A stretch of DNA of 64,000 bases from Fimbriimonadaceae bacterium (lineage in GTDB: Bacteria; Armatimonadota; Fimbriimonadia; Fimbriimonadales; Fimbriimonadaceae). Below, piece after piece: positions 1-64,000 of the stretch (positions are counted from its first letter, which is position 1; every line of letters starts with the position of its first letter). The position numbers were made by a program, and so were the translations under genes. A model generated the notes under the pieces. That model had not been told where the DNA came from. It did no database searches and saw only the letters and a program-made list of their open reading frames with translations. Location of the stretch: positions 685,362 through 749,361 of the forward strand of contig CP075364.1 in the NCBI GenBank assembly GCA_019454105.1, in the 5' to 3' direction.

Positions 1-53
1 GGCTCATGGTCTCCACGGGCCGGATCTGTCAAGCCTGCGCGACAGGCCCATCC

Positions 54-1151
54 TTACTGGCCAGGGATCGGCGGCGGCACGTTGGCGAGCAAGGCCGCCA
101 CTTCGGGCACGTCTTTCGCCGCCGTCCATGTGGCCATTCCCGCCGACCAGACCAGCGTCTCGCCCGTGAGCCTCCCCTCGCCCACCATCTGCTGGAGCGC
201 GCTCATCGCGAACGGTCCGGTTTGCTGACCGTTGACCGCCACATGGAACTGCTTCTCCTGCGGCATGGGCGGGGGTGTTGGCGCGCCCTGGGGCTGCTGC
301 ATCGATTGTTGGGCCATCTGGGCCGCGATCTGGCCCGCCGCCATCTGGGCCCCGAGGCCGCCCATGCCGCCCGGGTTCTCCGCTCCCTTCACCATCGCCT
401 CGCCCGCCTGCATCTGCATGTACTCCGTCATCACGCCGCCCATCGCACCGATCTTCGAGCGCGTGTCGATCGCCTGCTCGACCTCCGGCGGGACGCTCAC
501 GTTCTCGATCAGTAGGTTGATCAGCTCCAGGCCGTGCTCGTTGAACTTGGACTGGATCTTATCGGTCAGGAACTGGCCCATCTCGCCGTATTTGGAGTAG
601 AGGTCCAGCACCGGCATCTTCGTCTCGGCGAAAGCGTCGGCGAGGGCGCTCACGATGAAGTTGCGCAGTTGCTCGCTGATCTGGTCGGTGGTGAACTCCC
701 AGTTCGTGCCGACCACCTCGCGCAGGAACTGGGCCGCGTCCTTGACCCGCGTCGAGTAAGTGCCGAACGCCCGCACCCGCACCATGCCGAAGTCGGCGTC
801 GCGCATCATGATCGGGTTCATCGTGCCCCACTTCAGGTCGGTGAACCGCTTCGTGTTGACGAAGTAGACCTCCGCTTTGAACGGGCTGTTGAATCCGTAC
901 TTCCAGCCCTTGAGGGTCGAAAGGATGGGGAGGTTGGCCGTTTCCAGCGTGTACATCCCGGGCTGGAAAACGTCGGCGATCCGCCCCTCGTCGACGAACA
1001 CCGCCACCTGGCTCTCGCGGACCGTGAGCTTGGCCCCGTTCTTGATCTCGTTGCCGTGCCGCTCAAAGCGGTAGACCATCGTGTCGGTCGACGAGTCTGT
1101 CCACTCGATGATGTCGATGAACTCGCCGCGGAGCTTGTCGAAGATCCCCAT
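54..1151 (-). CDS. SPFH-domain protein with C-terminal GYF_2 domain
   Basis: Protein of 365 residues. Residues about 1-250 form an SPFH (band 7)-like core of the virion-core-protein/YdjI type, with no N-terminal membrane anchor. An Ala/Gln/Met/Pro-rich linker follows, then a C-terminal GYF_2-like domain of about 55 residues (GPFAMSALQQMV, then W-x-A-G-M-A-T-W). The family is thought to scaffold membrane or cytosolic assemblies; no enzymatic activity is expected. I chose the ATG at 1151 (MGIFDKLRGEF) over the longer frame because family members begin this way and a TATACT hexamer sits 10 nt upstream, which fits a leaderless mRNA. It is transcribed in the same direction as the next gene upstream, with 74 nt between them. 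The fold assignment is solid; the cellular role is unknown. Confidence 0.85.
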   Translation of the reverse strand: MGIFDKLRGEFIDIIEWTDSSTDTMVYRFERHGNEIKNGAKLTVRESQVAVFVDEGRIADVFQPGMYTLETANLPILSTLKGWKYGFNSPFKAEVYFVNTKRFTDLKWGTMNPIMMRDADFGMVRVRAFGTYSTRVKDAAQFLREVVGTNWEFTTDQISEQLRNFIVSALADAFAETKMPVLDLYSKYGEMGQFLTDKIQSKFNEHGLELINLLIENVSVPPEVEQAIDTRSKIGAMGGVMTEYMQMQAGEAMVKGAENPGGMGGLGAQMAAGQIAAQMAQQSMQQPQGAPTPPPMPQEKQFHVAVNGQQTGPFAMSALQQMVGEGRLTGETLVWSAGMATWTAAKDVPEVAALLANVPPPIPGQ

Positions 1152-1161
1152 CTTGCCGCCA

Positions 1162-1167
1162 AGTATA
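1162..1167 (-). promoter_or_regulatory. -10-like TATACT before the SPFH gene
   Basis: TATACT on the minus strand, 10 nt before the ATG at 1151. No good -35 or Shine-Dalgarno sequence is visible, so transcription would begin a few nt from the start codon. One of nine similar sites in the window. Confidence 0.5.
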
Positions 1168-1225
1168 CGCCCAGACAGGCTCGCTGGGTTGCGAGGCTTG
1201 GTGTCGGGCGCGCCCCCTAGCTGGT

Positions 1226-2329
1226 CTAGGGCGACTGGGAGGCAATGTCTTCGAATGTAAAGCCGACCCAACGCTCGAGCGGGGAGCCCGAGCCAGACAG
1301 TGTAGTGACGTGGAAACTGACGAACACACGTCGGCCAGAAGAGCCGGACGACACCTGGAACTTCGATAACTCCTTCAGTGCATCAGCGGGTTGCTTTTCG
1401 TCCGCCACGGTCCCGAGCTGCTTCATGTGCCCCTTAACCTGTTTCGCAAGCAAGTGTTGAACAGCCTTCGGCAATTGGTCGAAGAATACATCGGATCCCT
1501 CGATCAAGTTTCTGCCTGCACCGCTCGGGAAGAGGAGCTGAAACTCGCTTTCGATCATCCCCTTGAGCTTGAGCATCCGATCTTTGCGCCTCTCCTCAAT
1601 ACGATCCTGAACGAAGTCGACGAACCCGTTGAACTCCGATGGAGGCAAAGGGCGGGAATTGCTGACTGAGAACCCTTCGGTCATCAATCCGTAAAGTTGG
1701 GGCCGGTCGAGCGGGTTCGGCCGAGGCTCCCTGTCCTGTGAGGTCGTCGGCTTTCCTGGGCTTGCAATTTGGTCAGAGAGGCCCGAGTATCCGAACACAG
1801 GGTCAGGCTCCGCCGTCGGGTTGGCAAAGGCCCAAGCGAGCTTCTCGGCGGGAACGGGAATCTTGACGACCACGTCGCCACGACGAAAGGTCAGTTCGAC
1901 CTCCCGATCCACGGAAACTTGCTTCATCGTGCTTGCCCGCATCTGCGAGCCCAACTCGCCCCCGACCTGTGTCGACCGCAAGAATCGCAAGAGTTGCGGT
2001 CTTTCCGCTGGTTCAAGGTCGTTTGAGGCCACCTTGGCCCCAACGTTCGCACGTGTCTTGTCGAGCAAACTTTGGAGGATCGAAGTCGCGTCCGAACTCC
2101 ACACTGGCTTAGGCAGGAAGATAATTGACGACGGAGAACGAAAAACTTCGTAACCAAGCTTGTGGGCCAAGGTCTTGGTTGCTTCATCCCCCAGATCTCG
2201 AAGGAGTTGCTTAGCCTCTTCGTCCGAATTGTGGACAAGCACTCGGAGTAGGACAGTCCGCGACTCCTCTTGTTTTGGCTCTTGTGCCAGAAGCACTTCT
2301 GTCAGGACCAACAGGGGAACAACGATCAT
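1226..2329 (-). CDS. Hypothetical secreted protein
   Basis: Protein of 367 residues starting at the ATG at 2329 (MIVVPLLVLTEVLLAQE), which gives a clear signal peptide; the longer frame adds an unlikely basic N-terminus. A purine-rich AAGAGA lies upstream as a weak ribosome site. The mature part is charged and mostly helical, with no motif that I recognise. The gene starts 8 nt after the end of a broken reading frame (2337-2909) on the same strand, so the two may once have been an operon. Base composition is lower in GC than the metabolic genes to the right, hinting at later acquisition. Function unknown; export is inferred from the signal peptide only. Confidence 0.65.
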   Translation of the reverse strand: MIVVPLLVLTEVLLAQEPKQEESRTVLLRVLVHNSDEEAKQLLRDLGDEATKTLAHKLGYEVFRSPSSIIFLPKPVWSSDATSILQSLLDKTRANVGAKVASNDLEPAERPQLLRFLRSTQVGGELGSQMRASTMKQVSVDREVELTFRRGDVVVKIPVPAEKLAWAFANPTAEPDPVFGYSGLSDQIASPGKPTTSQDREPRPNPLDRPQLYGLMTEGFSVSNSRPLPPSEFNGFVDFVQDRIEERRKDRMLKLKGMIESEFQLLFPSGAGRNLIEGSDVFFDQLPKAVQHLLAKQVKGHMKQLGTVADEKQPADALKELSKFQVSSGSSGRRVFVSFHVTTLSGSGSPLERWVGFTFEDIASQSP

Positions 2330-2336
2330 GGTTCTC

Positions 2337-2909
2337 TTAAAACGCCGGAGTCCACTCGATCGGTGATGGCGGCGAGACACCCATGCAAGTGCGAAACCTG
2401 ACAAACTTCGTTTGCACCAGGGGATTATAAGACACTATATACGTTCTACTGAGAGTTTTTAGAACCTGGTTTCCTTCGCGGCATTCGAATTCCTGCAATC
2501 TTCTTCCAAACGCGTGAGAGAACTCGTCCCTTGACTCGTAACCCCCAGGAATCGTGTAGGCACCGATCGTAAACGTTCTTGTAGCATTGTTGTCGTATAC
2601 AAGTGAGAGCATAGGAATCCAGCCTAGAGTTGAGCATGACCCACCAAGCTCAAAGACATAATCGAACCAGAGGCGGGAGAAAGTGTGCTGCGGAACCTAG
2701 AGGGGATCGCAACCGCTGGTATGGTGCGAGCAAACGAGATCCACCCCCGTCTCGAAGTCAGTTCTGGAGCCGTCTCGTGTCTCGACCCACTCTCCTGGGC
2801 AATTACAGTCCTGATCTTGCGGGAAACTCACCAATGCCGCAATAACGAACAGCGGAACGGTGAATGCTGCCAAGAGTAGATAATGCCTTGCACGTAGACA
2901 GTCTGTCAA
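2337..2909 (-). pseudogene. Secreted or membrane protein gene interrupted by an in-frame TAG
   Basis: Two open stretches lie in the same frame, separated only by a TAG at 2697-2699. The first (TTG start at 2909, GGAGG adjacent) encodes a short N-terminus and a strong hydrophobic segment (residues about 10-28), then a Cys-rich stretch. The second continues at once after the TAG with protein-like sequence (FSRLWFDYVFELGGSCS...) through 2337. Both halves look coding and no frame shift is needed to join them, so this is most simply a gene of about 190 codons with a nonsense mutation. A sequencing error at one base is the alternative. Function not recognised. It ends 8 nt before the next gene on the strand. 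Confidence 0.5.
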
Positions 2910-2982
2910 CCTCCGACCGCAGTGAGTAAAAATCTTCTATCCGATCGGCAGCTGCACCAGAACCCCCGCCACGAAAGAAAAC

Positions 2983-3072
2983 TAGACCATGGTCAGACCG
3001 CTGATCCTCAGCCTCACCCTCGCCGCCGCGGGAGCCGCCCTCGCCACTAGCGAGCTCGGCCCGGCTTGCTGG
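2983..3072 (+). repeat. Partial copy of the 5' end of the thioredoxin gene
   Basis: About 85-90 bp nearly identical to 4887-4978, which spans the promoter-proximal bases, start codon and signal peptide of the TlpA-like thioredoxin gene. The copy (ATG at 2989) keeps the signal peptide reading (MVRPLILSLTLAAAGAALAT) and then runs into unrelated sequence, ending after about 57 codons. It is a truncated duplicate, probably not a functional gene. Confidence 0.8.
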
Positions 3073-3100
3073 CCCCGAGAAAGCGGGTCGCGCCTCGCCC

Positions 3101-4099
3101 TCAAGGAACGAGGACCAAGCCGATCGAGCACCCGCCACCACGGGACGGACAGGCGAACGTAACGGCGATTCCTCGACTCATGGCTGTCACTCTCGCGCTC
3201 TGCATCGCTCGTTGCGCGTCGGCCAATGACAGGGCCCCTCCGTGGGAACCGTTGCCGTGGAGGTACGAAAGCGCCCGCTCTCGGTCGGCTGAAGGCAACG
3301 ACATGGCGAGTTGCCCCGTGTGCAACTGCTTGAGGCTCTGGGCCTTGAGTTCCTCGACCAGCTGGTCGAATGCTGCTGTCCGCTTGGAGTCAATGTCGGA
3401 CTCGAATTGTCTTTGCCAGGCACCAAGGAGGCCCCAAGCCCTGGCCAGGACTCTGGACGTTGACGAGTCACCCCGCAGTCCGCGCCGTCCGACACATGCC
3501 ACCGAGACTGGGCCAATCATCGCATGATCCCAGTCGACGCTTTCCGGTTGACGGCTAGCGCCAGACCGCGGTCCAGCGAGGGTAAGCGGACTCGACTCCA
3601 GAGCAGGCGACATGTCTTCCTCGCGGTGTCCAAAGACGGTCAAACGAACGGGGCCCGCTAATTCTGGCGACTCGAGCTTCAATGTGACGTAAGGTTGGAT
3701 TCCGAACAGCGTCGATGGAACGGGCGACAAGTCTTTCAATGACGACAGCTCCTGTTCCAAAGTCCGTTGGAGCGCGGGTGGGAAGTCGCCGAACCGCACG
3801 GTCGCCTGGCTGGGCGACAATTGGGCGAAGTAATCGTAACCGGCCCGAAGCGCCTCGTACTTTGGTCGTCGCGACACAGAATCGTGGAACAGCACGAGGA
3901 TGTCCTTGTCTTCGAGAGCCAGCCACCCATTGCCCTCCATGTCCGCGACAGTGCCCGCGAGTGTGACGAGGCCTCGGTGATCAGTCTTGACCTCGTAGCT
4001 TCCAGTTTCGTAGACGAGGAAAATTTCAGTTGGCACTGCCGCCAGGGGCGTCCTGGCCAAAACAGACGATCCGAGGAGGAGGAGGCCAAGCGGGCTCAC
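3101..4099 (-). CDS. Hypothetical secreted protein, second gene of a pair
   Basis: Protein of 332 residues beginning with GTG at 4099 (VSPLGLLLLGSSVLA), giving a signal peptide. The start codon overlaps the stop of the upstream gene as GTGA, and GAGGAAA lies about 8 nt before it, so translation is probably coupled. The mature region carries no recognised domain; the first 150 residues look beta-rich and the last 130 helical. The GTG start was preferred over the longer frame, which would run through the upstream gene. Exported, function unknown. Confidence 0.6.
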   Translation of the reverse strand: MSPLGLLLLGSSVLARTPLAAVPTEIFLVYETGSYEVKTDHRGLVTLAGTVADMEGNGWLALEDKDILVLFHDSVSRRPKYEALRAGYDYFAQLSPSQATVRFGDFPPALQRTLEQELSSLKDLSPVPSTLFGIQPYVTLKLESPELAGPVRLTVFGHREEDMSPALESSPLTLAGPRSGASRQPESVDWDHAMIGPVSVACVGRRGLRGDSSTSRVLARAWGLLGAWQRQFESDIDSKRTAAFDQLVEELKAQSLKQLHTGQLAMSLPSADRERALSYLHGNGSHGGALSLADAQRAMQSARVTAMSRGIAVTFACPSRGGGCSIGLVLVP

Positions 4100-4539
4100 T
4101 CGGGATTTCCTCTTTGCTTCCAGTGAACAATGCGGCCGTTGGTGTGCCACGATCGGTCCCTTCTTGCCGATTGCGGCGTGTCGCCAGCCTTCTGCCAAAT
4201 CTCGTACCCACGGTGGAGGTTCCAGTGTGCCTCGACCCAAAGCTCTTCCAAGGGTAAGAGCGTGTAGGCCGGAATCGTCTCAGTGACTTCAACCGTTTTT
4301 TCAGACAACGATCTAAGCCACATGGCCCAGTTAGGAGGTGCCTGAACCGCTGAACCAACCACCGACTGGTCCAGCTGATCGGTGTCTGGGTACCTGCCGA
4401 CGTGGAGGGTGCCGGGGCCTGGGTTGATCACAGTTGTGCGGTGATACTTTTGCGGGTTGTCCCATCTTTGCCATGACTCGACGAGGATCCAGTCGGAAGC
4501 TCCAGCCAGGAGCGCGAATGGAAGAAGAGTCGCGAACAT
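4096..4539 (-). CDS. Hypothetical secreted protein, first gene of a pair
   Basis: Protein of 147 residues with a short signal peptide (MFATLLPFALLAGASD). The rest is Trp-rich (about nine Trp) and contains no recognised catalytic motif. TAACGT lies 6 nt before the ATG, fitting the leaderless pattern of this chromosome. It overlaps the following gene by 4 nt, so the two form a two-gene operon of exported proteins of unknown role. Confidence 0.6.
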   Translation of the reverse strand: MFATLLPFALLAGASDWILVESWQRWDNPQKYHRTTVINPGPGTLHVGRYPDTDQLDQSVVGSAVQAPPNWAMWLRSLSEKTVEVTETIPAYTLLPLEELWVEAHWNLHRGYEIWQKAGDTPQSARRDRSWHTNGRIVHWKQRGNPE

Positions 4540-4894
4540 AGCGGCACGTTACTCCACCCCCCGAGAGCGAGTCAAGCTCATAATCGAAACCTTGTCACAT
4601 CGCGGACGAACCACGGGGAAGAGCGCCGCCCTCGAGGGCCCGGTGCCGCAGCACCGATCCTGTGTTGGAGAAGGCGTCTCGCCCTCGACCCCGTATCCCC
4701 ATCCTCGATGGCCAACGCCGTTCGCGGAGGAAGGAAAGCCTTGAGCCCTCTCCCCCGTTACGGGGGAGGGGGAAGGGGGGTGGGCGCACGCGCCCCTTCT
4801 CGTTCCAAGAACCAGAGGGGTAGAAGGGTGAGGAAGGGCCGTCGGATGCGGACATGGTGGCACCACAGCCTCCCGCTTGGCCGTATACTAGGCT
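4540..4894. repeat. Intergenic region with REP-like inverted repeat
   Basis: No gene seen. It contains an inverted repeat (CTCCCCCG, loop TTA, CGGGGGAG) at 4750-4768 surrounded by G/C-rich tracts, similar to the element at 7633-7656. Such dispersed palindromes can act as transcription stops or REP-like repeats. The right end carries the thioredoxin promoter hexamer. Confidence 0.55.
4884..4889 (+). promoter_or_regulatory. -10-like TATACT before the thioredoxin gene
   Basis: TATACT ends 5 nt before the ATG at 4895; there is no Shine-Dalgarno sequence. Consistent with a leaderless transcript. Confidence 0.5.
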
Positions 4895-5980
4895 ATGGTC
4901 AGACCGCTGATCCTCAGCCTCAGCCTCGCCGCCGCGGGAGCCGCCCTCGCCACCGGCGAGCTTGGCCCGGGCATGCCGGCCCCCACCATCGCCGTCAGCG
5001 ACTGGGTCAAAGGAAGTCCCGTCAACAGCTTTGAAAAAGGCCGCGTCTATGTCGTCGAGTTCTGGGCCACCTGGTGCGGCCCTTGCCGGACCTCCATCCC
5101 CCACATCACCGAGCTCGCCAAGAAGCACGCCGACAAGGTCACCGTCCTCGGAGTCAGCGTCTGGGAACAAGGCGACGACATCCCCGGCCAGGTGAAGAAG
5201 TTCGTCAACGACATGGGCGACAAGATGGACTATCACGTCGCCCTCGACACCACCGACGGGGCCATGGCCAACACCTGGATGCGCGCCGCCGGACAGAACG
5301 GCATCCCCGCCGCCTTCATCGTCAACCAAGAAGGCACCATCGCTTGGATCGGCCACCCCATGCAGATGGACAAGCCCTTGCAGCAGATCGTGGACGGCAC
5401 TTTCGACGTCGCCGCCGCACAGGCCGAGTTCGCCCAGAAGGCCGCCCAGGCCGAGCAGCGAAAGCTCGTCATGGAGCGGATCGCCGCCATCAAGAACGAG
5501 TACGCCGAAGGGAACCGGGCCGAGCTCAACCAGGAGCTCGACGACATCGCCGCCAACAACCCCCAGATGCAGGGCATGGTCGCCGGCACCAAACTCGAAC
5601 TCGCTGCCGACCATGACCCCGAGGCCTTCAGCAAGATGGTCGAGACGATGATCAAGGGCGACGAGATGGACCACGACCGGCTCGCCCAGTTCGTCGGCTC
5701 CACCGCCCAGATGGCCGAGCGGGATCCCAAGGCCAAGGCCCGGCTCCCCAAAGCCGTCGAGGTCGCCGAGGCGATGCTCAAAGCCGGCACCGACGACCCG
5801 ATCAAGCTTTACTACTTCGGTGGCGCCTTTGGCGAAAGCGGCCAGAAAGAACGAGCTCTGGAGACCCTCGACAAGGCCCTCGAAATGGCCAAGAAGAGCC
5901 CCATCTTCAGCGACCCCGCCTCTCTGGAGAGCTTCAAGAAGGCGATCGAACAACGTAAGGCCAAGTACGCCAAGCACTGA
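4895..5980 (+). CDS. TlpA/ResA-like thioredoxin-family protein with long helical C-terminal extension
   Basis: Protein of 361 residues. A signal peptide covers residues 1-19, a thioredoxin fold about 22-185 with the active site W-C61-G-P-C64, and a typical TlpA-like AFIVNQEGTIAWIGH strand. The C-terminal 170 residues form a helical, Ala/Glu/Lys-rich domain ending with TPR-like sequence. It should act outside the cytoplasmic membrane as a thiol-disulfide oxidoreductase. Ordinary TlpA proteins are about 180 residues, so the extension is notable; similar long forms occur in several phyla. Its 5' end is duplicated at 2983-3072. No operon partner is evident: dapA follows 32 nt later and could be co-transcribed. 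Confidence 0.88.
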   Translation: MVRPLILSLSLAAAGAALATGELGPGMPAPTIAVSDWVKGSPVNSFEKGRVYVVEFWATWCGPCRTSIPHITELAKKHADKVTVLGVSVWEQGDDIPGQVKKFVNDMGDKMDYHVALDTTDGAMANTWMRAAGQNGIPAAFIVNQEGTIAWIGHPMQMDKPLQQIVDGTFDVAAAQAEFAQKAAQAEQRKLVMERIAAIKNEYAEGNRAELNQELDDIAANNPQMQGMVAGTKLELAADHDPEAFSKMVETMIKGDEMDHDRLAQFVGSTAQMAERDPKAKARLPKAVEVAEAMLKAGTDDPIKLYYFGGAFGESGQKERALETLDKALEMAKKSPIFSDPASLESFKKAIEQRKAKYAKH

Positions 5981-6012
5981 ACCCGCCCAGGTCTGCTGGG
6001 TAAATTGACAGC

Positions 6013-6921
6013 ATGAGGCCCTTCCAAGGCCCCCGTGACTGGGGGAGGCTCCTGACCGCCATGCTCACGCCCTTCTCCAAAGAGGGGGGCGTGAACCTGG
6101 CCGAGGCCCGCCGCGTAGCCCGCTACCTGGTGGACGACCAGAAGAACGACGGCATCGTCGTCAATGGCACCACCGGAGAGTCGCCCACCACGACAGAAGA
6201 AGAAAAGCTCGCCCTGCTCGACGCCACCCTCCAGGAGGTCGGAGACCGCGCCGCCGTCGTCTTTGGAGCCGGCACCTACAACACCGCCGAGAGCGTCGCC
6301 ATGGCCAAGGCTGGGGCGAAGGCCGGGGCTCACGGGATCATGGTCGTCAACCCCTATTACAACCGCCCTGGCCAAGAAGGGCTGGAGGCCCACTTCAGGG
6401 CGGTGGCCGACGCCACCAGCCTCCCGGTGATGCTCTATAACATCGCCCCCCGATCCAGCATCAACCTGGAGACCCCCACCCTCCTCCGGATCATCGAGGC
6501 CTGCCCCAACGTCATGGCCGTCAAAGAAGCGAGCGGCAGCATGGCCCAGATCGCCGAGGTCGCCGCCACTGTCCCCGAGGGCTTCCGCGTCTATAGCGGC
6601 GACGACGCCCTCACCCTCCCCGTCCTCAGCGTGGGCGGGCACGGGCTCGTCAGCGTCGCCGCCCATGTGGTCGGAGCCCAACTCAAGGAGATGATCGAAG
6701 CCTTTCCCAGCGACCCCGCCCGGGCCGCGCGCATCGCCCGCGCCGTCCACCCGGTCATCAAGGGCGTCTTCAGCGCCCCCAGCCCGGTGCCCGTCAAGTA
6801 CGCCCTCTCCCTTCGCGGGTTCGACTGCGAGGCCGTGCGCCTGCCGCTCGTCCCCCTGACCCCCGAGCAGAAGGCCCGTCTCACCACCCTCTTCGCCCCC
6901 CAGGCCGTGGTCGCCGTCTGA
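6013..6921 (+). CDS. dapA: 4-hydroxy-tetrahydrodipicolinate synthase
   Basis: Protein of 302 residues that condenses pyruvate with aspartate semialdehyde in lysine/diaminopimelate synthesis. The DapA hallmarks are present: GTTGES at residues 52-57, a YYNRPGQEGL segment, L-Y142-N with the catalytic Tyr, and Schiff-base Lys171 in AVKEASG. The length is normal for the family. No Shine-Dalgarno sequence is evident. The next gene starts 8 nt after its stop, so the two are probably co-transcribed. Related class I aldolases (NAL, KDPG) share the fold, but the motif set fits DapA best. Confidence 0.93.
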   Translation: MRPFQGPRDWGRLLTAMLTPFSKEGGVNLAEARRVARYLVDDQKNDGIVVNGTTGESPTTTEEEKLALLDATLQEVGDRAAVVFGAGTYNTAESVAMAKAGAKAGAHGIMVVNPYYNRPGQEGLEAHFRAVADATSLPVMLYNIAPRSSINLETPTLLRIIEACPNVMAVKEASGSMAQIAEVAATVPEGFRVYSGDDALTLPVLSVGGHGLVSVAAHVVGAQLKEMIEAFPSDPARAARIARAVHPVIKGVFSAPSPVPVKYALSLRGFDCEAVRLPLVPLTPEQKARLTTLFAPQAVVAV

Positions 6922-6928
6922 CCCCATC

Positions 6929-7516
6929 GTGAGCGACCAGCCCGCCTTCCGACGCACGGTCGCGCTCGTCGCCCTCGCCAATCTTGCCTATTTCGGGGTC
7001 GAGTTCTTCTTGGCGCGGAGCATCGGCTCGGTGTCACTAATTGCCGACTCAATCGACTTCTTGGAGGATGCGGCGCTGAATCTCCTCGTTCTCGTGGGGC
7101 TCTCCCTCGCCGCACCGGCCCGCGCCCGGCTCGGCGTGGCCCTCGCGGGGCTCCTGCTCGTGCCGAGCGCCGTCGCCGCGCTGGCGGTGGTCCAAAAGCT
7201 CCTCCACCCGGCGCCGCCCGCCGCCCCAGAGCTCGGGGGTGTGGCCTTCGGGGCGCTCGCGGTCAACCTTGGGTGCGCCTTCGCCCTCGCCCGGTTCCGC
7301 CGCGACCCAGGAAGTCTGGCCAAGGCGGCCATTCTCACTTCTCGCAACGACGCCTTGGCGAACATCGCCATGATCATCGCGGCCGGACTCACCGCCCTCA
7401 CCCTGAGCTATTGGCCCGACCTCGCCGTCGGAGCCTGGGTCTTCGCCATGAACGCCGACGCCGCGTTCAATGTCTTCCGCTCCGCCCGTTCGGAACTTGA
7501 CGCCAGCGAGGCCTAG
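6929..7516 (+). CDS. Short cation-diffusion-facilitator-like membrane protein
   Basis: Protein of 195 residues from a GTG at 6929, 8 nt after dapA. It has five to six hydrophobic helices and CDF-like signatures: S-I-A-D-S-I-D-F-L-E-D in helix 2 and S-R-N-D-A-L-A-N in helix 5. Classical CDF zinc/cobalt exporters are about 300 residues with a cytosolic C-terminal domain; that domain is absent here, leaving a membrane-only form. It probably exports a divalent cation, but the changed metal-site residues make the substrate uncertain. The gene ends cleanly and does not look truncated. Confidence 0.75.
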   Translation: MSDQPAFRRTVALVALANLAYFGVEFFLARSIGSVSLIADSIDFLEDAALNLLVLVGLSLAAPARARLGVALAGLLLVPSAVAALAVVQKLLHPAPPAAPELGGVAFGALAVNLGCAFALARFRRDPGSLAKAAILTSRNDALANIAMIIAAGLTALTLSYWPDLAVGAWVFAMNADAAFNVFRSARSELDASEA

Positions 7517-7916
7517 TGCCACCCGCAGAGGCCTGGCCTCTCGAGATTTGAAGGAGCGCCTCGGACGGGCTTTGCAGCTGTCATGAGAAGTCGGAAGGCG
7601 GGCTTCCATCCGGCCCAGGGGCGATCCTCCCCCCCTCCCCCGTTCACGGGGGAGGGGCTGGGGGTGGGGGCCGGGCGCGGCCCAGCCCCTGTTTCCTCAC
7701 CCCCCTACCCCCCTCTCCATCACGGACGGAGAGGGATAGACTGGCCGCTGGCTAGTTCATCTTGCCACTCAGGCGATACCGATTGGCTCCGGTCGCGACG
7801 GTAAACAGCTCTCCTAATCCCATGTCCGTCGCCTTATGGCCTCAAACCAGCGCGGCTTCTGACTCACTACGGCCCTGACCCGACGATGCCGAAGCCGAGC
7901 CTGTCGCTTTCGGATG
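7517..7916. repeat. Intergenic region with REP-like inverted repeat
   Basis: About 400 bp without a convincing gene, between convergent genes. It holds a perfect inverted repeat (CCCTCCCCCG, loop TTCA, CGGGGGAGGG) at 7633-7656 followed by G-rich and C-rich tracts and a second imperfect palindrome (CTCTCC...GGAGAG) near 7710-7735. Resembles the element at 4750-4768. Confidence 0.55.
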
Positions 7917-8918
7917 TCAGGCCATGTCTTGCTCAGAAGCTCCAACCAGCTCGGCAGGAGCCGCAACTGTATCGACCTGCAAAGCCCGAAGATGCGGCTC
8001 TAAAGCCGCATGGAACCGCACCATCGCGTCCACCATCCGCTCTTGGATCAGCGGCCACTGCGACTCATCGCTCATGTAGCCGCCGTCCGCCAAGTTCCAG
8101 GCGATGCGGCACGCTCGCTTGCCCTCTAGCCGCTGCCAGCTCAACTCGTGCCCAGCCGCCGCCTCGATCGCCTTCTGTTTGGCATACAGCTGGTCAAACA
8201 TGGCCTCGTTCTCGTGCGCCGACAGCTGTCGATCTATGTAGAGCTCAATGCGCGAAGTGTGCTGGCGGATCACATAGCACAGCTTGAGGAACCACTTGCC
8301 AGGCAGCGCCGACGTTTCCAACCAACTGCCTGGTCCAGGGCTGATGCCTGAATGAAGGCTCGTCTTCGTCTTGGCGAAGGAGAGCAAGCCCTTCCAGAAC
8401 CGGTATCGAAGGTCGTGCTTACCGGCGAGGACTTGCTTGGATCGGCCCACTCCCTTCGCCTCCGCGCTCGGCCCGACTAAGAGCGTCAGCATTGGCGCGG
8501 GAGCGCTCTCGCTCATCTCTGAAATGACTCGCACCGCTTCCGCTTTGATCAGATAAAAGTCGCCGGCCGTCGATTCTCCAAGCCACGCTATCGCCTGTAC
8601 GTGTTCCGGCCGCGCGTCGCCCACGATCCACACCGCAGCCTTCGCCCCGAACGCGGCCAGATAGGTCAGGAGCTTCCCGAGGTGATCGTGGTCGCTCCGT
8701 CCCAGCTGGTTCTCGATCACCACAGTGCCCCCGTCCTCGTCTTCTGCCAACAGGTCGACCCAAAAGGCCCCTGCCGCCTGCTCCCGTTCGGCGCCGACGA
8801 GGTTCAAGTTCGTTACCTCGTTGATGAGGTCAAGGTTTTCTTGAATGTAGGTGGTGAAGTCGAACGCCTCGTGCGGCCACACCTCGCGCAAGGGCACCCT
8901 CTTGATCCGACCTGTCAT
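7917..8918 (-). CDS. DUF4268-like protein with PD-(D/E)XK-type N-terminal region
   Basis: Protein of 333 residues. The N-terminal half matches the nuclease-like fold seen in DUF4268 proteins: FWVDLLAEDEDGGTVVIENQLGRSDHDHLGKLLTY, with D and E-N-Q in place of a classical E-x-K. The C-terminal half is the DUF4268 region (R-x-W-K-G-L, E-L-Y-I-D). These proteins are often described as putative endonucleases and turn up near defence genes; here it stands alone among housekeeping genes. CATAAT lies 7 nt before the ATG, which supports that start and a leaderless mRNA. Biochemical role unproven. Confidence 0.8.
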   Translation of the reverse strand: MTGRIKRVPLREVWPHEAFDFTTYIQENLDLINEVTNLNLVGAEREQAAGAFWVDLLAEDEDGGTVVIENQLGRSDHDHLGKLLTYLAAFGAKAAVWIVGDARPEHVQAIAWLGESTAGDFYLIKAEAVRVISEMSESAPAPMLTLLVGPSAEAKGVGRSKQVLAGKHDLRYRFWKGLLSFAKTKTSLHSGISPGPGSWLETSALPGKWFLKLCYVIRQHTSRIELYIDRQLSAHENEAMFDQLYAKQKAIEAAAGHELSWQRLEGKRACRIAWNLADGGYMSDESQWPLIQERMVDAMVRFHAALEPHLRALQVDTVAAPAELVGASEQDMA

Positions 8919-8925
8919 GAACCGG

Positions 8926-8931
8926 ATTATG
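8926..8931 (-). promoter_or_regulatory. -10-like CATAAT before the DUF4268 gene
   Basis: CATAAT on the minus strand, 7 nt upstream of the ATG at 8918; no ribosome binding site between them. Confidence 0.45.
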
Positions 8932-8992
8932 AGGCAACGGTCTGAAGGTCTTGAAAGAGTCCCGTCAACCTCCCGCTCCGAACCCTGCCAGA

Positions 8993-9886
8993 ATGTCCGT
9001 TATGAGCGCCCTTGTCGCCCTCGCCCTCGTTGCCGCCCAAGACACTCTCACCGGCCACACGAGGGAGGTCAATTGTGTCGCGGTCTCGCCAGACGGCAAG
9101 ACTGTCGCATCGGGCAGCGTGGACGACACCGCCCGGCTCTGGTCGGACGGCGGCTCCAAGGTCCTCGAGGGCCACGACGGCGACGTGACCACCCTGGCCT
9201 TCTCCCCGGACGGCAAGCTTCTCGCCACCGGCGAAATGTACAAGAAGATCCGGGTCTACGAGGTCGCGACGGGTGCCCTGAAGACCACGATCGAGGGCCT
9301 TGACGGGCGCGTCACCGGAGTCGCCTGGTCGCCAAGCGGCGCGACCCTCTACGCTTCCAACATCGACCGGACGATTTGCGCCTTCGAAGCCAACGGGGGC
9401 GCACCGACCGCGAAAGTCACCCTCAGCTATCAAGTCGTTGGAGTCGCCGTTTCGAAAGACGGCACCGTCGCGAGCCTCGACGACAAAGGCGGTGTCGTCC
9501 TATGGTCTCCCAAGTTGGAACGGAAGGCCGCCTTCGAGCATGGCAACGGGGCTCGAAGCCTCGCCTTCTCGCCGGACGGCCTGCGCCTCGTCACAAGCGG
9601 CGGCAACGGCCCGCTGAAGCTCTGGGACGTCTCCACCGGCGACGCAGCCGCCGGGTTCAACGGGCCCGCGCTCGACGGACTCGGGGTCGCCTTCTCGCCC
9701 GATGGAACGAAGATCGCGGTCGGCACCTTTGACAACCTTGTCGTCGTGGTAGACGCGGCGACGGGGGCCATCAAGGCCAAGCATACGAAGCACGAACGAG
9801 TGGTCACTGGCGTCGCCTGGTCGCCCGACGGCAAGCGCCTTTACTCATCGAGCATGGACATGACGGTCCGCTCCTGGCCCGGCTAG
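8993..9886 (+). CDS. Secreted WD40-repeat beta-propeller protein
   Basis: Protein of 297 residues. A signal peptide (MSVMSALVALALVAAQ) precedes about seven WD40 repeats, each with an F/V-S-P-D-G-K core and a W-S or W-D end (for example GHTREVNCVAVSPDGK and LAFSPDGLRLVTSG). It would form a single beta-propeller outside the cytoplasmic membrane, presumably as a protein-binding scaffold. I chose ATG 8993; ATG 9002 also works, while the TTG at 8951 adds an unlikely N-terminus. It lies head to head with the DUF4268 gene. No enzymatic domain is present. Confidence 0.8.
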   Translation: MSVMSALVALALVAAQDTLTGHTREVNCVAVSPDGKTVASGSVDDTARLWSDGGSKVLEGHDGDVTTLAFSPDGKLLATGEMYKKIRVYEVATGALKTTIEGLDGRVTGVAWSPSGATLYASNIDRTICAFEANGGAPTAKVTLSYQVVGVAVSKDGTVASLDDKGGVVLWSPKLERKAAFEHGNGARSLAFSPDGLRLVTSGGNGPLKLWDVSTGDAAAGFNGPALDGLGVAFSPDGTKIAVGTFDNLVVVVDAATGAIKAKHTKHERVVTGVAWSPDGKRLYSSSMDMTVRSWPG

Positions 9887-10137
9887 CCCTCCCGTCGGGG
9901 CTCGTGAAGGCGGACGGGGGCGCCCTTTGACCGTAGCCGAAGGTTGAGGAACTCCACCCCCATCGCGAAAGCCATGGCGAAATAGGTGTAGCCCTTGGGA
10001 ATGTGGACGTGGGTGCCCTCCGCCACGAGGTTGAAGCCGATCAGGATCAAGAACGCCAGACCGAGCATCTTCACCGTCGGGTGCTTTTCGACGAATGCGC
10101 CGACCTCGTCCGCGAAGACCAGCATCGCCACGGTCGA
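9883..10137 (-). pseudogene. Truncated 3' copy of the terC gene
   Basis: About 240 bp (roughly 9900-10137) nearly identical to 11350-11588, the last third of the complete terC gene. It encodes the last two membrane helices and C-terminus (MLVFADEVGAFVEKHPTV and onward) without the Asp-bearing active part. A GTG/ATG-like start inside it exists but no full protein can be made. The match ends abruptly at about 10137, where a different sequence begins, so this is a partial duplication rather than a decayed full gene. Confidence 0.8.
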
Positions 10138-10144
10138 GAGGACG

Positions 10145-10219
10145 GAGCTGCGTCCGATCTCGATCGGTCAGGTGACGCTGGCCCTGAATTCGGGCGTCAA
10201 GAAGATGTCAGCGGCCTAA
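10145..10219 (+). pseudogene. Possible 3' remnant of another gene at the terC-fragment junction
   Basis: Immediately beyond the terC fragment, 25 codons read ELRPISIGQVTLALNSG then VKKMSAA and stop at 10217-10219. The composition looks like a genuine protein C-terminus, but nothing upstream continues it. I infer a gene end stranded by the same rearrangement; this could also be chance. The stretch from 10220 to 10457 holds nothing else that I recognise. Confidence 0.25.
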
Positions 10220-10457
10220 GGCCACTGTCCTGTTTCCCGCTGGGAGCCGCCCGTTCTGGTCGACAGGGACCAAGGCTGGGCGGCCCAAACCCCTTCTTTG
10301 CGGCGGCCCATGGCGGCTTCTTAACGATGTTTGACACCACTGCGCGGTGTGGCCATGGTTGGCCCGCCTTGGCGATGGCCCTGTGGTGCCCTGCGCCACT
10401 GCCTCCGACGCTCGGCGCATGCGTCCTACGTCGGGCAGTCGACGTCATAAAAGGTTG

Positions 10458-11219
10458 ATGAAGAGCATGCAGAGAGCGCCTGTCTGGCTGGTCGTTGCCG
10501 TTTCTGTCGTGCTGACTCTCGTGACTCAGCAAATGGTGGCGTGGGCGGCGCTGAGCTTCAGCCCTCCCGGCCCTGCCCGGCTGGACGACGACTTGCAGTC
10601 ACGCATCGACGAGCATTTCAAGTCCCTCGGTTTCGAAGATCCCGGCGGTGGGAGCAACTTGTCCGGTGTCGGTGCGAACCACGCCGCTCTCGCGCTGACG
10701 CGCGTGGCCCCGGTCGAGCCGGACGGTCCAGGTGAGCCAGGGCGTCTTCACCGGCGACCGAACGACGCCGAGGAGCTTTTCAACGCGATTTCATCGACCG
10801 ACCGGTTCATGCGCCGAGAGGGCTTTCTTCCGTGCCCAGCTGGGATCCTCGTGCTTCCGGCCTTCGCGGTGGGATATGGCCGTCCTGACGGCCGCGCCGC
10901 GTTGTTCTCCTCCCAGTCGGGAGTGGCGATGCCAAGCCCGAGGAAGTTTGTCGTCTCTGAACCCGGAAGCACCGGTGTAAGGAGCCTAGGGGACACGGCG
11001 ACGGTCGTTCTTCTTCGCTACCGGCTCCGTCAGATCCACGAGGCTGAGTGCTCCATCGTCCTTTTGCTCGACCGCCTGCAGGGCAGACTCGGTGCAGCTT
11101 TCGCCCTCGATGGCCAGCGCAACGGCCTTTGGGGCCGGTTGGGCTTCAGGACCTCCTCGTTCTCGTTGCGCCTTGAGGCAGAGCGTGTTGGCTCGGAAGC
11201 CTCCTCATACGCTCCTTAA
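10458..11219 (+). CDS. Hypothetical single-pass membrane or secreted protein
   Basis: Protein of 253 residues from the ATG at 10458 (MKSMQRAPVWLVVAVSVVLTL), with one N-terminal hydrophobic helix at residues about 8-30. The next 80 residues look ordinary and coding; the last 120 are Arg-rich and less convincing, so the frame could be partly decayed. It sits between the terC fragment and the intact terC gene, in a rearranged area. No domain recognised. Confidence 0.4.
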   Translation: MKSMQRAPVWLVVAVSVVLTLVTQQMVAWAALSFSPPGPARLDDDLQSRIDEHFKSLGFEDPGGGSNLSGVGANHAALALTRVAPVEPDGPGEPGRLHRRPNDAEELFNAISSTDRFMRREGFLPCPAGILVLPAFAVGYGRPDGRAALFSSQSGVAMPSPRKFVVSEPGSTGVRSLGDTATVVLLRYRLRQIHEAECSIVLLLDRLQGRLGAAFALDGQRNGLWGRLGFRTSSFSLRLEAERVGSEASSYAP

Positions 11220-11331
11220 GAGGCCGGATTGTGCCGCCAGGCGGATGAGTCATGCCGTGTGAACGAGGCGTCGTATGGTTGCCGTGCGGCAGCCCGTTGG
11301 TCGCCACCGAGGCCGAATGATCGAGAGGCGC

Positions 11332-12090
11332 TTACCCGCTATGCCGCGGCTCATGAAGGCGGACGGGCGCGCCCTTTGACCGTAGCCGAAGGTTGAGGAA
11401 CTCCACCCCCATCGCGAAAGCCATGGCGAAATAGGTGTAGCCCTTGGGAATGTGGACGTGGGTGCCCTCCGCCACGAGGTTGAAGCCGATCAGGATCAAG
11501 AACGCCAGACCGAGCATCTTCACCGTCGGGTGCTTTTCGACGAACGCGCCGACCTCGTCCGCGAAGACCAGCATCGCCACGGTCGACAGCACAACCGCCG
11601 CCACCATCACGGCCACGACCTTCGTCATGCCGATCGCGGTGAGGACTGAGTCGATGCTGAAGACGACGTTCAGCAAGGCGAGCTGCGCCACCACCGCCCC
11701 AAAGGTCGCCGCCTTGGCCGCGATCCCGTGCTCGTCCCCTTCGAGCTTGCCGTGGATCTCCTTGACCGCCTTCCAGATCAGGAACAGGCCGCCCACCACC
11801 AACACGATGTCGCGGCCACTGATGTCGCGGCCCATGGCGTTGAAAAGCGGACGCTCCAGGATCAAGAGCAACGAGAGGCCGAGCAACATGACCACGCGGG
11901 TGACCAAGGCGAGCATGATCCCGGCGTTCCAGGCCCGCTTCCGTTCGGCCTCCGGAAGCTTCCCGGTCAAGATCGAAATGAAGACAACGTTGTCGACGCT
12001 CAGCACGATCTCGAGCACCGTGAGGGTGAGCAGACCGATCCAAAGATTGGGGTTGGCAAGATCCGGCACGTGCCCGAGTATGCCGTCCAC
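11332..12090 (-). CDS. TerC-family integral membrane protein
   Basis: Protein of 252 residues with seven or so membrane helices and the TerC signatures: E-I-V-L-S-V-D-N-V-V-F in helix 1-2, and F-S-I-D-S-V-L-T-A-I-G-M-T later, whose acidic residues lie within the membrane. The family is linked to tellurite resistance, manganese export and metalation of exported proteins; the substrate here is not known. Start is GTG 12090 in the available frame. The 3' third is duplicated at 9883-10137. Complete and of normal length. Confidence 0.9.
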   Translation of the reverse strand: MDGILGHVPDLANPNLWIGLLTLTVLEIVLSVDNVVFISILTGKLPEAERKRAWNAGIMLALVTRVVMLLGLSLLLILERPLFNAMGRDISGRDIVLVVGGLFLIWKAVKEIHGKLEGDEHGIAAKAATFGAVVAQLALLNVVFSIDSVLTAIGMTKVVAVMVAAVVLSTVAMLVFADEVGAFVEKHPTVKMLGLAFLILIGFNLVAEGTHVHIPKGYTYFAMAFAMGVEFLNLRLRSKGAPVRLHEPRHSG

Positions 12091-12265
12091 GGCTGTGTTT
12101 GTCTAGTGGGCATCGGCTCGTCCCTCACCCTCGCAAGTGGGGCCGGCGTCCGGGCACGACTTCCCAACCTCTCGGCCAAGCACTACGCCCAACTGCAAGG
12201 TCCGAAAGGGCCCGAACGGGAGCAAGCCTCAACGAACGGAACCGAGACGCTCCACAATCAGTCCC

Positions 12266-12403
12266 GTGAGCCACGATCCGCGCCGGCCGTCCCCCAAATC
12301 CAGCTGGAAGGCCTTCGTCTGGATCGTGCTCGTCCCTTTGGGCGTCATGTTCGTGGCCATAGGGGCTTACCTTGTCGTATACGTCTTGCGAGAGGGTGTC
12401 TGA
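12266..12403 (+). CDS. Small single-helix membrane protein
   Basis: Reading frame of 45 codons from GTG 12266 (VSHDPRRPSPKSS), with a basic N-terminus, one membrane helix (FVWIVLVPLGVMFVAIGAYLV) and a short tail. The amphipathic layout is typical of real small membrane proteins, and the frame ends 50 nt before the DUF4139 gene. No homologue recognised; start codon uncertain because a longer frame is open to 12137. Confidence 0.4.
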   Translation: MSHDPRRPSPKSSWKAFVWIVLVPLGVMFVAIGAYLVVYVLREGV

Positions 12404-12453
12404 CCGAATCGTTTCCCTTCTTCGAACGTCCGTGATCGTCGGAAGTACAAGCT

Positions 12454-13893
12454 ATGCTCTCATTGATGTCTTTCGCCGCCGCCGTCACCGCCTCTGGTCC
12501 CGAAGCGGCCGAACTCACTGTCTACAACGCCGGGTTCGCCCTCGTAAAGGAGCAGCGCACCCTTTCGCTCAAAACGGGCGTCCAGCAAGCGGCCATCGAG
12601 GACGTCGCCGCCATGATTGAGGCGAACAGCGTCTCGATCCGGAGCCTGAGCGCCCCAGGAAGCTTCACCGTCCTGGAGCAGAACTATCAATACGACCTCA
12701 TCAGCGTCGCCGCGATCCTGAACAAGGCTGTCGGCCAAAGGATCGTCTTTAACCGCGTCCTTCCCGACGGCACCAAGGAGCGCGTCCAGGGCACTCTTCT
12801 CAGTGCCCCGACCGCCCAAGTCAGCGACCAGTTCGGGAACCAAGGGGCCACCTGGAACGGTATGGTCGTCCGCACCGACGACGGGCGCGTCCTTCTCAAC
12901 CCCACCGGCGAGATCGAGGTCTCGTCCATCCCCAGCGGGCTCATCAGCAAGCCGACCCTCATGTGGGAGCTCGACTCGAAGCAGGCCGGGGACAACCGCA
13001 TCGAACTCAGCTACCTTTCCCAAGGCTTCAGCTGGAAGTCGGACTATGTCCTCAACCTGGACCAGGCGGGCAAGCTAGGCGACTTCAAGGGCTGGGTGAC
13101 CTTGACCAACAACTCCGGCGCCAACTTCACCGACGCTAAGCTCAAGCTCCTTGCCGGGGACGTGATGCGGGCGGAAGAAAGACGCAAGGGTCCGGCCGGA
13201 AGGGGCGGGAACATCGTCATGGAGATGGCCGCCGCCGACAGTTTCCAAGAGGAGCAGTTCGCCGACTACCACCTCTACACTCTCCAGCGGCCCGCCACCG
13301 TCCGCAACCGTGAGATCAAGCAAGTCTCCCTTTTGGAAGCGTTCAACGTGCCGGTCACCAAGAAGCTCGTGGTGGACGCCCTCCGCGGCTATTCCCAGTT
13401 CCGCGCCGGCGAGGGCGAGGTCGGCACTGGCCCGATCAAGCCTCTCGTGCTCATCGAGTTCAAGAACGACAAGGCGAGCCAACTCGGCATGCCCCTCCCC
13501 ATGGGGTCGGTCAAGGTGTTCCAGCGCGACTCGGGCGGCTCGCTCCAGATGCTCGGCGAGGCCGCGATCGGCCACACGCCTCGCGACGAGAAGCTTTCCC
13601 TCCCCGTCGGCCGCGCTTTCGACATTGTCGCCGAGCGCAAGCGCACCAAGTTTGAATGGATCCGCTCCGGCAACACGGTCAAAGGCACCCGCGAGACCTT
13701 CGAGATCGAACTGCGAAACCGAAAGGAGTCTGCAGAGAAGGTCAACGTGATCGAACGAAACTGGGGCGAGTACACCGTGAGCGGCAACAACTATCCGTTC
13801 AACCAGTTGGACAGCGACACGTTCGAGTTCGTGGTAGAGCTCAAGGCCAACGAGGTCAAGAAGGTCGTCTACACGGTCGAGACACGCTGGTGA
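12454..13893 (+). CDS. DUF4139 domain-containing protein
   Basis: Protein of 479 residues with a short N-terminal signal (MLSLMSFAAAVTASG). It matches the DUF4139 family: an N-terminal VYNAGFALVKEQR strand, a central S-Y-L-S-Q-G-F-S-W-K-S-D-Y-V-L-N segment, and a C-terminal immunoglobulin-like part with V-I-E-R-N-W and F-V-V-E-L-K-A. These are secreted, beta-rich proteins of unknown function. The next gene starts within the stop codon (GTGA), which implies translational coupling. Confidence 0.85.
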   Translation: MLSLMSFAAAVTASGPEAAELTVYNAGFALVKEQRTLSLKTGVQQAAIEDVAAMIEANSVSIRSLSAPGSFTVLEQNYQYDLISVAAILNKAVGQRIVFNRVLPDGTKERVQGTLLSAPTAQVSDQFGNQGATWNGMVVRTDDGRVLLNPTGEIEVSSIPSGLISKPTLMWELDSKQAGDNRIELSYLSQGFSWKSDYVLNLDQAGKLGDFKGWVTLTNNSGANFTDAKLKLLAGDVMRAEERRKGPAGRGGNIVMEMAAADSFQEEQFADYHLYTLQRPATVRNREIKQVSLLEAFNVPVTKKLVVDALRGYSQFRAGEGEVGTGPIKPLVLIEFKNDKASQLGMPLPMGSVKVFQRDSGGSLQMLGEAAIGHTPRDEKLSLPVGRAFDIVAERKRTKFEWIRSGNTVKGTRETFEIELRNRKESAEKVNVIERNWGEYTVSGNNYPFNQLDSDTFEFVVELKANEVKKVVYTVETRW

Positions 13894-14903
13894 GCCGCCG
13901 CCGTGCTGTCGTTGTCGGGGCGGGGCCGATGGGCCGGGCCTGGGCCCAGAACCTGGCCTCCCATCCGGACTGCGACCTGGTCGGATGGGCCGACGCCGTG
14001 CCGGGCAAGGCGGCTGAGGCAGCCGTGGAGCTCGGGCTCGATGTCACGGCCGGCGAGGACTTCTTGCCTCTGGCCATGGGCCTGGGGGCCGAGTTCGTGG
14101 TGGACGCCACTCCCCCTGAAGTCCACCACGGCGTGACCCTTGCCGCCCTCGGGGCAGGACTCGCTGTGCTCGGTGAGAAGCCGATGGCCGCGTCTCTCGA
14201 CCAGGCGCGGGAGATGGTCGCCGCCTCCGACCAGGCCGGGAGGCTCTACATGGTGAGCCAAAGCCGCCGCTACAACCCTTGGCTGGAGACCTTCCGTGAG
14301 GCCGCTGGCAGTCTGGGGCCGGTCAGCGTGCTGACGGCCGACTTCTTCCTCGGTCCTCACCTCGAAGGTTTCCGCGAGACTATGGAAAGCCCCCTCTTGC
14401 TCGACATGGCCGTCCACACCTTCGACCAGGCCCGCTTCGTGCTGGGGACCGACCCCGAAAGCGTCCTTTGTGAGGAGTTCAACCCAGATTGGAGTTGGTT
14501 CGCTGGAGACGCGGCCGCCTTCGCCAGTTTCACTATGTCGGGCGGGGCGCGGTTCCACTACCGGGGATGCTGGTGCGCCGAGGGTCAGGACACCAGCTGG
14601 GAGGGCGAATGGCGGTCTGTAGGCCCGCGAGGAGTGGCCCGGTGGGACGGTGATCGGGGAGTCCGGACTGAGGAGACAACGGGCGAAGAGGGCTTCCTCC
14701 GCCCGACCCGGCGACGCGACTTCCAAGCTGTCGAGAGTCCGGCCCAGGGCATCCGCGGATCGTTGGAGGACTTCCTTCACGCGCTCGAATCTGGGGCCCA
14801 GCCCCACGGCCACTGCCGTGACAACTTCAAGACCCTGGCCATGGTGTTCGCGGCCCTCGAGTCGGCCCGCTCCGGTCACCGGGTCGCCGTGGCTTTGGAA
14901 TAA
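13890..14903 (+). CDS. Gfo/Idh/MocA-family oxidoreductase
   Basis: Protein of 337 residues with the Rossmann start R-R-A-V-V-V-G-A-G-P-M-G-R-A-W, the E-K-P-M-A motif near residue 98 that carries the conserved Lys, and a C-terminal alpha/beta domain. Members use NAD(P) to oxidise or reduce sugars and related hydroxy compounds; the substrate cannot be read from sequence. The start at GTG 13890 overlaps the DUF4139 stop by 4 nt. Another gene follows 9 nt after its stop. Confidence 0.85.
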   Translation: MSRRRAVVVGAGPMGRAWAQNLASHPDCDLVGWADAVPGKAAEAAVELGLDVTAGEDFLPLAMGLGAEFVVDATPPEVHHGVTLAALGAGLAVLGEKPMAASLDQAREMVAASDQAGRLYMVSQSRRYNPWLETFREAAGSLGPVSVLTADFFLGPHLEGFRETMESPLLLDMAVHTFDQARFVLGTDPESVLCEEFNPDWSWFAGDAAAFASFTMSGGARFHYRGCWCAEGQDTSWEGEWRSVGPRGVARWDGDRGVRTEETTGEEGFLRPTRRRDFQAVESPAQGIRGSLEDFLHALESGAQPHGHCRDNFKTLAMVFAALESARSGHRVAVALE

Positions 14904-14912
14904 GCTCCGGCC

Positions 14913-15659
14913 ATGCTCGCCGCCGTCCTCGCCCTCGTCATAGCGCAGGCCGCGCCGCTGCCGAACGCCCACTCCCACAACGACTATTGGCGGCCCGGGC
15001 CGCTGGAAGACGCCCTCGCCCTTGGCTTTTGCAGCATCGAGGCCGACGTCTTCCCAGTGGACGGAGACCTCCTTGTTGGACACTCCAAGAGCGAGCTTCG
15101 GCCCGAGAGGACGCTCCGGAAGCTCTATCTGGAGCCGCTCGCCCGCCGGATCGCCGAGAACAAGGGCAGGGTTTATCCGGGCGGCCCCGAAGTCGTCCTG
15201 CTGGTCGACGTCAAGAGCGGCCCGCAGGATTCGTACCGCTTGCTCAGGGAGCAGCTCGAGCCATTGGAGCCGTGGCTCGGAGGGGCCGAGGCGGGGGCCC
15301 TGCGCGTCGTACTCAGCGGGGCCCGCGACAAGGACGCGGTCCTCGCCGACGACGGGCACTGGATCGGTCTCGATGGAAGGCCCGAGGACCTTGGCCATGG
15401 CTACTCCGTCCCCGCCATGCCCCTCGTGAGCGCCGATTGGAACGCCCTCTTTCGGTGGAAAGGCGAGGGTCCGATGCCCTCCGACCAACAACTCAGGCTC
15501 AAGGATCTCGTCGACCGCGTCCACGAGGAGGGCCGTCGGCTGAGGTTTTGGGGCACACCCCACCGGCCCTCCCTCTGGAAGGAACTCCGTGCCGCCGGGG
15601 TCGACCTCATCGGGGCCGACAACCTTGGCATGCTCGCCGACTTCCTCCGGTCGCCTTGA
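14913..15659 (+). CDS. PLC-like / GDPD-like phosphodiesterase (HNDY type), secreted
   Basis: Protein of 248 residues. A signal peptide (MLAAVLALVIAQAAP) is followed at once by the conserved N-A-H-S-H-N-D-Y motif, then S-I-E-A-D-V-F and D-L-L-V-G-H. These are the metal and catalytic residues of the PLC-like phosphodiesterase TIM-barrel superfamily (AIM6-like branch). It should hydrolyse phosphodiesters of lipids or glycerol outside the cytoplasm; the exact substrate is unknown. It is the last gene of the 12454-15659 run and is followed by a hairpin-rich gap. Confidence 0.8.
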   Translation: MLAAVLALVIAQAAPLPNAHSHNDYWRPGPLEDALALGFCSIEADVFPVDGDLLVGHSKSELRPERTLRKLYLEPLARRIAENKGRVYPGGPEVVLLVDVKSGPQDSYRLLREQLEPLEPWLGGAEAGALRVVLSGARDKDAVLADDGHWIGLDGRPEDLGHGYSVPAMPLVSADWNALFRWKGEGPMPSDQQLRLKDLVDRVHEEGRRLRFWGTPHRPSLWKELRAAGVDLIGADNLGMLADFLRSP

Positions 15660-15768
15660 GGCTCAATTGAGCGGGCAGACGTGGCGGAATCAGATCGCCG
15701 TCTGCATACTGGAATCCCGTCTGACCGGAGTCGGCAGTCCACAGCCAGACCGCACACGGGCCACAGTC

Positions 15769-15793
15769 AGCCCAAAAATGCGGTTTTTGGGCT
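15769..15793. terminator. Stem-loop between convergent genes
   Basis: A 10-bp perfect stem (AGCCCAAAAA, loop TGCGG, TTTTTGGGCT) lies between the phosphodiesterase gene and the convergent aminotransferase gene. The A/T tract next to the loop is unusual; three more GGGCT copies follow to 15826. Probably a bidirectional terminator. Confidence 0.6.
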
Positions 15794-15850
15794 TGGTTTG
15801 GGCTGCGTTTGGGCTGGCTGTGGGCTGAACCCCCCGTGTCAGTCCCGCGA

Positions 15851-17104
15851 TCAGCTGTAGGCGGCGAGCAGGGAAGCGGTCTCGGCCACCGCTTCCTCAA
15901 AGGATTCAAGGGCGACGTCGATCTCTGTCTCGCTGATGATGAGCGGCGGCTCGAACCGGATCACACGAGGATTGTTCAGCGTGTAGGCCACGATGACGCC
16001 GCGCTTGAGCATCTGGGCGGTCACAAGCTCTCCGACCTCGTCCAAGGCGAGCTCGACCCCGATCATGAGTCCTCGACCCCGCGCTTCGGTCACCAGGTCA
16101 GACCGATCGGCCACGCCCTGAAGGCCGTCCAGCAACAAGCCCCCCACTTCCAGGGACCTCTTCACCAAGCCCTCCCTTTCGATCACGTCCAGAGCGGCGA
16201 TCCCTGCTGCGCAAGCTAGCTGGTTGCCGCCGAAGGTCGATGTGTGCAACAACGGGTTCTCACCAAAAACACGCTCCCAGACAGCCGCCGAGCCCATCGT
16301 CGCCCCGATCGGGGCCACGCCTCCGCCCAGGCACTTGGCCAGCGTCATCAGGTCGGGCGAGACCCCCTCCCATTCGGAGCCGAACATCCGGCCAGTGCGC
16401 CCGAGCCCGGTCTGGACCTCGTCAAGGATCAATAACGCTCCAGTCTGGTCGCACCTTTGGCGCAACGCCCTGAGATAGCCGTCCGGCGGCACGTGGATGC
16501 CCCCCTCGCCTTGCACCGGCTCGATGATCACACAGGCCGTCGTCTCGTCAACCGCCGCGACCCCAGCCTCAGTGTCGCCATAAGGCACGTGCACGACCCC
16601 GGGCAAGAGCGGCTCGAATGGCAGTTGGTACTTCTCCCGTCCGGTCACGGAGAGCGACCCGAGCGTCTTACCGTGATAGCCGCCGACGGCGCTGACGATC
16701 TTCGTCCGCCGCGTCGCCGCCTTGGCCATTTTCAGGGCCGCCTCGACCGCCTCGGCCCCCGAGTTGCTGAAGAAGGTGAACTGGAGCCCTTCTGGAGCGA
16801 CACCGGCGAGCCTCTCGGCCAGTTCGGCCTGCAACGGGTTGAAGAAAGTCTTGCAGCTGAGCGGCATCCGGTCGATCTGGACCTTGACCGCCTCCACGAC
16901 TTGCGGATGGCGGTGCCCGAGGCTAAAGACCCCGAACCCGCCGAGGCAGTCGAGATACCTTCGTCCGTCTTGGTCAGTCACCCAACAACCCTGGGCCTCG
17001 ACTTCGACCCCAAAACCGGCGAACCCCATGAGCCGGGCCAGCCCTGGGTTCACGAACTGGCTGTACTGATCGACGACACGGGCACGCAGGGCTTCGCCGT
17101 CCAT
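15851..17104 (-). CDS. Class III pyridoxal-phosphate aminotransferase (putrescine/acetylornithine type)
   Basis: Protein of 417 residues. The class III fold is clear: F-F-S-N-S-G-A-E-A-V-E-A-A-L-K near residue 112, G-Y-H-G-K-T, I-I-E-P-V-Q-G-E-G-G, the PLP-binding D228 in L-I-L-D-E-V-Q-T-G-L-G-R-T-G, and Schiff-base K257 in L-A-K-C-L-G-G-G-V-A-P-I-G-A. The overall pattern, including the long N-terminus and G-F-G-V-E-V-E-A-Q-G, resembles putrescine aminotransferases more than GabT or ArgD, but the amino donor is uncertain. CATACT lies 8 nt before the start. It is monocistronic as far as can be seen. Confidence 0.88.
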   Translation of the reverse strand: MDGEALRARVVDQYSQFVNPGLARLMGFAGFGVEVEAQGCWVTDQDGRRYLDCLGGFGVFSLGHRHPQVVEAVKVQIDRMPLSCKTFFNPLQAELAERLAGVAPEGLQFTFFSNSGAEAVEAALKMAKAATRRTKIVSAVGGYHGKTLGSLSVTGREKYQLPFEPLLPGVVHVPYGDTEAGVAAVDETTACVIIEPVQGEGGIHVPPDGYLRALRQRCDQTGALLILDEVQTGLGRTGRMFGSEWEGVSPDLMTLAKCLGGGVAPIGATMGSAAVWERVFGENPLLHTSTFGGNQLACAAGIAALDVIEREGLVKRSLEVGGLLLDGLQGVADRSDLVTEARGRGLMIGVELALDEVGELVTAQMLKRGVIVAYTLNNPRVIRFEPPLIISETEIDVALESFEEAVAETASLLAAYS

Positions 17105-17112
17105 AGGCCATG

Positions 17113-17118
17113 AGTATG
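17113..17118 (-). promoter_or_regulatory. -10-like CATACT before the aminotransferase gene
   Basis: CATACT on the minus strand, 8 nt from the ATG at 17104; CTGACC lies 18 nt further upstream as a possible weak -35. Confidence 0.45.
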
Positions 17119-17175
17119 CCCGAGCGTGAAACGCCGGGTCAGGCGATTTGGTAGGATGAGAGGCTGGCCCGACCT

Positions 17176-17715
17176 ATGGAGACACAAGCCCTCCCCGCTT
17201 TGCCCGACGCCTCGGCCCTCCGCCCAATCCATCCGGGCATTCGGAAGGTCTGGCTGGCGTCGGCCGTCGTCGGCGCGCTGTTCCTCGCGGCTGTCCTGGC
17301 CGGGTTCTGCTTCTTGATGGGCCCGAGACTCGGGCTCACGCGTGTCGCGGCCGCGCTCATCGGTCTGGGAATCGGGTTCCTCCCGCTCCTGCGATCGGTG
17401 CTGCTGGTCGACCAGCAGTACAAGGCATGGGGCTATCTTCTCACCGACCATGAGTTGGTGGCGCGGTGGGGCGTCTTTTGGCGGACGGCCCGCTATGTCC
17501 CGCGCGACGCCGTGCAGCACGTGGACATCAATCAAGGGCCCATCGACCGTCAGCTCGGGCTCGCCCAAGTCGTCGTCTTCACCGCCGCGACTGGAAACGC
17601 GGTCGTCACGATCCCGGGCCTGCCGCACGCCGAAGCGCAAGAGCTCCGCAACAGTCTGTTGCCCAAGCCCGAAGAGGAAGCGGCCTTGACTCCGCCCCCG
17701 CCGCCCCTCCCATGA
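17176..17715 (+). CDS. Bacterial PH-domain (bPH2) membrane protein, YdbS-like
   Basis: Protein of 179 residues with two N-terminal membrane helices (residues about 32-55 and 60-82) and one bPH2 domain (W-G-Y-L-L-T-D-H-E-L-V-A-R-W-G-V-F-W-R-T-A-R-Y-V-P at about 95-120, then Q-H-V-D-I-N-Q-G). The tail is Pro-rich. YdbS-like proteins are encoded with a larger YdbT-like partner, and that is the arrangement here: the stop overlaps the next start (ATGA). Role in membranes is unknown in detail. Confidence 0.85.
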   Translation: METQALPALPDASALRPIHPGIRKVWLASAVVGALFLAAVLAGFCFLMGPRLGLTRVAAALIGLGIGFLPLLRSVLLVDQQYKAWGYLLTDHELVARWGVFWRTARYVPRDAVQHVDINQGPIDRQLGLAQVVVFTAATGNAVVTIPGLPHAEAQELRNSLLPKPEEEAALTPPPPPLP

Positions 17716-19202
17716 GACTGCACCCGCTCTCGATCATCACCGGGATCTTTGCCATGCTGCGGCAGTTTCTCGGGTTCATCGTGGTGGCTGTGGCCTTGGC
17801 CCTCATGGGCGAGCGCGAACGGTCGTCGCCCATCGATCTCTTGTTCTGGTTCGTGTTTCCAGTCGTTCTTTCGATCGTCGCCAGCGGTATCAGCTATCTC
17901 AGCACCCATTTCCAGCTCACGCCGGAGGCGGCGATCCTCGACACTGGGATCATCTGGAAACGGCGCCGTATGGTGCCCCGCGCCCGCGTCCAAGAAGTCC
18001 ACTTGACCCAGAACTTCATCCAGCGAGTGCTTGGGATCGTCGAGGTCAAGATCGAAGGGGCCGGGAGCACTGGGTCCGAGATCACCTTGAGCGGCGTGGG
18101 GCAGGAAGACGCGGAATCGATCCGAGCCCAACTCACGGGGTCGCATCCCGCCTTCGTCTATCAGCGGCCAGAACCGCCGGAGTACTCGCTGTCGGTCGGA
18201 CGGATCGTGTGGGCCTCGCTCTTGGAGAACCGGGCGTTGCTCGTTGTGGTCGGACTCGTCGGCGTCATGATGCCGTTCCTGGAGAACGACCGGGCCCGCT
18301 CAAGGCTTGTTGACCTGCTCTTCAAGGCCTCCAGCCAGATCGATCCTCGGGGTTGGGCTTTCCTTTTGGTCTCGATCCTGGTCGTTGGATGGATCGCCAG
18401 CGTCGCCATGGGTCTTTGGCAGTTCTATGGGTTCGAGATCAAGAAGCACCCCAAGGGGCTTCAGATCACCCACGGCCTCGTCAACTTGGTCACTCGTGTC
18501 ATCTCGGTGCGGCGGGTCCAACAGGTGATCGTGGCCCAAGGTCTGCTGTATCGGATTTTCAGGCTCCACTCGGTGCGAGTGAAAGCAGCCGGGGTCGAGG
18601 TCTCGGAGAAGGTCGTTTCGGGCCAAGGCTTCCTGTCGCCCGCCGCGACCGACGGGGAAGTGCCGGATTTGGTGCGGCTCGTCTTCCCCGAAGCCGAGGA
18701 AGCCGATGTCGGGGAGTGGCGGCCCCTCTCTCGATTGGCGCCCTGGATCGGGGCGGTTGGAACACTGCTCTCGGTCGCGTTCTTGCCGCTCGTGGCCTGG
18801 TTCTTGGCGAACCTCATTGACGCGGCCACTGAGGGGACGTTGCGGTCTCGGTTGCCTGCCCTCTTCGACGAACGGTTCTGGTACGTGTCAGGGGGGCTGG
18901 CCCTGCTCGCGGCCCTCGTGTCCTTCGGCCGGACGCGCACCATCCGATATCGGCAGGCCGGGGGGCTTCTCCAGTGGCGGAGAGGACAGGTGTCCCGGCT
19001 CTCGCTGACGTCGCCCGTGTCGCGCCTCCAGTTCGTCGAGGTGTCCCAGTCGCCGCTCGAGCGATGGTTCCGGACGGCATCCACCACGTGCGCCTTTCCG
19101 GGGACCGAGATCTCGATCGAGATTCTGCCGACCGAAGCCGCGACAGAACTGCGCGACCAGTGTCTCGACGTCCGCTCTCAGCACCCTGGTCGAGGCGTCT
19201 AG
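17712..19202 (+). CDS. Bacterial PH-domain membrane protein, YdbT-like, with repeated bPH2 domains
   Basis: Protein of 496 residues from ATG 17712, overlapping the YdbS-like gene by 4 nt. It contains three bPH2 domains, each after a pair of membrane helices: around residues 65-130, 240-300 and 420-480. The signatures are R-A-R-V-Q-E-V-H, V-R-R-V-Q-Q-V-I-V and V-S-R-L-Q-F-V-E-V-S-Q-S-P-L-E-R. The pair probably forms a membrane complex. Its 3' end overlaps the convergent leuA-like gene by 4 nt, leaving no room for a terminator. Confidence 0.87.
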   Translation: MRLHPLSIITGIFAMLRQFLGFIVVAVALALMGERERSSPIDLLFWFVFPVVLSIVASGISYLSTHFQLTPEAAILDTGIIWKRRRMVPRARVQEVHLTQNFIQRVLGIVEVKIEGAGSTGSEITLSGVGQEDAESIRAQLTGSHPAFVYQRPEPPEYSLSVGRIVWASLLENRALLVVVGLVGVMMPFLENDRARSRLVDLLFKASSQIDPRGWAFLLVSILVVGWIASVAMGLWQFYGFEIKKHPKGLQITHGLVNLVTRVISVRRVQQVIVAQGLLYRIFRLHSVRVKAAGVEVSEKVVSGQGFLSPAATDGEVPDLVRLVFPEAEEADVGEWRPLSRLAPWIGAVGTLLSVAFLPLVAWFLANLIDAATEGTLRSRLPALFDERFWYVSGGLALLAALVSFGRTRTIRYRQAGGLLQWRRGQVSRLSLTSPVSRLQFVEVSQSPLERWFRTASTTCAFPGTEISIEILPTEAATELRDQCLDVRSQHPGRGV

Positions 19203-20344
19203 GCGGTCACCAACTCGCGCAAGTCGTCTTCGAGCACTTCTGTCTTTGTGTCAGCCACCTGGAGAAACTTGTCATAGAGCTCTTCGAACCGCTCTTCGGG
19301 GAAGCTAAATCCCATCTCAGCCAGTCGGTGCCGCAGGCCGTGCCGCCCCGAGCGGGCCGTGAGCACGATCTCAGATTTGAGCGCCCCCACCATCTCCGGT
19401 GCGATGATCTCATAGGTCGAGCGCTCCTTGAGCACGCCGTCCTGGTGGATGCCGGAACTGTGGGCGAAGGCGTTCGCTCCCACCACCGCCTTGTTCCGCT
19501 GCACCATCATGCCGGTCAGGCCAGCGACCATGCGGCTCATCTCGATGAGCAGGCTGAGGTCGATGTGGGTCTCGACCCCGAACAGATCGCGGCGGATCTG
19601 GAAGGCGGTCACGACCTCTTCGAGCGCGGTGTTCCCGGCCCGTTCGCCGATGCCGTTGATGGTGACTTCGACTTGGCGCGCCCCCCCGAGCACGCCGGCG
19701 AGGGTGTTGGCCGTCGCCATGCCGAGGTCATTGTGGCAGTGGCAACTGAAGACGGCCTTGTCGCTGTTCGGCACGTTCTCAATGATGCCTTCGATGAGCC
19801 GCCGGTACTCGCCCGGATAGGTGTAGCCGGTGGTGTCGGGAACATTGATCGTCGTTGCCCCTGCCGCGATGACCGCCTCCACGACACGATAGACGTAATC
19901 GGGGTCAGCCCGTCCTGAGTCCTCCATGAAGTACTCAATGTTGTCCGTGTACTTTTTGGCGTGGCGCACCGCGTTGACCCCCGTCTCCAAGGCCTGCTCG
20001 CGCGTCATCTTCAGCTTGTATTGGAGGTGGTTGTCGCTCACGCCGAGGCCGGTATGGATGCGCGGGTGCTCGGCAGGCTTCAGTGCCTCGCCAGCCACAT
20101 CGATGTCCTTCTCGCGGGCGCGGGTGAGCCCGCAGATCTGGACGCCCTTGAGCTCTTTGGCGAGAGTGTTGACCGCCTCAAAGTCGCCAGGCGAGCTGAT
20201 CGGGAAGCCGGCCTCGATGATGTCGACCCCTAGCTTGACCAAGGCGCGCCCGATTTCGAGTTTCTGTGGCATCGAAAGGCGGACGCCCGGGCTCTGCTCG
20301 CCGTCGCGGAGAGTGGTGTCGAAGACAAAGACGCGGTCGGCCAT
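19199..20344 (-). CDS. leuA: 2-isopropylmalate synthase, short form without the regulatory domain
   Basis: Protein of 381 residues. The HMGL-like catalytic barrel is complete: T-T-L-R-D-G-E-Q-S-P-G at residues 10-20, G-F-P-I-S-S-P-G-D, T-G-L-G-V-S-D, and the metal site H-C-H-N-D-L-G-M-A. The linker S-S-G-I-H-Q-D-G-V-L-K is also present. Usual bacterial LeuA is about 510 residues with a C-terminal LeuA dimer/regulatory domain that binds leucine; here the protein stops after the linker helices. It may be insensitive to leucine, or serve a related reaction (homocitrate or citramalate synthase). The start is supported by TATAAT 11 nt upstream. Confidence 0.85.
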   Translation of the reverse strand: MADRVFVFDTTLRDGEQSPGVRLSMPQKLEIGRALVKLGVDIIEAGFPISSPGDFEAVNTLAKELKGVQICGLTRAREKDIDVAGEALKPAEHPRIHTGLGVSDNHLQYKLKMTREQALETGVNAVRHAKKYTDNIEYFMEDSGRADPDYVYRVVEAVIAAGATTINVPDTTGYTYPGEYRRLIEGIIENVPNSDKAVFSCHCHNDLGMATANTLAGVLGGARQVEVTINGIGERAGNTALEEVVTAFQIRRDLFGVETHIDLSLLIEMSRMVAGLTGMMVQRNKAVVGANAFAHSSGIHQDGVLKERSTYEIIAPEMVGALKSEIVLTARSGRHGLRHRLAEMGFSFPEERFEELYDKFLQVADTKTEVLEDDLRELVTA

Positions 20345-20355
20345 GGTTGCAATGG

Positions 20356-20361
20356 ATTATA
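20356..20361 (-). promoter_or_regulatory. -10 element TATAAT before the leuA-like gene
   Basis: Consensus TATAAT on the minus strand, 11 nt from the ATG at 20344, with TTCAAT 17 nt further upstream as a weak -35. No Shine-Dalgarno sequence. Confidence 0.6.
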
Positions 20362-20764
20362 CGTCCAGTGGGGGCGGGATTGAAGCCCGTTCCCTGGAAG
20401 CGGCCCGTGCTTGATGTTGACACGCCCTCCCCGTTTCGCCGCTGGACGGCAGCGGGCCTGACTCGCGCCCTCTCCACGACGGGCCGCGCTCCCTGCCCCT
20501 CGCGAGAACGGCACGGTGCCTGCCCTGGGTCGGCCAACGGAGCCCCTACGAGAGCGTAAGCCTTCCCAGATCATTGGCGCGCCACGGCTTTCGAGGAGGA
20601 GGGAAGATCGGACTCCTCCTCTCTTTCCGCGAAGGAGAGGGCGGCGGGGGATGAGGAAGTCGTCCCGGAACCCGACTTGGCGGCGGGCGACGAGACTCGG
20701 TTGAATTCCACCCTCCCCCCTGCACCAGAGAGCAGCCGCCGGAGAGTGGCCCGCCTGCGGACGG
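20362..20764. repeat. Intergenic region with G/C-rich inverted repeat
   Basis: No gene seen between the divergent leuA-like and NIL genes. It contains an imperfect palindrome (CCTCTC...GAGAGG) at 20619-20641 flanked by GAGGAGG/CCTCCTC tracts, of the same style as the repeats at 4750 and 7633. Confidence 0.45.
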
Positions 20765-20770
20765 TATGAT
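20765..20770 (+). promoter_or_regulatory. -10-like TATGAT before the NIL gene
   Basis: TATGAT lies 8 nt before ATG 20779, with no ribosome binding site between; leaderless pattern. Confidence 0.5.
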
Positions 20771-20778
20771 TCCCGCCA

Positions 20779-21021
20779 ATGGCGGAAGTGGACATCAACC
20801 TGACGGCCCGAGGCGAGCAGGTGGAGCAGCCGTGGATCTGGCGGCTTTGCCGCGACTTTGACCTTAAGGTGACCATCACCAAGGCCAACGTGGACAAGGA
20901 CTTTGGCTGGATCCAGGTCCGGCTCGACGGCGCCCCCGAAGAGATCCAGCGCGCCACCGCCTGGCTCATGACGACCGGAATGCACGTCGACGCCCTTCAG
21001 CGCTCGGTCGGGGTCAGCTAG
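20779..21021 (+). CDS. NIL domain-containing small protein
   Basis: Protein of 80 residues that is a complete NIL domain: beta strand V-D-I-N-L-T-A-R-G, central W-R-L-C-R-D-F-D-L-K-V-T-I-T-K-A-N-V-D, and a C-terminal A-P-E-E-I-Q-R-A-T-A-W-L. NIL domains occur at the end of methionine-transport ATPases and alone next to ferredoxins, where they may bind sulfur amino acids. Here it stands 7 nt before an esterase gene and is probably co-transcribed with it. Substrate unknown. Confidence 0.8.
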   Translation: MAEVDINLTARGEQVEQPWIWRLCRDFDLKVTITKANVDKDFGWIQVRLDGAPEEIQRATAWLMTTGMHVDALQRSVGVS

Positions 21022-21028
21022 TCCGGCG

Positions 21029-21940
21029 ATGGCTTCCGAGCCCCAGGTCGTCAAAGCCCCCGACCCTCCCGAGGACTTCGCCGATTTCTGGCGGGAGGCG
21101 GTGGCCGAGGCGATGGCTGCGCCGCTGCACTACCGGCGTTCGGGCTCGAACGACTACTTGCGCTCCGGGTTCAAAGTCGAGACGATCGAGTTCCTCGGCA
21201 TGGGTCAGGCGAAGCGGTTCGGATGGATCGCCTGTCCCACCGGCGCTCTCCGCGAGCGCGCCTTCCTCTGGGTGCCTCCCTATGGTCGCTGGTCCATGCT
21301 GCCGAACGACTATGGCACGCGCGACGGCTTCGTCTCGATGAGCTTCAACCTCTTCGGCGAGTCCGCGTTCCACGAGGAGGCCTACACCCCCCAGCGCGGC
21401 TATTTCGCCGAAGGGGCCGCTTCTCCCCACACTTGGGTGTTCCGCCGGATGTTTCAGGACTGTGTCGTCGCCCTGCGGGTGCTTGAGGCCCAGCCCGAGG
21501 TGGACGAGAACCGGATGGCCGCAATGGGGCTCAGCCAGGGCGGAGGTCTCGCCATCTGGCTCGCGGCCTGGTGCGCGAAGGTCAAAGCGGTCTGTGCCGA
21601 CTTTCCTTTCCTGAGCGCGATGGACTGGGTGCTCGCCTCGCGGGTGCAGCGCTACCCGCTCAAGGAGCTCGTCGACTTCATGGACACGATGCCGCTCGGC
21701 AGGGAAGTGGTCATGCACACCCTGAGCTACTTCGACACCGTGACCCAGGCCGCCCACTGCCGAGTGCCCACACTCGTGTCGCTCGGACTGAAGGATCCCG
21801 CCGTGCGCCCCGAACAGGTGCGGGCCGTCTACGACGCCCTGCCTGGCGAGAAGCGGCTGGTGGAGTACGACTGGGGCCACGACTGGCACCCTGACATGGT
21901 CGCCACGAACCGGGAGTATTTGCTTCAAGTTATCGGATGA
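21029..21940 (+). CDS. Acetyl xylan esterase / cephalosporin-C deacetylase-like alpha/beta hydrolase
   Basis: Protein of 303 residues of the AXE1 family. The nucleophile elbow is G-L-S169-Q-G-G-G; a likely acid Asp lies in G-L-K-D-P-A-V-R-P-E-Q near residue 257, and the His in Y-D-W-G-H-D-W-H-P near residue 285. No signal peptide, so it acts in the cytosol on small acetylated sugars or similar esters. The family is usually about 320 residues, so this one is complete. It starts 7 nt after the NIL gene. Confidence 0.8.
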   Translation: MASEPQVVKAPDPPEDFADFWREAVAEAMAAPLHYRRSGSNDYLRSGFKVETIEFLGMGQAKRFGWIACPTGALRERAFLWVPPYGRWSMLPNDYGTRDGFVSMSFNLFGESAFHEEAYTPQRGYFAEGAASPHTWVFRRMFQDCVVALRVLEAQPEVDENRMAAMGLSQGGGLAIWLAAWCAKVKAVCADFPFLSAMDWVLASRVQRYPLKELVDFMDTMPLGREVVMHTLSYFDTVTQAAHCRVPTLVSLGLKDPAVRPEQVRAVYDALPGEKRLVEYDWGHDWHPDMVATNREYLLQVIG

Positions 21941-21991
21941 CTCCGACGAAGCAATTCGCGACAAGCGGAGACCTGGAGCAGGCGTATATGC

Positions 21992-21997
21992 TACACT
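21992..21997 (+). promoter_or_regulatory. -10-like TACACT before the 763-residue WD40 gene
   Basis: TACACT lies 9 nt before the ATG at 22007; there is no purine-rich ribosome site apart from a weak CCAGG. Confidence 0.4.
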
Positions 21998-22006
21998 GAT
22001 TCCAGG

Positions 22007-24298
22007 ATGGTAAGAGTGCTGTTTCTGCTCATCTTCGGTGCCTCGGCCCAAGGGGTCCTCAGTCAAGTACTAGAGTGGGAGTGGATACGCATTCCCGACA
22101 ACGACCCGTTTAGATTGGCAAGCCCATATGATAGGGTGGTGCATCAATCGTATGGAGGTTACCTGGTCTCAGCATCGGCACAGCTTGAAGAAGGCCGTTC
22201 TAGCCTACCATTTGCACCTGCGAATAGAAAGCTCGTAATGCACTGGGATACAAACCGTTGCGCCCACGCTGAAAGCTACCGCCTCATCGTAACGGACATG
22301 AACACAGGTTTGGTGGTCCGGTCAATCCCTACTAGTGTACTTACACCAAGTGCGTGTTTCAGCTCTGATGGCAAGCTTTTATATGTTTCGGAGGGCCAAC
22401 ATACCCTTGGTGTCTGGGACATTGATCGCAATCTTAGGTTAAGCCAACACGCAATTCAGTGGGTTGGGTCTAACTCACTAATGTTGTCTCCAGATCAATC
22501 GCTATTAGCTGTTTTCACCGGAACAAAGTTGGAAATGTATTCCCTTCCTGCTTTCACACCTAGATACACCTTGAACAGCATAACTTCATTTGTTTTCTTG
22601 GCAGAAGGCAAAACGATATTAACTTCGACATATACCCCGACCGGGAGCACTTTGACCCATAGACACGCTGCTAGCGGTCTAGGCCTGAGCACTTGGGCTA
22701 AAGTTCAGAATCTTCGCGGTCTAACCACTTCGCAAGACGGTGACTTCGTAGGAGTTGAAACTGACTATCACTTAATTGTTCGATCTGCGCGTGACGGCAG
22801 ATTCGTCAGGCAGTATCCGAAAGGAGTTCTATTGAGCGGAAATCGATTTGCTGAGCAAGCCAGCCTATCGGTGGGTCGTTACAGAATGTTTGAGCACACG
22901 CAAAGCGATCCAGTGTTCGAAAGGGATGTGCCGAAATCCACAGGCGACAGCTTCCTTTCGCCAGACGGAAAGACGGTCTTCGTGCCTTATCTCGGAGCAA
23001 GTCTTGATCGAGAAACCGAAGCTTGGAATGCTGCTGACGGCAGTTTGAAGTTTGTCCTTGATCGCCCAAAGTATTGGAAATGCAGGGTGGCATTTAGTCG
23101 CTTGTTTCCGATTTACGTAATCACAAACGGTCGAGAAGCGCGCCTGTCATGGCTGGAAAACGGTGGCACTCTCGTCTTCAACGTGTTGGGACATGGCCAA
23201 CCTTCTGACGTAGTGCTGTCGAAGGACGAGAGCTTAATGCTGGTTGCAGCCAGGAGCAGAGTACATATAGTCGATTTATGGTCATTGACGAAAATTGGTG
23301 AGCTCCAGTCGGAGGAGTTCGAAGAAATTGCAACGGTGGACACGGACGATTCCTCCCAGTTTTGCTTCGGAGCAGGTAAGAACGGAAACATTTACGTTTG
23401 GGACTTGGCCAGCACGCAGATTGTGAGAAAGTGGATGGCACATCCAAAGTTCGGACAGTATAAAAGTACTTGCAGACATGTTCAGATCAACCCCCTTGAC
23501 GGTACACTAATGAGTTGCGGAAATGACGGTCTTGTCAAGTTCTGGAACTGGCAATCAGGAACTGAAGTGCGCAGCCTTAGGGTCATTCCGCCAGAAAGCA
23601 CAGGGCAGCCGCTGGTGCACACATTTGGATTGAGCGAAGACTGGTCCCAGTTATGGACCTTAGACCGGAGAGGTCTTCACCAGTGGGAGACGCGTACCTG
23701 GACTGCTGGACCTTCGTATTACGTGCAAAGCTCTTTATCGAGCGAGACTGAGGATGGTGTCAGGTTGTTTTTCGGCGACGGAAGAATGACGGCTGGTTCG
23801 AACCCAATGGGAGTCATCAAGCGACCAATGGCAACTCGTTTTGATAGCGCCAGACTTGAGGTAGCGAAGGGACAACTCGTCAAGGGAGGTCTTGAGGACG
23901 TCGCAGTCAATGACAATAGCATTGTCGAAGTTCGACCAGGTGAGCCTGGTCAGGAGGTGCGGGAGGGGGAAATCCTGCTTGAAGCACTTGCCCCGCGAGG
24001 TGAGCATGAGAGATTAGGTATCCGGTCCAACGCTTTCACAGATCTTCCTCAAGTCATCGAGCATTTGGAACTCTTTGACTGGATTGCGGGCAAATGGGTC
24101 GAAGTTCGACACGAAAGGCTTCTTTCTGATAAGGCTGTGATCAATGAGTCTCTGGTCGTAAACTCAGGCCATAGATTTGTCAGGATCACAGATCAGCTTG
24201 TCCGCGGTCGTCTCCGGTTCTGGTTGCGCAACGAGCATTGGTCGGAAGGAGCTTCAGTCAAGATTGATCAATTGGCCTTCGTGACGAGTCCTCGCTGA
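22007..24298 (+). CDS. Large secreted beta-propeller (WD40-like) protein
   Basis: Protein of 763 residues. It starts with a signal peptide (MVRVLFLLIFGASAQGVLS). The middle 550 residues are degenerate WD40-like blades (for example F-S-S-D-G-K-L-L-Y-V-S-E-G, S-P-D-G-K-T-V-F-V-P-Y and C-G-N-D-G-L-V-K-F-W-N-W). The C-terminal 150 residues form a separate beta-rich region without repeats. Base composition is distinctly more A/T-rich than the neighbouring genes on both sides, so horizontal transfer is likely. No enzymatic motif. The WD40-caspase gene at 54664 shares the same A/T-rich style and propeller type, but no close identity is visible by eye. Confidence 0.7.
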   Translation: MVRVLFLLIFGASAQGVLSQVLEWEWIRIPDNDPFRLASPYDRVVHQSYGGYLVSASAQLEEGRSSLPFAPANRKLVMHWDTNRCAHAESYRLIVTDMNTGLVVRSIPTSVLTPSACFSSDGKLLYVSEGQHTLGVWDIDRNLRLSQHAIQWVGSNSLMLSPDQSLLAVFTGTKLEMYSLPAFTPRYTLNSITSFVFLAEGKTILTSTYTPTGSTLTHRHAASGLGLSTWAKVQNLRGLTTSQDGDFVGVETDYHLIVRSARDGRFVRQYPKGVLLSGNRFAEQASLSVGRYRMFEHTQSDPVFERDVPKSTGDSFLSPDGKTVFVPYLGASLDRETEAWNAADGSLKFVLDRPKYWKCRVAFSRLFPIYVITNGREARLSWLENGGTLVFNVLGHGQPSDVVLSKDESLMLVAARSRVHIVDLWSLTKIGELQSEEFEEIATVDTDDSSQFCFGAGKNGNIYVWDLASTQIVRKWMAHPKFGQYKSTCRHVQINPLDGTLMSCGNDGLVKFWNWQSGTEVRSLRVIPPESTGQPLVHTFGLSEDWSQLWTLDRRGLHQWETRTWTAGPSYYVQSSLSSETEDGVRLFFGDGRMTAGSNPMGVIKRPMATRFDSARLEVAKGQLVKGGLEDVAVNDNSIVEVRPGEPGQEVREGEILLEALAPRGEHERLGIRSNAFTDLPQVIEHLELFDWIAGKWVEVRHERLLSDKAVINESLVVNSGHRFVRITDQLVRGRLRFWLRNEHWSEGASVKIDQLAFVTSPR

Positions 24299-24314
24299 CC
24301 GATCGGTTCCAAGG

Positions 24315-24833
24315 CTAAGGAGTTCTCAAAACGAAACCCCACTCGGGGCTCTCGTCCGGATCACCGGGGCAGACCCTTTGTCCGATCCGAACCGCACCAA
24401 GCCGCTCGTAAAGCGCATGGGCGTGCGTGAGCTTGAAATCGCTCCAAAGCTCGATCGCAAGCCGCCCCCGGGACTGCGCCTCCGCACGTACCGTCTCCGT
24501 CAGCAGTAACCCGAGCCTGTGGCCCCTTCCTTCGGGAACCACATAAAGCCGACAGAGCTCGCAGTCCGAACCCGCCGCCCTCGGCACGCCGTCCTGCGAC
24601 CAGACCTCGCCGACCTGCCCTGGCAACGTGTCGTGGAGCTTGAGACCGACCCCACCGACCACCCTCCCTTGAAGCTCCGCCACCCAGAAAGCGTCGTAAT
24701 GTCCGGGCACGTCATAGAGGTCGACACAGTAGCCGTCCTCGACCCAGGCGAAGCCGTACTCGTCGAAAACTCGCCGCACGACCGCCACGACCGAGGACGC
24801 GTCCGCCTCCCGAAACGCCCGGATCAGAGCCAT
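24315..24833 (-). CDS. GNAT-family N-acetyltransferase
   Basis: Protein of 172 residues with the GNAT layout: V-V-G-G-V-G-L-K strand, C-E-L-C-R-L-Y-V-V-P-E-G-R-G-H-R-L-G motif A (acetyl-CoA pyrophosphate loop near residues 95-115), and a C-terminal A-L-Y-E-R-L-G-A helix. The acetyl acceptor is unknown. TATCTT lies 8 nt upstream of the ATG. The convergent WD40 gene ends 16 nt away. Confidence 0.8.
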   Translation of the reverse strand: MALIRAFREADASSVVAVVRRVFDEYGFAWVEDGYCVDLYDVPGHYDAFWVAELQGRVVGGVGLKLHDTLPGQVGEVWSQDGVPRAAGSDCELCRLYVVPEGRGHRLGLLLTETVRAEAQSRGRLAIELWSDFKLTHAHALYERLGAVRIGQRVCPGDPDESPEWGFVLRTP

Positions 24834-24841
24834 CGCGAGGG

Positions 24842-24847
24842 AAGATA
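24842..24847 (-). promoter_or_regulatory. -10-like TATCTT before the GNAT gene
   Basis: TATCTT on the minus strand, 8 nt from the ATG at 24833, overlapping the end of the next gene upstream. Confidence 0.35.
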
Positions 24848-24854
24848 CCCGCCC

Positions 24855-25211
24855 CTAGTCCAAGACGTAAAAGAACCTTTCTTCGACGATCTTGCCGTCC
24901 TTCACCTCGTAGACCGCGACTTCCTCGCTCTGGCTTCGCTTGCCGCAGCTCTTGTCGGTCGTGTCCATCCAAAACACGACCGCGAACTTGTCGTCTCCGT
25001 GCGGAAACGGGCCCTTGGCCGTCGTGCCGTGCACCTCGAAGTTGGCCTCCCACCACTCGTACTTCTGCTTGAGGGCTTCGAGCCCCTCGCTCACCTGGCC
25101 GTCCGCCTCGTGGCTCTTAATGTCCGCCGAATAGAGCTCGGAAGTGATCGCGTCGTGATGGCCCGCGTTGAACATCTCCACCAGCTTCTTGCCCAGTTCC
25201 CATCCATCCAT
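24855..25211 (-). CDS. SnoaL-like / NTF2-fold protein
   Basis: Protein of 118 residues from ATG 25211 (MDGWELGKKLVEMFNAG). The cone-shaped NTF2-fold signature is present: L-V-E-M-F-N-A-G-H-H-D-A, a K-Y-E-W-W-E region, and a closing V-Y-E-V-K-D-G-K-I-V-E-E-R-F-F-Y. Members include polyketide cyclases, isomerases and many proteins without known substrates. The longer frame to 25253 lacks a ribosome site. Located 21 nt upstream of the GNAT gene on the same strand, so possibly co-transcribed. Confidence 0.75.
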   Translation of the reverse strand: MDGWELGKKLVEMFNAGHHDAITSELYSADIKSHEADGQVSEGLEALKQKYEWWEANFEVHGTTAKGPFPHGDDKFAVVFWMDTTDKSCGKRSQSEEVAVYEVKDGKIVEERFFYVLD

Positions 25212-25432
25212 TGTCGTTTCCCGGCGCGGAGCGCCAGATGAATAGTAGCGCAACTGTGTCTACCAATAAGGGACGGCCAGGACCTTTCGATCCCGGCCGA
25301 CGAATGGGCGTTCAAACCACCTGCCTGCCAATACTTCGCTGAGAGCCGCTGGAGTTCCTGGTCCCGATATCGCCAACCTCCCCGGTCGCCTTCACCCGAT
25401 CCGAAAGGAATGGGCCGAACGATACCCACCGC

Positions 25433-25461
25433 TTGACGCGAGACCACCCCCCAGGTATCCT
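25433..25461 (+). promoter_or_regulatory. Promoter of tRNA-Lys
   Basis: TTGACG at 25433-25438 and TATCCT at 25456-25461, 17 nt apart, ending 12 nt before the first base of the tRNA. A normal sigma-70-type layout, unlike the -10-only sites before the coding genes. Confidence 0.6.
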
Positions 25462-25473
25462 CCCGGGCCTCAA

Positions 25474-26820
<1,347 letters not shown>

Positions 26821-26828
26821 CGTTCTTG

Positions 26829-27041
26829 TTACCTCAAATAGCTTTCGGCCGCTTGCCGTTCCATCCACTCGTCGAGTGAGCGCTTGATCACCCGGATTTC
26901 CCGTCCGTTGCGATAGGCTGCCCAGCACCCCTCACTGACGAGACGTCGTGCCTTTGAATACCCGAGTCCGACGTAGATCATCGCTTCATTGAGAGTCAGG
27001 CTGCCCCGACTCTCCAATGGCACCTTCTTAGACCGAGCCAT
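26829..27041 (-). CDS. Excisionase-like helix-turn-helix protein
   Basis: Protein of 70 residues from ATG 27041 (MARSKKVPLE). It has the MerR/excisionase-type winged helix: L-T-L-N-E-A-M-I-Y-V-G-L-G-Y-S-K-A-R-R-L-V-S-E-G, then R-N-G-R-E-I-R-V-I-K-R-S-L-D-E-W-M. This is the standard DNA-binding directionality factor next to integrases. It overlaps the upstream gene by 14 nt and ends 8 nt before the integrase start, so all are co-transcribed. Confidence 0.85.
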   Translation of the reverse strand: MARSKKVPLESRGSLTLNEAMIYVGLGYSKARRLVSEGCWAAYRNGREIRVIKRSLDEWMERQAAESYLR

Positions 27042-27588
27042 CGGAATCCCCTTCTTCCTTTGTGTCTGAGCGATGCGCTGAACTCTGGACAATCGCCCGA
27101 CTGAGGCCGAACGCGGTTTTCCCGGTCCAGATACAGACGTCCCAGACGACCTTCAAGCATCGGGCGAAGGCTCTCACCACTGTTGGCACGTGTTTGGCCG
27201 AGCTCGGGACAATCAGGATGAAAACGCCCACAATCACCAAGAGTGGAAGCACGGTCGCAATCAGGCTGATCACGATGACACTTGGCTTTGACCCGAAAAT
27301 GAAGCCGATCACCCAGTCAGCGGCAACAAAGAGCCAGCAAACCAGCGGCCAGGCGAACCGAAGGCAAAGGAGGAAGACCAGCCACGCCAACACACGGGCA
27401 AGTGGACGAAGCGTATAGCTGTCGGCGAACTCGCTCAGATCAGCTGAGCCGCATCGAGTGCAGCTCTGGGCTGACTTCGGACTCCAGTGCCCCTTCGGAC
27501 ACCGCTTGCCGTTGAATGCGCCGCCGCAGGTTCCGCAGAATTTGGATCCATCGGGCCAGCTAGTTCGACAGGATTTGCAGATAATCAT
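27028..27588 (-). CDS. Zinc-ribbon membrane protein of the island
   Basis: Protein of 186 residues from ATG 27588, with AAGGAGAT 5 nt upstream. The N-terminal 50 residues carry paired CxxC motifs (C-K-S-C, C-G-T-C, C-T-R-C) like double zinc ribbons. Three hydrophobic helices follow (about 62-85, 88-105, 108-135) and a basic tail. Similar zinc-ribbon membrane proteins are common in mobile elements, but no function is known. It overlaps genes on both sides. Confidence 0.6.
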   Translation of the reverse strand: MIICKSCRTSWPDGSKFCGTCGGAFNGKRCPKGHWSPKSAQSCTRCGSADLSEFADSYTLRPLARVLAWLVFLLCLRFAWPLVCWLFVAADWVIGFIFGSKPSVIVISLIATVLPLLVIVGVFILIVPSSAKHVPTVVRAFARCLKVVWDVCIWTGKTAFGLSRAIVQSSAHRSDTKEEGDSDGSV

Positions 27589-28412
27589 TGGGATCTCCTT
27601 AGAAGTGTCGAGGGCCAGCACAAACTGACTGGGCACGACCAGATGGGTGAAAGCGGCCCAGCAGATTGCAGGACCGCACTGACCGTTCCCAGCACGGGGA
27701 AAGGCAGAGGTGGACACTGTCTGAGCAGGTTTTGAAGGCGCTGTTGTCCTGTGGTCACAATCAGGACTCCGAATGACTCCTGGCCGTAGACTTCGTGGTA
27801 CGCGCCGTCGTTGAGATACGAACCGTAGCTCGCGAGTTTCGAACAGATCGCGATCTGCGACGCGTTTCCGAGGTCAAGTTCTACGAACCAACTCTCGGTG
27901 ACCCCGCCGTTCTGCCAATAGACGAACGAGTCGGGTTTGACCACGCGGCGTTGGCCGCTTACCGAGTAGACATGGCGGCAAAGTGCCTCACTGTGCCAAG
28001 ACCACTGCTCGATCGCGGCACCACGCAGGGCCTTCTCAAAGGCCAAGCGCAGTTCAACTAGTTTCGCAGTGTGTTCCATGAAGGTCACCGCAGCAGAAGA
28101 GCTGGCAGCCCTTTGAAACTCCGTAAGGGTTATCCCGAGGCGTACGGTCAGGTGTTTAGCCGCTTGGCGACCGACTCGATAGAGTGCGGGACTGGCACCG
28201 CCCGCTGCCGGATGGCGAACCACTTGAATGAAACCGTGTTGCCGAAGGCGCAGGAGTCGGGAATTGCATCGCTGCACCGATCCAAAGTGACCGAGTAGCA
28301 TGATCTGAGCCCGCGTCAAGACCCCGTGCCCAAATAGGTCGAGCAACAGGTCCTCGTCGCGCTTTTGCAAGACACACCCTCCAACGCTAGGGCAGATACG
28401 GGCAGCGTTCAT
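27585..28412 (-). CDS. Replication-relaxation family protein
   Basis: Protein of 275 residues with an N-terminal winged helix (R-D-E-D-L-L-L-D-L-F-G-H-G-V-L-T-R-A-Q-I-M-L-L-G-H-F and R-L-L-R-L-R-Q-H-G-F-I) and the family's central P-D-S-F-V-Y-W and F-V-E-L-D-L-G segment. This family occurs in conjugative plasmids and integrative elements and is thought to act in DNA relaxation or mobilisation. It overlaps the TraD-like ATPase gene by 26 nt and the next gene by 4 nt. Confidence 0.8.
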   Translation of the reverse strand: MNAARICPSVGGCVLQKRDEDLLLDLFGHGVLTRAQIMLLGHFGSVQRCNSRLLRLRQHGFIQVVRHPAAGGASPALYRVGRQAAKHLTVRLGITLTEFQRAASSSAAVTFMEHTAKLVELRLAFEKALRGAAIEQWSWHSEALCRHVYSVSGQRRVVKPDSFVYWQNGGVTESWFVELDLGNASQIAICSKLASYGSYLNDGAYHEVYGQESFGVLIVTTGQQRLQNLLRQCPPLPFPVLGTVSAVLQSAGPLSPIWSCPVSLCWPSTLLRRSQ

Positions 28413-29751
28413 GACGCACCTCCATGGACAGGGTTTCAGTAACGCTTTGCGACGTCAGCAGCTGCCCTACTTGAAGGTGGGCAGCTCGTTCAGCAAGTTC
28501 TGCTTTGGTTATCGCCGGGTCCGGTGAATGGATCGTCGCAACCTGAACTGAAGCCTGACCGCGCCGAGACAGAAACGAGGTCCCGACCGGTTGGTTGGCG
28601 AGAATTCGACGGAGTCGTTCGCGAGGAAGCGTGGAACCGATATCGTTTGCCAGATCAGAGGCATCCGTCGACGAGCACTGAAAGAAGAAGTTGGTCTGAA
28701 CACTGGCCCGGATTGCCTGACGAAGTCCATTCTCAAGCTGACCGAGGTTCTGATGAGCGAGGAAGAGGGATAAGCCGAAGCGACGACCCTCCGCAATGAT
28801 CGTGTTGAAGGTCGGCGTCGCCATCGTTTCAAACTCATCAATGTAAAGAGTGAGCGGGACGCGCTGCTCTTCTTCGTCGTCAGCGCGGCTCATGACCGCG
28901 TCTTGCAGCGATGCAACAATGAGCCCGCCCACGGTTTGGGCAACCCCAGGGCTGCGATGAGCGGCCAAGGCAATCAGGACGACGTGGCCGGGTTGGTCAA
29001 TCCAGTCGTGCCAGTCGATCGACGCTCTTGACTGAAGCATGGCGCGAATTTGCGGAACGCTCCAGAAGTGCGACAACTTGTTCAGAACTGGCAATGCCCA
29101 AGTGCTCTGCCGCTCGGGGCTCAGTTGATCGAAGCGAGCGAAAAACCGCTTCACCTGCTCGTCGGAACACTTCCGGAGCAGGGCACTTCTGGCCGACGGA
29201 TCGGTAAGCAGCGATTCAACTTCCAAAAGTGAACCACCGGCTTGGGATAACGCCACGAGTGAGAACCGTAGCGTTTCGTCGATTTGTACTCCCCAACTAT
29301 GCGCACCCTGATGGATCACTTCGAGGAGGTGCAGGGCGCGGCGGTACGGATTTGCGGTTCCGATCAACGGATTGAACGGCACGAACCTATCTTCGGGGCG
29401 AAAATCGAGCAAGTGGATTCTGCCGGACTGAATCGTGCTGGGTTCCAAACGCCGGATCAGGCGGTCAATCAGATCGCCGCGCAGATCAACGACGACGGCG
29501 TTTCGCCCTCTGGCTATGTCGTCGCCAACCATGCGAACGAGTAGGTTGGACTTGCCACACCCGCTCGACCCCAATGCATAGATGTGCTTGCGCCGGTCTC
29601 TCCAACTCAACGCTATCTGGGCGCGTGAACTGCCGTGTCTACATTGGTGTCCGACGAGGAAGTCGGAGTCGCTTATCAAGCCGGTCGTTGGATCGACCTC
29701 TTTCGGCCTTGGCAACATGGCTCGCTCAATAACATGGGTCAAACTTTTCAT
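28387..29751 (-). CDS. TraD/HerA-like conjugative DNA-transfer ATPase
   Basis: Protein of 454 residues with Walker A G-S-S-G-C-G-K-S-N at 61-69, Walker B L-T-L-Y-I-D-E-F-E near 300, and the TraG/TraD-type region with F-N-T-I-I-A-E-G-R-R-F-G-L and H-Q-N-L-G-Q-L. It would couple relaxosome and transfer channel, or pump DNA. No membrane helices at the N-terminus, unlike full VirD4. A strong AGGAGG lies 7 nt before the ATG. It leads the operon that runs to the integrase. No mating-pair genes are visible, so transfer would need a helper. Confidence 0.85.
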   Translation of the reverse strand: MKSLTHVIERAMLPRPKEVDPTTGLISDSDFLVGHQCRHGSSRAQIALSWRDRRKHIYALGSSGCGKSNLLVRMVGDDIARGRNAVVVDLRGDLIDRLIRRLEPSTIQSGRIHLLDFRPEDRFVPFNPLIGTANPYRRALHLLEVIHQGAHSWGVQIDETLRFSLVALSQAGGSLLEVESLLTDPSARSALLRKCSDEQVKRFFARFDQLSPERQSTWALPVLNKLSHFWSVPQIRAMLQSRASIDWHDWIDQPGHVVLIALAAHRSPGVAQTVGGLIVASLQDAVMSRADDEEEQRVPLTLYIDEFETMATPTFNTIIAEGRRFGLSLFLAHQNLGQLENGLRQAIRASVQTNFFFQCSSTDASDLANDIGSTLPRERLRRILANQPVGTSFLSRRGQASVQVATIHSPDPAITKAELAERAAHLQVGQLLTSQSVTETLSMEVRHERCPYLP

Positions 29752-30060
29752 TGTCTCCTCCTGCTGCCTTAAAGGAGGCTCCGGACCGCTCAGTGGGAGT
29801 TCCTGCTGAACTCAAGCACAAATGCTGGGGCCGAGGGATAGGTGGGGTGCTGGGCAGAAATTTGAGTCGAGATTCGACCAATGTCGGATGATGTTCTAAG
29901 TTGAACTTAGGTTCAGCGAGGTAGGGCAGACCTGCTCGCCCAGTTGCTCGGCACACCGAACGCTGCTTGCTCTGCTTGACGCGCGTGTCTATGATCCGCA
30001 TGAGCTTGCCCGCCAAGAGGCGGAGGCGGTTGCTTCGGCCTCTTGGCACGGTGAAGCCAT
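29752..30060. promoter_or_regulatory. Divergent promoter region with perfect palindrome
   Basis: Region of about 300 bp between divergent operons. It carries the 15-bp palindrome CTAAGTT-G-AACTTAG at 29896-29910, a likely operator. An open frame on the minus strand (29726-30049, GTG) covers it but has no homologue or ribosome site that I can recognise, so I do not call a gene. Confidence 0.5.
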
Positions 30061-30327
30061 ATGTGTTCCTTTGAACTTGGTCGGCTACTCATTACGCCGA
30101 CTGCGCAACTTGAAGTTGATCCCTCTGACGTCGTTGAAGCCATTCATCGTCATGCAGCAGGTGATTGGGGTGATCTGGAACCAGATGATCGCGCGGAGAA
30201 CAACCTGTCGCTACGCGAGGGTTTAAGACTCCTGTCGAGTCATGAAGATCGGCGAGGCGTTCGGTTCTGGATCATCACCGAGGCAGATCGGTCGGCGACG
30301 ACCATTCTGCTTCCGGACGACTACTAA
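30061..30327 (+). CDS. Conserved small plasmid/island protein
   Basis: Protein of 88 residues resembling a widespread mobile-element protein: L-L-I-T-P-T-A at the start, H-A-A-G-D-W-G-D-L in the middle, and N-N-L-S-L-R-E-G-L-R-L-L-S plus I-I-T-E-A-D-R-S-A-T-T-I-L-L-P near the end. It is soluble, acidic and without known activity; in other elements it lies near the same replication and ArdC genes. No clear Shine-Dalgarno sequence. Confidence 0.75.
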   Translation: MCSFELGRLLITPTAQLEVDPSDVVEAIHRHAAGDWGDLEPDDRAENNLSLREGLRLLSSHEDRRGVRFWIITEADRSATTILLPDDY

Positions 30328-30431
30328 CTCGGGCAGGCGGAAGCCTGCCCTTCACTCGTCTGGAGCTCTCAGTTCTCAAACTGCTCGATTCCGCCGTTGC
30401 TTGCCCAAGTAAGATTAGAGACAATCTGATC

Positions 30432-30686
30432 ATGAGCGAGTCGAACTTTGACTTCATTGTTGCCTCGAACCCAAGTTTCTGCACAATCTGGGCGGACAAC
30501 GAGGTCGCGGCTTCATGGTTCCGCGAATGAACGGAAGGCGAGCTGAGGCCGTATGGCGATGGCTTCGCCGTCGAGTATCGGTACATTCACGATCTCTGCA
30601 ACGGCATCCTCGATGCCGGGTTCACGATCACGAAGGATGGCAAGACGATGGTCCGGAGCAGCGAAGGTGAGCTCGTCCTGGAATAG
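30432..30686 (+). pseudogene. Small conserved gene broken by an in-frame TGA
   Basis: ATG 30432 opens 32 codons (MSESNFDFIVASNPSFCTIW...), stops at TGA 30528-30530, and the same frame continues with 51 more coding-like codons (TEGELRPYGDGFAVEYRYI...) to TAG 30684. The joined product of 84 codons has the look of small island proteins. A nonsense mutation or a one-base sequencing error is likely; no selenocysteine insertion element is evident and the context gives no reason to expect one. Confidence 0.55.
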
Positions 30687-30846
30687 CGTTCGTTGACTAT
30701 CCAGCCTCAAGGGCTTTCTTCGGACTCTGTCACTTTGACAGGGTCCTGTTACTTGATGATTGATCGGTGCACCGAACAAGGTTTGCGGTATCGGGCGGTC
30801 GTTGCGACCGTGGCCCTACGGACGACTTGTCCGACCAGGAGCCACC

Positions 30847-31731
30847 ATGTCAACGCACCTTCAATCAAGAGGGTCGCCAAGCGCGACCTACCAACTCGTC
30901 ACTGACCGGATTCTCGAAGCTCTCAACCGTGGCGCCGTACCGTGGCGCAAGCCATGGAAGGGTAGAGAACAACTGCCGTGCAACGCTCTCACCAAGCGGC
31001 CGTATCACGGCATCAACCTGCTATTGCTGGGTTTGAGCCCGTTCGTTGATCATCGCTGGCTTACCCTGCGTCAGGCCAATGAAGCTGGCGGTCAGATCAA
31101 ACGCGGTGAGAAGTCAACGCTCGTCGTGTTCTGGAAGCAATTCGAGGTCGAGTCTGAGCAAGAAGGGAACGAGAGTCGAAAACGAACCATCCCACTTCTT
31201 CGCTACTTCCTGCTGTTCAACGTCGAGCAATGCGTCGGGCTCAACCTAACGCCGCTCGAAACGAGCGCCCAACCGACTGAGGTGCGGATAGCTGCTGCTG
31301 AGCAGATTGTACAGTCGATGCCTCTCCCACCACGGATCGTCGCAGGCGGTGCTGTTGCCAGCTACCAGCCCGGGCTTGACCTGGTGCGAATGCCGCCACT
31401 GGCGGACTTTGACTCACCCGAGAGCTACTACGCAACGCTCTTCCATGAGTTAACCCATGCGACTGGCCACGCCAGTCGCCTTGACCGACCGGGCGTTACG
31501 GGAACGATCGAGGTTGGCTCATGCGACTACAGCCGCGAGGAGTTGATTGCCGAGCTTGGCTCAGCCTTTCTTTGCGCGGAGTCTGGCATCGACAACTCGA
31601 CCATTGGCAACGCCGCGAGTTACATCGACGGCTGGTTGAGAGCCCTCTCACATGACCCCAAGGCAATCGTGGCTGCTGCTGGACAAGCCCAAAAGGCCGC
31701 CGACTTCGTCGTTGGCCGAGCACCAGGCTGA
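30847..31731 (+). CDS. ardC: ArdC-like antirestriction protein (ssDNA-binding plus zincin)
   Basis: Protein of 294 residues. The N-terminal ArdC domain (T-D-R-I-L-E-A-L-N-R-G-A-V-P-W-R-K-P-W, then L-T-K-R-P-Y-H-G-I-N) binds single-stranded DNA. The C-terminal zinc-peptidase domain has H200-E-L-T-H204-A-T-G-H and E-E-L-I-A-E-L-G-S-A-F. ArdC proteins protect incoming plasmid DNA from restriction. Its presence in an island that also encodes restriction is notable. ATG 30847 was chosen since the upstream frame has no family match. A terminator follows directly. Confidence 0.9.
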   Translation: MSTHLQSRGSPSATYQLVTDRILEALNRGAVPWRKPWKGREQLPCNALTKRPYHGINLLLLGLSPFVDHRWLTLRQANEAGGQIKRGEKSTLVVFWKQFEVESEQEGNESRKRTIPLLRYFLLFNVEQCVGLNLTPLETSAQPTEVRIAAAEQIVQSMPLPPRIVAGGAVASYQPGLDLVRMPPLADFDSPESYYATLFHELTHATGHASRLDRPGVTGTIEVGSCDYSREELIAELGSAFLCAESGIDNSTIGNAASYIDGWLRALSHDPKAIVAAAGQAQKAADFVVGRAPG

Positions 31732-31741
31732 CCTTCATTTT

Positions 31742-31776
31742 GACCCCGCCAAACGCGGGGTCTTCTGCTTTTTGAT
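31742..31776 (+). terminator. Rho-independent terminator of ardC
   Basis: GACCCCGC, loop CAAAC, GCGGGGTC followed by TTCTGCTTTTTG; a strong 8-bp stem. The T-tail is identical to that after tRNA-Lys. Confidence 0.85.
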
Positions 31777-31823
31777 CCCCGGTCGCTGTTGCTGAATGGC
31801 AGAATGGCGTAAGCTTCAGACAA

Positions 31824-32273
31824 ATGAGCAAGTCGGTGCCACTATCCTTTCCCCTTGATTCCGAGGGATTCCTATCGCAGGAATGCCCGTCTTGCGAGCG
31901 ACGATTCAAGGTGAAGTTCTCTCAGGAGCCCGATGGCAAAACTCTCTCCTTCTGCCCCTATTGCGGTTACGAGGGGCAAAGTTGCTGGTGGACACAGGAG
32001 CAGGTTGATTACATCCACGCATCCGCAACTAACTCGGTCGTGAACCCGCTCTTAGGAGACTTTCAACAGAGCCTTCGGCGGCTGAATAACCCTTCCGGAG
32101 GTTTCACGATGAAGACTTCCCCAATTCCCGGCAATCCACCGGCTGCGCCAATCGAGTCCGACATCCCAATGGCGACTCACACCTTCGCATGCTGCGATGA
32201 AACGATCAAGCACCTCGACTTTGGTGGAACTCTGCACTGCCTAATCTGCGGTCAAAATAGAAGCCCAGAGTAG
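31824..32273 (+). CDS. Zinc-ribbon protein of the island
   Basis: Protein of 149 residues with two CxxC pairs near the N-terminus (E-C-P-S-C-E-R-R-F and F-C-P-Y-C-G-Y-E-G) and another Cys pair at the C-terminus (L-I-C-G-Q-N). The middle is polar. Probably binds two zinc ions; no enzyme domain. 13 nt separate it from the following gene, so they are likely one transcript. Function unknown. Confidence 0.55.
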   Translation: MSKSVPLSFPLDSEGFLSQECPSCERRFKVKFSQEPDGKTLSFCPYCGYEGQSCWWTQEQVDYIHASATNSVVNPLLGDFQQSLRRLNNPSGGFTMKTSPIPGNPPAAPIESDIPMATHTFACCDETIKHLDFGGTLHCLICGQNRSPE

Positions 32274-32286
32274 AGGGATATATCTG

Positions 32287-32781
32287 ATGGCGAGAAAGCA
32301 GATAACCCGTGACCAGTTCCTCGCAGCACGCTCGTTCATTTTCACGGACATCTCCCGCGAACTCCAGTTGGCGCGGGCATCCCAATCCGCTGACGGTGAA
32401 ACAACTCTGAGAGACCTTGGAGTGGAACCTGGTGGAGGGAACTTTCTCGCTGCACTAGCCGCGTTATGCTACACGGAGTTTGCTGGCGGCATTGTCACGC
32501 GTGGCAACGGTAGTAGGGTGAATTTTGACGTGTTCCTTCGTCGAATGGGGCCTGGCTACGGAGCTCTATTGGATTCCGGTCTGAATGTCTATAAAGTTTT
32601 CCGATGCGGAATGGCTCATGAATACTTCGCAAAGGGATCGATGTCAGTGTCGATGTTTGGGAATCCGCCGACTGGTCTCGGACAGCAGGCCGATGGAAGG
32701 CTGTACTTCAGTCTCGAAAAGTATTTCAGTGACTTCGTCGTAGCCTACGACAAGCTCGGTGTCGAACTCGGGTTCTATTGA
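32287..32781 (+). CDS. Conserved hypothetical protein
   Basis: Protein of 164 residues of an uncharacterised type seen in varied bacteria: G-G-G-N-F-L-A-A-L-A-A-L-C-Y-T-E-F near residue 50 and L-N-V-Y-K-V-F-R-C-G-M-A-H-E-Y-F-A-K-G near residue 105. Mostly helical and soluble. The conserved R-C-G-x-A-H-E-Y patch could be a functional site, but no family function is known to me. Its end faces the serine recombinase gene across 19 nt. Confidence 0.6.
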   Translation: MARKQITRDQFLAARSFIFTDISRELQLARASQSADGETTLRDLGVEPGGGNFLAALAALCYTEFAGGIVTRGNGSRVNFDVFLRRMGPGYGALLDSGLNVYKVFRCGMAHEYFAKGSMSVSMFGNPPTGLGQQADGRLYFSLEKYFSDFVVAYDKLGVELGFY

Positions 32782-32800
32782 GACTGGTAACTATCGAGGC

Positions 32801-34378
32801 TCAGAGGTAACAATCCTCCGATTTATCGCCAAACCGAACATGTATATCGAGCAGAAGACTGAGTCCTACTTCTGTTAATGTGTCTTCATCCGTCGTGCCC
32901 GAAGTCTTCGGAGTATGTCGATGTGGGTCCACCACTCGACACTCGCGGTCACGCGAAAGCAACTGCAAACCAGTTAACGAGTGAGATTCGGGTGTTCGAA
33001 TCTCACCGCTCCGCTCGACCGTGACACCGTTCGGAAAAGCAAAGCGCTGGAGCATCTTCTTGGCAGCATTGCTTGCTCCATCCCAATATTGATCAAGGCA
33101 CGAGAAGAAGTGCTCCCCAAAGCGTAGAGCATCCTGGAAATCTGACTCCGGCGTCGAGAGCCGGTCAAGTCGCTCATGACAAGCAGCGATTTTTGCGTCA
33201 AGCTCTCGAATCTGCTCCAGTGCGAGGTCGTCGGGCAGTACACCCCGGGTGTTCTTGCGCCCGATCGCTCGCCTCATTTCCTGGTGACTCGTCAGGTCCT
33301 TGAGAGCCTTTGACCGTGCGGTGGCGCTTTCCTGTTTCAAACTGCCCGCATAGTGCGCCAGGCGGACCGAGAGTGTCTGCCATGCTCTGCCGCTGATCCG
33401 CAGTGATTGCATCAAGGCGATGAAGTCGGCGTGAAGGCGATCTCTGGGATGATTGACACATCGGCAGTGCATACACCGATAGTGGGCGTACCGCTTGTAC
33501 TTACCCTTCGACCACGAAGCAGTCAGCAAGTGCCCGCAAACGCACTTGAGCGTGCCACGCAAGGGAAACGCCGGGTTGTCCCGGTCGTGCACAGCAGGCG
33601 TGACCTTCCGAAACGCTCGTTGTGCGTTTGTGAACGTCGCCGAGGTCACCAGCGGCACGAATGGAGGTGCGGCATGGTTGATCTCTCCAAACGAGTGGAT
33701 TTCTCCCCGGTAGAGCGGGTTACGGACGATCTTGAAGAAATACGAGTCGCTAATGGGATAGCCGCTTTCGTTCAACCACGCTCGAACCTCGGAGGGCCGA
33801 TGGCCCCTTTCAAGTCGCTTGTAGATCTGCGCGACAATGCTTGCACGCTTCGGATCAGGCTCAATCGTGGCCTTTCCGTTGTGCCGAGTGTTGCGGTAAC
33901 CGAAGGGGGCCATAAAAACCCACCGGCCTTCTCGAACAGCCTGGATCATTCCGCCCTTGCATCGCTCCGCCCGAATCTCGTTGTCGAACTGAGCGACGGA
34001 AGCCAAAATCGTTTCGGTGAACCGACCTACCGGTGTGTCTTCGATCCTCTCACCCACCGACTCGATTCGAATGCCGAGTTGCAGTAGCCTGACCTTGAGG
34101 CCCGTGTAGTCATAAGTGTTACGAGCGAGGCGGTCGATCTTGGGAACGATCAGAACGGCGATTCGGCCCTTGTTGGCAGTGCAGTACTTGAGCATTTCTT
34201 GGAGAGCTGGCCGGTGGTCGGTTTTGGCGCTCTCACCCGGCTCGACGAATATGTGGTCAAGTTTGTAGCTGCGCTGATTCGCGTGACCTCGCACTGTCCG
34301 CTCTTGAGTGACCAGAGAGTTGCCGTCAATTACTTGCCGCTGGTCCGATACCCGAATGTAGGCTATAGCTGTTTCCAT
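32801..34378 (-). CDS. Large serine recombinase
   Basis: Protein of 525 residues. The resolvase domain has catalytic S11 in Y-I-R-V-S-D-Q, with P-K-I-D-R-L-A-R-N and the conserved Arg residues. A recombinase domain (residues about 170-270: P-F-G-Y-R, V-A-Q-I-Y-K-R) and a zinc-ribbon domain with paired Cys (L-K-C-V-C-G-H, Y-R-C-M-H-C-R-C) follow, then a coiled-coil helix. It could integrate or excise a nested element. With the tyrosine integrase at 26 kb this gives the island two recombination systems, so the region may be a composite. Confidence 0.92.
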   Translation of the reverse strand: METAIAYIRVSDQRQVIDGNSLVTQERTVRGHANQRSYKLDHIFVEPGESAKTDHRPALQEMLKYCTANKGRIAVLIVPKIDRLARNTYDYTGLKVRLLQLGIRIESVGERIEDTPVGRFTETILASVAQFDNEIRAERCKGGMIQAVREGRWVFMAPFGYRNTRHNGKATIEPDPKRASIVAQIYKRLERGHRPSEVRAWLNESGYPISDSYFFKIVRNPLYRGEIHSFGEINHAAPPFVPLVTSATFTNAQRAFRKVTPAVHDRDNPAFPLRGTLKCVCGHLLTASWSKGKYKRYAHYRCMHCRCVNHPRDRLHADFIALMQSLRISGRAWQTLSVRLAHYAGSLKQESATARSKALKDLTSHQEMRRAIGRKNTRGVLPDDLALEQIRELDAKIAACHERLDRLSTPESDFQDALRFGEHFFSCLDQYWDGASNAAKKMLQRFAFPNGVTVERSGEIRTPESHSLTGLQLLSRDRECRVVDPHRHTPKTSGTTDEDTLTEVGLSLLLDIHVRFGDKSEDCYL

Positions 34379-35005
34379 TGCCGATAGAACTCGATGATAA
34401 TCGCTGCCAGCTCATCGGCAGCCTGATCCAATTCCTGACAGGAATCCTCGTTCAACGCAAGATGCCGAGAGTTTTGCTTGGAGTCTGGAGAACCCGTCCG
34501 CTTCAAGCGGTCGCGCTTATGGCGAGGCATTTGTAGACCGGGAAGGCTTTCTTGCGTGTTGTTGTTTTCTTTTGTCTGGATTTGTTTTGTTGTTTTTGCT
34601 TTTGGAACTTCCGATTTGAGCGTAACCGATGCGACGCTGATAGCTGGGAAACGCGAGCCGCGTGTGAAGGCTAAAGAGAAGGTGCGACTTGGCTCTCCTG
34701 CGAGCGGAGCTTGAGGAGACGAGGCGTTCATGGGAGTCTCGGACGGTGATTAGGCCGCGCTTCACAAGGCGGTCAATGGCCCGACTGACGGCGGCGCTCT
34801 GGCGTCCGGTGCGCCGTTTGAGTTGGTAGTGCGAGAGCCAGTCCGACAGCTTCCGCTTGCCTGGTCCGAGGTGCCACCCAAACGTTTGCCGAACAATGAC
34901 GCACAAGACTCGCCACTCCGTGTCGGTCAGTCGCGGCATGACCCGGTCAAGGAGAAAGTTCGGCACCGGAGTGGTGCCGCCCCAGGGCGGGCTAGTCCTT
35001 GGCAT
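34363..35005 (-). pseudogene. Winged-helix replication-initiator-like gene, probably frameshifted
   Basis: The first frame (34517-35005, 162 residues) begins with a good helix-turn-helix: P-V-P-N-F-L-L-D-R-V-M-P-R-L-T-D-T-E-W-R-V-L and R-T-G-R-Q-S-A-A-V-S-R-A-I-D-R-L-V-K-R-G. A second frame (34363-34731, 122 residues) overlaps its last two thirds and carries a tail (S-E-V-P-K-A-K-T-T-K-Q-I-Q-T-K-E) that I would expect to continue this family. A +1 shift between about 34620 and 34660 would join them. No slippery site and no ribosome site for the second ATG are seen. A true two-gene overlap is the alternative. Confidence 0.5.
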
Positions 35006-35270
35006 AAACCGGTGGATCGTAGTTGTGCTCGATGGCGGCTATGAGGAGGGACGCCGGGCGACGAGCCGCTCGCTGAGGGAGCCAACGGAGTTGACGCTCG
35101 ATGAGTTCGGCAGGATAGTGGTCAACCAAGTTCTGAGCCTTCCGCAAGCCGATCCCAATATGGACAAGTTCGAGGACAAGTTCGTCTCGGTCGCTTAGCA
35201 CGGCGTCGTCGGGACTAAGTCGTTTCCCGCGCCGAGGAAGGAATTCGCTAACAGGGGCCAGTTCGCTCAT
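34992..35270 (-). CDS. Small conserved island protein
   Basis: Protein of 92 residues from ATG 35270. Recognisable features are L-V-H-I-G-I-G-L-R-K-A-Q-N-L-V-D-H-Y-P and R-Q-L-R-W-L-P-Q-R-A-A-R-R-P-A-S-L-L-I-A-A-I-E, a helical pattern seen in replication-linked proteins of similar elements. It overlaps its upstream gene by 4 nt and the downstream winged-helix gene by 14 nt, so the three are translated as a unit. Function unknown. Confidence 0.6.
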   Translation of the reverse strand: MSELAPVSEFLPRRGKRLSPDDAVLSDRDELVLELVHIGIGLRKAQNLVDHYPAELIERQLRWLPQRAARRPASLLIAAIEHNYDPPVYAKD

Positions 35271-35995
35271 GGCCACCCACCGAACAAGTCCCAAAGTAGG
35301 AGTCCAATGGTGCAGACCGCGATTCCGATTGATTGCCAGCCGATTGTCCATCGCGCCTCAGTGGAAGCATCTGGCAAGTCCACCGGGAACGAGGGCTGGC
35401 GGGTTATCGGAGCGGCAGGAACTCTACGACCCGGCCCAAGAGAAACGGCCCCAAGAGTGCGAAAGAACGCCTCGTCAATGGTCTGATCTAGCGGCCAATC
35501 CCTAACACCCAAATCCATCGCTAACATGGAACTGGCCAGGCGGTCAACGCCAACGAGGCGAATTGGCCGACCCTGAAACTCGGAGGCGGCGTCCCGTGCG
35601 GCCTGAGAGCAGAGCGAAGAGGAGACGATCATCCCTGCCGGAATGTTGTAGCGAAGCAGATAGCCACGGAGTTCGTCTACCGCACGGCGACTGACAGGCG
35701 ACTTCCAATGGCGAACCTGCACCGCAATAGCTACCGATGAATCTACACCGATCCGGACTAAGAAATCCGGACCGCTAAAGGCACGGCGACCGCGACGATG
35801 AAGGCGGCCAAGAAATAGCATATGTCGATACCCGCTGGCACCCAACCACAACCATACGCACCGCTGAAATTCAGCAAAGCCCAACTGCTCCATCTTCAAT
35901 CGGAGCGCCCTATATCCGCTGTTGCTGCTGCCGCGGCCGTAGCCGTCGCTTGGGGTAGCAGCCAACGTCACGCGGCGGTTCACGCGGCCTCCCAA
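35267..35995 (-). CDS. Mrr-like restriction-endonuclease-fold membrane protein
   Basis: Protein of 242 residues. The central part resembles an Mrr catalytic domain: G-P-D-F-L-V-R-I-G followed by V-A-I-A-V-Q-V-R-H-W, where Q-x-R replaces the usual Q-x-K, then R-A-V-D-E-L-R-G-Y-L-L-R and A-G-M-I-V-S-S. The C-terminus ends in one membrane helix (I-G-I-A-V-C-T-I-G-L-L-L-W). It may be a modified, membrane-tethered nuclease relative; activity is doubtful because of the Lys-to-Arg change. Overlaps the XRE gene by 16 nt. Confidence 0.6.
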   Translation of the reverse strand: MGGRVNRRVTLAATPSDGYGRGSSNSGYRALRLKMEQLGFAEFQRCVWLWLGASGYRHMLFLGRLHRRGRRAFSGPDFLVRIGVDSSVAIAVQVRHWKSPVSRRAVDELRGYLLRYNIPAGMIVSSSLCSQAARDAASEFQGRPIRLVGVDRLASSMLAMDLGVRDWPLDQTIDEAFFRTLGAVSLGPGRRVPAAPITRQPSFPVDLPDASTEARWTIGWQSIGIAVCTIGLLLWDLFGGWP

Positions 35996-36402
35996 TGTTC
36001 AAACTCGGCTACATCACCGGTCCAATGCCCTGCCCTGAGCGCGTTTCCGGATCGACGTGGTTCGCCTGTCGGCAGGTAGACAGAGTCAGGCAAACAGCCT
36101 GGACACCCGGCTAAATCACAAACATAGAGCGTGGGATAGGTTCCGTCCTCGGAAACCACATCCCGCAGGTCGATGACGATTCCAAGATGATGCTCGAAAC
36201 ACTTGACTATCTCATTGAGACTGCTATATAGGGGATTGGACTTGCCGTGCACGAGTTGGCTGATCGTTGACTTTGCCAACCCAGCATCTTTGGCAAGCCG
36301 AGAGGTGCCCCTGAAACAGTAGCGCGGAATGTGCACCATGAGTGCGGCAATTCGATTATGTTTTCGTGTGGCAGCGCTCGCGCTGCGATTGGCATTTCCC
36401 AT
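35980..36402 (-). CDS. XRE-type helix-turn-helix regulator
   Basis: Protein of 140 residues with a Cro/XRE helix-turn-helix (S-R-L-A-K-D-A-G-L-A-K-S-T-I-S-Q-L-V-H-G-K-S-N-P) at residues about 33-56. The C-terminal half has a Cys pair (C-D-L-A-G-C-P-G-C) and no recognised sensor domain. A palindrome 10 nt before the start suggests self-regulation. It leads the co-directional cluster 34363-36402 of replication-like genes. Confidence 0.75.
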   Translation of the reverse strand: MGNANRSASAATRKHNRIAALMVHIPRYCFRGTSRLAKDAGLAKSTISQLVHGKSNPLYSSLNEIVKCFEHHLGIVIDLRDVVSEDGTYPTLYVCDLAGCPGCLPDSVYLPTGEPRRSGNALRAGHWTGDVAEFEHWEAA

Positions 36403-36412
36403 GTCCGATCGC

Positions 36413-36424
36413 AGCGTGAACGCT
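36413..36424. promoter_or_regulatory. Palindrome upstream of the XRE gene
   Basis: AGCGT-GA-ACGCT, 10 nt before the ATG at 36402; a candidate operator for the XRE protein. Confidence 0.35.
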
Positions 36425-36476
36425 ACGACTCAGAACCGCAAATGTAGTTCATTGCGCCGAACAGCCGGGCAACTTT

Positions 36477-37052
36477 TCACCGATGGCGGATGAGTCGTCG
36501 CGGCGTTTGGAAGTCTCCAAACGACAACCCCCGCAGGATCTTGGCAACCCTGGGACTGGCATTGACTATCTTCCGATGGTTGGCCCGAATGAATTCAGTC
36601 GCATAGCTTGGGGAGCGAATGTCGAACGAGTGGCAGACGCCCACCGATCCGAGGTAGGAAACTGCTCTCAGGATACCACAACAGTCTCGTTGGAGGCCCT
36701 GACGGACGTTTGCTAGATACAATCCGCACAGCGAGGTGCCCGTAACGGACAATGTTGTAGCGAGGATCGCTGCAGGCCCCAACCCCATCCCTAGGGCGAA
36801 TGCCCCGAAGCCTGCGAGTCCGGCCAAGGCGATTCCACAAATCCACCCTAGCAAAGCAACCTCGGCCCGCTTTACATGAGCCCGGCAATCAGTGCAGTAT
36901 GGAACCTCCCAGAGCCAGCCCTTCGTCCGGGATAGTCGGTTCTTCTCGCTTCCGCTGACGCTGAGGGTGACCAAGGGGAAACCACCGCAACACGCGCAGC
37001 ACCGCGGGAACACAAACTGCTTACCTGAAACACTCACCTTCATTCGCTCCAT
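36477..37052 (-). CDS. Zinc-ribbon, two-helix membrane protein
   Basis: Protein of 191 residues from ATG 37052 (MERMKVSVSGKQ). Cys pairs near the N-terminus (R-C-C-A-C-C-G-G and Y-C-T-D-C-R) suggest a zinc ribbon; two adjoining membrane helices lie at residues about 70-115. The C-terminal 70 residues are cytosolic and basic. No family recognised. It stands alone between the XRE gene and a SLOG-like gene. Confidence 0.45.
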   Translation of the reverse strand: MERMKVSVSGKQFVFPRCCACCGGFPLVTLSVSGSEKNRLSRTKGWLWEVPYCTDCRAHVKRAEVALLGWICGIALAGLAGFGAFALGMGLGPAAILATTLSVTGTSLCGLYLANVRQGLQRDCCGILRAVSYLGSVGVCHSFDIRSPSYATEFIRANHRKIVNASPRVAKILRGLSFGDFQTPRRLIRHR

Positions 37053-37149
37053 CTGACACGGTTCGACGTCAAGCGAGAAAACGAAGACTCTGCAGCGAAC
37101 ATCAGTCGACCGTAAGGAATGGAGCCCCTTCTCGAGAAGGGGCTTGGGT

Positions 37150-37734
37150 TCATAACGTGAACTCGGGACGGCCGAAGAGCAGCCCATCGACTTCACGCTT
37201 GACAATCCGTCGAATCAGGCGGTCGACGGTCGGGTTGGTTCTGGCAAACGTCGGAAGCTTACGCGGGGCTCGGCGCGACACAATCAAGTCAGTCCGGGGA
37301 TCCCATTGATACCGCCAGAGCCGTGCGGCTCGGAACGGCTCCTGATCGAGCTTCGGTCCCAAGTGGTACTCAAAGCCGCCCGAGACAACGAGAATCCTCG
37401 GAGCTCCCCAGCGGAGTGGTACGATTGCCGCTCGCATGTGGGCTGGGCTGTGAATGCCTGTAACCAAGACGTTTGCTGACAGGACAAGGCCCTCTGCAAT
37501 CCGCTCGACTTCATCCAAGTCTGATGGAGCATGGTTCGCAGGTCCAAGCGAGAGGTCAACGAAAGCGAGTTTGCTCATGAGCAGTCGGGCATTACCGAAC
37601 AGCCAGAGGGCAGCCGGTTCATAGAAGCCAGGCTCCAGGTCAAAGGGTGCTGTCCGTCGTGGCGGTGACGAAGTTGGGGCCGATCGGCCCGGGTTTGCCG
37701 AAGTCGTGGGGACCTCGACAGCGGATCGAGACAT
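37150..37734 (-). CDS. Conserved island protein, possibly Rossmann/SLOG-like
   Basis: Protein of 194 residues with a strong AGGAGG 9 nt before ATG 37734. A low-complexity Ser/Pro N-terminus precedes an alpha/beta domain: V-L-V-T-G-I-H-S-P-A-H-M-R-A-A-I, G-A-P-R-I-L-V-V-S-G-G-F, and a basic A-R-L-W-R-Y-Q-W-D-P. The alternation of strand and G-x-H/G-G motifs suggests a nucleotide-binding Rossmann or DprA/SLOG-type fold, but this is a guess. Found with replication and ArdC genes in this type of element. Confidence 0.5.
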   Translation of the reverse strand: MSRSAVEVPTTSANPGRSAPTSSPPRRTAPFDLEPGFYEPAALWLFGNARLLMSKLAFVDLSLGPANHAPSDLDEVERIAEGLVLSANVLVTGIHSPAHMRAAIVPLRWGAPRILVVSGGFEYHLGPKLDQEPFRAARLWRYQWDPRTDLIVSRRAPRKLPTFARTNPTVDRLIRRIVKREVDGLLFGRPEFTL

Positions 37735-38043
37735 GTCTGTTTCCTCCTAGGTGCGCGGAGGCTCGGCACAGAGCCAAGCCACCGACCTCCTAGCCGTACA
37801 GTGCGACGGATCGGCCATCAAAATTGCGGGCGTCGGACGAAACTAGAGAGCTGTAGGTGGTCGGAGTGGGGCTTCGGAGACCTGGAAACCGGTTCGGAGG
37901 AGCAATTTGGCCTCGGCATCGTTCAAAATCACGAGGAACGATGAGCTTGGGCCAAGAGTAAATGCCGTGGCACGAGTTTGTCGCCACGTCCATATTCTGA
38001 TAAAGTTCGAACCTGATGAACAGCGTTCTTAACTAGAGCCCAC
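37735..38043. other. Gap before the defence operon
   Basis: About 309 bp between divergent genes. I see no gene or strong repeat. It must hold the promoter for hsdR and downstream genes, but no clear -35/-10 pair stands out. Confidence 0.3.
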
Positions 38044-40749
38044 ATGAGCGATCTGAGCAACGAATCTGAGAAAGTCACTCGACGCAAGAGGATCGACCCA
38101 AAGCTTTCTGCTCAAGGGTGGCAGGTAGCTGACTTTGATGCGTCAGTAAGCTTTCTAGAGCTTGAGGGTAAAGCCGTCTCTGAGTGGCCAACTGATAATG
38201 GCCCTGCCGATTACGCACTATGTCTAGACAAGAGCGTGATTGGTGTTATTGAGGCTAAGAAGGTGACTGTTGGGCCACAAAATGTCTTGACTCAGGCCGC
38301 AAGATATTCACAAGGTATTCGCGAGCAGCGAGCACGTTATGGCGAGGGACTCAAGGTTCCGTTCCTCTATTCGACCAATGGGGAGCTCATTTGGTTTCAA
38401 GATGTTCGAGACCCGCTCAATATATCTAGGAAGGTGGCAACATTTCACACGCCGAACGCGTTAAGAGAATTGCTCTCCAGAAACGATGTCGAATCTTTTA
38501 CTAGACTCGATGCTTTGGAGTTTCGTGAAGGATCAGTACGCCCTTACCAAGAGAGGGCCATCTTAGCGGTAGAGAAAGCAATCCGTCAACGCAAGCGCCA
38601 AATGATGGTCGTCATGGCGACTGGAACCGGCAAGACCCGAACCACCATTCAGCAGGCCTACCGTTTGATGAAGTCGGGAGCGGCGAAGCGCATCCTTTTC
38701 CTTGTGGATCGACGCGCCCTCGCCGCCCAAACTGTTCGAGCGTTCGCGTCGTTCGAGTGTGAGCCTGGTCTCAAGTTCGATAAGACCTACGAAGTCTATA
38801 GCCAGCGGTTTCAGCAAGCAGACCTTGACGACGACTCAGGAGAGAAATTCGACCCCAAGGTTCTCCCGAATCGTTATCTCACCGATCCCCAGGAAGGCGA
38901 CGCGTTTGTCTACGTCTGCACTATCCAGCGCATGGCGATCAACCTCTTTGGTCGCCAAGGCATGCTTGAAGGTCTGGGAGAGTCCGAGGACGATGCCGAG
39001 CAGCTTAGCATTCCGATCCACGCATTCGACCTGATCATTGCCGACGAGTGCCATCGGGGCTATTCGCGCAAGGAGGAGGCAATCTGGCGAGACACCCTCG
39101 ACCATTTCGACGCGATCAAGGTTGGTCTCACGGCGACGCCAGCAGCGCACACTGTGGCCTACTTCGGCGATCCGGTCTATCGGTACAGCTACAAGCAGGC
39201 CGTTGACGACGGCTACCTTGTCGACTTTGACGTAGTGAAGGTGCGATCCGATGTCCGCATCGAAGGCGTGACTCTCAATGAGGGTGAGCGCATCGAGGTC
39301 GTCGACACTGAGGTCGGCACGACGAAGAACATCGATTACCTTGAGGATGAGGTCAGTTACGACGCCAGCGCCATTGAGGCGAAGATCACCGCGCCGGACT
39401 CGAATCGAAAGATCGTCGAGGAGCTCAAGAAGCATGCCGAAGCTCACGAAGCCGAGTTTGGGCGGTTCCCAAAGACGCTCATCTTTGCAGCCAACGACCT
39501 ACCGCACACGAGCCATGCCAATCAGTTGGTCAGTCTCTGCCGAGAAGTGTTCGGGCGCGGAGACGCCTTCGTGGCCAAGATTACGGGTGCGAAGGACGTC
39601 GACCGACCTCTGCAGCGGATCAAGGAGTTCCGAAATCGCCCTGAACCCAAGATCGTCGTCACGGTTGACCTGCTCACCACTGGCGTTGACGTTCCCTCAA
39701 TCGAGTTCATCGTATTCCTGAGACCCGTGAAGAGCCGCATCCTGTTTGAGCAGATGCTCGGACGAGGTACGAGGCTCTGTGATGAGTTCGAGGGTCCTGC
39801 CAAGTCTCACTTCGTGGTGTTCGACTGCTTCGATGGCAGCCTTATCGACAGCTTCAGGCAAGCAAGCGGAATGGCGGTCGAAGCCCCAATCTCGGATCCG
39901 ATTCCTCTTGAAGAGGTCATCGGCAACATCTGGAATAACGAGCGGCGCGATTATCACGTAAAGGTGCTTACCAAGCGTCTCCGCCGGATTGACAAGGAGA
40001 TCACGGGCGAGGGTCGCGTCAAGTTTCTGGAGTTTACGAACGACCTTGACCTCAGCTCCTTTGCTGATCAGCTCGACTCTCTGCTCAAGGCAAACTTTAC
40101 GGGCACGATGGAGTTGCTTCGGAATCAGGACTTCCAGCAGTTCCTGAAGCAATACCCACGCCCGAATCGCGAGTTCGTCATTGCCACAGGCGTTCAAGAC
40201 AATGTCTCTTCCGAACGCACTATTCGGTACAAGGATCGGGATCTGCGGCCCGCTGACTACCTTGAGGAGTTCTGCCGATTCGTCGAAGAGAATCGAAGTC
40301 AGATCGAGGCGCTGAGTATCCTGCTCGACAAGCCCGAAGGTTGGAGTACGGAGGCACTCCGAGAGCTTCGATCAGCTTTGAGGCAAGCTCAATTCCCAGA
40401 GGAGCGGGTGCGAGAGGCGGTCTCCATCGCCAAGCACAAGGCACTTGCTGATGTCATTTCAATGGTCAAGAACGCCGCCGATGAAGCGCGACCCCTGCTG
40501 ACCGCCGAGGAGCGGGTGAACGCTGCGATCAGCCAAGTCACCGGAAGTGCCGAGCTTTCTGATGAGCAGCGAGCCTGGTTAGAATTGATTCGCCAGCGAT
40601 TGGTCGCCGACCTCGCAATTGAGCCCGAAGACTTCGACCTGCACCCACTCGACGAGCGTGGCGGATTCGCTCGCGCCAACCGAGCGTTTGGTGGTCAGCT
40701 CCGAGACCTGTTAAGACAACTTAACTGGGCGATTGCCCACGCCGCATAA
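38044..40749 (+). CDS. hsdR: Type I restriction endonuclease, R subunit
   Basis: Protein of 901 residues. The N-terminal nuclease domain has the PD-ExK core (D56 and E70-A-K72). The helicase motor follows: Walker A G-T-G-K-T at 194-198, D-E-C-H at 334-337, then G-L-T-A-T-P, and T-T-G-V-D-V-P with R-G-T-R motif VI. A C-terminal helical domain of EcoEI type ends it. Together with HsdM and HsdS it cuts unmodified DNA after translocation. The catalytic residues look intact. It is the first gene of the nine-gene defence operon; hsdM begins 8 nt later. Confidence 0.95.
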   Translation: MSDLSNESEKVTRRKRIDPKLSAQGWQVADFDASVSFLELEGKAVSEWPTDNGPADYALCLDKSVIGVIEAKKVTVGPQNVLTQAARYSQGIREQRARYGEGLKVPFLYSTNGELIWFQDVRDPLNISRKVATFHTPNALRELLSRNDVESFTRLDALEFREGSVRPYQERAILAVEKAIRQRKRQMMVVMATGTGKTRTTIQQAYRLMKSGAAKRILFLVDRRALAAQTVRAFASFECEPGLKFDKTYEVYSQRFQQADLDDDSGEKFDPKVLPNRYLTDPQEGDAFVYVCTIQRMAINLFGRQGMLEGLGESEDDAEQLSIPIHAFDLIIADECHRGYSRKEEAIWRDTLDHFDAIKVGLTATPAAHTVAYFGDPVYRYSYKQAVDDGYLVDFDVVKVRSDVRIEGVTLNEGERIEVVDTEVGTTKNIDYLEDEVSYDASAIEAKITAPDSNRKIVEELKKHAEAHEAEFGRFPKTLIFAANDLPHTSHANQLVSLCREVFGRGDAFVAKITGAKDVDRPLQRIKEFRNRPEPKIVVTVDLLTTGVDVPSIEFIVFLRPVKSRILFEQMLGRGTRLCDEFEGPAKSHFVVFDCFDGSLIDSFRQASGMAVEAPISDPIPLEEVIGNIWNNERRDYHVKVLTKRLRRIDKEITGEGRVKFLEFTNDLDLSSFADQLDSLLKANFTGTMELLRNQDFQQFLKQYPRPNREFVIATGVQDNVSSERTIRYKDRDLRPADYLEEFCRFVEENRSQIEALSILLDKPEGWSTEALRELRSALRQAQFPEERVREAVSIAKHKALADVISMVKNAADEARPLLTAEERVNAAISQVTGSAELSDEQRAWLELIRQRLVADLAIEPEDFDLHPLDERGGFARANRAFGGQLRDLLRQLNWAIAHAA

Positions 40750-40757
40750 CGAACCAC

Positions 40758-42176
40758 ATGACTGACGTTGTATCCAAACTCTGGGGCTTCTGCCACACCC
40801 TCCGCCACGACGGGATTGACTACGGCGACTACATAGAGCAGATCACCTACCTGCTCTTTCTCAAGATGGCTGACGAACGGGGAGTGGCCATTCCGACCAA
40901 ATGCGACTGGGCGTTCCTCAAGACACTAAGCGGCACTGACCTGACCGACGAATATCCACGCATGCTTCGGGACCTTGGACGCCAAAGCGGCATCCTCGGG
41001 GACATCTTCTCGGGGGCGCAATCGCGCTTCACTAATCCGGTCAATCTCCGAAAGCTCATCACGCTGATTGACGAGACCGAGTGGACGAGCCTAGAGGTTG
41101 ACGTGAAAGCCGAAGCGTTCGAGGGTCTGCTCGAGAAGGCGGCCAGCGAAGGCAAGAAGGGCGCCGGACAATACTTCACCCCTCGACTCCTCATCCAGAG
41201 CATGATGCGCTGCATCAAGCCCGATCCGCGCTCAAAGGCTGACTTCAAAATCGGCGACCCGGCTTGTGGCACGGGTGGATTCTTGGTCGCTGCCTATGAG
41301 TGGCTCAAGGAGGATCTGAAATCGAGCGGCCAGGCTCTGGACCGCGATACCGATCGCCGGATCAAGCGCAGCACTTACTACGGTCAGGAACTGGTTCCCC
41401 GGCCTAGACGCCTCGCATTGATGAACCTCTACTTGCACAACGTGCAGCCTGAGATTGCCCTCGGTGACTCTATCTACGAGGTCTACAGCGGTCCAAAGTT
41501 CGACGTGGTGATTACCAACCCACCGTTCGGCAACCGTGGCGCGAACCAAGCCCCCGAGCGCGAGGACTTCACCGTCACCACCAGTAACAAGCAGCTCAAC
41601 TTCATCCAGCACATCCTGACGATCCTCAAACCTGGCGGGCGAGCCGCTGTTGTCGTACCGGACAACGTCCTCTTCGCTGACCAAGCCGGAGAGGTCTTCA
41701 AAATCCTCATGCAGGATTGCGACCTCCATACGGTGCTCAGGCTCCCGCGAGGAACCTTCACGCCCTACACCCCCGGCACGAAGACCTACGTCATTTACTT
41801 CACCAAGGGCAAGCCGACCAAGCAAGTGTGGCTCTACGACGGTCGGGCCAACGTACCCGGAATCACCAAGAAAGATCGACCACTCACCCAAGCTCACTTT
41901 GAAGACTTTGAGACCTGCTACGGCGACGACCCGAACGGCCAATCCCCACGCACCGAGAACGAACGCTTCCGGTGCTTTGGCATCCAGGAGATCAGGAAGC
42001 GCGAGTACAAGCTCGATGGTTTCAAGTGGATCAAGGATGAGTCGATTGATGATGCGGATGACCTAGGTGAGCCCGAGGAGATCATCACCGAAGCAGTCTC
42101 TCAGCTAAGCGCGGCCATCGAAGAGCTCAACCAGGTACTCAAGCTCTTGGAGAAGCCGCAGAAGGTGGAGGTATGA
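40758..42176 (+). CDS. hsdM: Type I N6-adenine DNA methyltransferase, M subunit
   Basis: Protein of 472 residues with an N-terminal helical domain, the SAM-binding D-P-A-C-G-T-G-G-F at 167-175, and the adenine-methylase motif N-P-P-F at 254-257. Motif Y-F-T-P-R at 139-143 is also typical. It methylates the host target and forms part of the restriction complex. The stop codon overlaps the TIR gene start (ATGA), so the TIR protein is translated from the same message. Confidence 0.95.
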   Translation: MTDVVSKLWGFCHTLRHDGIDYGDYIEQITYLLFLKMADERGVAIPTKCDWAFLKTLSGTDLTDEYPRMLRDLGRQSGILGDIFSGAQSRFTNPVNLRKLITLIDETEWTSLEVDVKAEAFEGLLEKAASEGKKGAGQYFTPRLLIQSMMRCIKPDPRSKADFKIGDPACGTGGFLVAAYEWLKEDLKSSGQALDRDTDRRIKRSTYYGQELVPRPRRLALMNLYLHNVQPEIALGDSIYEVYSGPKFDVVITNPPFGNRGANQAPEREDFTVTTSNKQLNFIQHILTILKPGGRAAVVVPDNVLFADQAGEVFKILMQDCDLHTVLRLPRGTFTPYTPGTKTYVIYFTKGKPTKQVWLYDGRANVPGITKKDRPLTQAHFEDFETCYGDDPNGQSPRTENERFRCFGIQEIRKREYKLDGFKWIKDESIDDADDLGEPEEIITEAVSQLSAAIEELNQVLKLLEKPQKVEV

Positions 42177-43147
42177 GTGAGCATACTAAAATTGCGCCTA
42201 AGTCGTTCATCTCACACGCCAGTGAGGACAAGCCAGAATTCGCAACGCCGCTGGCGACGGCGTTGCTCGCCACAGGGGTAGATGTTTGGATTGATGAATG
42301 GGAAATGGGACCGGGTGACAGCCTCATTCAGAAGATTTTCTCCGAAGGTATCAAGAACTCGGATGCTGTCGTCATCATCCTCTCTGCAACAAGCATAACT
42401 AAGCCGTGGGTGCAGAAGGAGCTGAACGTTGCGGCTGTCAATAACATTCAGAGCGCAATGAAGCTGATTCCAGTGCGCGTTGATGAATCAGAAGTTCACG
42501 AAGTTCTCAAAGACCTCTTTTGGATCGACTGGCACAAGGCAGGGTCCGCTGTTGCGGTTGCAAAGCGTATCGCCGACGTGCTGTTTGGGGTTAGCAGAAA
42601 ACCGACACTCGGCACACCGCCGCCTCACCTTTCAACTCCGAGATTCACGATTCCCGGCCTACATCCCCAGGACATCAAAGTATTGGAGGTCATCTTTTAT
42701 GCCTCCCTCGAAAATCTGGGCACGTTGATTCAAGCCGGTACGATCATGCCGTTGGCCGAGAAGGAAGGAATCAGTTTTGATCAAGTCAAGGAGTCAATTC
42801 AGATGCTCGAACAGCAGGGTTTTCTGGCCGATGAGGATAGGACCCTAGCGGGCCGTCACATTGTTGTCAAACTACACCCTGGCCAACATCTCAAATTGGC
42901 AGAGTCTCTTGGTTATCCAGTGGAGTCGATGATCAAACGATCAGTCGCAGCTATTGCAAATGGCCAAGCTCACAATCTTCACGCGCTGACTGAAGTGTTA
43001 GCCGACATTCCCATGCCCTTGCTCGATTCGATAATCAGGGTGCTGAGCGGAAATGGGTTCTGGGATCATAGCGGCACGATCGACGGAAACCAGCACATCT
43101 TCAACGTCTCAGTTAAAGCCCGGCGATGGCTTGAGGAGAACTCATGA
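42173..43147 (+). CDS. TIR-domain protein embedded in the type I RM operon
   Basis: Protein of 324 residues. The N-terminal TIR_2 domain (1-140) has F-I-S-H-A-S-E-D-K at 12-20, W-I-D-E-W-E-M at 39-45 and the putative catalytic E83 in W-V-Q-K-E-L-N-V-A, so NADase or cyclase activity is possible. The C-terminal 170 residues are helical with a winged-helix-like section, perhaps a sensor. It overlaps hsdM and rhuM by 4 nt each. This position, between hsdM and hsdS, is like that of anticodon nuclease PrrC, a guard that kills the cell when restriction is disabled. The guard role is inference. Confidence 0.88.
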   Translation: MSEHTKIAPKSFISHASEDKPEFATPLATALLATGVDVWIDEWEMGPGDSLIQKIFSEGIKNSDAVVIILSATSITKPWVQKELNVAAVNNIQSAMKLIPVRVDESEVHEVLKDLFWIDWHKAGSAVAVAKRIADVLFGVSRKPTLGTPPPHLSTPRFTIPGLHPQDIKVLEVIFYASLENLGTLIQAGTIMPLAEKEGISFDQVKESIQMLEQQGFLADEDRTLAGRHIVVKLHPGQHLKLAESLGYPVESMIKRSVAAIANGQAHNLHALTEVLADIPMPLLDSIIRVLSGNGFWDHSGTIDGNQHIFNVSVKARRWLEENS

Positions 43148-44139
43148 ACGAGATCATCCTCTACACCTCTCCAGATGGCGCAACCAAAGTCGAGGTCCAC
43201 TTCGAGGACGAGACGTTCTGGCTCACCCAACGTAGAATCGCCGAGCTCTTTGGAGTTTCGATCCCCACGGTGAATGAGCACTTTGCATCGATTTTTGAGT
43301 CGGGGGAGCTGGATCGTGAGGCAACTATTCGGAAATTCCGAAGAGTTCAAATCGAAGGTGACCGCGAGGTCGAACGTGAGCTCGATCACTACAGCCTCGA
43401 TGCCATAATTGCCGTCGGCTACCGGGTCAACTCAAAACAGGCGACCCGGTTCCGAATCTGGGCGACCAACACGCTCAGGGAGTTCGTGGTCAAAGGCTTC
43501 GTGCTCGACGACGAGCGCCTCAAGCTCAACAAGAGGTTCGGCAAGGACTACTTCGACGAGCTCATCGAGCGCATCCGGGAGATTCGGGCGAGCGAACGCC
43601 GGTTCTACCTGAAGATCACCGACCTCTACGAGCAGGCGAGCATCGACTACGACCCGAACGCCGAGATCACTCAGACCTTCTTCGCCACGGTCCAAAACAA
43701 GCTGCATTGGGCAGTCAGCGGCAAGACAGCTGCTGAAATCATTGCTGAACGGGCAGACGCCAGCAAGCCGAGCATGGGCCTCACCACGTGGAAGAACGCG
43801 CCACACGGCAAGATTCTCAAGCGCGATGTGGGCACGGCCAAAAACTACATGATCGAGTCCGAAATCAAGGAGTTGAACCGGATCGTCGAGCAATACCTCC
43901 TGTATGCAGAGGGACTGGCCGAGCGGCAGATTCCGATGAAAATGGCAGATTGGGTGGACCGGCTCGATGCTTTCCTCAAGTTCAACGAGCGCGACGTACT
44001 AGCCAATCCGGGCAAGGTGTCCGCCGACGTGGCGAAGAAACTCGCCGAGGAGCAGTACGAGAAATTCAGAGTCAAGCAGGACGAAGCTTTTGAGAGCGAT
44101 TTCGAGCGAGAGGTGAAGCGGATCGAGGGAGGGCAATGA
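43144..44139 (+). CDS. rhuM: RhuM-family protein
   Basis: Protein of 331 residues with the typical RhuM start (I-I-L-Y-T-S-P-D-G, F-W-L-T-Q-R-R-I-A-E-L-F-G-V-S-I-P-T-V-N-E-H), where a helix-turn-helix precedes the conserved Y-S-L-D-A-I-I-A-V-G-Y-R-V-N-S-K-Q-A-T-R-F-R-I-W-A-T region. The rest is helical and ends in a charged tail. RhuM proteins are common inside type I RM loci, though their role is unproven. Coupled to both neighbours by 4-nt overlaps. Confidence 0.9.
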   Translation: MNEIILYTSPDGATKVEVHFEDETFWLTQRRIAELFGVSIPTVNEHFASIFESGELDREATIRKFRRVQIEGDREVERELDHYSLDAIIAVGYRVNSKQATRFRIWATNTLREFVVKGFVLDDERLKLNKRFGKDYFDELIERIREIRASERRFYLKITDLYEQASIDYDPNAEITQTFFATVQNKLHWAVSGKTAAEIIAERADASKPSMGLTTWKNAPHGKILKRDVGTAKNYMIESEIKELNRIVEQYLLYAEGLAERQIPMKMADWVDRLDAFLKFNERDVLANPGKVSADVAKKLAEEQYEKFRVKQDEAFESDFEREVKRIEGGQ

Positions 44140-45512
44140 TCACTGAACTTGCACCAGGCTACGTTCTTCGTCGTGAGTGGCAAAGGTTGCCTCTTTCTGA
44201 GGGACTCATCCGTGATGTTCAGCCGGGCTTTGCCTGTGGCAACCACAATCGCGACGGTGATGGTCTCATCCATGTCCGGCCCTTCAATGTGAGCACGAAC
44301 GGAAACATGGACTTCTCGTCGGTCAAGTTCATCCCAAGAGCAGAAGCGCACAAACCAGAACGACTACTTCAACGAGATGACATAGTCTTCAACAACACGA
44401 ACAGTCCAGAGCTAGTCGGCAAGACCGCCCTATATCAAGAGCAGGACGAACGAGCGTTCTCGAATCACATGACGAGACTCCGGGTCAACCCCGACCGCCT
44501 GCGACCAGCATTCCTAGCGATGGCCCTCCACCAGCTCTGGCGCGAAGGCTACTTCGCAGACAAGTGTAACAACCACGTCTCCCAGGCGAGCATCAGCCGT
44601 TCAGTGCTGCTTGAGGCAGAGATTCCGATTCCGCCATTAGCCGATCAAGATTCTCTTGTTGATCAGGTTCGAGCTGCTCAAAGCAAACTTGACATTGCTC
44701 ATGATCGCCTCGCCACGATCCCTGCGCTCCTCAAGAAGTTCCGCCAATCTGTCCTCGCCACCGCCTGCTCCGGCCAGCTCACCGCCGACTGGCGGACGGC
44801 GAACAATGAGCGTGAGTCGGGCCACAAACTCGCTGCCAGGATGACCGCAGCCACTCCGGACAAGAAGCTCCGATCTGTTCCAAAGGAGCCGGACTTGGAA
44901 TTGCCGGCAACCTGGAAATGGGCAGCTATCGGTAACATTGCCGCGATTCGAGGCGGCATTCAAAAGCAGCCCCATCGTGCCCCGAAGTCGAACGCATACC
45001 CCTACCTCCGAGTGGCCAACGTTTTGCGAAATCGGCTCGACCTCAGAGATTTATCACTGTTCGAGCTTGCACCCGGCGAGCTGGAAACATATCGACTTGA
45101 GAGCGGAGACCTCTTGGTTGTCGAAGGGAACGGTAGCTTCAGCGAGATAGGCCGGGCCAGCATCTGGAGAGACGAAGTGCCGGATTGTGTCCATCAGAAC
45201 CACATCATAAGAGTGCGCTTCAATGGACTAGTCCCCGAGTTCGTCAACTGCTTCTGGAACTCTCCTATCGGCATCGAGCAAGTAACTGCAACGGCGGTCA
45301 CAACCAGCGGGCTCTTTTCTTTGAGCACCGGGAAGATCGCGAGTTTGATGATTCCGGTTCCCGGCAAAGACGAGCAGATCGAAATCGTCAGCCGAGTCGA
45401 GTCCCTCTTCGCTCTCGCCGACTCTATCGAATCTCGCCTCGCCGACGCTACCGCCCAAGTCGAGCGCACAACCCAAGCCATCCTCGCCAAGGCATTTCGA
45501 GGTGAGCTATGA
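44136..45512 (+). CDS. hsdS: Type I restriction specificity subunit
   Basis: Protein of 458 residues with two target-recognition domains, each followed by a conserved helix. TRD1 spans about 1-175 and ends in D-Q-V-R-A-A-Q-S-K-L-D and L-L-K-K-F-R-Q-S-V-L-A-T-A. TRD2 spans about 240-410 and ends in R-L-A-D-A-T-A-Q-V-E-R-T-T-Q-A-I-L-A-K-A. The two differ, so a bipartite asymmetric target is expected. Its stop overlaps the capV start as ATGA. Confidence 0.93.
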   Translation: MITELAPGYVLRREWQRLPLSEGLIRDVQPGFACGNHNRDGDGLIHVRPFNVSTNGNMDFSSVKFIPRAEAHKPERLLQRDDIVFNNTNSPELVGKTALYQEQDERAFSNHMTRLRVNPDRLRPAFLAMALHQLWREGYFADKCNNHVSQASISRSVLLEAEIPIPPLADQDSLVDQVRAAQSKLDIAHDRLATIPALLKKFRQSVLATACSGQLTADWRTANNERESGHKLAARMTAATPDKKLRSVPKEPDLELPATWKWAAIGNIAAIRGGIQKQPHRAPKSNAYPYLRVANVLRNRLDLRDLSLFELAPGELETYRLESGDLLVVEGNGSFSEIGRASIWRDEVPDCVHQNHIIRVRFNGLVPEFVNCFWNSPIGIEQVTATAVTTSGLFSLSTGKIASLMIPVPGKDEQIEIVSRVESLFALADSIESRLADATAQVERTTQAILAKAFRGEL

Positions 45513-46492
45513 AGCCAATGCGTATTCTGAGTTTGGATGGTGGAGGAATGAAGGGGGTGTTCGCTTGTGCATATCTCGCCACCTTGGAGTCCTTCTTCAA
45601 GGTCAATCTGACCCAGCATTTCAAACTAGTCGCTGGCACTTCGACCGGAGGAATTATCGCTCTAGGAATAGCCTCGCAAAAGAGCGCGGCAGAAGTCTTG
45701 AAGCTCTATCGTGAGCACGGGCGCGAAATCTTCCCAAATATGTCAGGTCCCAAGCAACTCTTGCGTCGGCTCCGATCAGGGCACGCTTATGAGCGCACTG
45801 GATTGGAGCGTGTTCTAAAAGTCACGTTCCAAAAGCCAGATTCGGACGAGCCTTTTAGAATGGAAGATGCTGCGACACGGCTCTGCATTCCAGCTGTGAA
45901 CGCGCGCGACTGCTCACCCCGAGTCTTCAAATCACACTTCAATGAGCCTCAGGTGGCACGCTTGACTCGCGATCTGAAGATCACGATGGCGGATGTCGCA
46001 CTCGCCACGGCCGCTGCGCCCTGGTATCTGCCTATCGCTAATGTGCAGGAGACAGACGCACGGTTCACATACTTGGATGGCGGGCTTTGGGCAAACAACC
46101 CCTCTGTCGTTGCTATAACCGAGGCGCTGGCGAATTACGTCGGCGGGGACAAGGAATTTGACCGTATTCAGCTTCTCTCGGTGGGGCTCCCTGGTCCGGC
46201 AGGATTTCGGAACGACGGCAAATACCTGCGTGGCATGAAATTCATCGACCAACTGTTGACCTACGCGATGGAGTCGTCCAAGGACGGCGCTCACTACACC
46301 GCGAAGTTCCTGTTGAGTGACCCGATCCACACGTACGTGAGGGTTCAGCCAGACGCATTGAATGAGGTGCAGTCGAAGCGCCTCGGTTTGGATTCTGCGA
46401 CCCGGGAAGCCATCGAAGAATTGACGATGATGGGGCAGCTCAAGGCGGAGCACGACAAGAATCTGCCGGAAATCATAGCTATTTTCACGTAG
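45509..46492 (+). CDS. capV: CBASS effector: patatin-like phospholipase
   Basis: Protein of 327 residues. Catalytic residues of the patatin dyad are in place: oxyanion D-G-G-G-M-K-G at 10-16, nucleophile S45 in G-T-S-T-G, and D190 in L-D-G-G-L-W. In CBASS the enzyme is switched on by a cyclic nucleotide and degrades membrane phospholipids, killing the infected cell. The start overlaps hsdS by 4 nt, which ties CBASS to the RM operon. The CD-NTase gene starts 28 nt later. Confidence 0.92.
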   Translation: MKPMRILSLDGGGMKGVFACAYLATLESFFKVNLTQHFKLVAGTSTGGIIALGIASQKSAAEVLKLYREHGREIFPNMSGPKQLLRRLRSGHAYERTGLERVLKVTFQKPDSDEPFRMEDAATRLCIPAVNARDCSPRVFKSHFNEPQVARLTRDLKITMADVALATAAAPWYLPIANVQETDARFTYLDGGLWANNPSVVAITEALANYVGGDKEFDRIQLLSVGLPGPAGFRNDGKYLRGMKFIDQLLTYAMESSKDGAHYTAKFLLSDPIHTYVRVQPDALNEVQSKRLGLDSATREAIEELTMMGQLKAEHDKNLPEIIAIFT

Positions 46493-46520
46493 ACGCGCGT
46501 CCAGGTATAATCACAACCAA

Positions 46521-47483
46521 ATGGCGAACAACCAAAAGCAATTTGAGGGATTTCTGGAGAACATCCAATTGATTGGTGATGACCTAGCTTCGCTGCGAAC
46601 ATCACGCGACGCAAATCGCGACCGGATCAAGAAGCACTGGAAGGACACCCTTGAAAGGGCCGTTCCCACGTTCGAGGAGCAAGGCTCATTTGAAATGGGC
46701 ACGGTCATTAGGCCGATCGAAGGCGACTATGACCTTGATGACGGCATGTATTTGAACTGTATCGGTGACGACCCGGAGGACTGGGAGTCGACGTCCACAA
46801 TCCAGGGTTGGGTTTGTGATGCGGTGAACGGAGCGACTCAAGGCGATCCGGAGAAGCGGAAGCGATGCGTTCGTATTCCGTACAAGGGTGGATATCACAT
46901 CGATGTGCCTTCTTACGGCGTCGATTCCTTCAACACCACTCGCGTCTATGAGAAAGGCAAGGAACCCACCGACTTCGATGAGAGCAACCCTGTTGCGCTC
47001 GTGGATTGGTTCAATGAACGCAAGCAGTCGCATTCCGATTTGCGGGATCTGATGAGGTTCTTCAAGGCTTGGCGCGACTACAAGAAGGGGCCGCTGGCGA
47101 AAATCAAATCGGTGACGATGACCATCTTGGTCGCTGAGCGAATTCAGTCGAATGATCGATACGACCAGGCGGTCGTCGATACAGCTCGGCATTGTGCCAA
47201 CCACATCCGTGGCGGGGGCTCTGTAGCGAAGCCTGTCGCTCCCGTTGAAGACTTGACTGCTTCGTGGACAGCAGACGACCGCACGAAGATTGCGGATGCT
47301 TTCGATGACCTTGCGGAGAAGGGCGAAGAGGCGATCGCTGCCGATACGATCCGTGCCGGAGCCTTGTTGTGGCAAGGGCAATTCGGACCGAGATATCCCG
47401 TTCCTGACGATGGTGCTGAAAAGGCTGCTGGTCCGAGCATTTTCGTGAAACGTGATATTCGTGAGTCTCAACCTTTCGCCTAA
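46521..47483 (+). CDS. CBASS CD-NTase (DncV/cGAS-like cyclic nucleotide synthase)
   Basis: Protein of 320 residues with the polymerase-beta-like active site: G55-S56, D71-x-D73 in D-Y-D-L-D-D-G, and third metal ligand D128 in Y-H-I-D-V-P. A helical C-terminal lobe follows and ends in Q-P-F-A. It should make a cyclic di- or trinucleotide after phage infection to activate CapV. The nucleotide product cannot be told from sequence. Its end overlaps the cap2 start, as expected if its C-terminus is conjugated by Cap2. Confidence 0.92.
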   Translation: MANNQKQFEGFLENIQLIGDDLASLRTSRDANRDRIKKHWKDTLERAVPTFEEQGSFEMGTVIRPIEGDYDLDDGMYLNCIGDDPEDWESTSTIQGWVCDAVNGATQGDPEKRKRCVRIPYKGGYHIDVPSYGVDSFNTTRVYEKGKEPTDFDESNPVALVDWFNERKQSHSDLRDLMRFFKAWRDYKKGPLAKIKSVTMTILVAERIQSNDRYDQAVVDTARHCANHIRGGGSVAKPVAPVEDLTASWTADDRTKIADAFDDLAEKGEEAIAADTIRAGALLWQGQFGPRYPVPDDGAEKAAGPSIFVKRDIRESQPFA

Positions 47484-49200
47484 TCTGCAGGAGGCGACCA
47501 TCGATCTGTATCCCGATGCTTGGACAAGATTCGCGTCAGCTCTTGAGGAGCGAGGGTTTCGTCGCGTGGATCATCCTGTCGGACGATGGGAGGGCGAGCT
47601 TATTGTCCGGTATAGCGATCCAGGTTCCGGGGTGGAACAAGAGAGAGTTTATCAACTTGCGATTGTACTTGATAAAGGCTTCCCCTTCAAGAAGCCGGAA
47701 GTTATTCCAATGTCTGAGCTTCCCGAGGGAGCAAGACATCGCGCACCAGTTGGTGGCACGGGAGCGTTGTGCCTATATTCAGATCGGGCAGAAGGCTGGC
47801 TACCGGAGTTCACGGCCGAAGATCTTCTAGAGCGGACAACCGACTGGTTTGTTCATCACCTTCGTGACGACTGGGGATTGGAGGACCGTCCCCCAGACCT
47901 TCACCTGTATTACAATCGAATAAACAACCGATACCTCGCCGTGACTGGTGATGACTGGAATCCCCCTGCCGGGGCAAGTGGGAGATTTGCCATACGCCAA
48001 GGACTCAGAACATTTCTGATGTCTAGCCCAACGGAGAAAGATCTGTCGCCCATTGCTTCACCGCCAGAAGAGTTATCCAGGAGCTTAGGCATGCAGAGTT
48101 CGGGCCTCTCAGCTGGAACTTGGTTTCGACTCAGGGCTGAGCCAACCCCGGCAGAGGCGCTGGGTGATGTACTCCGTGACATAGATGAAAAGTCGGGATC
48201 GACACCCGGCTTTGCTCGCAGCAAGCTCCGTTCTCTCGCAGGTTCGAAGCCTAGAAGAGAGTTTCGGACTATTCTTGCGCTAGGTTATCCTGGCGCGTCC
48301 GGGACAGAAGAATGGCTTTTTCTTGATGTCATTCTGCCAACAACACGCCGCAGGTCTGATCGATGGGAGAATCATTTAGAAGCAATTCGGGTTCGTGCAC
48401 TCGAAACTGCTCCGGCGAAGCCAGCCGACTTAGTTCGCAGGACAGCGCACAGTGAGGCACTTCTATCTGGAAAACATGCCCTCATCTTTGGATTGGGGGC
48501 GATTGGATCTTCGGTTGCACTACTTCTCGCAAAAGCCGGGATTGGCAAGATCACGTGTGTTGATGCCCAGCAACTACGCCCAGGCAACTGTATTCGTCAC
48601 ATGGCTGGGCTCAGGCTTTGCGGTTTGGACAAGGGAACTGCGGTAGCGGCCGTGGTCGGACAACATGCACCGTATTGCAACGTAAAGGCTTGCCCGGAGT
48701 CTTGGAATCCAGATGAGCTGACCGACATCATCGCAGAGGCCGACGTCGTTATCGACGCGACGGCTAATCACTCATTTGGCTTGCTACTCAATGAGCTTTG
48801 CATGCAAGGGAAAGTTGCTCTGGTTGGCGTCGCCACTTATCGCCGGGCATCAGTGGGCCGGGTTCGAGTTGTGCGCCCTGGACAAAGCGGTTGCATGGTC
48901 TGCTATCTTGGGCATTCGGACGATCCTGAATACCCACTCATTCCTCCTGGCGATGAGGGGGAATTTGTAGAGGCCGGATGCGGTGACCCAACCGTCGAAG
49001 CATCGGCAATTGACGTTGAATTTGTTTCGAACGTGGCCGTACAAGCGACAAGAAAGATGCTGACAGGTTCCCTGCCTGAGGGATCAGATGAATGTCTGGT
49101 GGTGATCACTCCGCTCGACGAGGCGGTCCATCCATTAAACTCGGAGGGAATTCACTGGTTCCGTCGTGATCGTATCGAAGGATGTGGAGCTTGCGGATGA
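47452..49200 (+). CDS. cap2: CBASS Cap2: fused E2-E1 ubiquitin-like conjugation enzyme
   Basis: Protein of 582 residues from GTG 47452 (GTG 47461 also possible). The N-terminal E2-like domain has a likely catalytic Cys107 in G-G-T-G-A-L-C-L-Y. A linker leads to an adenylation (ThiF/E1) domain with G-L-G-A-I-G-S-S near residue 345, R-P-G-N-C-I-R-H-M, and Cys residues C-M-V-C, G-C-G-D and C-G-A-C-G further on. Cap2 attaches the CD-NTase through its C-terminus to a target to raise signalling. Overlaps the CD-NTase gene by 32 nt and cap3 by 4 nt. Confidence 0.9.
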   Translation: MIFVSLNLSPNLQEATIDLYPDAWTRFASALEERGFRRVDHPVGRWEGELIVRYSDPGSGVEQERVYQLAIVLDKGFPFKKPEVIPMSELPEGARHRAPVGGTGALCLYSDRAEGWLPEFTAEDLLERTTDWFVHHLRDDWGLEDRPPDLHLYYNRINNRYLAVTGDDWNPPAGASGRFAIRQGLRTFLMSSPTEKDLSPIASPPEELSRSLGMQSSGLSAGTWFRLRAEPTPAEALGDVLRDIDEKSGSTPGFARSKLRSLAGSKPRREFRTILALGYPGASGTEEWLFLDVILPTTRRRSDRWENHLEAIRVRALETAPAKPADLVRRTAHSEALLSGKHALIFGLGAIGSSVALLLAKAGIGKITCVDAQQLRPGNCIRHMAGLRLCGLDKGTAVAAVVGQHAPYCNVKACPESWNPDELTDIIAEADVVIDATANHSFGLLLNELCMQGKVALVGVATYRRASVGRVRVVRPGQSGCMVCYLGHSDDPEYPLIPPGDEGEFVEAGCGDPTVEASAIDVEFVSNVAVQATRKMLTGSLPEGSDECLVVITPLDEAVHPLNSEGIHWFRRDRIEGCGACG

Positions 49201-49673
49201 CGGCAACAATCACAGAAGTGTGCATTTCTGCTCAAGCGGCTGAACTCATTCAGGTGGAGTCGAATTCGAAATGGCCCCACGAGACTGGCGGAATCGCTCT
49301 AGGAAGATTCGAAGGCAGCACGGTAAGAATTCACCAGGCTACCCCTCCCGGACCAAATGCGAAACATGGCTTAGCTAGTTTCGTTCGTGATGGGGACTTT
49401 GCTCAGCAGGAGCTAGAGAGGGTGTTTTCCGAGTCAACGGGTTCCGTTGATTACATCGGTGAATGGCACTCGCACACCCTTCACGTTGGGCCCAGCCCGC
49501 GAGACAGAAGGAGCATGGAATTCATAGCGAAGAGCTCACAATATAGTGCAGCGAATCCGGTCCTGCTCCTTGCTTTGCCCCGCGGGCTACTACGTGATCG
49601 CACGTACGAGATTCAAGCCTTTGTGTTGGTCGCATCAATGCTAGTTCAAGTGCCCGTCATCAAAGAGTCCTGA
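49197..49673 (+). CDS. cap3: CBASS Cap3: JAB/JAMM deconjugating protease
   Basis: Protein of 158 residues from ATG 49197, overlapping the cap2 stop. The complete JAMM zinc motif is present: E29 in H-E-T-G-G, then H91-S-H93, S100 and D103 (H-S-H-T-L-H-V-G-P-S-P-R-D). It reverses Cap2 conjugation. With capV, the CD-NTase and cap2 this makes a full type II CBASS operon of the kind known from Vibrio cholerae. It is the last gene of the nine-gene run. Confidence 0.92.
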   Translation: MTATITEVCISAQAAELIQVESNSKWPHETGGIALGRFEGSTVRIHQATPPGPNAKHGLASFVRDGDFAQQELERVFSESTGSVDYIGEWHSHTLHVGPSPRDRRSMEFIAKSSQYSAANPVLLLALPRGLLRDRTYEIQAFVLVASMLVQVPVIKES

Positions 49674-49694
49674 ACCTTGCTTAGCCCGGCATCA

Positions 49695-49716
49695 GGTCTC
49701 TCAAAGGTCTCTCAAA
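49695..49716 (+). repeat. Tandem 11-bp direct repeat
   Basis: GGTCTCTCAAA occurs twice in a row just after cap3. Possibly part of the recombination boundary; function unknown. Confidence 0.6.
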
Positions 49717-49784
49717 TGGTGGAGCTAACATGAGACGATCGGAGACATCCGTAGATTCAAATTCGCTCTGCTCAACCCGCAGAA

Positions 49785-49838
49785 TCCTAATGACACTGTA
49801 GAGGTCACAGGTTCAAGTCCTGTAACATCAAGATTTGA
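49785..49838 (+). other. tRNA-like fragment and candidate right attachment site (attR)
   Basis: A normal T-arm (ACAGG-TTCAAGT-CCTGT, 49807-49823) follows GACACTGTAGAGGTC, which resembles the 3' half of a tRNA-Val(GAC)-like gene, but the D-arm and acceptor stem are missing, so no complete tRNA is present. CAAGATTTGA at 49829-49838 is shared with the end of tRNA-Lys (25548-25557). The antisense reading L-D-V-T-G-L-E-P-V-T-S-T-V is the type seen at ends of integrases next to tRNAs. Confidence 0.5.
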
Positions 49839-49869
49839 CTCCCAACGGGAACCGCCGGTGCGTCTTGCT

Positions 49870-50445
49870 TTAGAGTCGGACAGCTTTTGGAAGGCTATTG
49901 CAAAGGTTGGCTCGATCAGCCCCAAGTAGCTGAACGACTTCATCTAGGTATTTCTTTGGCACTCGCATTCGCGAAATTTGCAGAGCATTGAATAGGCAAT
50001 CACATAGAGCTTCTCTTCCGAGGATTTGCTCGACATGTTCATGGAGTAGCAAGTGGCACGTCGAAGTTACTTCTAGGAGTGGGAATGATGAAGAGCATAT
50101 TCTTAGTGCTTTCGCCTCGTCAATAATGGCGATGCCCTCGTATTCGAGAGCGCATGCTATGGTCGCGGCCTCGCCGTCGTCCAAGGTGTCTTGCGCCGAT
50201 CCGGTGACGAGAGTTTCAAAGATTCCCCTTGCCACCTCGCCCATCTCGATGATCTGAACAAAGCCGTCTGCTCTTAACTCATCAAACACGTGGGCCTGGG
50301 CATGGCCTTTTGCAACTCCCCGATGTAGGTCCGCTTCGACCTCCTTGGGAACCATCAAAGGATGTGGCAAGAGTTGAAGAATCTCACGAGCCCTCCGGCT
50401 CCCCGCGAGATTGATCAGCGGACTAGCATCAAAGATCGCGGGCAT
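49870..50445 (-). CDS. PIN-domain nuclease, putative toxin
   Basis: Protein of 191 residues from ATG 50445 (M-P-A-I-F-D-A-S-P-L-I-N-L-A), the usual PIN start; a GTG at 50478 is possible. Acidic residues fit the active site: D6, E36, D90/E92 in D-D-G-E-A-A-T-I-A, and D109 in A-I-I-D-E-A-K-A. This matches PIN toxins of the DUF3368/VapC-like kind, which cleave RNA. It begins 7 nt after the XRE-ImmA gene, so that protein is the likely antitoxin or activator. It ends 31 nt from the tRNA-like fragment. Confidence 0.8.
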   Translation of the reverse strand: MPAIFDASPLINLAGSRRAREILQLLPHPLMVPKEVEADLHRGVAKGHAQAHVFDELRADGFVQIIEMGEVARGIFETLVTGSAQDTLDDGEAATIACALEYEGIAIIDEAKALRICSSSFPLLEVTSTCHLLLHEHVEQILGREALCDCLFNALQISRMRVPKKYLDEVVQLLGADRANLCNSLPKAVRL

Positions 50446-50452
50446 TCCGGAG

Positions 50453-51631
50453 TCAACGAATAATCTGAGATTGTTCACTCGCTTCGCTCACCTCCGTATC
50501 CAAGCCATCGAGGACCTGTCGAATTTCTTGTCGATCCAGTTGGAGGAGACGGGCAAGCTGTCCTTCGCTGTAGAGTTCACCCTTTGCGGCTTCCCTAACC
50601 AGAAGCGCCAGTCTGTGCGGGAGCAGCCCCGCGGATCGAACGGCTACAAGATGCTTGGTTGCGTCATTTCCGATGACCTCTCGCGCCTGCTCATCAGTGA
50701 TACCGCCATTGTCTTGGAACCAAGACCAAGCCCCCTCCCGAACGAGGCCGAGTTGCTCTAGCCTTCGGACCATGGCTTCTCGGGAAACGAAAAAGTTGGC
50801 AGCCAGCAAAATCACATGACGGCGAGTTAGATCGCGCTGCCCAGCGGTCAATTCAACAAATCGTTGCTTGACGGTGATCGCTGGCATCAAAAGGGCAGCT
50901 GCGAAAGCGTTGGCATACTTATCATCGCGGGAAGTGAAGCGGTCGCCGATCGAGACAACCGACGGATTGCGTCGGTTACTAGCAAGGTGTCCCCACTCAT
51001 GAGCGGCAGTCATTGGCAACCGGCTTGGCTGATTCGCGTTAAGAAGAACGCAAGCTCCCGCAACCTCACTAAATGCGAACAGTCCAGAAATGTTCGAAGC
51101 CAGTGGTCGGACGTATACGCGGACGCCAAGTTCAGATTCCAATAAACCGACGACATCGGAAATGGGCCCCATCCCAAGTCCGAGCCAGCGACGATGCTCG
51201 GTCGCATCGTGGTCGGCTTGCTGGGTTACATCTCCCGGAAGTAGAGGTCGCTCAGGCGGGTAATTCCGATGCCGAACAACTCCGAGTGCGTTTTCCAGTT
51301 CGCATTCAGCTGCAACAAGCACATTTAGAAGCTGGCTGGCCGACTCAACCTCATCCGCGTCGGCTTTTAATTGCTTCCGAAACTGGGGCACTAGGTCAAG
51401 ATGGACAGACTCGCGGCGCAGGAGGGCGTTTACGCTCAATCCATATCGCGCCGCCAACTTTTGAAGTTCCTCTAACCGCACCTTGCGTTCGCCTTTCTCA
51501 ATGGCGATCAGAGTCGTCCTCACGGCTCCGATGAGCTGGGCTGCCTCGGCTTGCGTCACTTTAGCCCTGTCCCTTGCCACGCGTAGTCGCTCCCCAAGCT
51601 CAATATTCGAGATTCCGAGTGGATACTCCAT
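50453..51631 (-). CDS. XRE regulator fused to ImmA/IrrE zinc peptidase
   Basis: Protein of 392 residues from ATG 51631 (GGAGG 8 nt before). The XRE helix-turn-helix lies at 12-65 (L-R-V-A-R-D-R-A-K-V-T-Q-A-E-A-A-Q-L-I-G). The ImmA/IrrE (COG2856) domain has H211-E-W-G-H215, followed by F-A-A-A-L-L-M-P. Such fusions serve as antitoxins or as stress-sensing proteases that cleave a repressor. Its first base is the last base of the QueC-like stop (TAATG), so the genes are coupled. TGTCAG sites at 53.5 kb are the likely operator. Confidence 0.9.
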   Translation of the reverse strand: MEYPLGISNIELGERLRVARDRAKVTQAEAAQLIGAVRTTLIAIEKGERKVRLEELQKLAARYGLSVNALLRRESVHLDLVPQFRKQLKADADEVESASQLLNVLVAAECELENALGVVRHRNYPPERPLLPGDVTQQADHDATEHRRWLGLGMGPISDVVGLLESELGVRVYVRPLASNISGLFAFSEVAGACVLLNANQPSRLPMTAAHEWGHLASNRRNPSVVSIGDRFTSRDDKYANAFAAALLMPAITVKQRFVELTAGQRDLTRRHVILLAANFFVSREAMVRRLEQLGLVREGAWSWFQDNGGITDEQAREVIGNDATKHLVAVRSAGLLPHRLALLVREAAKGELYSEGQLARLLQLDRQEIRQVLDGLDTEVSEASEQSQIIR

Positions 51632-52938
51632 TAGCTCGTTCCTCCTACCCAATGCCGGATGAAAGAAGTCTCACCTAGAGAGCCCACAAACTCGGCCCAC
51701 TCCTTGGCATGGCGGTCTATGAGGTCGAACAACTGAGCTCGAGCTTCATCGAATGGGATCGAAGTCACCAGGGCGACACTTGCTGCATGTCTGCTGATCG
51801 ACGCTTCGCCAAGCCACTCTCGGTTGAAGTGATCAAGTTGCTGAACTGCCCCGATCGCGTAGTGCCTAAGCGCATTGGTGACCCTGAAACCTGGTGGTGC
51901 GGCCTCTGGAAAACCCATGGCATGCAGGTTTTCGAAGGCATACGTTTCAACTGGTTCTTTAAGACCGGCTGAATGAAAACTCTGACGACGGAGGAGGCAA
52001 GCTGCGCAGACACCGCATTGAAGCCGTTTGCCGTTGACTGAACACCATCGAGAGTCCTGCCAACACGATCTCGTGCCTTCCCAAGTCGAGGCAGAACCCA
52101 AAGCCATGAGCGCACGGAGCGTCTCGCCCTTGGTACTCCACATTCGAGGGAACACATACTCAACTCTGTGCCCAAAAACTGATTCAATGATCTTGGCAAC
52201 CTTCGCCGAAAACATCGGGTGATTCCGGTAGTCAGGGTAACCCTGGAGGGTTGCGGTTAACACGGGTCCGAAGATTCCCTGTCCACTCTCCGGCACAACG
52301 GCCTGCCTGGCATCAACGAGATATGCCGCGATTCCGCCGAACATGGCAAATCGAAATCCGCGTGAACGAGCCGATGATTCAACCGGTCGTCTGCCAAGTT
52401 TGACGCTATACGGAATACCGGTAAAGGGAATTGGGCGCCCTTGGTTTCGCTCTCCACGCGCTGCAGCGCTTCCAACTCGGACACGAAGGATAGCGCCAGG
52501 GTTGGGGGCGCCTTCGAGGGCAACAACGGCCCTAGAATCCAGCCCGTCACTGTAAGCCATGACCTTGCGCGTCCCAGAAGACCCCAAGTCTAGTAGCTCT
52601 TGTGGCTTGGGTGGCGGAGCTCCTAACCGAGCAGCAAACTCAAAGGTCCAATAGTCACCGGTCAACAGCCTTAGCGCGTCGTTTAGGGCCCCCGAGACGT
52701 TCACGCCTGTCCATAGCTCTGGTTCGTAAAGAGGAACTCTGATGCGGAGGTCTCTGCGCCAGGTGTAGGCTGGTCGTCGAATAACTCGATCCGCGTAATC
52801 GACGGCGGCCATGACCGTCAGTGCATCAACGACCGAAGTCTCTCTTCGAGCAAAACCGTACGTTTCAAGAGCATCTAGGTTGAACCTGATGTGATTGTCT
52901 GGGTCGAAGACTAGAACGTCGGTATTGCTAGATTTCAT
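51631..52938 (-). CDS. QueC-like PP-loop ATPase / synthase
   Basis: Protein of 435 residues. A PP-loop lies at 130-135 (A-Y-S-D-G-L-D-S, the first Gly of SGGxDS changed to Asp). A four-Cys zinc site is formed by C292 or C299 and C308-G-V-C311-A-A-C314, as in 7-cyano-7-deazaguanine synthase. It is about twice as long as QueC, with an extra N-terminal 120 residues. No other queuosine genes are near, so a role in defence (as in QatC or type IV CBASS QueC-like proteins) is more likely than in queuosine synthesis. The chemistry is unproven. Confidence 0.8.
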   Translation of the reverse strand: MKSSNTDVLVFDPDNHIRFNLDALETYGFARRETSVVDALTVMAAVDYADRVIRRPAYTWRRDLRIRVPLYEPELWTGVNVSGALNDALRLLTGDYWTFEFAARLGAPPPKPQELLDLGSSGTRKVMAYSDGLDSRAVVALEGAPNPGAILRVRVGSAAARGERNQGRPIPFTGIPYSVKLGRRPVESSARSRGFRFAMFGGIAAYLVDARQAVVPESGQGIFGPVLTATLQGYPDYRNHPMFSAKVAKIIESVFGHRVEYVFPRMWSTKGETLRALMALGSASTWEGTRSCWQDSRWCSVNGKRLQCGVCAACLLRRQSFHSAGLKEPVETYAFENLHAMGFPEAAPPGFRVTNALRHYAIGAVQQLDHFNREWLGEASISRHAASVALVTSIPFDEARAQLFDLIDRHAKEWAEFVGSLGETSFIRHWVGGTS

Positions 52939-53007
52939 AGGGACACCCCATCATCAAGTCCCGACTTGCTAGCCGGGCGGCGAGACACTCGCGTCCCAAC
53001 CTGTGGA

Positions 53008-53508
53008 TCAAGGAGGCCTCTCGTGACCTTGTTGACATCGAACGATTTCCAACCTTGTGACAGCCGATCTCGATAGACTCTGGCCGCAGTGTCTCCTCTG
53101 CTCTGCAGTCCATGCTCCTCGATTCCGCCGCAGATGGGACCGATACGTGGCCTCGATGACTCGCGGCAGACAGGACTCTATCGTTGGTGCACCATGTGGC
53201 TGGTGATGAACTTGATAGACTGCCTCGCTGATCAGTTGCTCAACAAACGCCGAACCGGGGTGTTGCCGCCGAACTTGATCAATCTCGATTCCGGTCTCGA
53301 TAGGAGTCGGAGGGAAGAGCCGATTTTGCGCACTTGGGTTCAGAATCTCAGCGACTCTCCTTATCGCCTCTCTATCTGCAGCCTTAAGCAGTGCGCTTGG
53401 AATACAGTCCGCAATCTCACCTACAGAGTAGGAGCCGTTCCAAGCCCGCTCCGCCAGCCTACGACAGGCTGAGTTCATTGGCAGGCTTCTGTGAGGTCCG
53501 TCGGTCAT
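53008..53508 (-). CDS. Hypothetical protein, first gene of the QueC-like operon
   Basis: Protein of 166 residues with AGGAAG 6 nt before ATG 53508. It is polar, Arg-rich and helical, with no domain recognised; the middle has G-S-A-F-V-E-Q-L-I-S-E-A-V-Y-Q-V and a Cys/His-rich stretch near the end (R-R-H-C-G-Q). 69 nt separate it from the QueC-like gene. It is transcribed from the operator-bearing promoter just upstream, so it probably belongs to the same system, perhaps as a sensor or substrate. Confidence 0.6.
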   Translation of the reverse strand: MTDGPHRSLPMNSACRRLAERAWNGSYSVGEIADCIPSALLKAADREAIRRVAEILNPSAQNRLFPPTPIETGIEIDQVRRQHPGSAFVEQLISEAVYQVHHQPHGAPTIESCLPRVIEATYRSHLRRNRGAWTAEQRRHCGQSLSRSAVTRLEIVRCQQGHERPP

Positions 53509-53521
53509 GGCACTTCCTGAA

Positions 53522-53558
53522 TGTCAGAGTTATACCATACATACGCTGACATTGTCAG
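53522..53558 (-). promoter_or_regulatory. Promoter with TGTCAG operator half-sites
   Basis: On the minus strand: -35 CTGACA (53553-53558), 18 nt, -10 TATAAC (53529-53534). A perfect palindrome CTGACA-T-TGTCAG (53546-53558) covers the -35 and a third half-site (53522-53527) covers the start point. This is a typical layout for repression by an XRE protein, most likely the one encoded at 50453. Confidence 0.65.
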
Positions 53559-53564
53559 ATGTGA

Positions 53565-53603
53565 TTCAGGGTGCGCTAGGCGTCTTGGGTCTGACACCCT
53601 GAA
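53565..53603. repeat. 9-bp inverted repeat upstream of the QueC-like operon
   Basis: TTCAGGGTG (53565-53573) and CACCCTGAA (53595-53603) with a 21-nt loop; a hairpin AAATGCC...GGCATTT (53602-53621) follows. Could be an attachment remnant or a terminator for the convergently placed flank; not decided. Confidence 0.45.
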
Positions 53604-53630
53604 ATGCCGAAGGGGGCATTTTCCAGAGGC

Positions 53631-54233
53631 TCATAGCCGCAATTCCCGTTGCAACAGGCGGAGGTGCATCTCGTAGAAGGAAGAGCGGGCCAGCTCCCAG
53701 ACTTTCAAGTCATGGTCGACGCCGAGGTAACGTCGGTGACGCTTGATTTCCCCAACCTGCTCAAATCCGGCCTTCACCAGATTCGCTTCGCTTGCCTGGT
53801 TGTACGAAAAGGTATCGGCCCGTAACCGCGTGAGCGGGCTCGTGATCGAAAAGCGCCAGTGCATGAAGCGAAGTAGGGCAGAAATGATGAGGCCGGAACC
53901 ACGGGCGGAACGGTCGGCATAGGCCGTCAGGTAAGCCATGTCGTTCTGGCTCTGATACGTGTAAACGAACCCTTTTGGAGCCTCCGCCGTGTCCAGAATG
54001 ACGCAATACGCATCGAAGTAGCCAGACTGCAACCTGCTCACAAACGACTCGGCGAACTGCTCTCGCGTCGGAAGGGACTGCCGATGCGTCCAGAGGTGCA
54101 TTTCCTCGGGATCGGACTCCCACGCTCTGATCTGCTCCCAATATTCCCGCTCCGGTGGCACGAGCGAAATCCGCGAGCCGCACAACTGTGGGGCGGGAAG
54201 TTCGATGGTTGATGGCTTTGGCGTTTCCTTCAT
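53631..54233 (-). CDS. GNAT-family acetyltransferase
   Basis: Protein of 200 residues of the RimJ/RimL-like acetyltransferase_3 type: L-V-P-P-E-R-E-Y-W-E-Q-I at the start, F-V-Y-T-Y-Q-S and D-R-S-A-R-G-S-G-L-I-I-S-A-L-L-R in the CoA-binding part, N-Q-A-S-E-A-N-L-V-K-A-G-F-E near the end. It also resembles acetyltransferases that modify siderophore or natural-product amines. Acceptor unknown. It is the first gene beyond the QueC-like operon on the right. Confidence 0.8.
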   Translation of the reverse strand: MKETPKPSTIELPAPQLCGSRISLVPPEREYWEQIRAWESDPEEMHLWTHRQSLPTREQFAESFVSRLQSGYFDAYCVILDTAEAPKGFVYTYQSQNDMAYLTAYADRSARGSGLIISALLRFMHWRFSITSPLTRLRADTFSYNQASEANLVKAGFEQVGEIKRHRRYLGVDHDLKVWELARSSFYEMHLRLLQRELRL

Positions 54234-54295
54234 GTCCGGAGACCAAGATGGGCGGCACCGAAGCCGAAGCTCCGGCGACCGCCCCCTGGGTGTGG

Positions 54296-54529
54296 TTACT
54301 TAGAGGAGCTGCTTCCGCTCGATCCGCTGGAGGAACCTCCAGAGTCAGAGCTGGTTGACTTGCCGTTGTCGTAACCCTTGTCGTAGGCGCTTTGCGCCTT
54401 GGTGTCGTAGCCGATGATAGGCCCGAAGGCCATCTTCAACGTGTCGATCGGCGGGTCGTACTTGCCGTGGGCTCCGTCGGCTTGACCCTTGTTGTGATAG
54501 CCCTGTTCCCGGTTGCTGATGATATTCAC
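54296..54529 (-). CDS. Small polar protein with Ser/Gly tail
   Basis: Protein of 77 residues from GTG 54529, directly after GAGGAAG. The first half has Y-H-N-K-G-Q-A-D-G and A-Y-D-K-G-Y-D-N-G, two related Tyr/Lys/Gly-rich motifs; the last 20 residues are almost all Ser and Gly. No function known. The two K-G motifs look like an internal repeat. Confidence 0.45.
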   Translation of the reverse strand: MNIISNREQGYHNKGQADGAHGKYDPPIDTLKMAFGPIIGYDTKAQSAYDKGYDNGKSTSSDSGGSSSGSSGSSSSK

Positions 54530-54663
54530 CTTCCTCGTTGGATTTGACTCTGGTTGCCCATCGTCAATACCTTTAAGGCTGGCAATCTTGCCTGGGTTGG
54601 AGAAACGTCAGAAAATGCCCATGAAGTCTACTAGCCAGCAAATTTCGGGGCCAGAGTCGAGCA

Positions 54664-57600
54664 CTACCTTTGCAGGGTTATCGTCGAAGCCAGCGTGACC
54701 GTGTTGGCTGCCCCGCCCAAGGGTTGATAAAGTCGAGGCGTGCGAATGTCGCCGCCCGCATGGTGTCGGTATAGCTCTGGAACTCGTTCACCGGTCCACT
54801 TACCTAGCTCATCAACCGCGATCCGACCGTCACGGTTTGTATCTGCCCGTCCAGAAAGCCCCTCAATTACCGCTTGAGTGAGAAATCCGCGCGTGAGCCT
54901 AAGTCCGCCCGCGTTTACCACTTCACTCTCCCCAGGTTGCGTTGCTGCCAAAACATATGCCTTGGCATTGTCTTGAAGGGACTGGACAAATCCTGAGCCC
55001 GACCAAAGATCCTCAAAGCCTCTACCGAGAGTCCCGGATTTGCAGGCGTCCAGAACAAAAACCTGCTTTCTAGCCCGAATCCACGTTGCCCAGAGCGCCA
55101 GATCAGAAGAACCCAGCCTGCCCGGTGCGGAACCAGGGCCCTCTGGTGCCGCCACGATGAATGCCTCGGCTTTTGACCTTCCCGCATCCTGCCGAACAAA
55201 AGTTGTCCGTTTGCCGTGCCCGGCGAAGTAAAAGATGAACGTATCTTCCGCTGCAGTTTGATCGCCAATTCGCCTGACAGCCTCATTTATCGCCCTGTGC
55301 GTAGCAGCAGTGCCCACCAATAGATCGGATTTGACGCTATTGAAACTACTGGTGCCCACCTGCTTCAAGGTACGAACGATTGCACTCGCATCTGACTCGG
55401 CGAATGAAATCCCTTCACCATTCACACCGACAGAAATGACATAGAGATTGGGCTTTCGGCCAACCATGTTGAAAACGGAGATAGTCGCCCGGTCTGATTC
55501 AGCACCTGCCGTTGAGAAGGCACTTATAGAGAAGTCATTCGTCTCCATCGGGATTGGAACTCGGAGGCGCACCACCCTTTCAGAGTTGGAGGGAACTAGT
55601 ATTCGTTCAGCAAGCACAACAGTATTGTTTGAACGCACTAGGATTCGATCGCAATCTGACTGAGTGCTACGAACATGAACATCAAGTTGTGCGTCTGATT
55701 GAGTCTGTGCGAGCACTCTAACTTTAAGAATCTTCGGTCGGGTTAGAGCAAAATTCGCGAGGTCTGATGCTTGAGTTACACTCTTGCCCCCAAGGACGAG
55801 ATCTACAAGGCTGGGTACGAGAAATCCGTGATCGGCAAGGGTCTCAAGTGGAACAGAGTAAGCACCACTTGCAAATCGCGCTGTTGCGAGCAAACCTACC
55901 GTTCCCGTGAAGTGGCCATCAGGAGTCGTAGCGAGCCACTGCCCGCTCTTGCCAAGTCGCATCCTCAGTACCTCCCTTCCCTGGGACAAGTTCCAAAACC
56001 TCGCGGTCATGTCCTTGCCTCCCGTTGCAATAAGGCCACTTTTCAAGTCCTTCCATATCATGAAGCAGGGGCCCCCGTGACCACCCATAACAATCTCCTT
56101 CCCACTGTTGATCCTGACCGCATGGACCTTGCCACGAGTGCTTCCGGTAAAGAACCATTCCCCGTCTTCGGAAAAGTTTGCCGCCCAGGGCCACCACGCT
56201 GGATATTGCTCATACGCTCGATCATCAGTTGCTATCTGCTGCAGCTTGACATTGCCAGACTTGACTTCTACCACGGTCGAGGCACCGGTGACATCGCTGA
56301 TTCCCAAAAGAAGTCCCTTCGGGTCGAAGGCCATCGCTGGCGTCAGCCACCTCATGGCAAGCCTGTTTGGTGAAGCGCTCGGATTGGCTGAGGTTCGTGC
56401 GCTCTCTCGCCATTCGGGCGTCGCAGAGAGCAGATCATCGCCCGGATTGGCCAGAAATTCCTGAGAAGAGAATAGCGGAGGAATGACGGTCCTCAGTAGT
56501 GAGTTTGTCCTAGCATCGTAGATCTTAATCTCTCCTCCGCTAGCAACAGCTACCAACAAGTTGTCGGAGAACGCCACTGATTCAACTGGAGATCGAAGTT
56601 CGAAAATCAAGCGCCTCGCTCTCAAGGACCAGACTCGAACCATGGAATCCGAAGCAGCGAACAAATAGAGCCCATCTTGACTTAGTTGCAGGAACTGTCT
56701 TCCCGTACCTGGCATCGGAAGCCGCTGTCGAGATTCTCCGCTTGGTGACCCTACGTTTATGAAACCCTGATCTTGTCGCCAGAACGCAAAGAGTTTGCCA
56801 TTCTGATCGGAAGCAACGGCAACCGGTGTTGTGTCTTTCTGCCATGTCATTTGCCCGAGAATGGCCCGCAAGTCGACACGTGTACTGTATGACCCATTAC
56901 TTGAACTCCCTGTTAAACCACTTACAATCACGCCCATTCGAAACAAGATTCTCTGCGTGTCGCCAATAGAGTTCGTGTAAGGGAGAGAAGTCGGTGAAGG
57001 GCCTAAGCCAGATTCCACTGCCGATACATCTCCGGATGTCGAAATCTTACGAACTCTCCCAAATTTATCAAGGATGAGCATCCCGGAAGCTGTATAGAAG
57101 CCAGCGCTCCCCTCATTCCAACGCTCACTATGCATCAGTTCTCCATCGAGTGAGCGTAGTTCTAACAGCTTTCCATAGGTAACAAGGAGTATACCCGTTT
57201 GGCCCATAAAAAGTTCTGTATCGCTTTGCGAGTCGGCCGACCGTTCTACTTCAACAAGAGTTTGACCTTTCGAATTCGAGAGAAAGATACGCCCATCCCT
57301 TGTTCCCACCGCCACGTTGGCAGTAGTCTTCAGAGGCAGAATAGCTGTCAAGGCCACGGACATTGCGGCTGCTGGTTCGCCGCTCTTTGAGTCGAACGAG
57401 TACAGCATTCTGTCTGTGGCAACCAAAACTCGACTACCGTCAGGCGTAAATGCAAGCAAGGAATGCGAAGTGCCTTCTGGCACCTCGATTGCCTTGAAAC
57501 GTTCACTAGCAGAACCAAGGTCGTGAAGGCGGAGGATCAGAGACTTGCCACCCCTGATCTGCAAACTTGCTAGGGCCTTACCCTGTCCGTCGAACGCGAG

Positions 57601-58734
57601 CTTTATGAATGGCCCATCCCCCTTCACTTCGAGTAGTCGCTTCGATTTGGTCGCTTCCCAGACAGCTAGTGAGCAGTATTCTGTGGCTGCTGCAACATAG
57701 GTGCCAGTAGGATCATAAGCCAAGTCATATACAGACATTTGTTCTCCAAACATCTGCTGGAGTTCGAATTGGGATTGACTATCAGCCCGTCTTTGCGGAA
57801 ATGATCTCGATGGAAACTCCAAGGAGCTCTGACCCATTTGCGATGTGTCGCAAAGCGTGACTGACGGAGGAACAGGATTGTCAACGAGTGGGTAACCCGC
57901 TGGCAGGAGTCCCTGCCTTCGGAGCGCCATTGCGAAAGTCGCGGTTCGCGGTGAAGTGGCTACATTGGTCAATTGAAGCATTGAATATGTGACTGGCTTG
58001 ATCTTGCCGGTCTCAATATCGCGCATTGCTGGCGCTGCTACAGACTTCTCGACGAGTGTGTCTAAATCGTATATCAAAAGAGACCAAGGTCGGACCGCGA
58101 TCAGGCTGCGCCCGGCATCGCCGACGACGAGTTGCTGGATCCTTCCTTCGAGGCTCAGTTTGCCGCTAAGAACGTCTGGCAGCGACTCAGGAGTAGCGGG
58201 GCGTCGCGTTGCAACAGGTTGCCACGCCTCGTCAAAAGCAACCAGTTCTCCGTTTGTGGTACCGCAGATGAGCTTCGCACCCAAGGCGTTCTGAGGGAGA
58301 AACGCGATCGAAGTGAATGAGTCACCCTTCCAAGTGAGGTCAGCCAGCCATCGGCGAAGTCTGAGATCCCACAGCTTAACATTCCCGTTAATATCCCGGC
58401 TCGCAAGCAAATTGCCAGAATCGTCGCAAGCTAGCTCATCGACTTGCACGAAGTGTGGCGAGGGAGACGCAAGTCGGAAAGAGGGCAGTTCTCTAACAGG
58501 TGTGAACACGCCAGTGTTTGACTCTGCGCCTGTCCTATAGAAAGAGAGGACGCCGATGGTGAGCAATAGTAGGGTCAGGGCCGTAGCCCCAAAGAAATAA
58601 GACCGTCTTGAATCCCTCTTCGCTGACTCTGGAGGATGTCCCACGTTCGGATCGTCACTCGCATTGACGCCCTGAATCAGGACGACGTGACAGCCTTGCT
58701 TGCGCAGCTTCTTTCGCCTAGACTGTCTACCCAC
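54664..58734 (-). CDS. WD40-repeat protein with C-terminal caspase (peptidase C14) domain and EF-hand
   Basis: Protein of 1356 residues. One membrane helix lies at about 48-66 after a basic N-terminus. About 1000 residues of WD40-type blades follow (e.g. L-A-S-R-D-I-N-G-N-V-K-L-W-D and I-A-T-G-G-K-D-M-T-A-R-F-W-N). The caspase domain starts near 1090, with His in Y-F-A-G-H-G-K (about 1173) and Cys in V-L-D-A-C-K-S-G (about 1231). A full EF-hand loop D-T-N-R-D-G-R-I-A-V-D-E follows near 1298. It is a large metacaspase-like protease likely activated by signals at the envelope. It overlaps the upstream gene by 8 nt. Confidence 0.9.
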   Translation of the reverse strand: MGRQSRRKKLRKQGCHVVLIQGVNASDDPNVGHPPESAKRDSRRSYFFGATALTLLLLTIGVLSFYRTGAESNTGVFTPVRELPSFRLASPSPHFVQVDELACDDSGNLLASRDINGNVKLWDLRLRRWLADLTWKGDSFTSIAFLPQNALGAKLICGTTNGELVAFDEAWQPVATRRPATPESLPDVLSGKLSLEGRIQQLVVGDAGRSLIAVRPWSLLIYDLDTLVEKSVAAPAMRDIETGKIKPVTYSMLQLTNVATSPRTATFAMALRRQGLLPAGYPLVDNPVPPSVTLCDTSQMGQSSLEFPSRSFPQRRADSQSQFELQQMFGEQMSVYDLAYDPTGTYVAAATEYCSLAVWEATKSKRLLEVKGDGPFIKLAFDGQGKALASLQIRGGKSLILRLHDLGSASERFKAIEVPEGTSHSLLAFTPDGSRVLVATDRMLYSFDSKSGEPAAAMSVALTAILPLKTTANVAVGTRDGRIFLSNSKGQTLVEVERSADSQSDTELFMGQTGILLVTYGKLLELRSLDGELMHSERWNEGSAGFYTASGMLILDKFGRVRKISTSGDVSAVESGLGPSPTSLPYTNSIGDTQRILFRMGVIVSGLTGSSSNGSYSTRVDLRAILGQMTWQKDTTPVAVASDQNGKLFAFWRQDQGFINVGSPSGESRQRLPMPGTGRQFLQLSQDGLYLFAASDSMVRVWSLRARRLIFELRSPVESVAFSDNLLVAVASGGEIKIYDARTNSLLRTVIPPLFSSQEFLANPGDDLLSATPEWRESARTSANPSASPNRLAMRWLTPAMAFDPKGLLLGISDVTGASTVVEVKSGNVKLQQIATDDRAYEQYPAWWPWAANFSEDGEWFFTGSTRGKVHAVRINSGKEIVMGGHGGPCFMIWKDLKSGLIATGGKDMTARFWNLSQGREVLRMRLGKSGQWLATTPDGHFTGTVGLLATARFASGAYSVPLETLADHGFLVPSLVDLVLGGKSVTQASDLANFALTRPKILKVRVLAQTQSDAQLDVHVRSTQSDCDRILVRSNNTVVLAERILVPSNSERVVRLRVPIPMETNDFSISAFSTAGAESDRATISVFNMVGRKPNLYVISVGVNGEGISFAESDASAIVRTLKQVGTSSFNSVKSDLLVGTAATHRAINEAVRRIGDQTAAEDTFIFYFAGHGKRTTFVRQDAGRSKAEAFIVAAPEGPGSAPGRLGSSDLALWATWIRARKQVFVLDACKSGTLGRGFEDLWSGSGFVQSLQDNAKAYVLAATQPGESEVVNAGGLRLTRGFLTQAVIEGLSGRADTNRDGRIAVDELGKWTGERVPELYRHHAGGDIRTPRLYQPLGGAANTVTLASTITLQR

Positions 58735-59695
58735 GTCTCTGCCTCAATGCTGCTTCGGTGTCCTGCCGTAACTGTCGAGCGGCTTCCAACACCTTGACAT
58801 CGCCACTCTGATCATCAAGCACCTTGTCGAGAATGCGGATCGCCTCTGGCAACCTGTCCAACTCTATTAGAAGCGAGGCCCTCTTAGTGTCAGAGAGCCC
58901 AGCGTTCAATCCACTCGCGAAGCTGATAGCCTCTTGGCTGGGCACGTAAAACGTCGCATCGGCCTCAAGGATCTCCTGATCAACTTCGTACCGAAGTGTC
59001 CAGGTGTACCTGCTCTGGTTGAGAAGTTTCTGCGAAACTGTCCAGCTTCTAGCCCGAACATCTGTCGTACTTGCAATGCGCAAGTCGTCCTTTGACAGCA
59101 CGACCTCGATTACTCGCACCTTGGCATCAAGAGCGCTCCATCGCAGAGTCGGCTGAGTGCTGTCAACCGAAGTCCTCTTAGGGCTCATATCCACATGACG
59201 GATAGGTTCACTACGCCCCTCGACCGAGAAGATTGCAAGAGCACGTTCGGCCGAAGCTATGGCCTCAATGTCAGGAGGTGAGGGGCTGCGAAGATTGTTT
59301 ACGAAGATCACACCAATTGTGATCACGGCCACTGCGCTAATAGCCACGTAAGCGAGTCGCCATTGAACCTTGACACGACTCCTATCGTCTGCTCTTCCGA
59401 GAGAAGTAGCATGTGAGTTGTCAATAGGCTGAATTGCAACACCTTCTTCCAACCCCGGCAAGGCGAAGAAGTTTGGATCTCTTGCCTCGATCTCATCGAC
59501 CCTGGCAGCGTCTGAGCGCATCCGGGCCACCTCACCCTTCCAGGGCTTCCGCGAGAGGACGAAGGCGATCCACATCCGCTTGAAGCGGTTCCAGTGACGA
59601 GTGCTCCCACATACATAGGTGAAAAGGTCGTCGTCGCTGATCTGTTGTCCCTGTCCGAGGCTCTCACTGATGGTGTAGTCGAGCGGTTGCTTCAT
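58727..59695 (-). CDS. Single-pass membrane protein, anti-sigma-like, between sigma factor and caspase genes
   Basis: Protein of 322 residues. The N-terminal 80 residues (D-Y-T-I-S-E-S-L-G-Q-G-Q-Q-I-S, C-G-S-T-R-H-W-N-R-F-K-R) lie in the cytosol; one membrane helix spans about 113-135 (L-A-Y-V-A-I-S-A-V-A-V-I-T-I-G-V). The outer part has a beta-sandwich-like region and a TPR-like helical end. Position after a sigma-like gene and the one-helix topology suggest an anti-sigma or signal adaptor. Overlaps both neighbours by 4-8 nt. Its first 190 bp are duplicated at about 60750-60940. Confidence 0.7.
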   Translation of the reverse strand: MKQPLDYTISESLGQGQQISDDDLFTYVCGSTRHWNRFKRMWIAFVLSRKPWKGEVARMRSDAARVDEIEARDPNFFALPGLEEGVAIQPIDNSHATSLGRADDRSRVKVQWRLAYVAISAVAVITIGVIFVNNLRSPSPPDIEAIASAERALAIFSVEGRSEPIRHVDMSPKRTSVDSTQPTLRWSALDAKVRVIEVVLSKDDLRIASTTDVRARSWTVSQKLLNQSRYTWTLRYEVDQEILEADATFYVPSQEAISFASGLNAGLSDTKRASLLIELDRLPEAIRILDKVLDDQSGDVKVLEAARQLRQDTEAALRQRRG

Positions 59696-60567
59696 CGGCC
59701 ACCTCGTCTTGCGTTTGCTGCTTTCCGCAATCGGTTCTTTCTACTCTTTAAAGTGCCTACAGAACACCCAAGTAGTGATGCTGCTTCTTTCAGCGTTTTG
59801 ATTGGCAACGAAAGGTAATAACACTCCTGATCGAGACGGTTGGAAACCGACGCCCCCAATCCTTCAAGCAACTCCAAGACAGTGGCGGCTGGCAGCTCTA
59901 CGACGTATGAGATTTGTCCAGGAGTCAGCGAGTCCACATCCGTGAGGACCAGGCTGAACCAAACATCGAGCCAGGAAGCATCCCTTATCACGGTTCTAAC
60001 TTGTGTTCGCGCAATTCGCACCGCAACTGCGTCCTGAAGGCTATCCACAGGAAGACAAACTACGCCTGCGTCTTCGATTATGCTGTCGACAGTTTCATTT
60101 CCCGGAATGACGTATTTTCGACCTTGGCGCAACTTGTCTTTGCATGCGTCCGCTACACAGGCGCGGAAATAGACGGCTTTGATATATGATGGATTACGTC
60201 TAAGAAGAAGCAAGTAAGTGTCAGTCCATACATCTCGAATACCCTCATCGTGATCGAAGCCAAATTGGCTAGCAATGATAGACGTTATTCTCTTAACGGC
60301 GGGGTGGGACAATAGGGCTGAGTAGAACAGTTGACGTTCTACTGGATCCAGGGTCTGAAGGTTCACGCGGCTAAACTTCAGAAGATCGTTTGCCTTAACA
60401 CTGACGAGGAACGAGTGGAACTCCCTAGACAAGTCTAAGGGCAGGTCCTGTTTGTCATCGACAGGAGCCTGACTAAGTTCTTCAGCTTGAAGTCGTTGCC
60501 TCATGGTTTCCAACGATCTGCTACGGCCTGGTCTCCCGGTTGCTTTGCACTGCGTCACACTTCCCAT
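59692..60567 (-). CDS. Putative sigma-70-like (ECF-type) factor
   Basis: Protein of up to 291 residues; ATG 60567 or, with a better ribosome site (GGAAACC), ATG 60504. Helical, with a sigma region 2-like stretch (G-F-D-H-D-E-G-I-R-D-V-W-T-D-T-Y-L-L-L-L-R-R-N) and a C-terminal helix-turn-helix of region 4 type (L-K-E-A-A-S-L-L-G-C-S-V-G-T-L-K-S-R-K-N-R-L-R). ECF factors are usually about 190 residues, so this is longer and divergent. It overlaps the membrane-protein gene by 4 nt, and the trio is likely one operon. Confidence 0.6.
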   Translation of the reverse strand: MGSVTQCKATGRPGRSRSLETMRQRLQAEELSQAPVDDKQDLPLDLSREFHSFLVSVKANDLLKFSRVNLQTLDPVERQLFYSALLSHPAVKRITSIIASQFGFDHDEGIRDVWTDTYLLLLRRNPSYIKAVYFRACVADACKDKLRQGRKYVIPGNETVDSIIEDAGVVCLPVDSLQDAVAVRIARTQVRTVIRDASWLDVWFSLVLTDVDSLTPGQISYVVELPAATVLELLEGLGASVSNRLDQECYYLSLPIKTLKEAASLLGCSVGTLKSRKNRLRKAANARRGGR

Positions 60568-60660
60568 AAGGATTGTGACCGATTCCGGGTTGGCAAGCGT
60601 CCAGAACTTCGTCGCGGCACCCAGCAGGTCACAAGACTTGAAGGTCGGAACTTAAAATAC

Positions 60661-60683
60661 CTCCCCGTCAATCAGACGGGGAG
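60661..60683 (-). terminator. Terminator overlapping the stop codon of the short duplicate gene
   Basis: CTCCCCGTC, loop AATCA, GACGGGGAG, 9-bp perfect stem; on the minus strand it is followed by GTATTTTAAG. The stop codon of the gene at 60668 lies inside the stem. Confidence 0.75.
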
Positions 60684-60988
60684 GGAATGCCCACCCTGAG
60701 GCCCTGAACGCCCTCAAGTGAGAAGAAGTTTGGATCTCTTGCCTCTATCGCATCGACCCTGGCAGCGTCTGAGCGCATCCGCGCCACCTCACCTTTCCAG
60801 GGCTTCCGTGAGAGGACGAAGGCGATCCACATCCGCTTGAAGCGGTTCCAGTGACGAGTGCTCCCACATACGTAGGTGAAAAGGTCGTCGTCGCTGATCT
60901 GTTGTCCCTGTCCGAGGCTCTCACTGATGGTGTAGTCTGTGGCATTGGACTCGGCAAGGGCCGTTAGAAGCGATTTGATGAATCTCAT
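60668..60988 (-). CDS. Short protein sharing the N-terminal domain of the caspase-operon membrane protein
   Basis: Protein of 106 residues from ATG 60988 with a strong AGGAGG 5 nt upstream. Residues 18-95 are nearly identical to residues 5-80 of the membrane protein at 58727 (D-Y-T-I-S-E-S-L-G-Q-G-Q-Q-I-S to E-A-R-D-P-N-F-F), and the DNA match is about as good, so the copy is recent or maintained by gene conversion. It lacks the membrane helix. A free cytosolic copy of the domain may compete with the membrane-bound one for the sigma factor (inference). Confidence 0.75.
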   Translation of the reverse strand: MRFIKSLLTALAESNATDYTISESLGQGQQISDDDLFTYVCGSTRHWNRFKRMWIAFVLSRKPWKGEVARMRSDAARVDAIEARDPNFFSLEGVQGLRVGIPSPSD

Positions 60989-61102
60989 TTTTCCTCCTTG
61001 CTGATCCTTGTGGGGCCAGCGGCCAGCTTCCGATTCGACTCGGATGCTTACCGCCAGCCCCAGGAACGTGCTCGGAGGGGAAAGGTGCAAATGATACTGT
61101 CC

Positions 61103-61131
61103 ACACTAGCAGAGCCAGGTCCCGTTGTCAA
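61103..61131 (-). promoter_or_regulatory. Promoter of the short duplicate gene
   Basis: TTGACA (61126-61131), 17 nt, TAGTGT (61103-61108) on the minus strand, giving a leader of about 105 nt to the ATG at 60988. The spacing is ideal and the -35 is perfect, but the -10 is weak. Confidence 0.5.
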
Positions 61132-61204
61132 TGGTTCTGCCCCTGTTTCTCTAAGGCTCTCAGGTGCGGTTTGGGAGGTGCCCGATTCGGGGACCGGGCG
61201 CAAT

Positions 61205-61969
61205 TCAATCGATGACGGAGCCGTCGAGACTGGCCGGATTGAACCGCGCTTTGGTCCGTTCGAAGTAGAGTTGCCAGAAGCGGCGGGCGAGGATGATACG
61301 AGGCGCACTCAGTTCTTTTCCCTTGCCCGCCGCCAAGCCACCGAAGCTGACGCTCACCTTCGAGAGGCTCGGGACCAACCCTTGTCGCTCCAACTCCGCT
61401 ACCGTTTTGTCCAGTGTTTCCAGCGTCAACTTGTGCGAAAACAAGTCAAGCTCTGGCGATTGTTGTATGCCGTCGCTAAAGACGACGAGTTCCTTGTTAG
61501 TCAGGTCGCGGATGCCGTCGCGTTGGAACAAGTTGGCTGCTATCGACAGCGTCAGGACGATATTGGTGTCGGAGGCCGCATCGGCTCGGTGCTTCTGCGC
61601 CTCCATGATAGCTTCGTCGTGCTGACGGAAGAGCCCTTGGAGCTCGGCGTCGGCGGCGTCTGCAATGCGGGCGCGTTCCCGGTCGAAGTCTTCGCTGTAC
61701 TGGGACAGCGCCCCCTTGCGCCTCGGCATCTCAAAGGAGATCGGGTATTCGGGAACGCGGTTGGCTCCGATCAGATCGACGTAGACCCGTGTGCCCTCCA
61801 TCTGCATGAGCTTCTGCCGAAACTCCCGCCGATATTGCTCACGCTGGGCAATGCAGCTCGCTGACGAGTCGAAGAGGAAGAGCGCTACGTTGTCTGGCTT
61901 CGCTTCGTCAGGTCCGCAACCGGATAACAGCAATGCGAGCGGCACGATCACGGAGATAAGTCGTCTCAT
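61205..61969 (-). CDS. Lipoprotein with VWA-like fold
   Basis: Protein of 254 residues. The lipobox is L-L-L-S-G-C (Cys about 18). The mature part has features of a von Willebrand A domain: L-F-L-F-D-S-S-A-S in place of the MIDAS D-x-S-x-S, and N-K-E-L-V-V-F-S-D-G-I-Q-Q-S near residue 170. It is likely anchored to a membrane outside the cytoplasm. It overlaps the following gene by 4 nt, so the two are a pair. Ligand unknown. Confidence 0.7.
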   Translation of the reverse strand: MRRLISVIVPLALLLSGCGPDEAKPDNVALFLFDSSASCIAQREQYRREFRQKLMQMEGTRVYVDLIGANRVPEYPISFEMPRRKGALSQYSEDFDRERARIADAADAELQGLFRQHDEAIMEAQKHRADAASDTNIVLTLSIAANLFQRDGIRDLTNKELVVFSDGIQQSPELDLFSHKLTLETLDKTVAELERQGLVPSLSKVSVSFGGLAAGKGKELSAPRIILARRFWQLYFERTKARFNPASLDGSVID

Positions 61970-63051
61970 CGTCCGGTCTCCTTCGACCGCGATGCTCCGG
62001 AGTGCTTTGCGATCGACTTGGCTGCTTGGCCGTTCAGGTGGACAACGGGACCCAACAGAGGTTCCGTCAATCGGTGAGGTGGCTCCGGGTAAGCGACCAA
62101 GATTTCGGGCAACTGCGGCTCGATCATGCGGAGGTCTCGCGGCTTCACACCGTCAGTCCGGTGTTTCGTGTTCTCCCCGACGTAGGCCGCCTGAATCTGG
62201 GCGGCAATCGAGCGCCAACGATCCGCCTTCTCTCTCGCACGCTGCCAAGCCTTTTCTCGGTCGGTGTAGGCGTGGCTTTCCTTGTCGTGAGCTTTGGTCC
62301 GCTTCCGACGCTGCTCTTCAAGCGGGTCGCAGCTCGCGTAGGCCGTGAGCATTCCGGCCAGGAAAGCTCCGGCTTGGAAGGCCAGGAACATCCAGAGGAA
62401 TCGAGAGCGATCCTCGGACTCAGTCTGCTTCGGTTGAATCGAAGCTTGATTGATGACGCTCCGGCTCGACGAGACGACAGGCGTCGGTTTGGCGGCGATG
62501 TACTTGGCCCGGGCCCCAGCGATCCCCCACGAGACAGCGATGGCGATCACGACGGCGGCGACCATCAGCGACTTGTCCGTCGTGTTCTTGTCTGGCTTCT
62601 TCAATGTTCGACCGAGGAAGTGGGCGCAGACCACGATCGTAGTGCCGACCAACATCGTCGCCAAGAAGTTGAGGATGGGCCGATCTTCGAACGAGCGAAA
62701 CGCCAACTCATTGATGGCGAACTCGCCGGCCATGAGGAGGACGAGGAAGAAGTAGTGGAGCCAGAGCGGAAACACGGGCTTCTTACCGCGTTCCTCCCAA
62801 GCCCGCTCAACTTCTTCTAGTTTCTGCTGCTCCAGGTCGGTGCGGCTGATACCGCTCTGAATGCGTTTGGTCAATCTCCGGTCCTTCTTTTCGAAGGTTT
62901 CCGCTTCGTCTTGCAGGTGAGTCTCGGCGACTCCCTGGACTTCACCAAGATATCCGGAAGGCGGTTCGCCGGGAGCCGGAAAGCCGAACGACGCGTCCTT
63001 ACGGCCGTGCCGCTTGGCGTTCCAGCGATCGTAGAAGTATACGTGTGGCAT
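61966..63051 (-). CDS. Four-helix membrane protein paired with the VWA-like lipoprotein
   Basis: Protein of 361 residues from ATG 63051 (AGGAGAACC upstream). The N-terminal 100 residues are soluble with a predicted coiled coil (E-E-V-E-R-A-W-E-E-R). Four hydrophobic helices follow at about 105-125, 135-155, 175-195 and 235-255. The C-terminal 100 residues are cytosolic, basic and helical. No homologue recognised. The stop overlaps the start of the lipoprotein gene, so the two proteins probably form one complex. Confidence 0.6.
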   Translation of the reverse strand: MPHVYFYDRWNAKRHGRKDASFGFPAPGEPPSGYLGEVQGVAETHLQDEAETFEKKDRRLTKRIQSGISRTDLEQQKLEEVERAWEERGKKPVFPLWLHYFFLVLLMAGEFAINELAFRSFEDRPILNFLATMLVGTTIVVCAHFLGRTLKKPDKNTTDKSLMVAAVVIAIAVSWGIAGARAKYIAAKPTPVVSSSRSVINQASIQPKQTESEDRSRFLWMFLAFQAGAFLAGMLTAYASCDPLEEQRRKRTKAHDKESHAYTDREKAWQRAREKADRWRSIAAQIQAAYVGENTKHRTDGVKPRDLRMIEPQLPEILVAYPEPPHRLTEPLLGPVVHLNGQAAKSIAKHSGASRSKETGR

Positions 63052-63230
63052 ATGGTTCTCCTTGATTAGTTCTTCTGTGGGTTCGCCTCGGTCGGCTCTA
63101 AGTCCGATGCCTGCGCCGCCCACATAGCCATAAAGGAGGTCATGACCGTCTGGGTTGGCGATCTAGTAGAAATACTCCGGAGTTACAATGAGGAAGTGGA
63201 AGATCAGAGCTGGATCACGACGGTCTGACC

Positions 63231-63803
63231 GTGACGTGCCAACTGCCGAGCCTGGCAACCCTCCAGACTCAGTATCAACGCGGTTGGATAGCACGTTGGC
63301 ACATTGAACATGTCGCGGAAATCTACTTCTATGCGGCTCGATATGGGACCCGCAATGTGGAAGTTCGTGCGGAGTCCCTGAAGATCACCGAATTCCTCGA
63401 CAGTCTTGACGCAGAGTTCATCTCGACAGCAGCCCCAAGGAGCATAGATTTGCTTCTGTGTGAGGGTCCAGCTCTTAGCAGGGCACTAGAGGTCTGGCAC
63501 ATGGAGCGGTCAGAACGGTCACTGCTGACGTTTACAACTGGTTCGGATCTCATGGAACGAATGCAGAGGGTCTCGCCCACCGCCTGCAATTGCGTACGCC
63601 TTGCCTTCATCGACACTATCGTTGGCGACCGAACCCCTGGCGAGGATGCCGTCAGGTTCTTGGTCGAAGGAGGCGTCCGAGTCATCGCTATTACGAACTG
63701 CGATGCGTGGAATAAACGGCTGCTCGCGGCAGGTGCCAACCAAGCAATACCGTCAGCCAAGTTGCTCGCTGCTGGAGCTCTCCCTCTGGAAGTTGACACT
63801 TAA
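63231..63803 (+). CDS. Hypothetical protein, receiver-like in outline
   Basis: Protein of 190 residues from GTG 63231; the frame is closed just upstream, so this or a CTG is the only option. Strand-helix alternation in the second half (C-V-R-L-A-F-I-D-T-I-V-G-D, G-V-R-V-I-A-I-T-N-C-D) looks Rossmann- or receiver-like, but the phosphoacceptor pattern is not clear. Divergent from the membrane-protein gene. Function unknown. Confidence 0.4.
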   Translation: MTCQLPSLATLQTQYQRGWIARWHIEHVAEIYFYAARYGTRNVEVRAESLKITEFLDSLDAEFISTAAPRSIDLLLCEGPALSRALEVWHMERSERSLLTFTTGSDLMERMQRVSPTACNCVRLAFIDTIVGDRTPGEDAVRFLVEGGVRVIAITNCDAWNKRLLAAGANQAIPSAKLLAAGALPLEVDT

Positions 63804-63882
63804 GGCTGAGCCGCCGGAACCTTTAAGTCGAACAAAAAAGGGTCCAGACCATTGGTCGGGACCACAGGAACGTAGCCGGGGA

Positions 63883-64000
63883 TTACCAAGTGGTGTAGGC
63901 CCAGACGGGCACGCCCCAGAGGTGGTAGGTGTAGACGTACGGCGAACGATCGGCGCACCAGTCGATCCGCCAGCGCAGCGGATACCACGCGTAGGCCGTG
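63883..64000 (-). CDS. C-terminal end of a Tyr/Trp-rich protein, cut by the window edge
   Basis: The minus strand from the window end reads A-Y-A-W-Y-P-L-R-W-R-I-D-W-C-A-D and T-Y-H-L-W-G-V-P-V-W-A-Y-T-T-W, then stops at 63883-63885. The biased aromatic composition suggests a real protein; the start lies beyond 64000. No family recognised. Confidence 0.5.
   Translation of the reverse strand, partial: TAYAWYPLRWRIDWCADRSPYVYTYHLWGVPVWAYTTW

Follow-up and report, generated by a model that had tools for sequence, protein, structure and literature searches.

RseA and DegS are an example of regulated proteolysis, and DegS is a PDZ-serine protease. Several systems that combine sigma factors with proteases have been described. 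A 2012 report described metacaspase operons that contain sigma-70 genes, four of them in Myxococcus and others in further genera (PMC3501461). ECF54 sigma factors have CHAT, subtilase and carboxypeptidase genes as neighbours (PMC8999054). In two further systems a protease cuts a sigma inhibitor: Craspase of type III-E CRISPR, which consists of Csx29, Csx30 and CASP-sigma (PMC10028731), and CalpL/CalpT/CalpS (PMC11417357). EACC2-caspase systems have an ECF sigma gene and a DUF1822 TPR gene alongside (PMC8195603).

The window analysed in this study is a stretch of 64 kb out of a 2.74-Mb single-contig genome. The ORF list contains three genes that run from 60567 to 54664 on the minus strand, where all of the features given below for these genes and for P0004 are also located. 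They encode a sigma-like protein, P0001 (59692..60567, 291 aa), a one-helix membrane protein and probable anti-sigma factor, P0002 (58727..59695, 322 aa), and a WD40-caspase, P0003 (54664..58734, 1356 aa). An earlier note on this DNA had described three genes overlapping by a few bases. We confirmed the ORFs, their lengths and the overlaps, which are 4 bases between P0001 and P0002 and 8 bases between P0002 and P0003. It seems about an even bet to us that the three genes form a sigma/anti-sigma/protease module, in which an envelope caspase would cut the anti-sigma factor from outside and so free P0001.

The locus resembles RseA/DegS in having a putative one-helix anti-sigma factor whose extracytoplasmic part could be cleaved by a protease of the envelope. 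It differs in its candidate for the site-1 protease, a WD40-caspase rather than a PDZ-serine protease. The earlier note had not recognised the combination of genes, but sigma-70 genes in metacaspase operons have been known since 2012 (PMC3501461). In Myxococcus xanthus, Anaeromyxobacter, Haliangium, Sorangium, Ralstonia and Fibrobacter, a sigma-70 gene likewise lies in the operon of a caspase homologue, and the description, on which our comparison is based, names no membrane partner there (PMC3501461). ECF54 sigma genes have clan CD (CHAT) or subtilase proteases nearby, like the related Armatimonadota loci presented below; compared by description, they have no anti-sigma factor, whereas a one-helix partner follows the sigma gene here (PMC8999054). 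Craspase also unites a caspase-like protease, a sigma inhibitor and an ECF sigma factor in one locus, but its protease is an RNA-guided TPR-CHAT protein, while P0003 combines WD40 with a C14 caspase and the putative inhibitor is a membrane protein (PMC10028731). Neither Cas7-11 nor any other Cas protein was found among the 10 proteins of the locus scanned with PADLOC. CalpL/CalpT/CalpS is similarly a trio of protease, anti-sigma factor and ECF sigma factor in a defence setting, although its protease is of the Lon type and switched on by cA4, and its anti-sigma factor is soluble (PMC11417357). In contrast to the EACC2-caspase systems, P0002 has no match to DUF1822 (PMC8195603). New here are the pairing of a WD40-caspase with a membrane partner that belongs to a defined family, the probable export of the proteases and a duplicated anti-sigma-like domain.

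The earlier note had described P0003 as a protease of 1356 residues with WD40 blades, a caspase dyad and an EF-hand loop, and we recovered each of these parts. Pfam matched WD40 (E=6.7e-17) and Peptidase_C14 (24.9 bits, cut-off 21.4), and the EACC1-associated caspase model of NCBIfam, NF047832, scored 42.5 bits, below its cut-off of 140. Near the N-terminus, a basic stretch precedes a hydrophobic segment (residues 47-65, 58540..58596, hydropathy 2.09), which is a predicted export anchor. The beta-propeller region covers about residues 95-930 (55945..58452), according to Pfam WD40 and related propeller models. The caspase domain (54682..55455) contains the catalytic dyad of His1173 (55216-55218) and Cys1231 (55042-55044), both of which were invariant across 40 aligned relatives. 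A structure model of this part, built with 40 sequences, reached a pLDDT of 82 and resembled metacaspase 9 (Z 21.5, rmsd 3.2, 233 residues). Profile search from the caspase part found metacaspase-4 (E=2.1e-13), and its matches in the PDB were metacaspases and the bacterial caspase homologue GSU0716. The modelled caspase part can be assigned to the metacaspase fold with solid confidence. The EF-hand-like loop (DTNRDGRIAVDE, residues 1298-1309, 54808..54843) was recognised by its sequence motif. Such a loop was present at the equivalent place in 9 of 112 other caspases, which rules out EF-hand calcium control as a trait of the family. As a separate observation, an adjacent pair of caspases (~1320-1430 aa and ~325 aa) recurs in six relatives from the same family.

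P0001 resembles sigma factors in its region 4. The Pfam model Sigma70_r4_2 scored 20.3 bits (E=4.2e-4), under its cut-off of 25.7 bits, and the sigma models of NCBIfam gave weak matches on the same stretch. A region 4 profile built from ECF sigma factors scored 11.5 bits, a value equalled by none of 5000 shuffles, and hhalign gave E=1.1e-8 across 26 columns. The matching helix-turn-helix, of the region 4 type, comprises residues 258-282 (TLKEAASLLGCSVGTLKSRKNRLRK, 59722..59796). Two other Pfam models, HTH_28 and HTH_17, also had weak scores on P0001. No sequence signal of region 2 was found, as 378 of 5000 shuffles scored equally well against the ECF region 2 profile. A region 2 that had been read by eye at residues 75-150 gained no support from this shuffle test. 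The structure model of P0001 alone (pLDDT 39) was too poor for a structure search. Therefore, the DNA-binding end of P0001 is sigma-like and the remainder is unproven. Of the divergent sigma-like protein in the earlier note, region 4 was supported and region 2 was undetectable; the match to sigma-factor profiles, which had been set beforehand as a test, was likewise obtained for region 4, below the Pfam cut-off, and not for region 2. Searches of 61 related genomes, of 113 from the class, and of plasmids and viral contigs gave no close relative of P0001. Profile comparison also gave no support for P0001 as a member of the extended sigma-like family described next.

This family was found by way of caspase-gene neighbourhoods in the phylum, which led to two loci, L037 and L046, then to a search with a sigma-like protein and finally to a profile of its partners. 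At L037, a sigma factor (Sigma70_r2, E=2.8e-11), a zinc-finger one-helix protein and a WD40-caspase occur together. At L046, a sigma-like gene accompanies a caspase and a one-helix protein whose FN3-like domain matches P0002. When the sigma-like protein of L046 was searched through the 291 genomes of the phylum, matches were obtained in 32 genomes. In their neighbourhoods, the sigma-like gene is directly followed by a one-helix partner and has CHAT, caspase or subtilase genes nearby. The survey of caspase genes beside sigma-like genes that the earlier note had named as a check thus revealed sigma, one-helix partner and caspase together in four other Armatimonadota genomes (L037, L046, L171 and L178). 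Sigma genes near caspases in three further loci (L067, L107 and L021) were rejected, being part of other units. The pair of sigma-like gene and partner is also present in Acidobacteriota, often beside CHAT proteases. In a profile-to-profile comparison with ECF sigma factors, the sigma-like family matched at E=3e-9, with regions 2 and 4 in order and a long insert between them. We also noted that the ~350-aa proteins of this family, at L187, L186, L180, L190 and other loci of Armatimonadota and Acidobacteriota, are almost invisible to Pfam and adjoin CHAT-TPR genes. Among 49 sigma-like/partner loci from the two phyla, the partner was adjacent in 38, and about half of the loci were without a nearby protease gene. 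An export-type N-terminal segment was predicted in 26 of the 30 CHAT or caspase proteases beside these genes, a count in which single cases may be wrong because start codons were assigned mechanically. For this reason, we place the proteases on the outer side of the membrane, together with the FN3-TPR part of the partner.

The earlier note had ascribed an anti-sigma-like topology to P0002, which agrees with our predictions. Hydropathy indicated one hydrophobic helix (residues 114-132, 59300..59356), and the charge bias around it (+3 before and -1 after) predicted that the N-terminus is inside. The N-terminal domain (residues 6-77, 59465..59680) is anti-sigma-like and is copy 1 of a 216-nt repeat; in alignments, its position and its motif DDDLFTYVCG correspond to the zf-HC2-type domain found in the partner family. 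The predicted extracytoplasmic part has an FN3/Ig-like domain (residues 168-258, 58922..59194; profile 27.5 bits), which is common to the partner family, and then a TPR-like end. Pfam and NCBIfam gave no convincing match for P0002. However, when 10,595 ORFs were searched with a profile of 17 one-helix partners, taken from behind sigma-like genes with CHAT or caspase neighbours, P0002 was recovered at E=1.1e-6 and the one-helix protein of L037 at E=5.8e-6. Residues 170-299 aligned to the family with E=3.7e-7 in hhalign, with the FN3-like and TPR parts joined in order. The zf-HC2 anti-sigma zinc finger (HxxxCxxC) was matched in 12 of 19 aligned members of the family and had no match in P0002. 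The caspase-linked partners at L046, L171 and L178 are without it as well, whereas the L037 partner is caspase-linked yet has kept it, and most CHAT-linked members have it. No close relatives of P0002 were found in 61 related genomes, 291 genomes of the phylum, plasmids or viral contigs, and the hits at two loci (L004 and L009) fell on other proteins by chance. Judged by its sequence, P0002 is probably an anti-sigma factor with one transmembrane helix and without a zinc finger.

A second copy of the anti-sigma-like domain is encoded by P0004, a stand-alone ORF of 106 aa (60668..60988) without a transmembrane helix. It sits before the sigma-like gene, with an AAGGAGG ribosome site ahead of its ATG, and repeats residues 6-77 of P0002 over 216 nt with 97% identity. 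In the whole genome, this repeat has only two copies. Five of the six differences between them are synonymous, whereas ~21% of random single changes would be (P about 0.002 if the changes are independent and neutral). The excess suggests that each copy has been retained as protein. A diversity-generating retroelement was dropped as the source of the repeat because most of the differences are synonymous and both copies belong to an N-terminal domain. The simplest reading is that P0004 may act as a soluble anti-sigma domain; more plainly, it could be the product of a recent partial duplication. A pattern scan found a terminator-like hairpin of 10 bp at the 3′ end of P0004 (60660..60684; CCTCCCCGTC-TGATT-GACGGGGAGG, then the T-rich tail TATTTTAAG), although such patterns overall were not in excess (9 observed versus 9.2 in shuffles). 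Upstream of P0004, at 61205-63123, we also observed two overlapping genes, one encoding a lipoprotein of 254 aa that matches VWA weakly and the other a membrane protein of 385 aa.

The three genes lie in a stretch of low GC content. At 22 kb of the window, GC drops from ~0.64 to ~0.55, and the low-GC stretch covers 22000-64000 and ends ~13 kb past the window (1-13000 of the adjoining sequence, L245). An integrase gene adjoins tRNA-Lys (25474-25549), followed by a type IV coupling-protein-like gene (28387-29751), a serine recombinase (32801-34378) and a type I restriction locus (38044-45512), in which genes for a TIR-domain protein and for RhuM separate hsdM from hsdS. Then come a type II CBASS-like cluster (45509-49673) of patatin, DncV-like nucleotidyltransferase, E2-E1 fusion and JAB protease, and an RmrA-like HTH-M78 gene overlapping a QatC-like gene (50453-52938). 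The 19 kb following the window were searched for a target-site copy of the tRNA-Lys end, and none of more than 15 bases was present. The GC drop, the integrase at tRNA-Lys and the defence genes imply that the operon is cargo of a mobile defence island. In this setting, the operon may have an immune role. The earlier note mentioned neither this island nor the second anti-sigma-like copy and the hydrophobic anchor of P0003.

This location bears on a different explanation, in which the caspase is the output. P0001 and P0002 would sense stress and control the operon, and P0003 would cut cell proteins, leading to arrest or death, for example under phage attack. The restriction, CBASS-like, RmrA-like and QatC-like neighbours on the island are in its favour, and so are the shared direction and the overlaps of the three genes. 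However, neither P0001 nor P0002 belongs to any PADLOC system, and predicted export of the protease is ill-suited to cytoplasmic targets. In the Acidobacteriota loci, moreover, the CHAT gene is convergent and outside the operon, which means that co-transcription is not the general rule. We regard the caspase as output as possible but rather doubtful. Somewhat less probable still is that P0001 is no sigma factor but a helix-turn-helix regulator of the ordinary kind, tethered to the membrane by P0002. Support is indeed limited to the helix-turn-helix of region 4, and HTH_28 and HTH_17 are also weak scorers; its top matches, though, are the sigma region 4 models, the P0002 family otherwise follows sigma-like genes, and the operon at L037 has a clear sigma factor.

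It could also be that the protease is a neighbour without a functional tie, as caspase and sigma genes are both common and may meet by chance. Caspase genes occur in 121 of the 291 genomes of the phylum. A survey of ~85,000 genomes gave the 72 caspase loci with the greatest similarity to P0003, and of these only one (L095, the same place as L037) had the sigma/partner pair. On the other hand, the genes in the window overlap, and CHAT or caspase genes were found within 4.5 kb of 23 of the 49 sigma-like/partner loci, against a chance expectation below 1% by our own arithmetic, which takes CHAT as about one gene per ~3-Mb genome. The sigma/partner pair is therefore strongly tied to a protease, the tie is weak when taken from the side of caspases in general, and we think a chance meeting very improbable.

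Compared with these explanations, the sigma/anti-sigma/protease module is favoured in its site-1 form because the proteases and the C-terminal half of the partner are predicted to share the outer side. In this model, P0002 would use its N-terminal domain to retain P0001 on the inner side of the membrane and would expose its FN3-TPR part outside; P0003 would be anchored in the same membrane, with its propeller and protease outside. A cue sensed by the propeller of P0003 or the FN3-TPR part of P0002 would lead the caspase to make the site-1 cut in P0002, after which a membrane protease would complete the release. An M50 site-2 protease gene is present in the genome, as in nearly all bacteria. 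The freed P0001 would switch on its genes, perhaps including this operon, and P0004 could serve as a soluble brake. The module is supported by the family of P0002, which consists of one-helix proteins directly after sigma-like genes and includes many with the zf-HC2 finger, by the ECF match of the sigma-like family and by the CHAT or caspase genes near its loci. Against it are the undetectable region 2 of P0001, the lack of a match between P0001 and the extended sigma-like family, the missing zinc finger of P0002 and the many loci, about half, that have no protease gene close by. In addition, the published protease release by Craspase and CalpL is cytoplasmic (PMC10028731, PMC11417357). The link between an envelope signal and regulated proteolysis suggested in the earlier note was strengthened by co-occurrence and topology (the four genomes, the Acidobacteriota CHAT loci and the export-type segments), while the sigma identity was only partly borne out. 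A fuller version appears decidedly improbable as a whole. In it, the caspase would be an envelope site-1 protease with a propeller as sensor, the separately encoded anti-sigma copy would be a soluble brake, and a mobile island would carry the module, which would serve as an immune alarm.

Pfam hardly covers the sigma-like/partner family, so that annotation easily misses its link to proteases. To our knowledge, the functions of bacterial caspases are mostly unknown. A caspase beside a putative membrane anti-sigma factor has a concrete candidate for its substrate, and transcription would be a simple readout. If the module model is true, the cleavage of a single protein at the cell surface may switch on genes.
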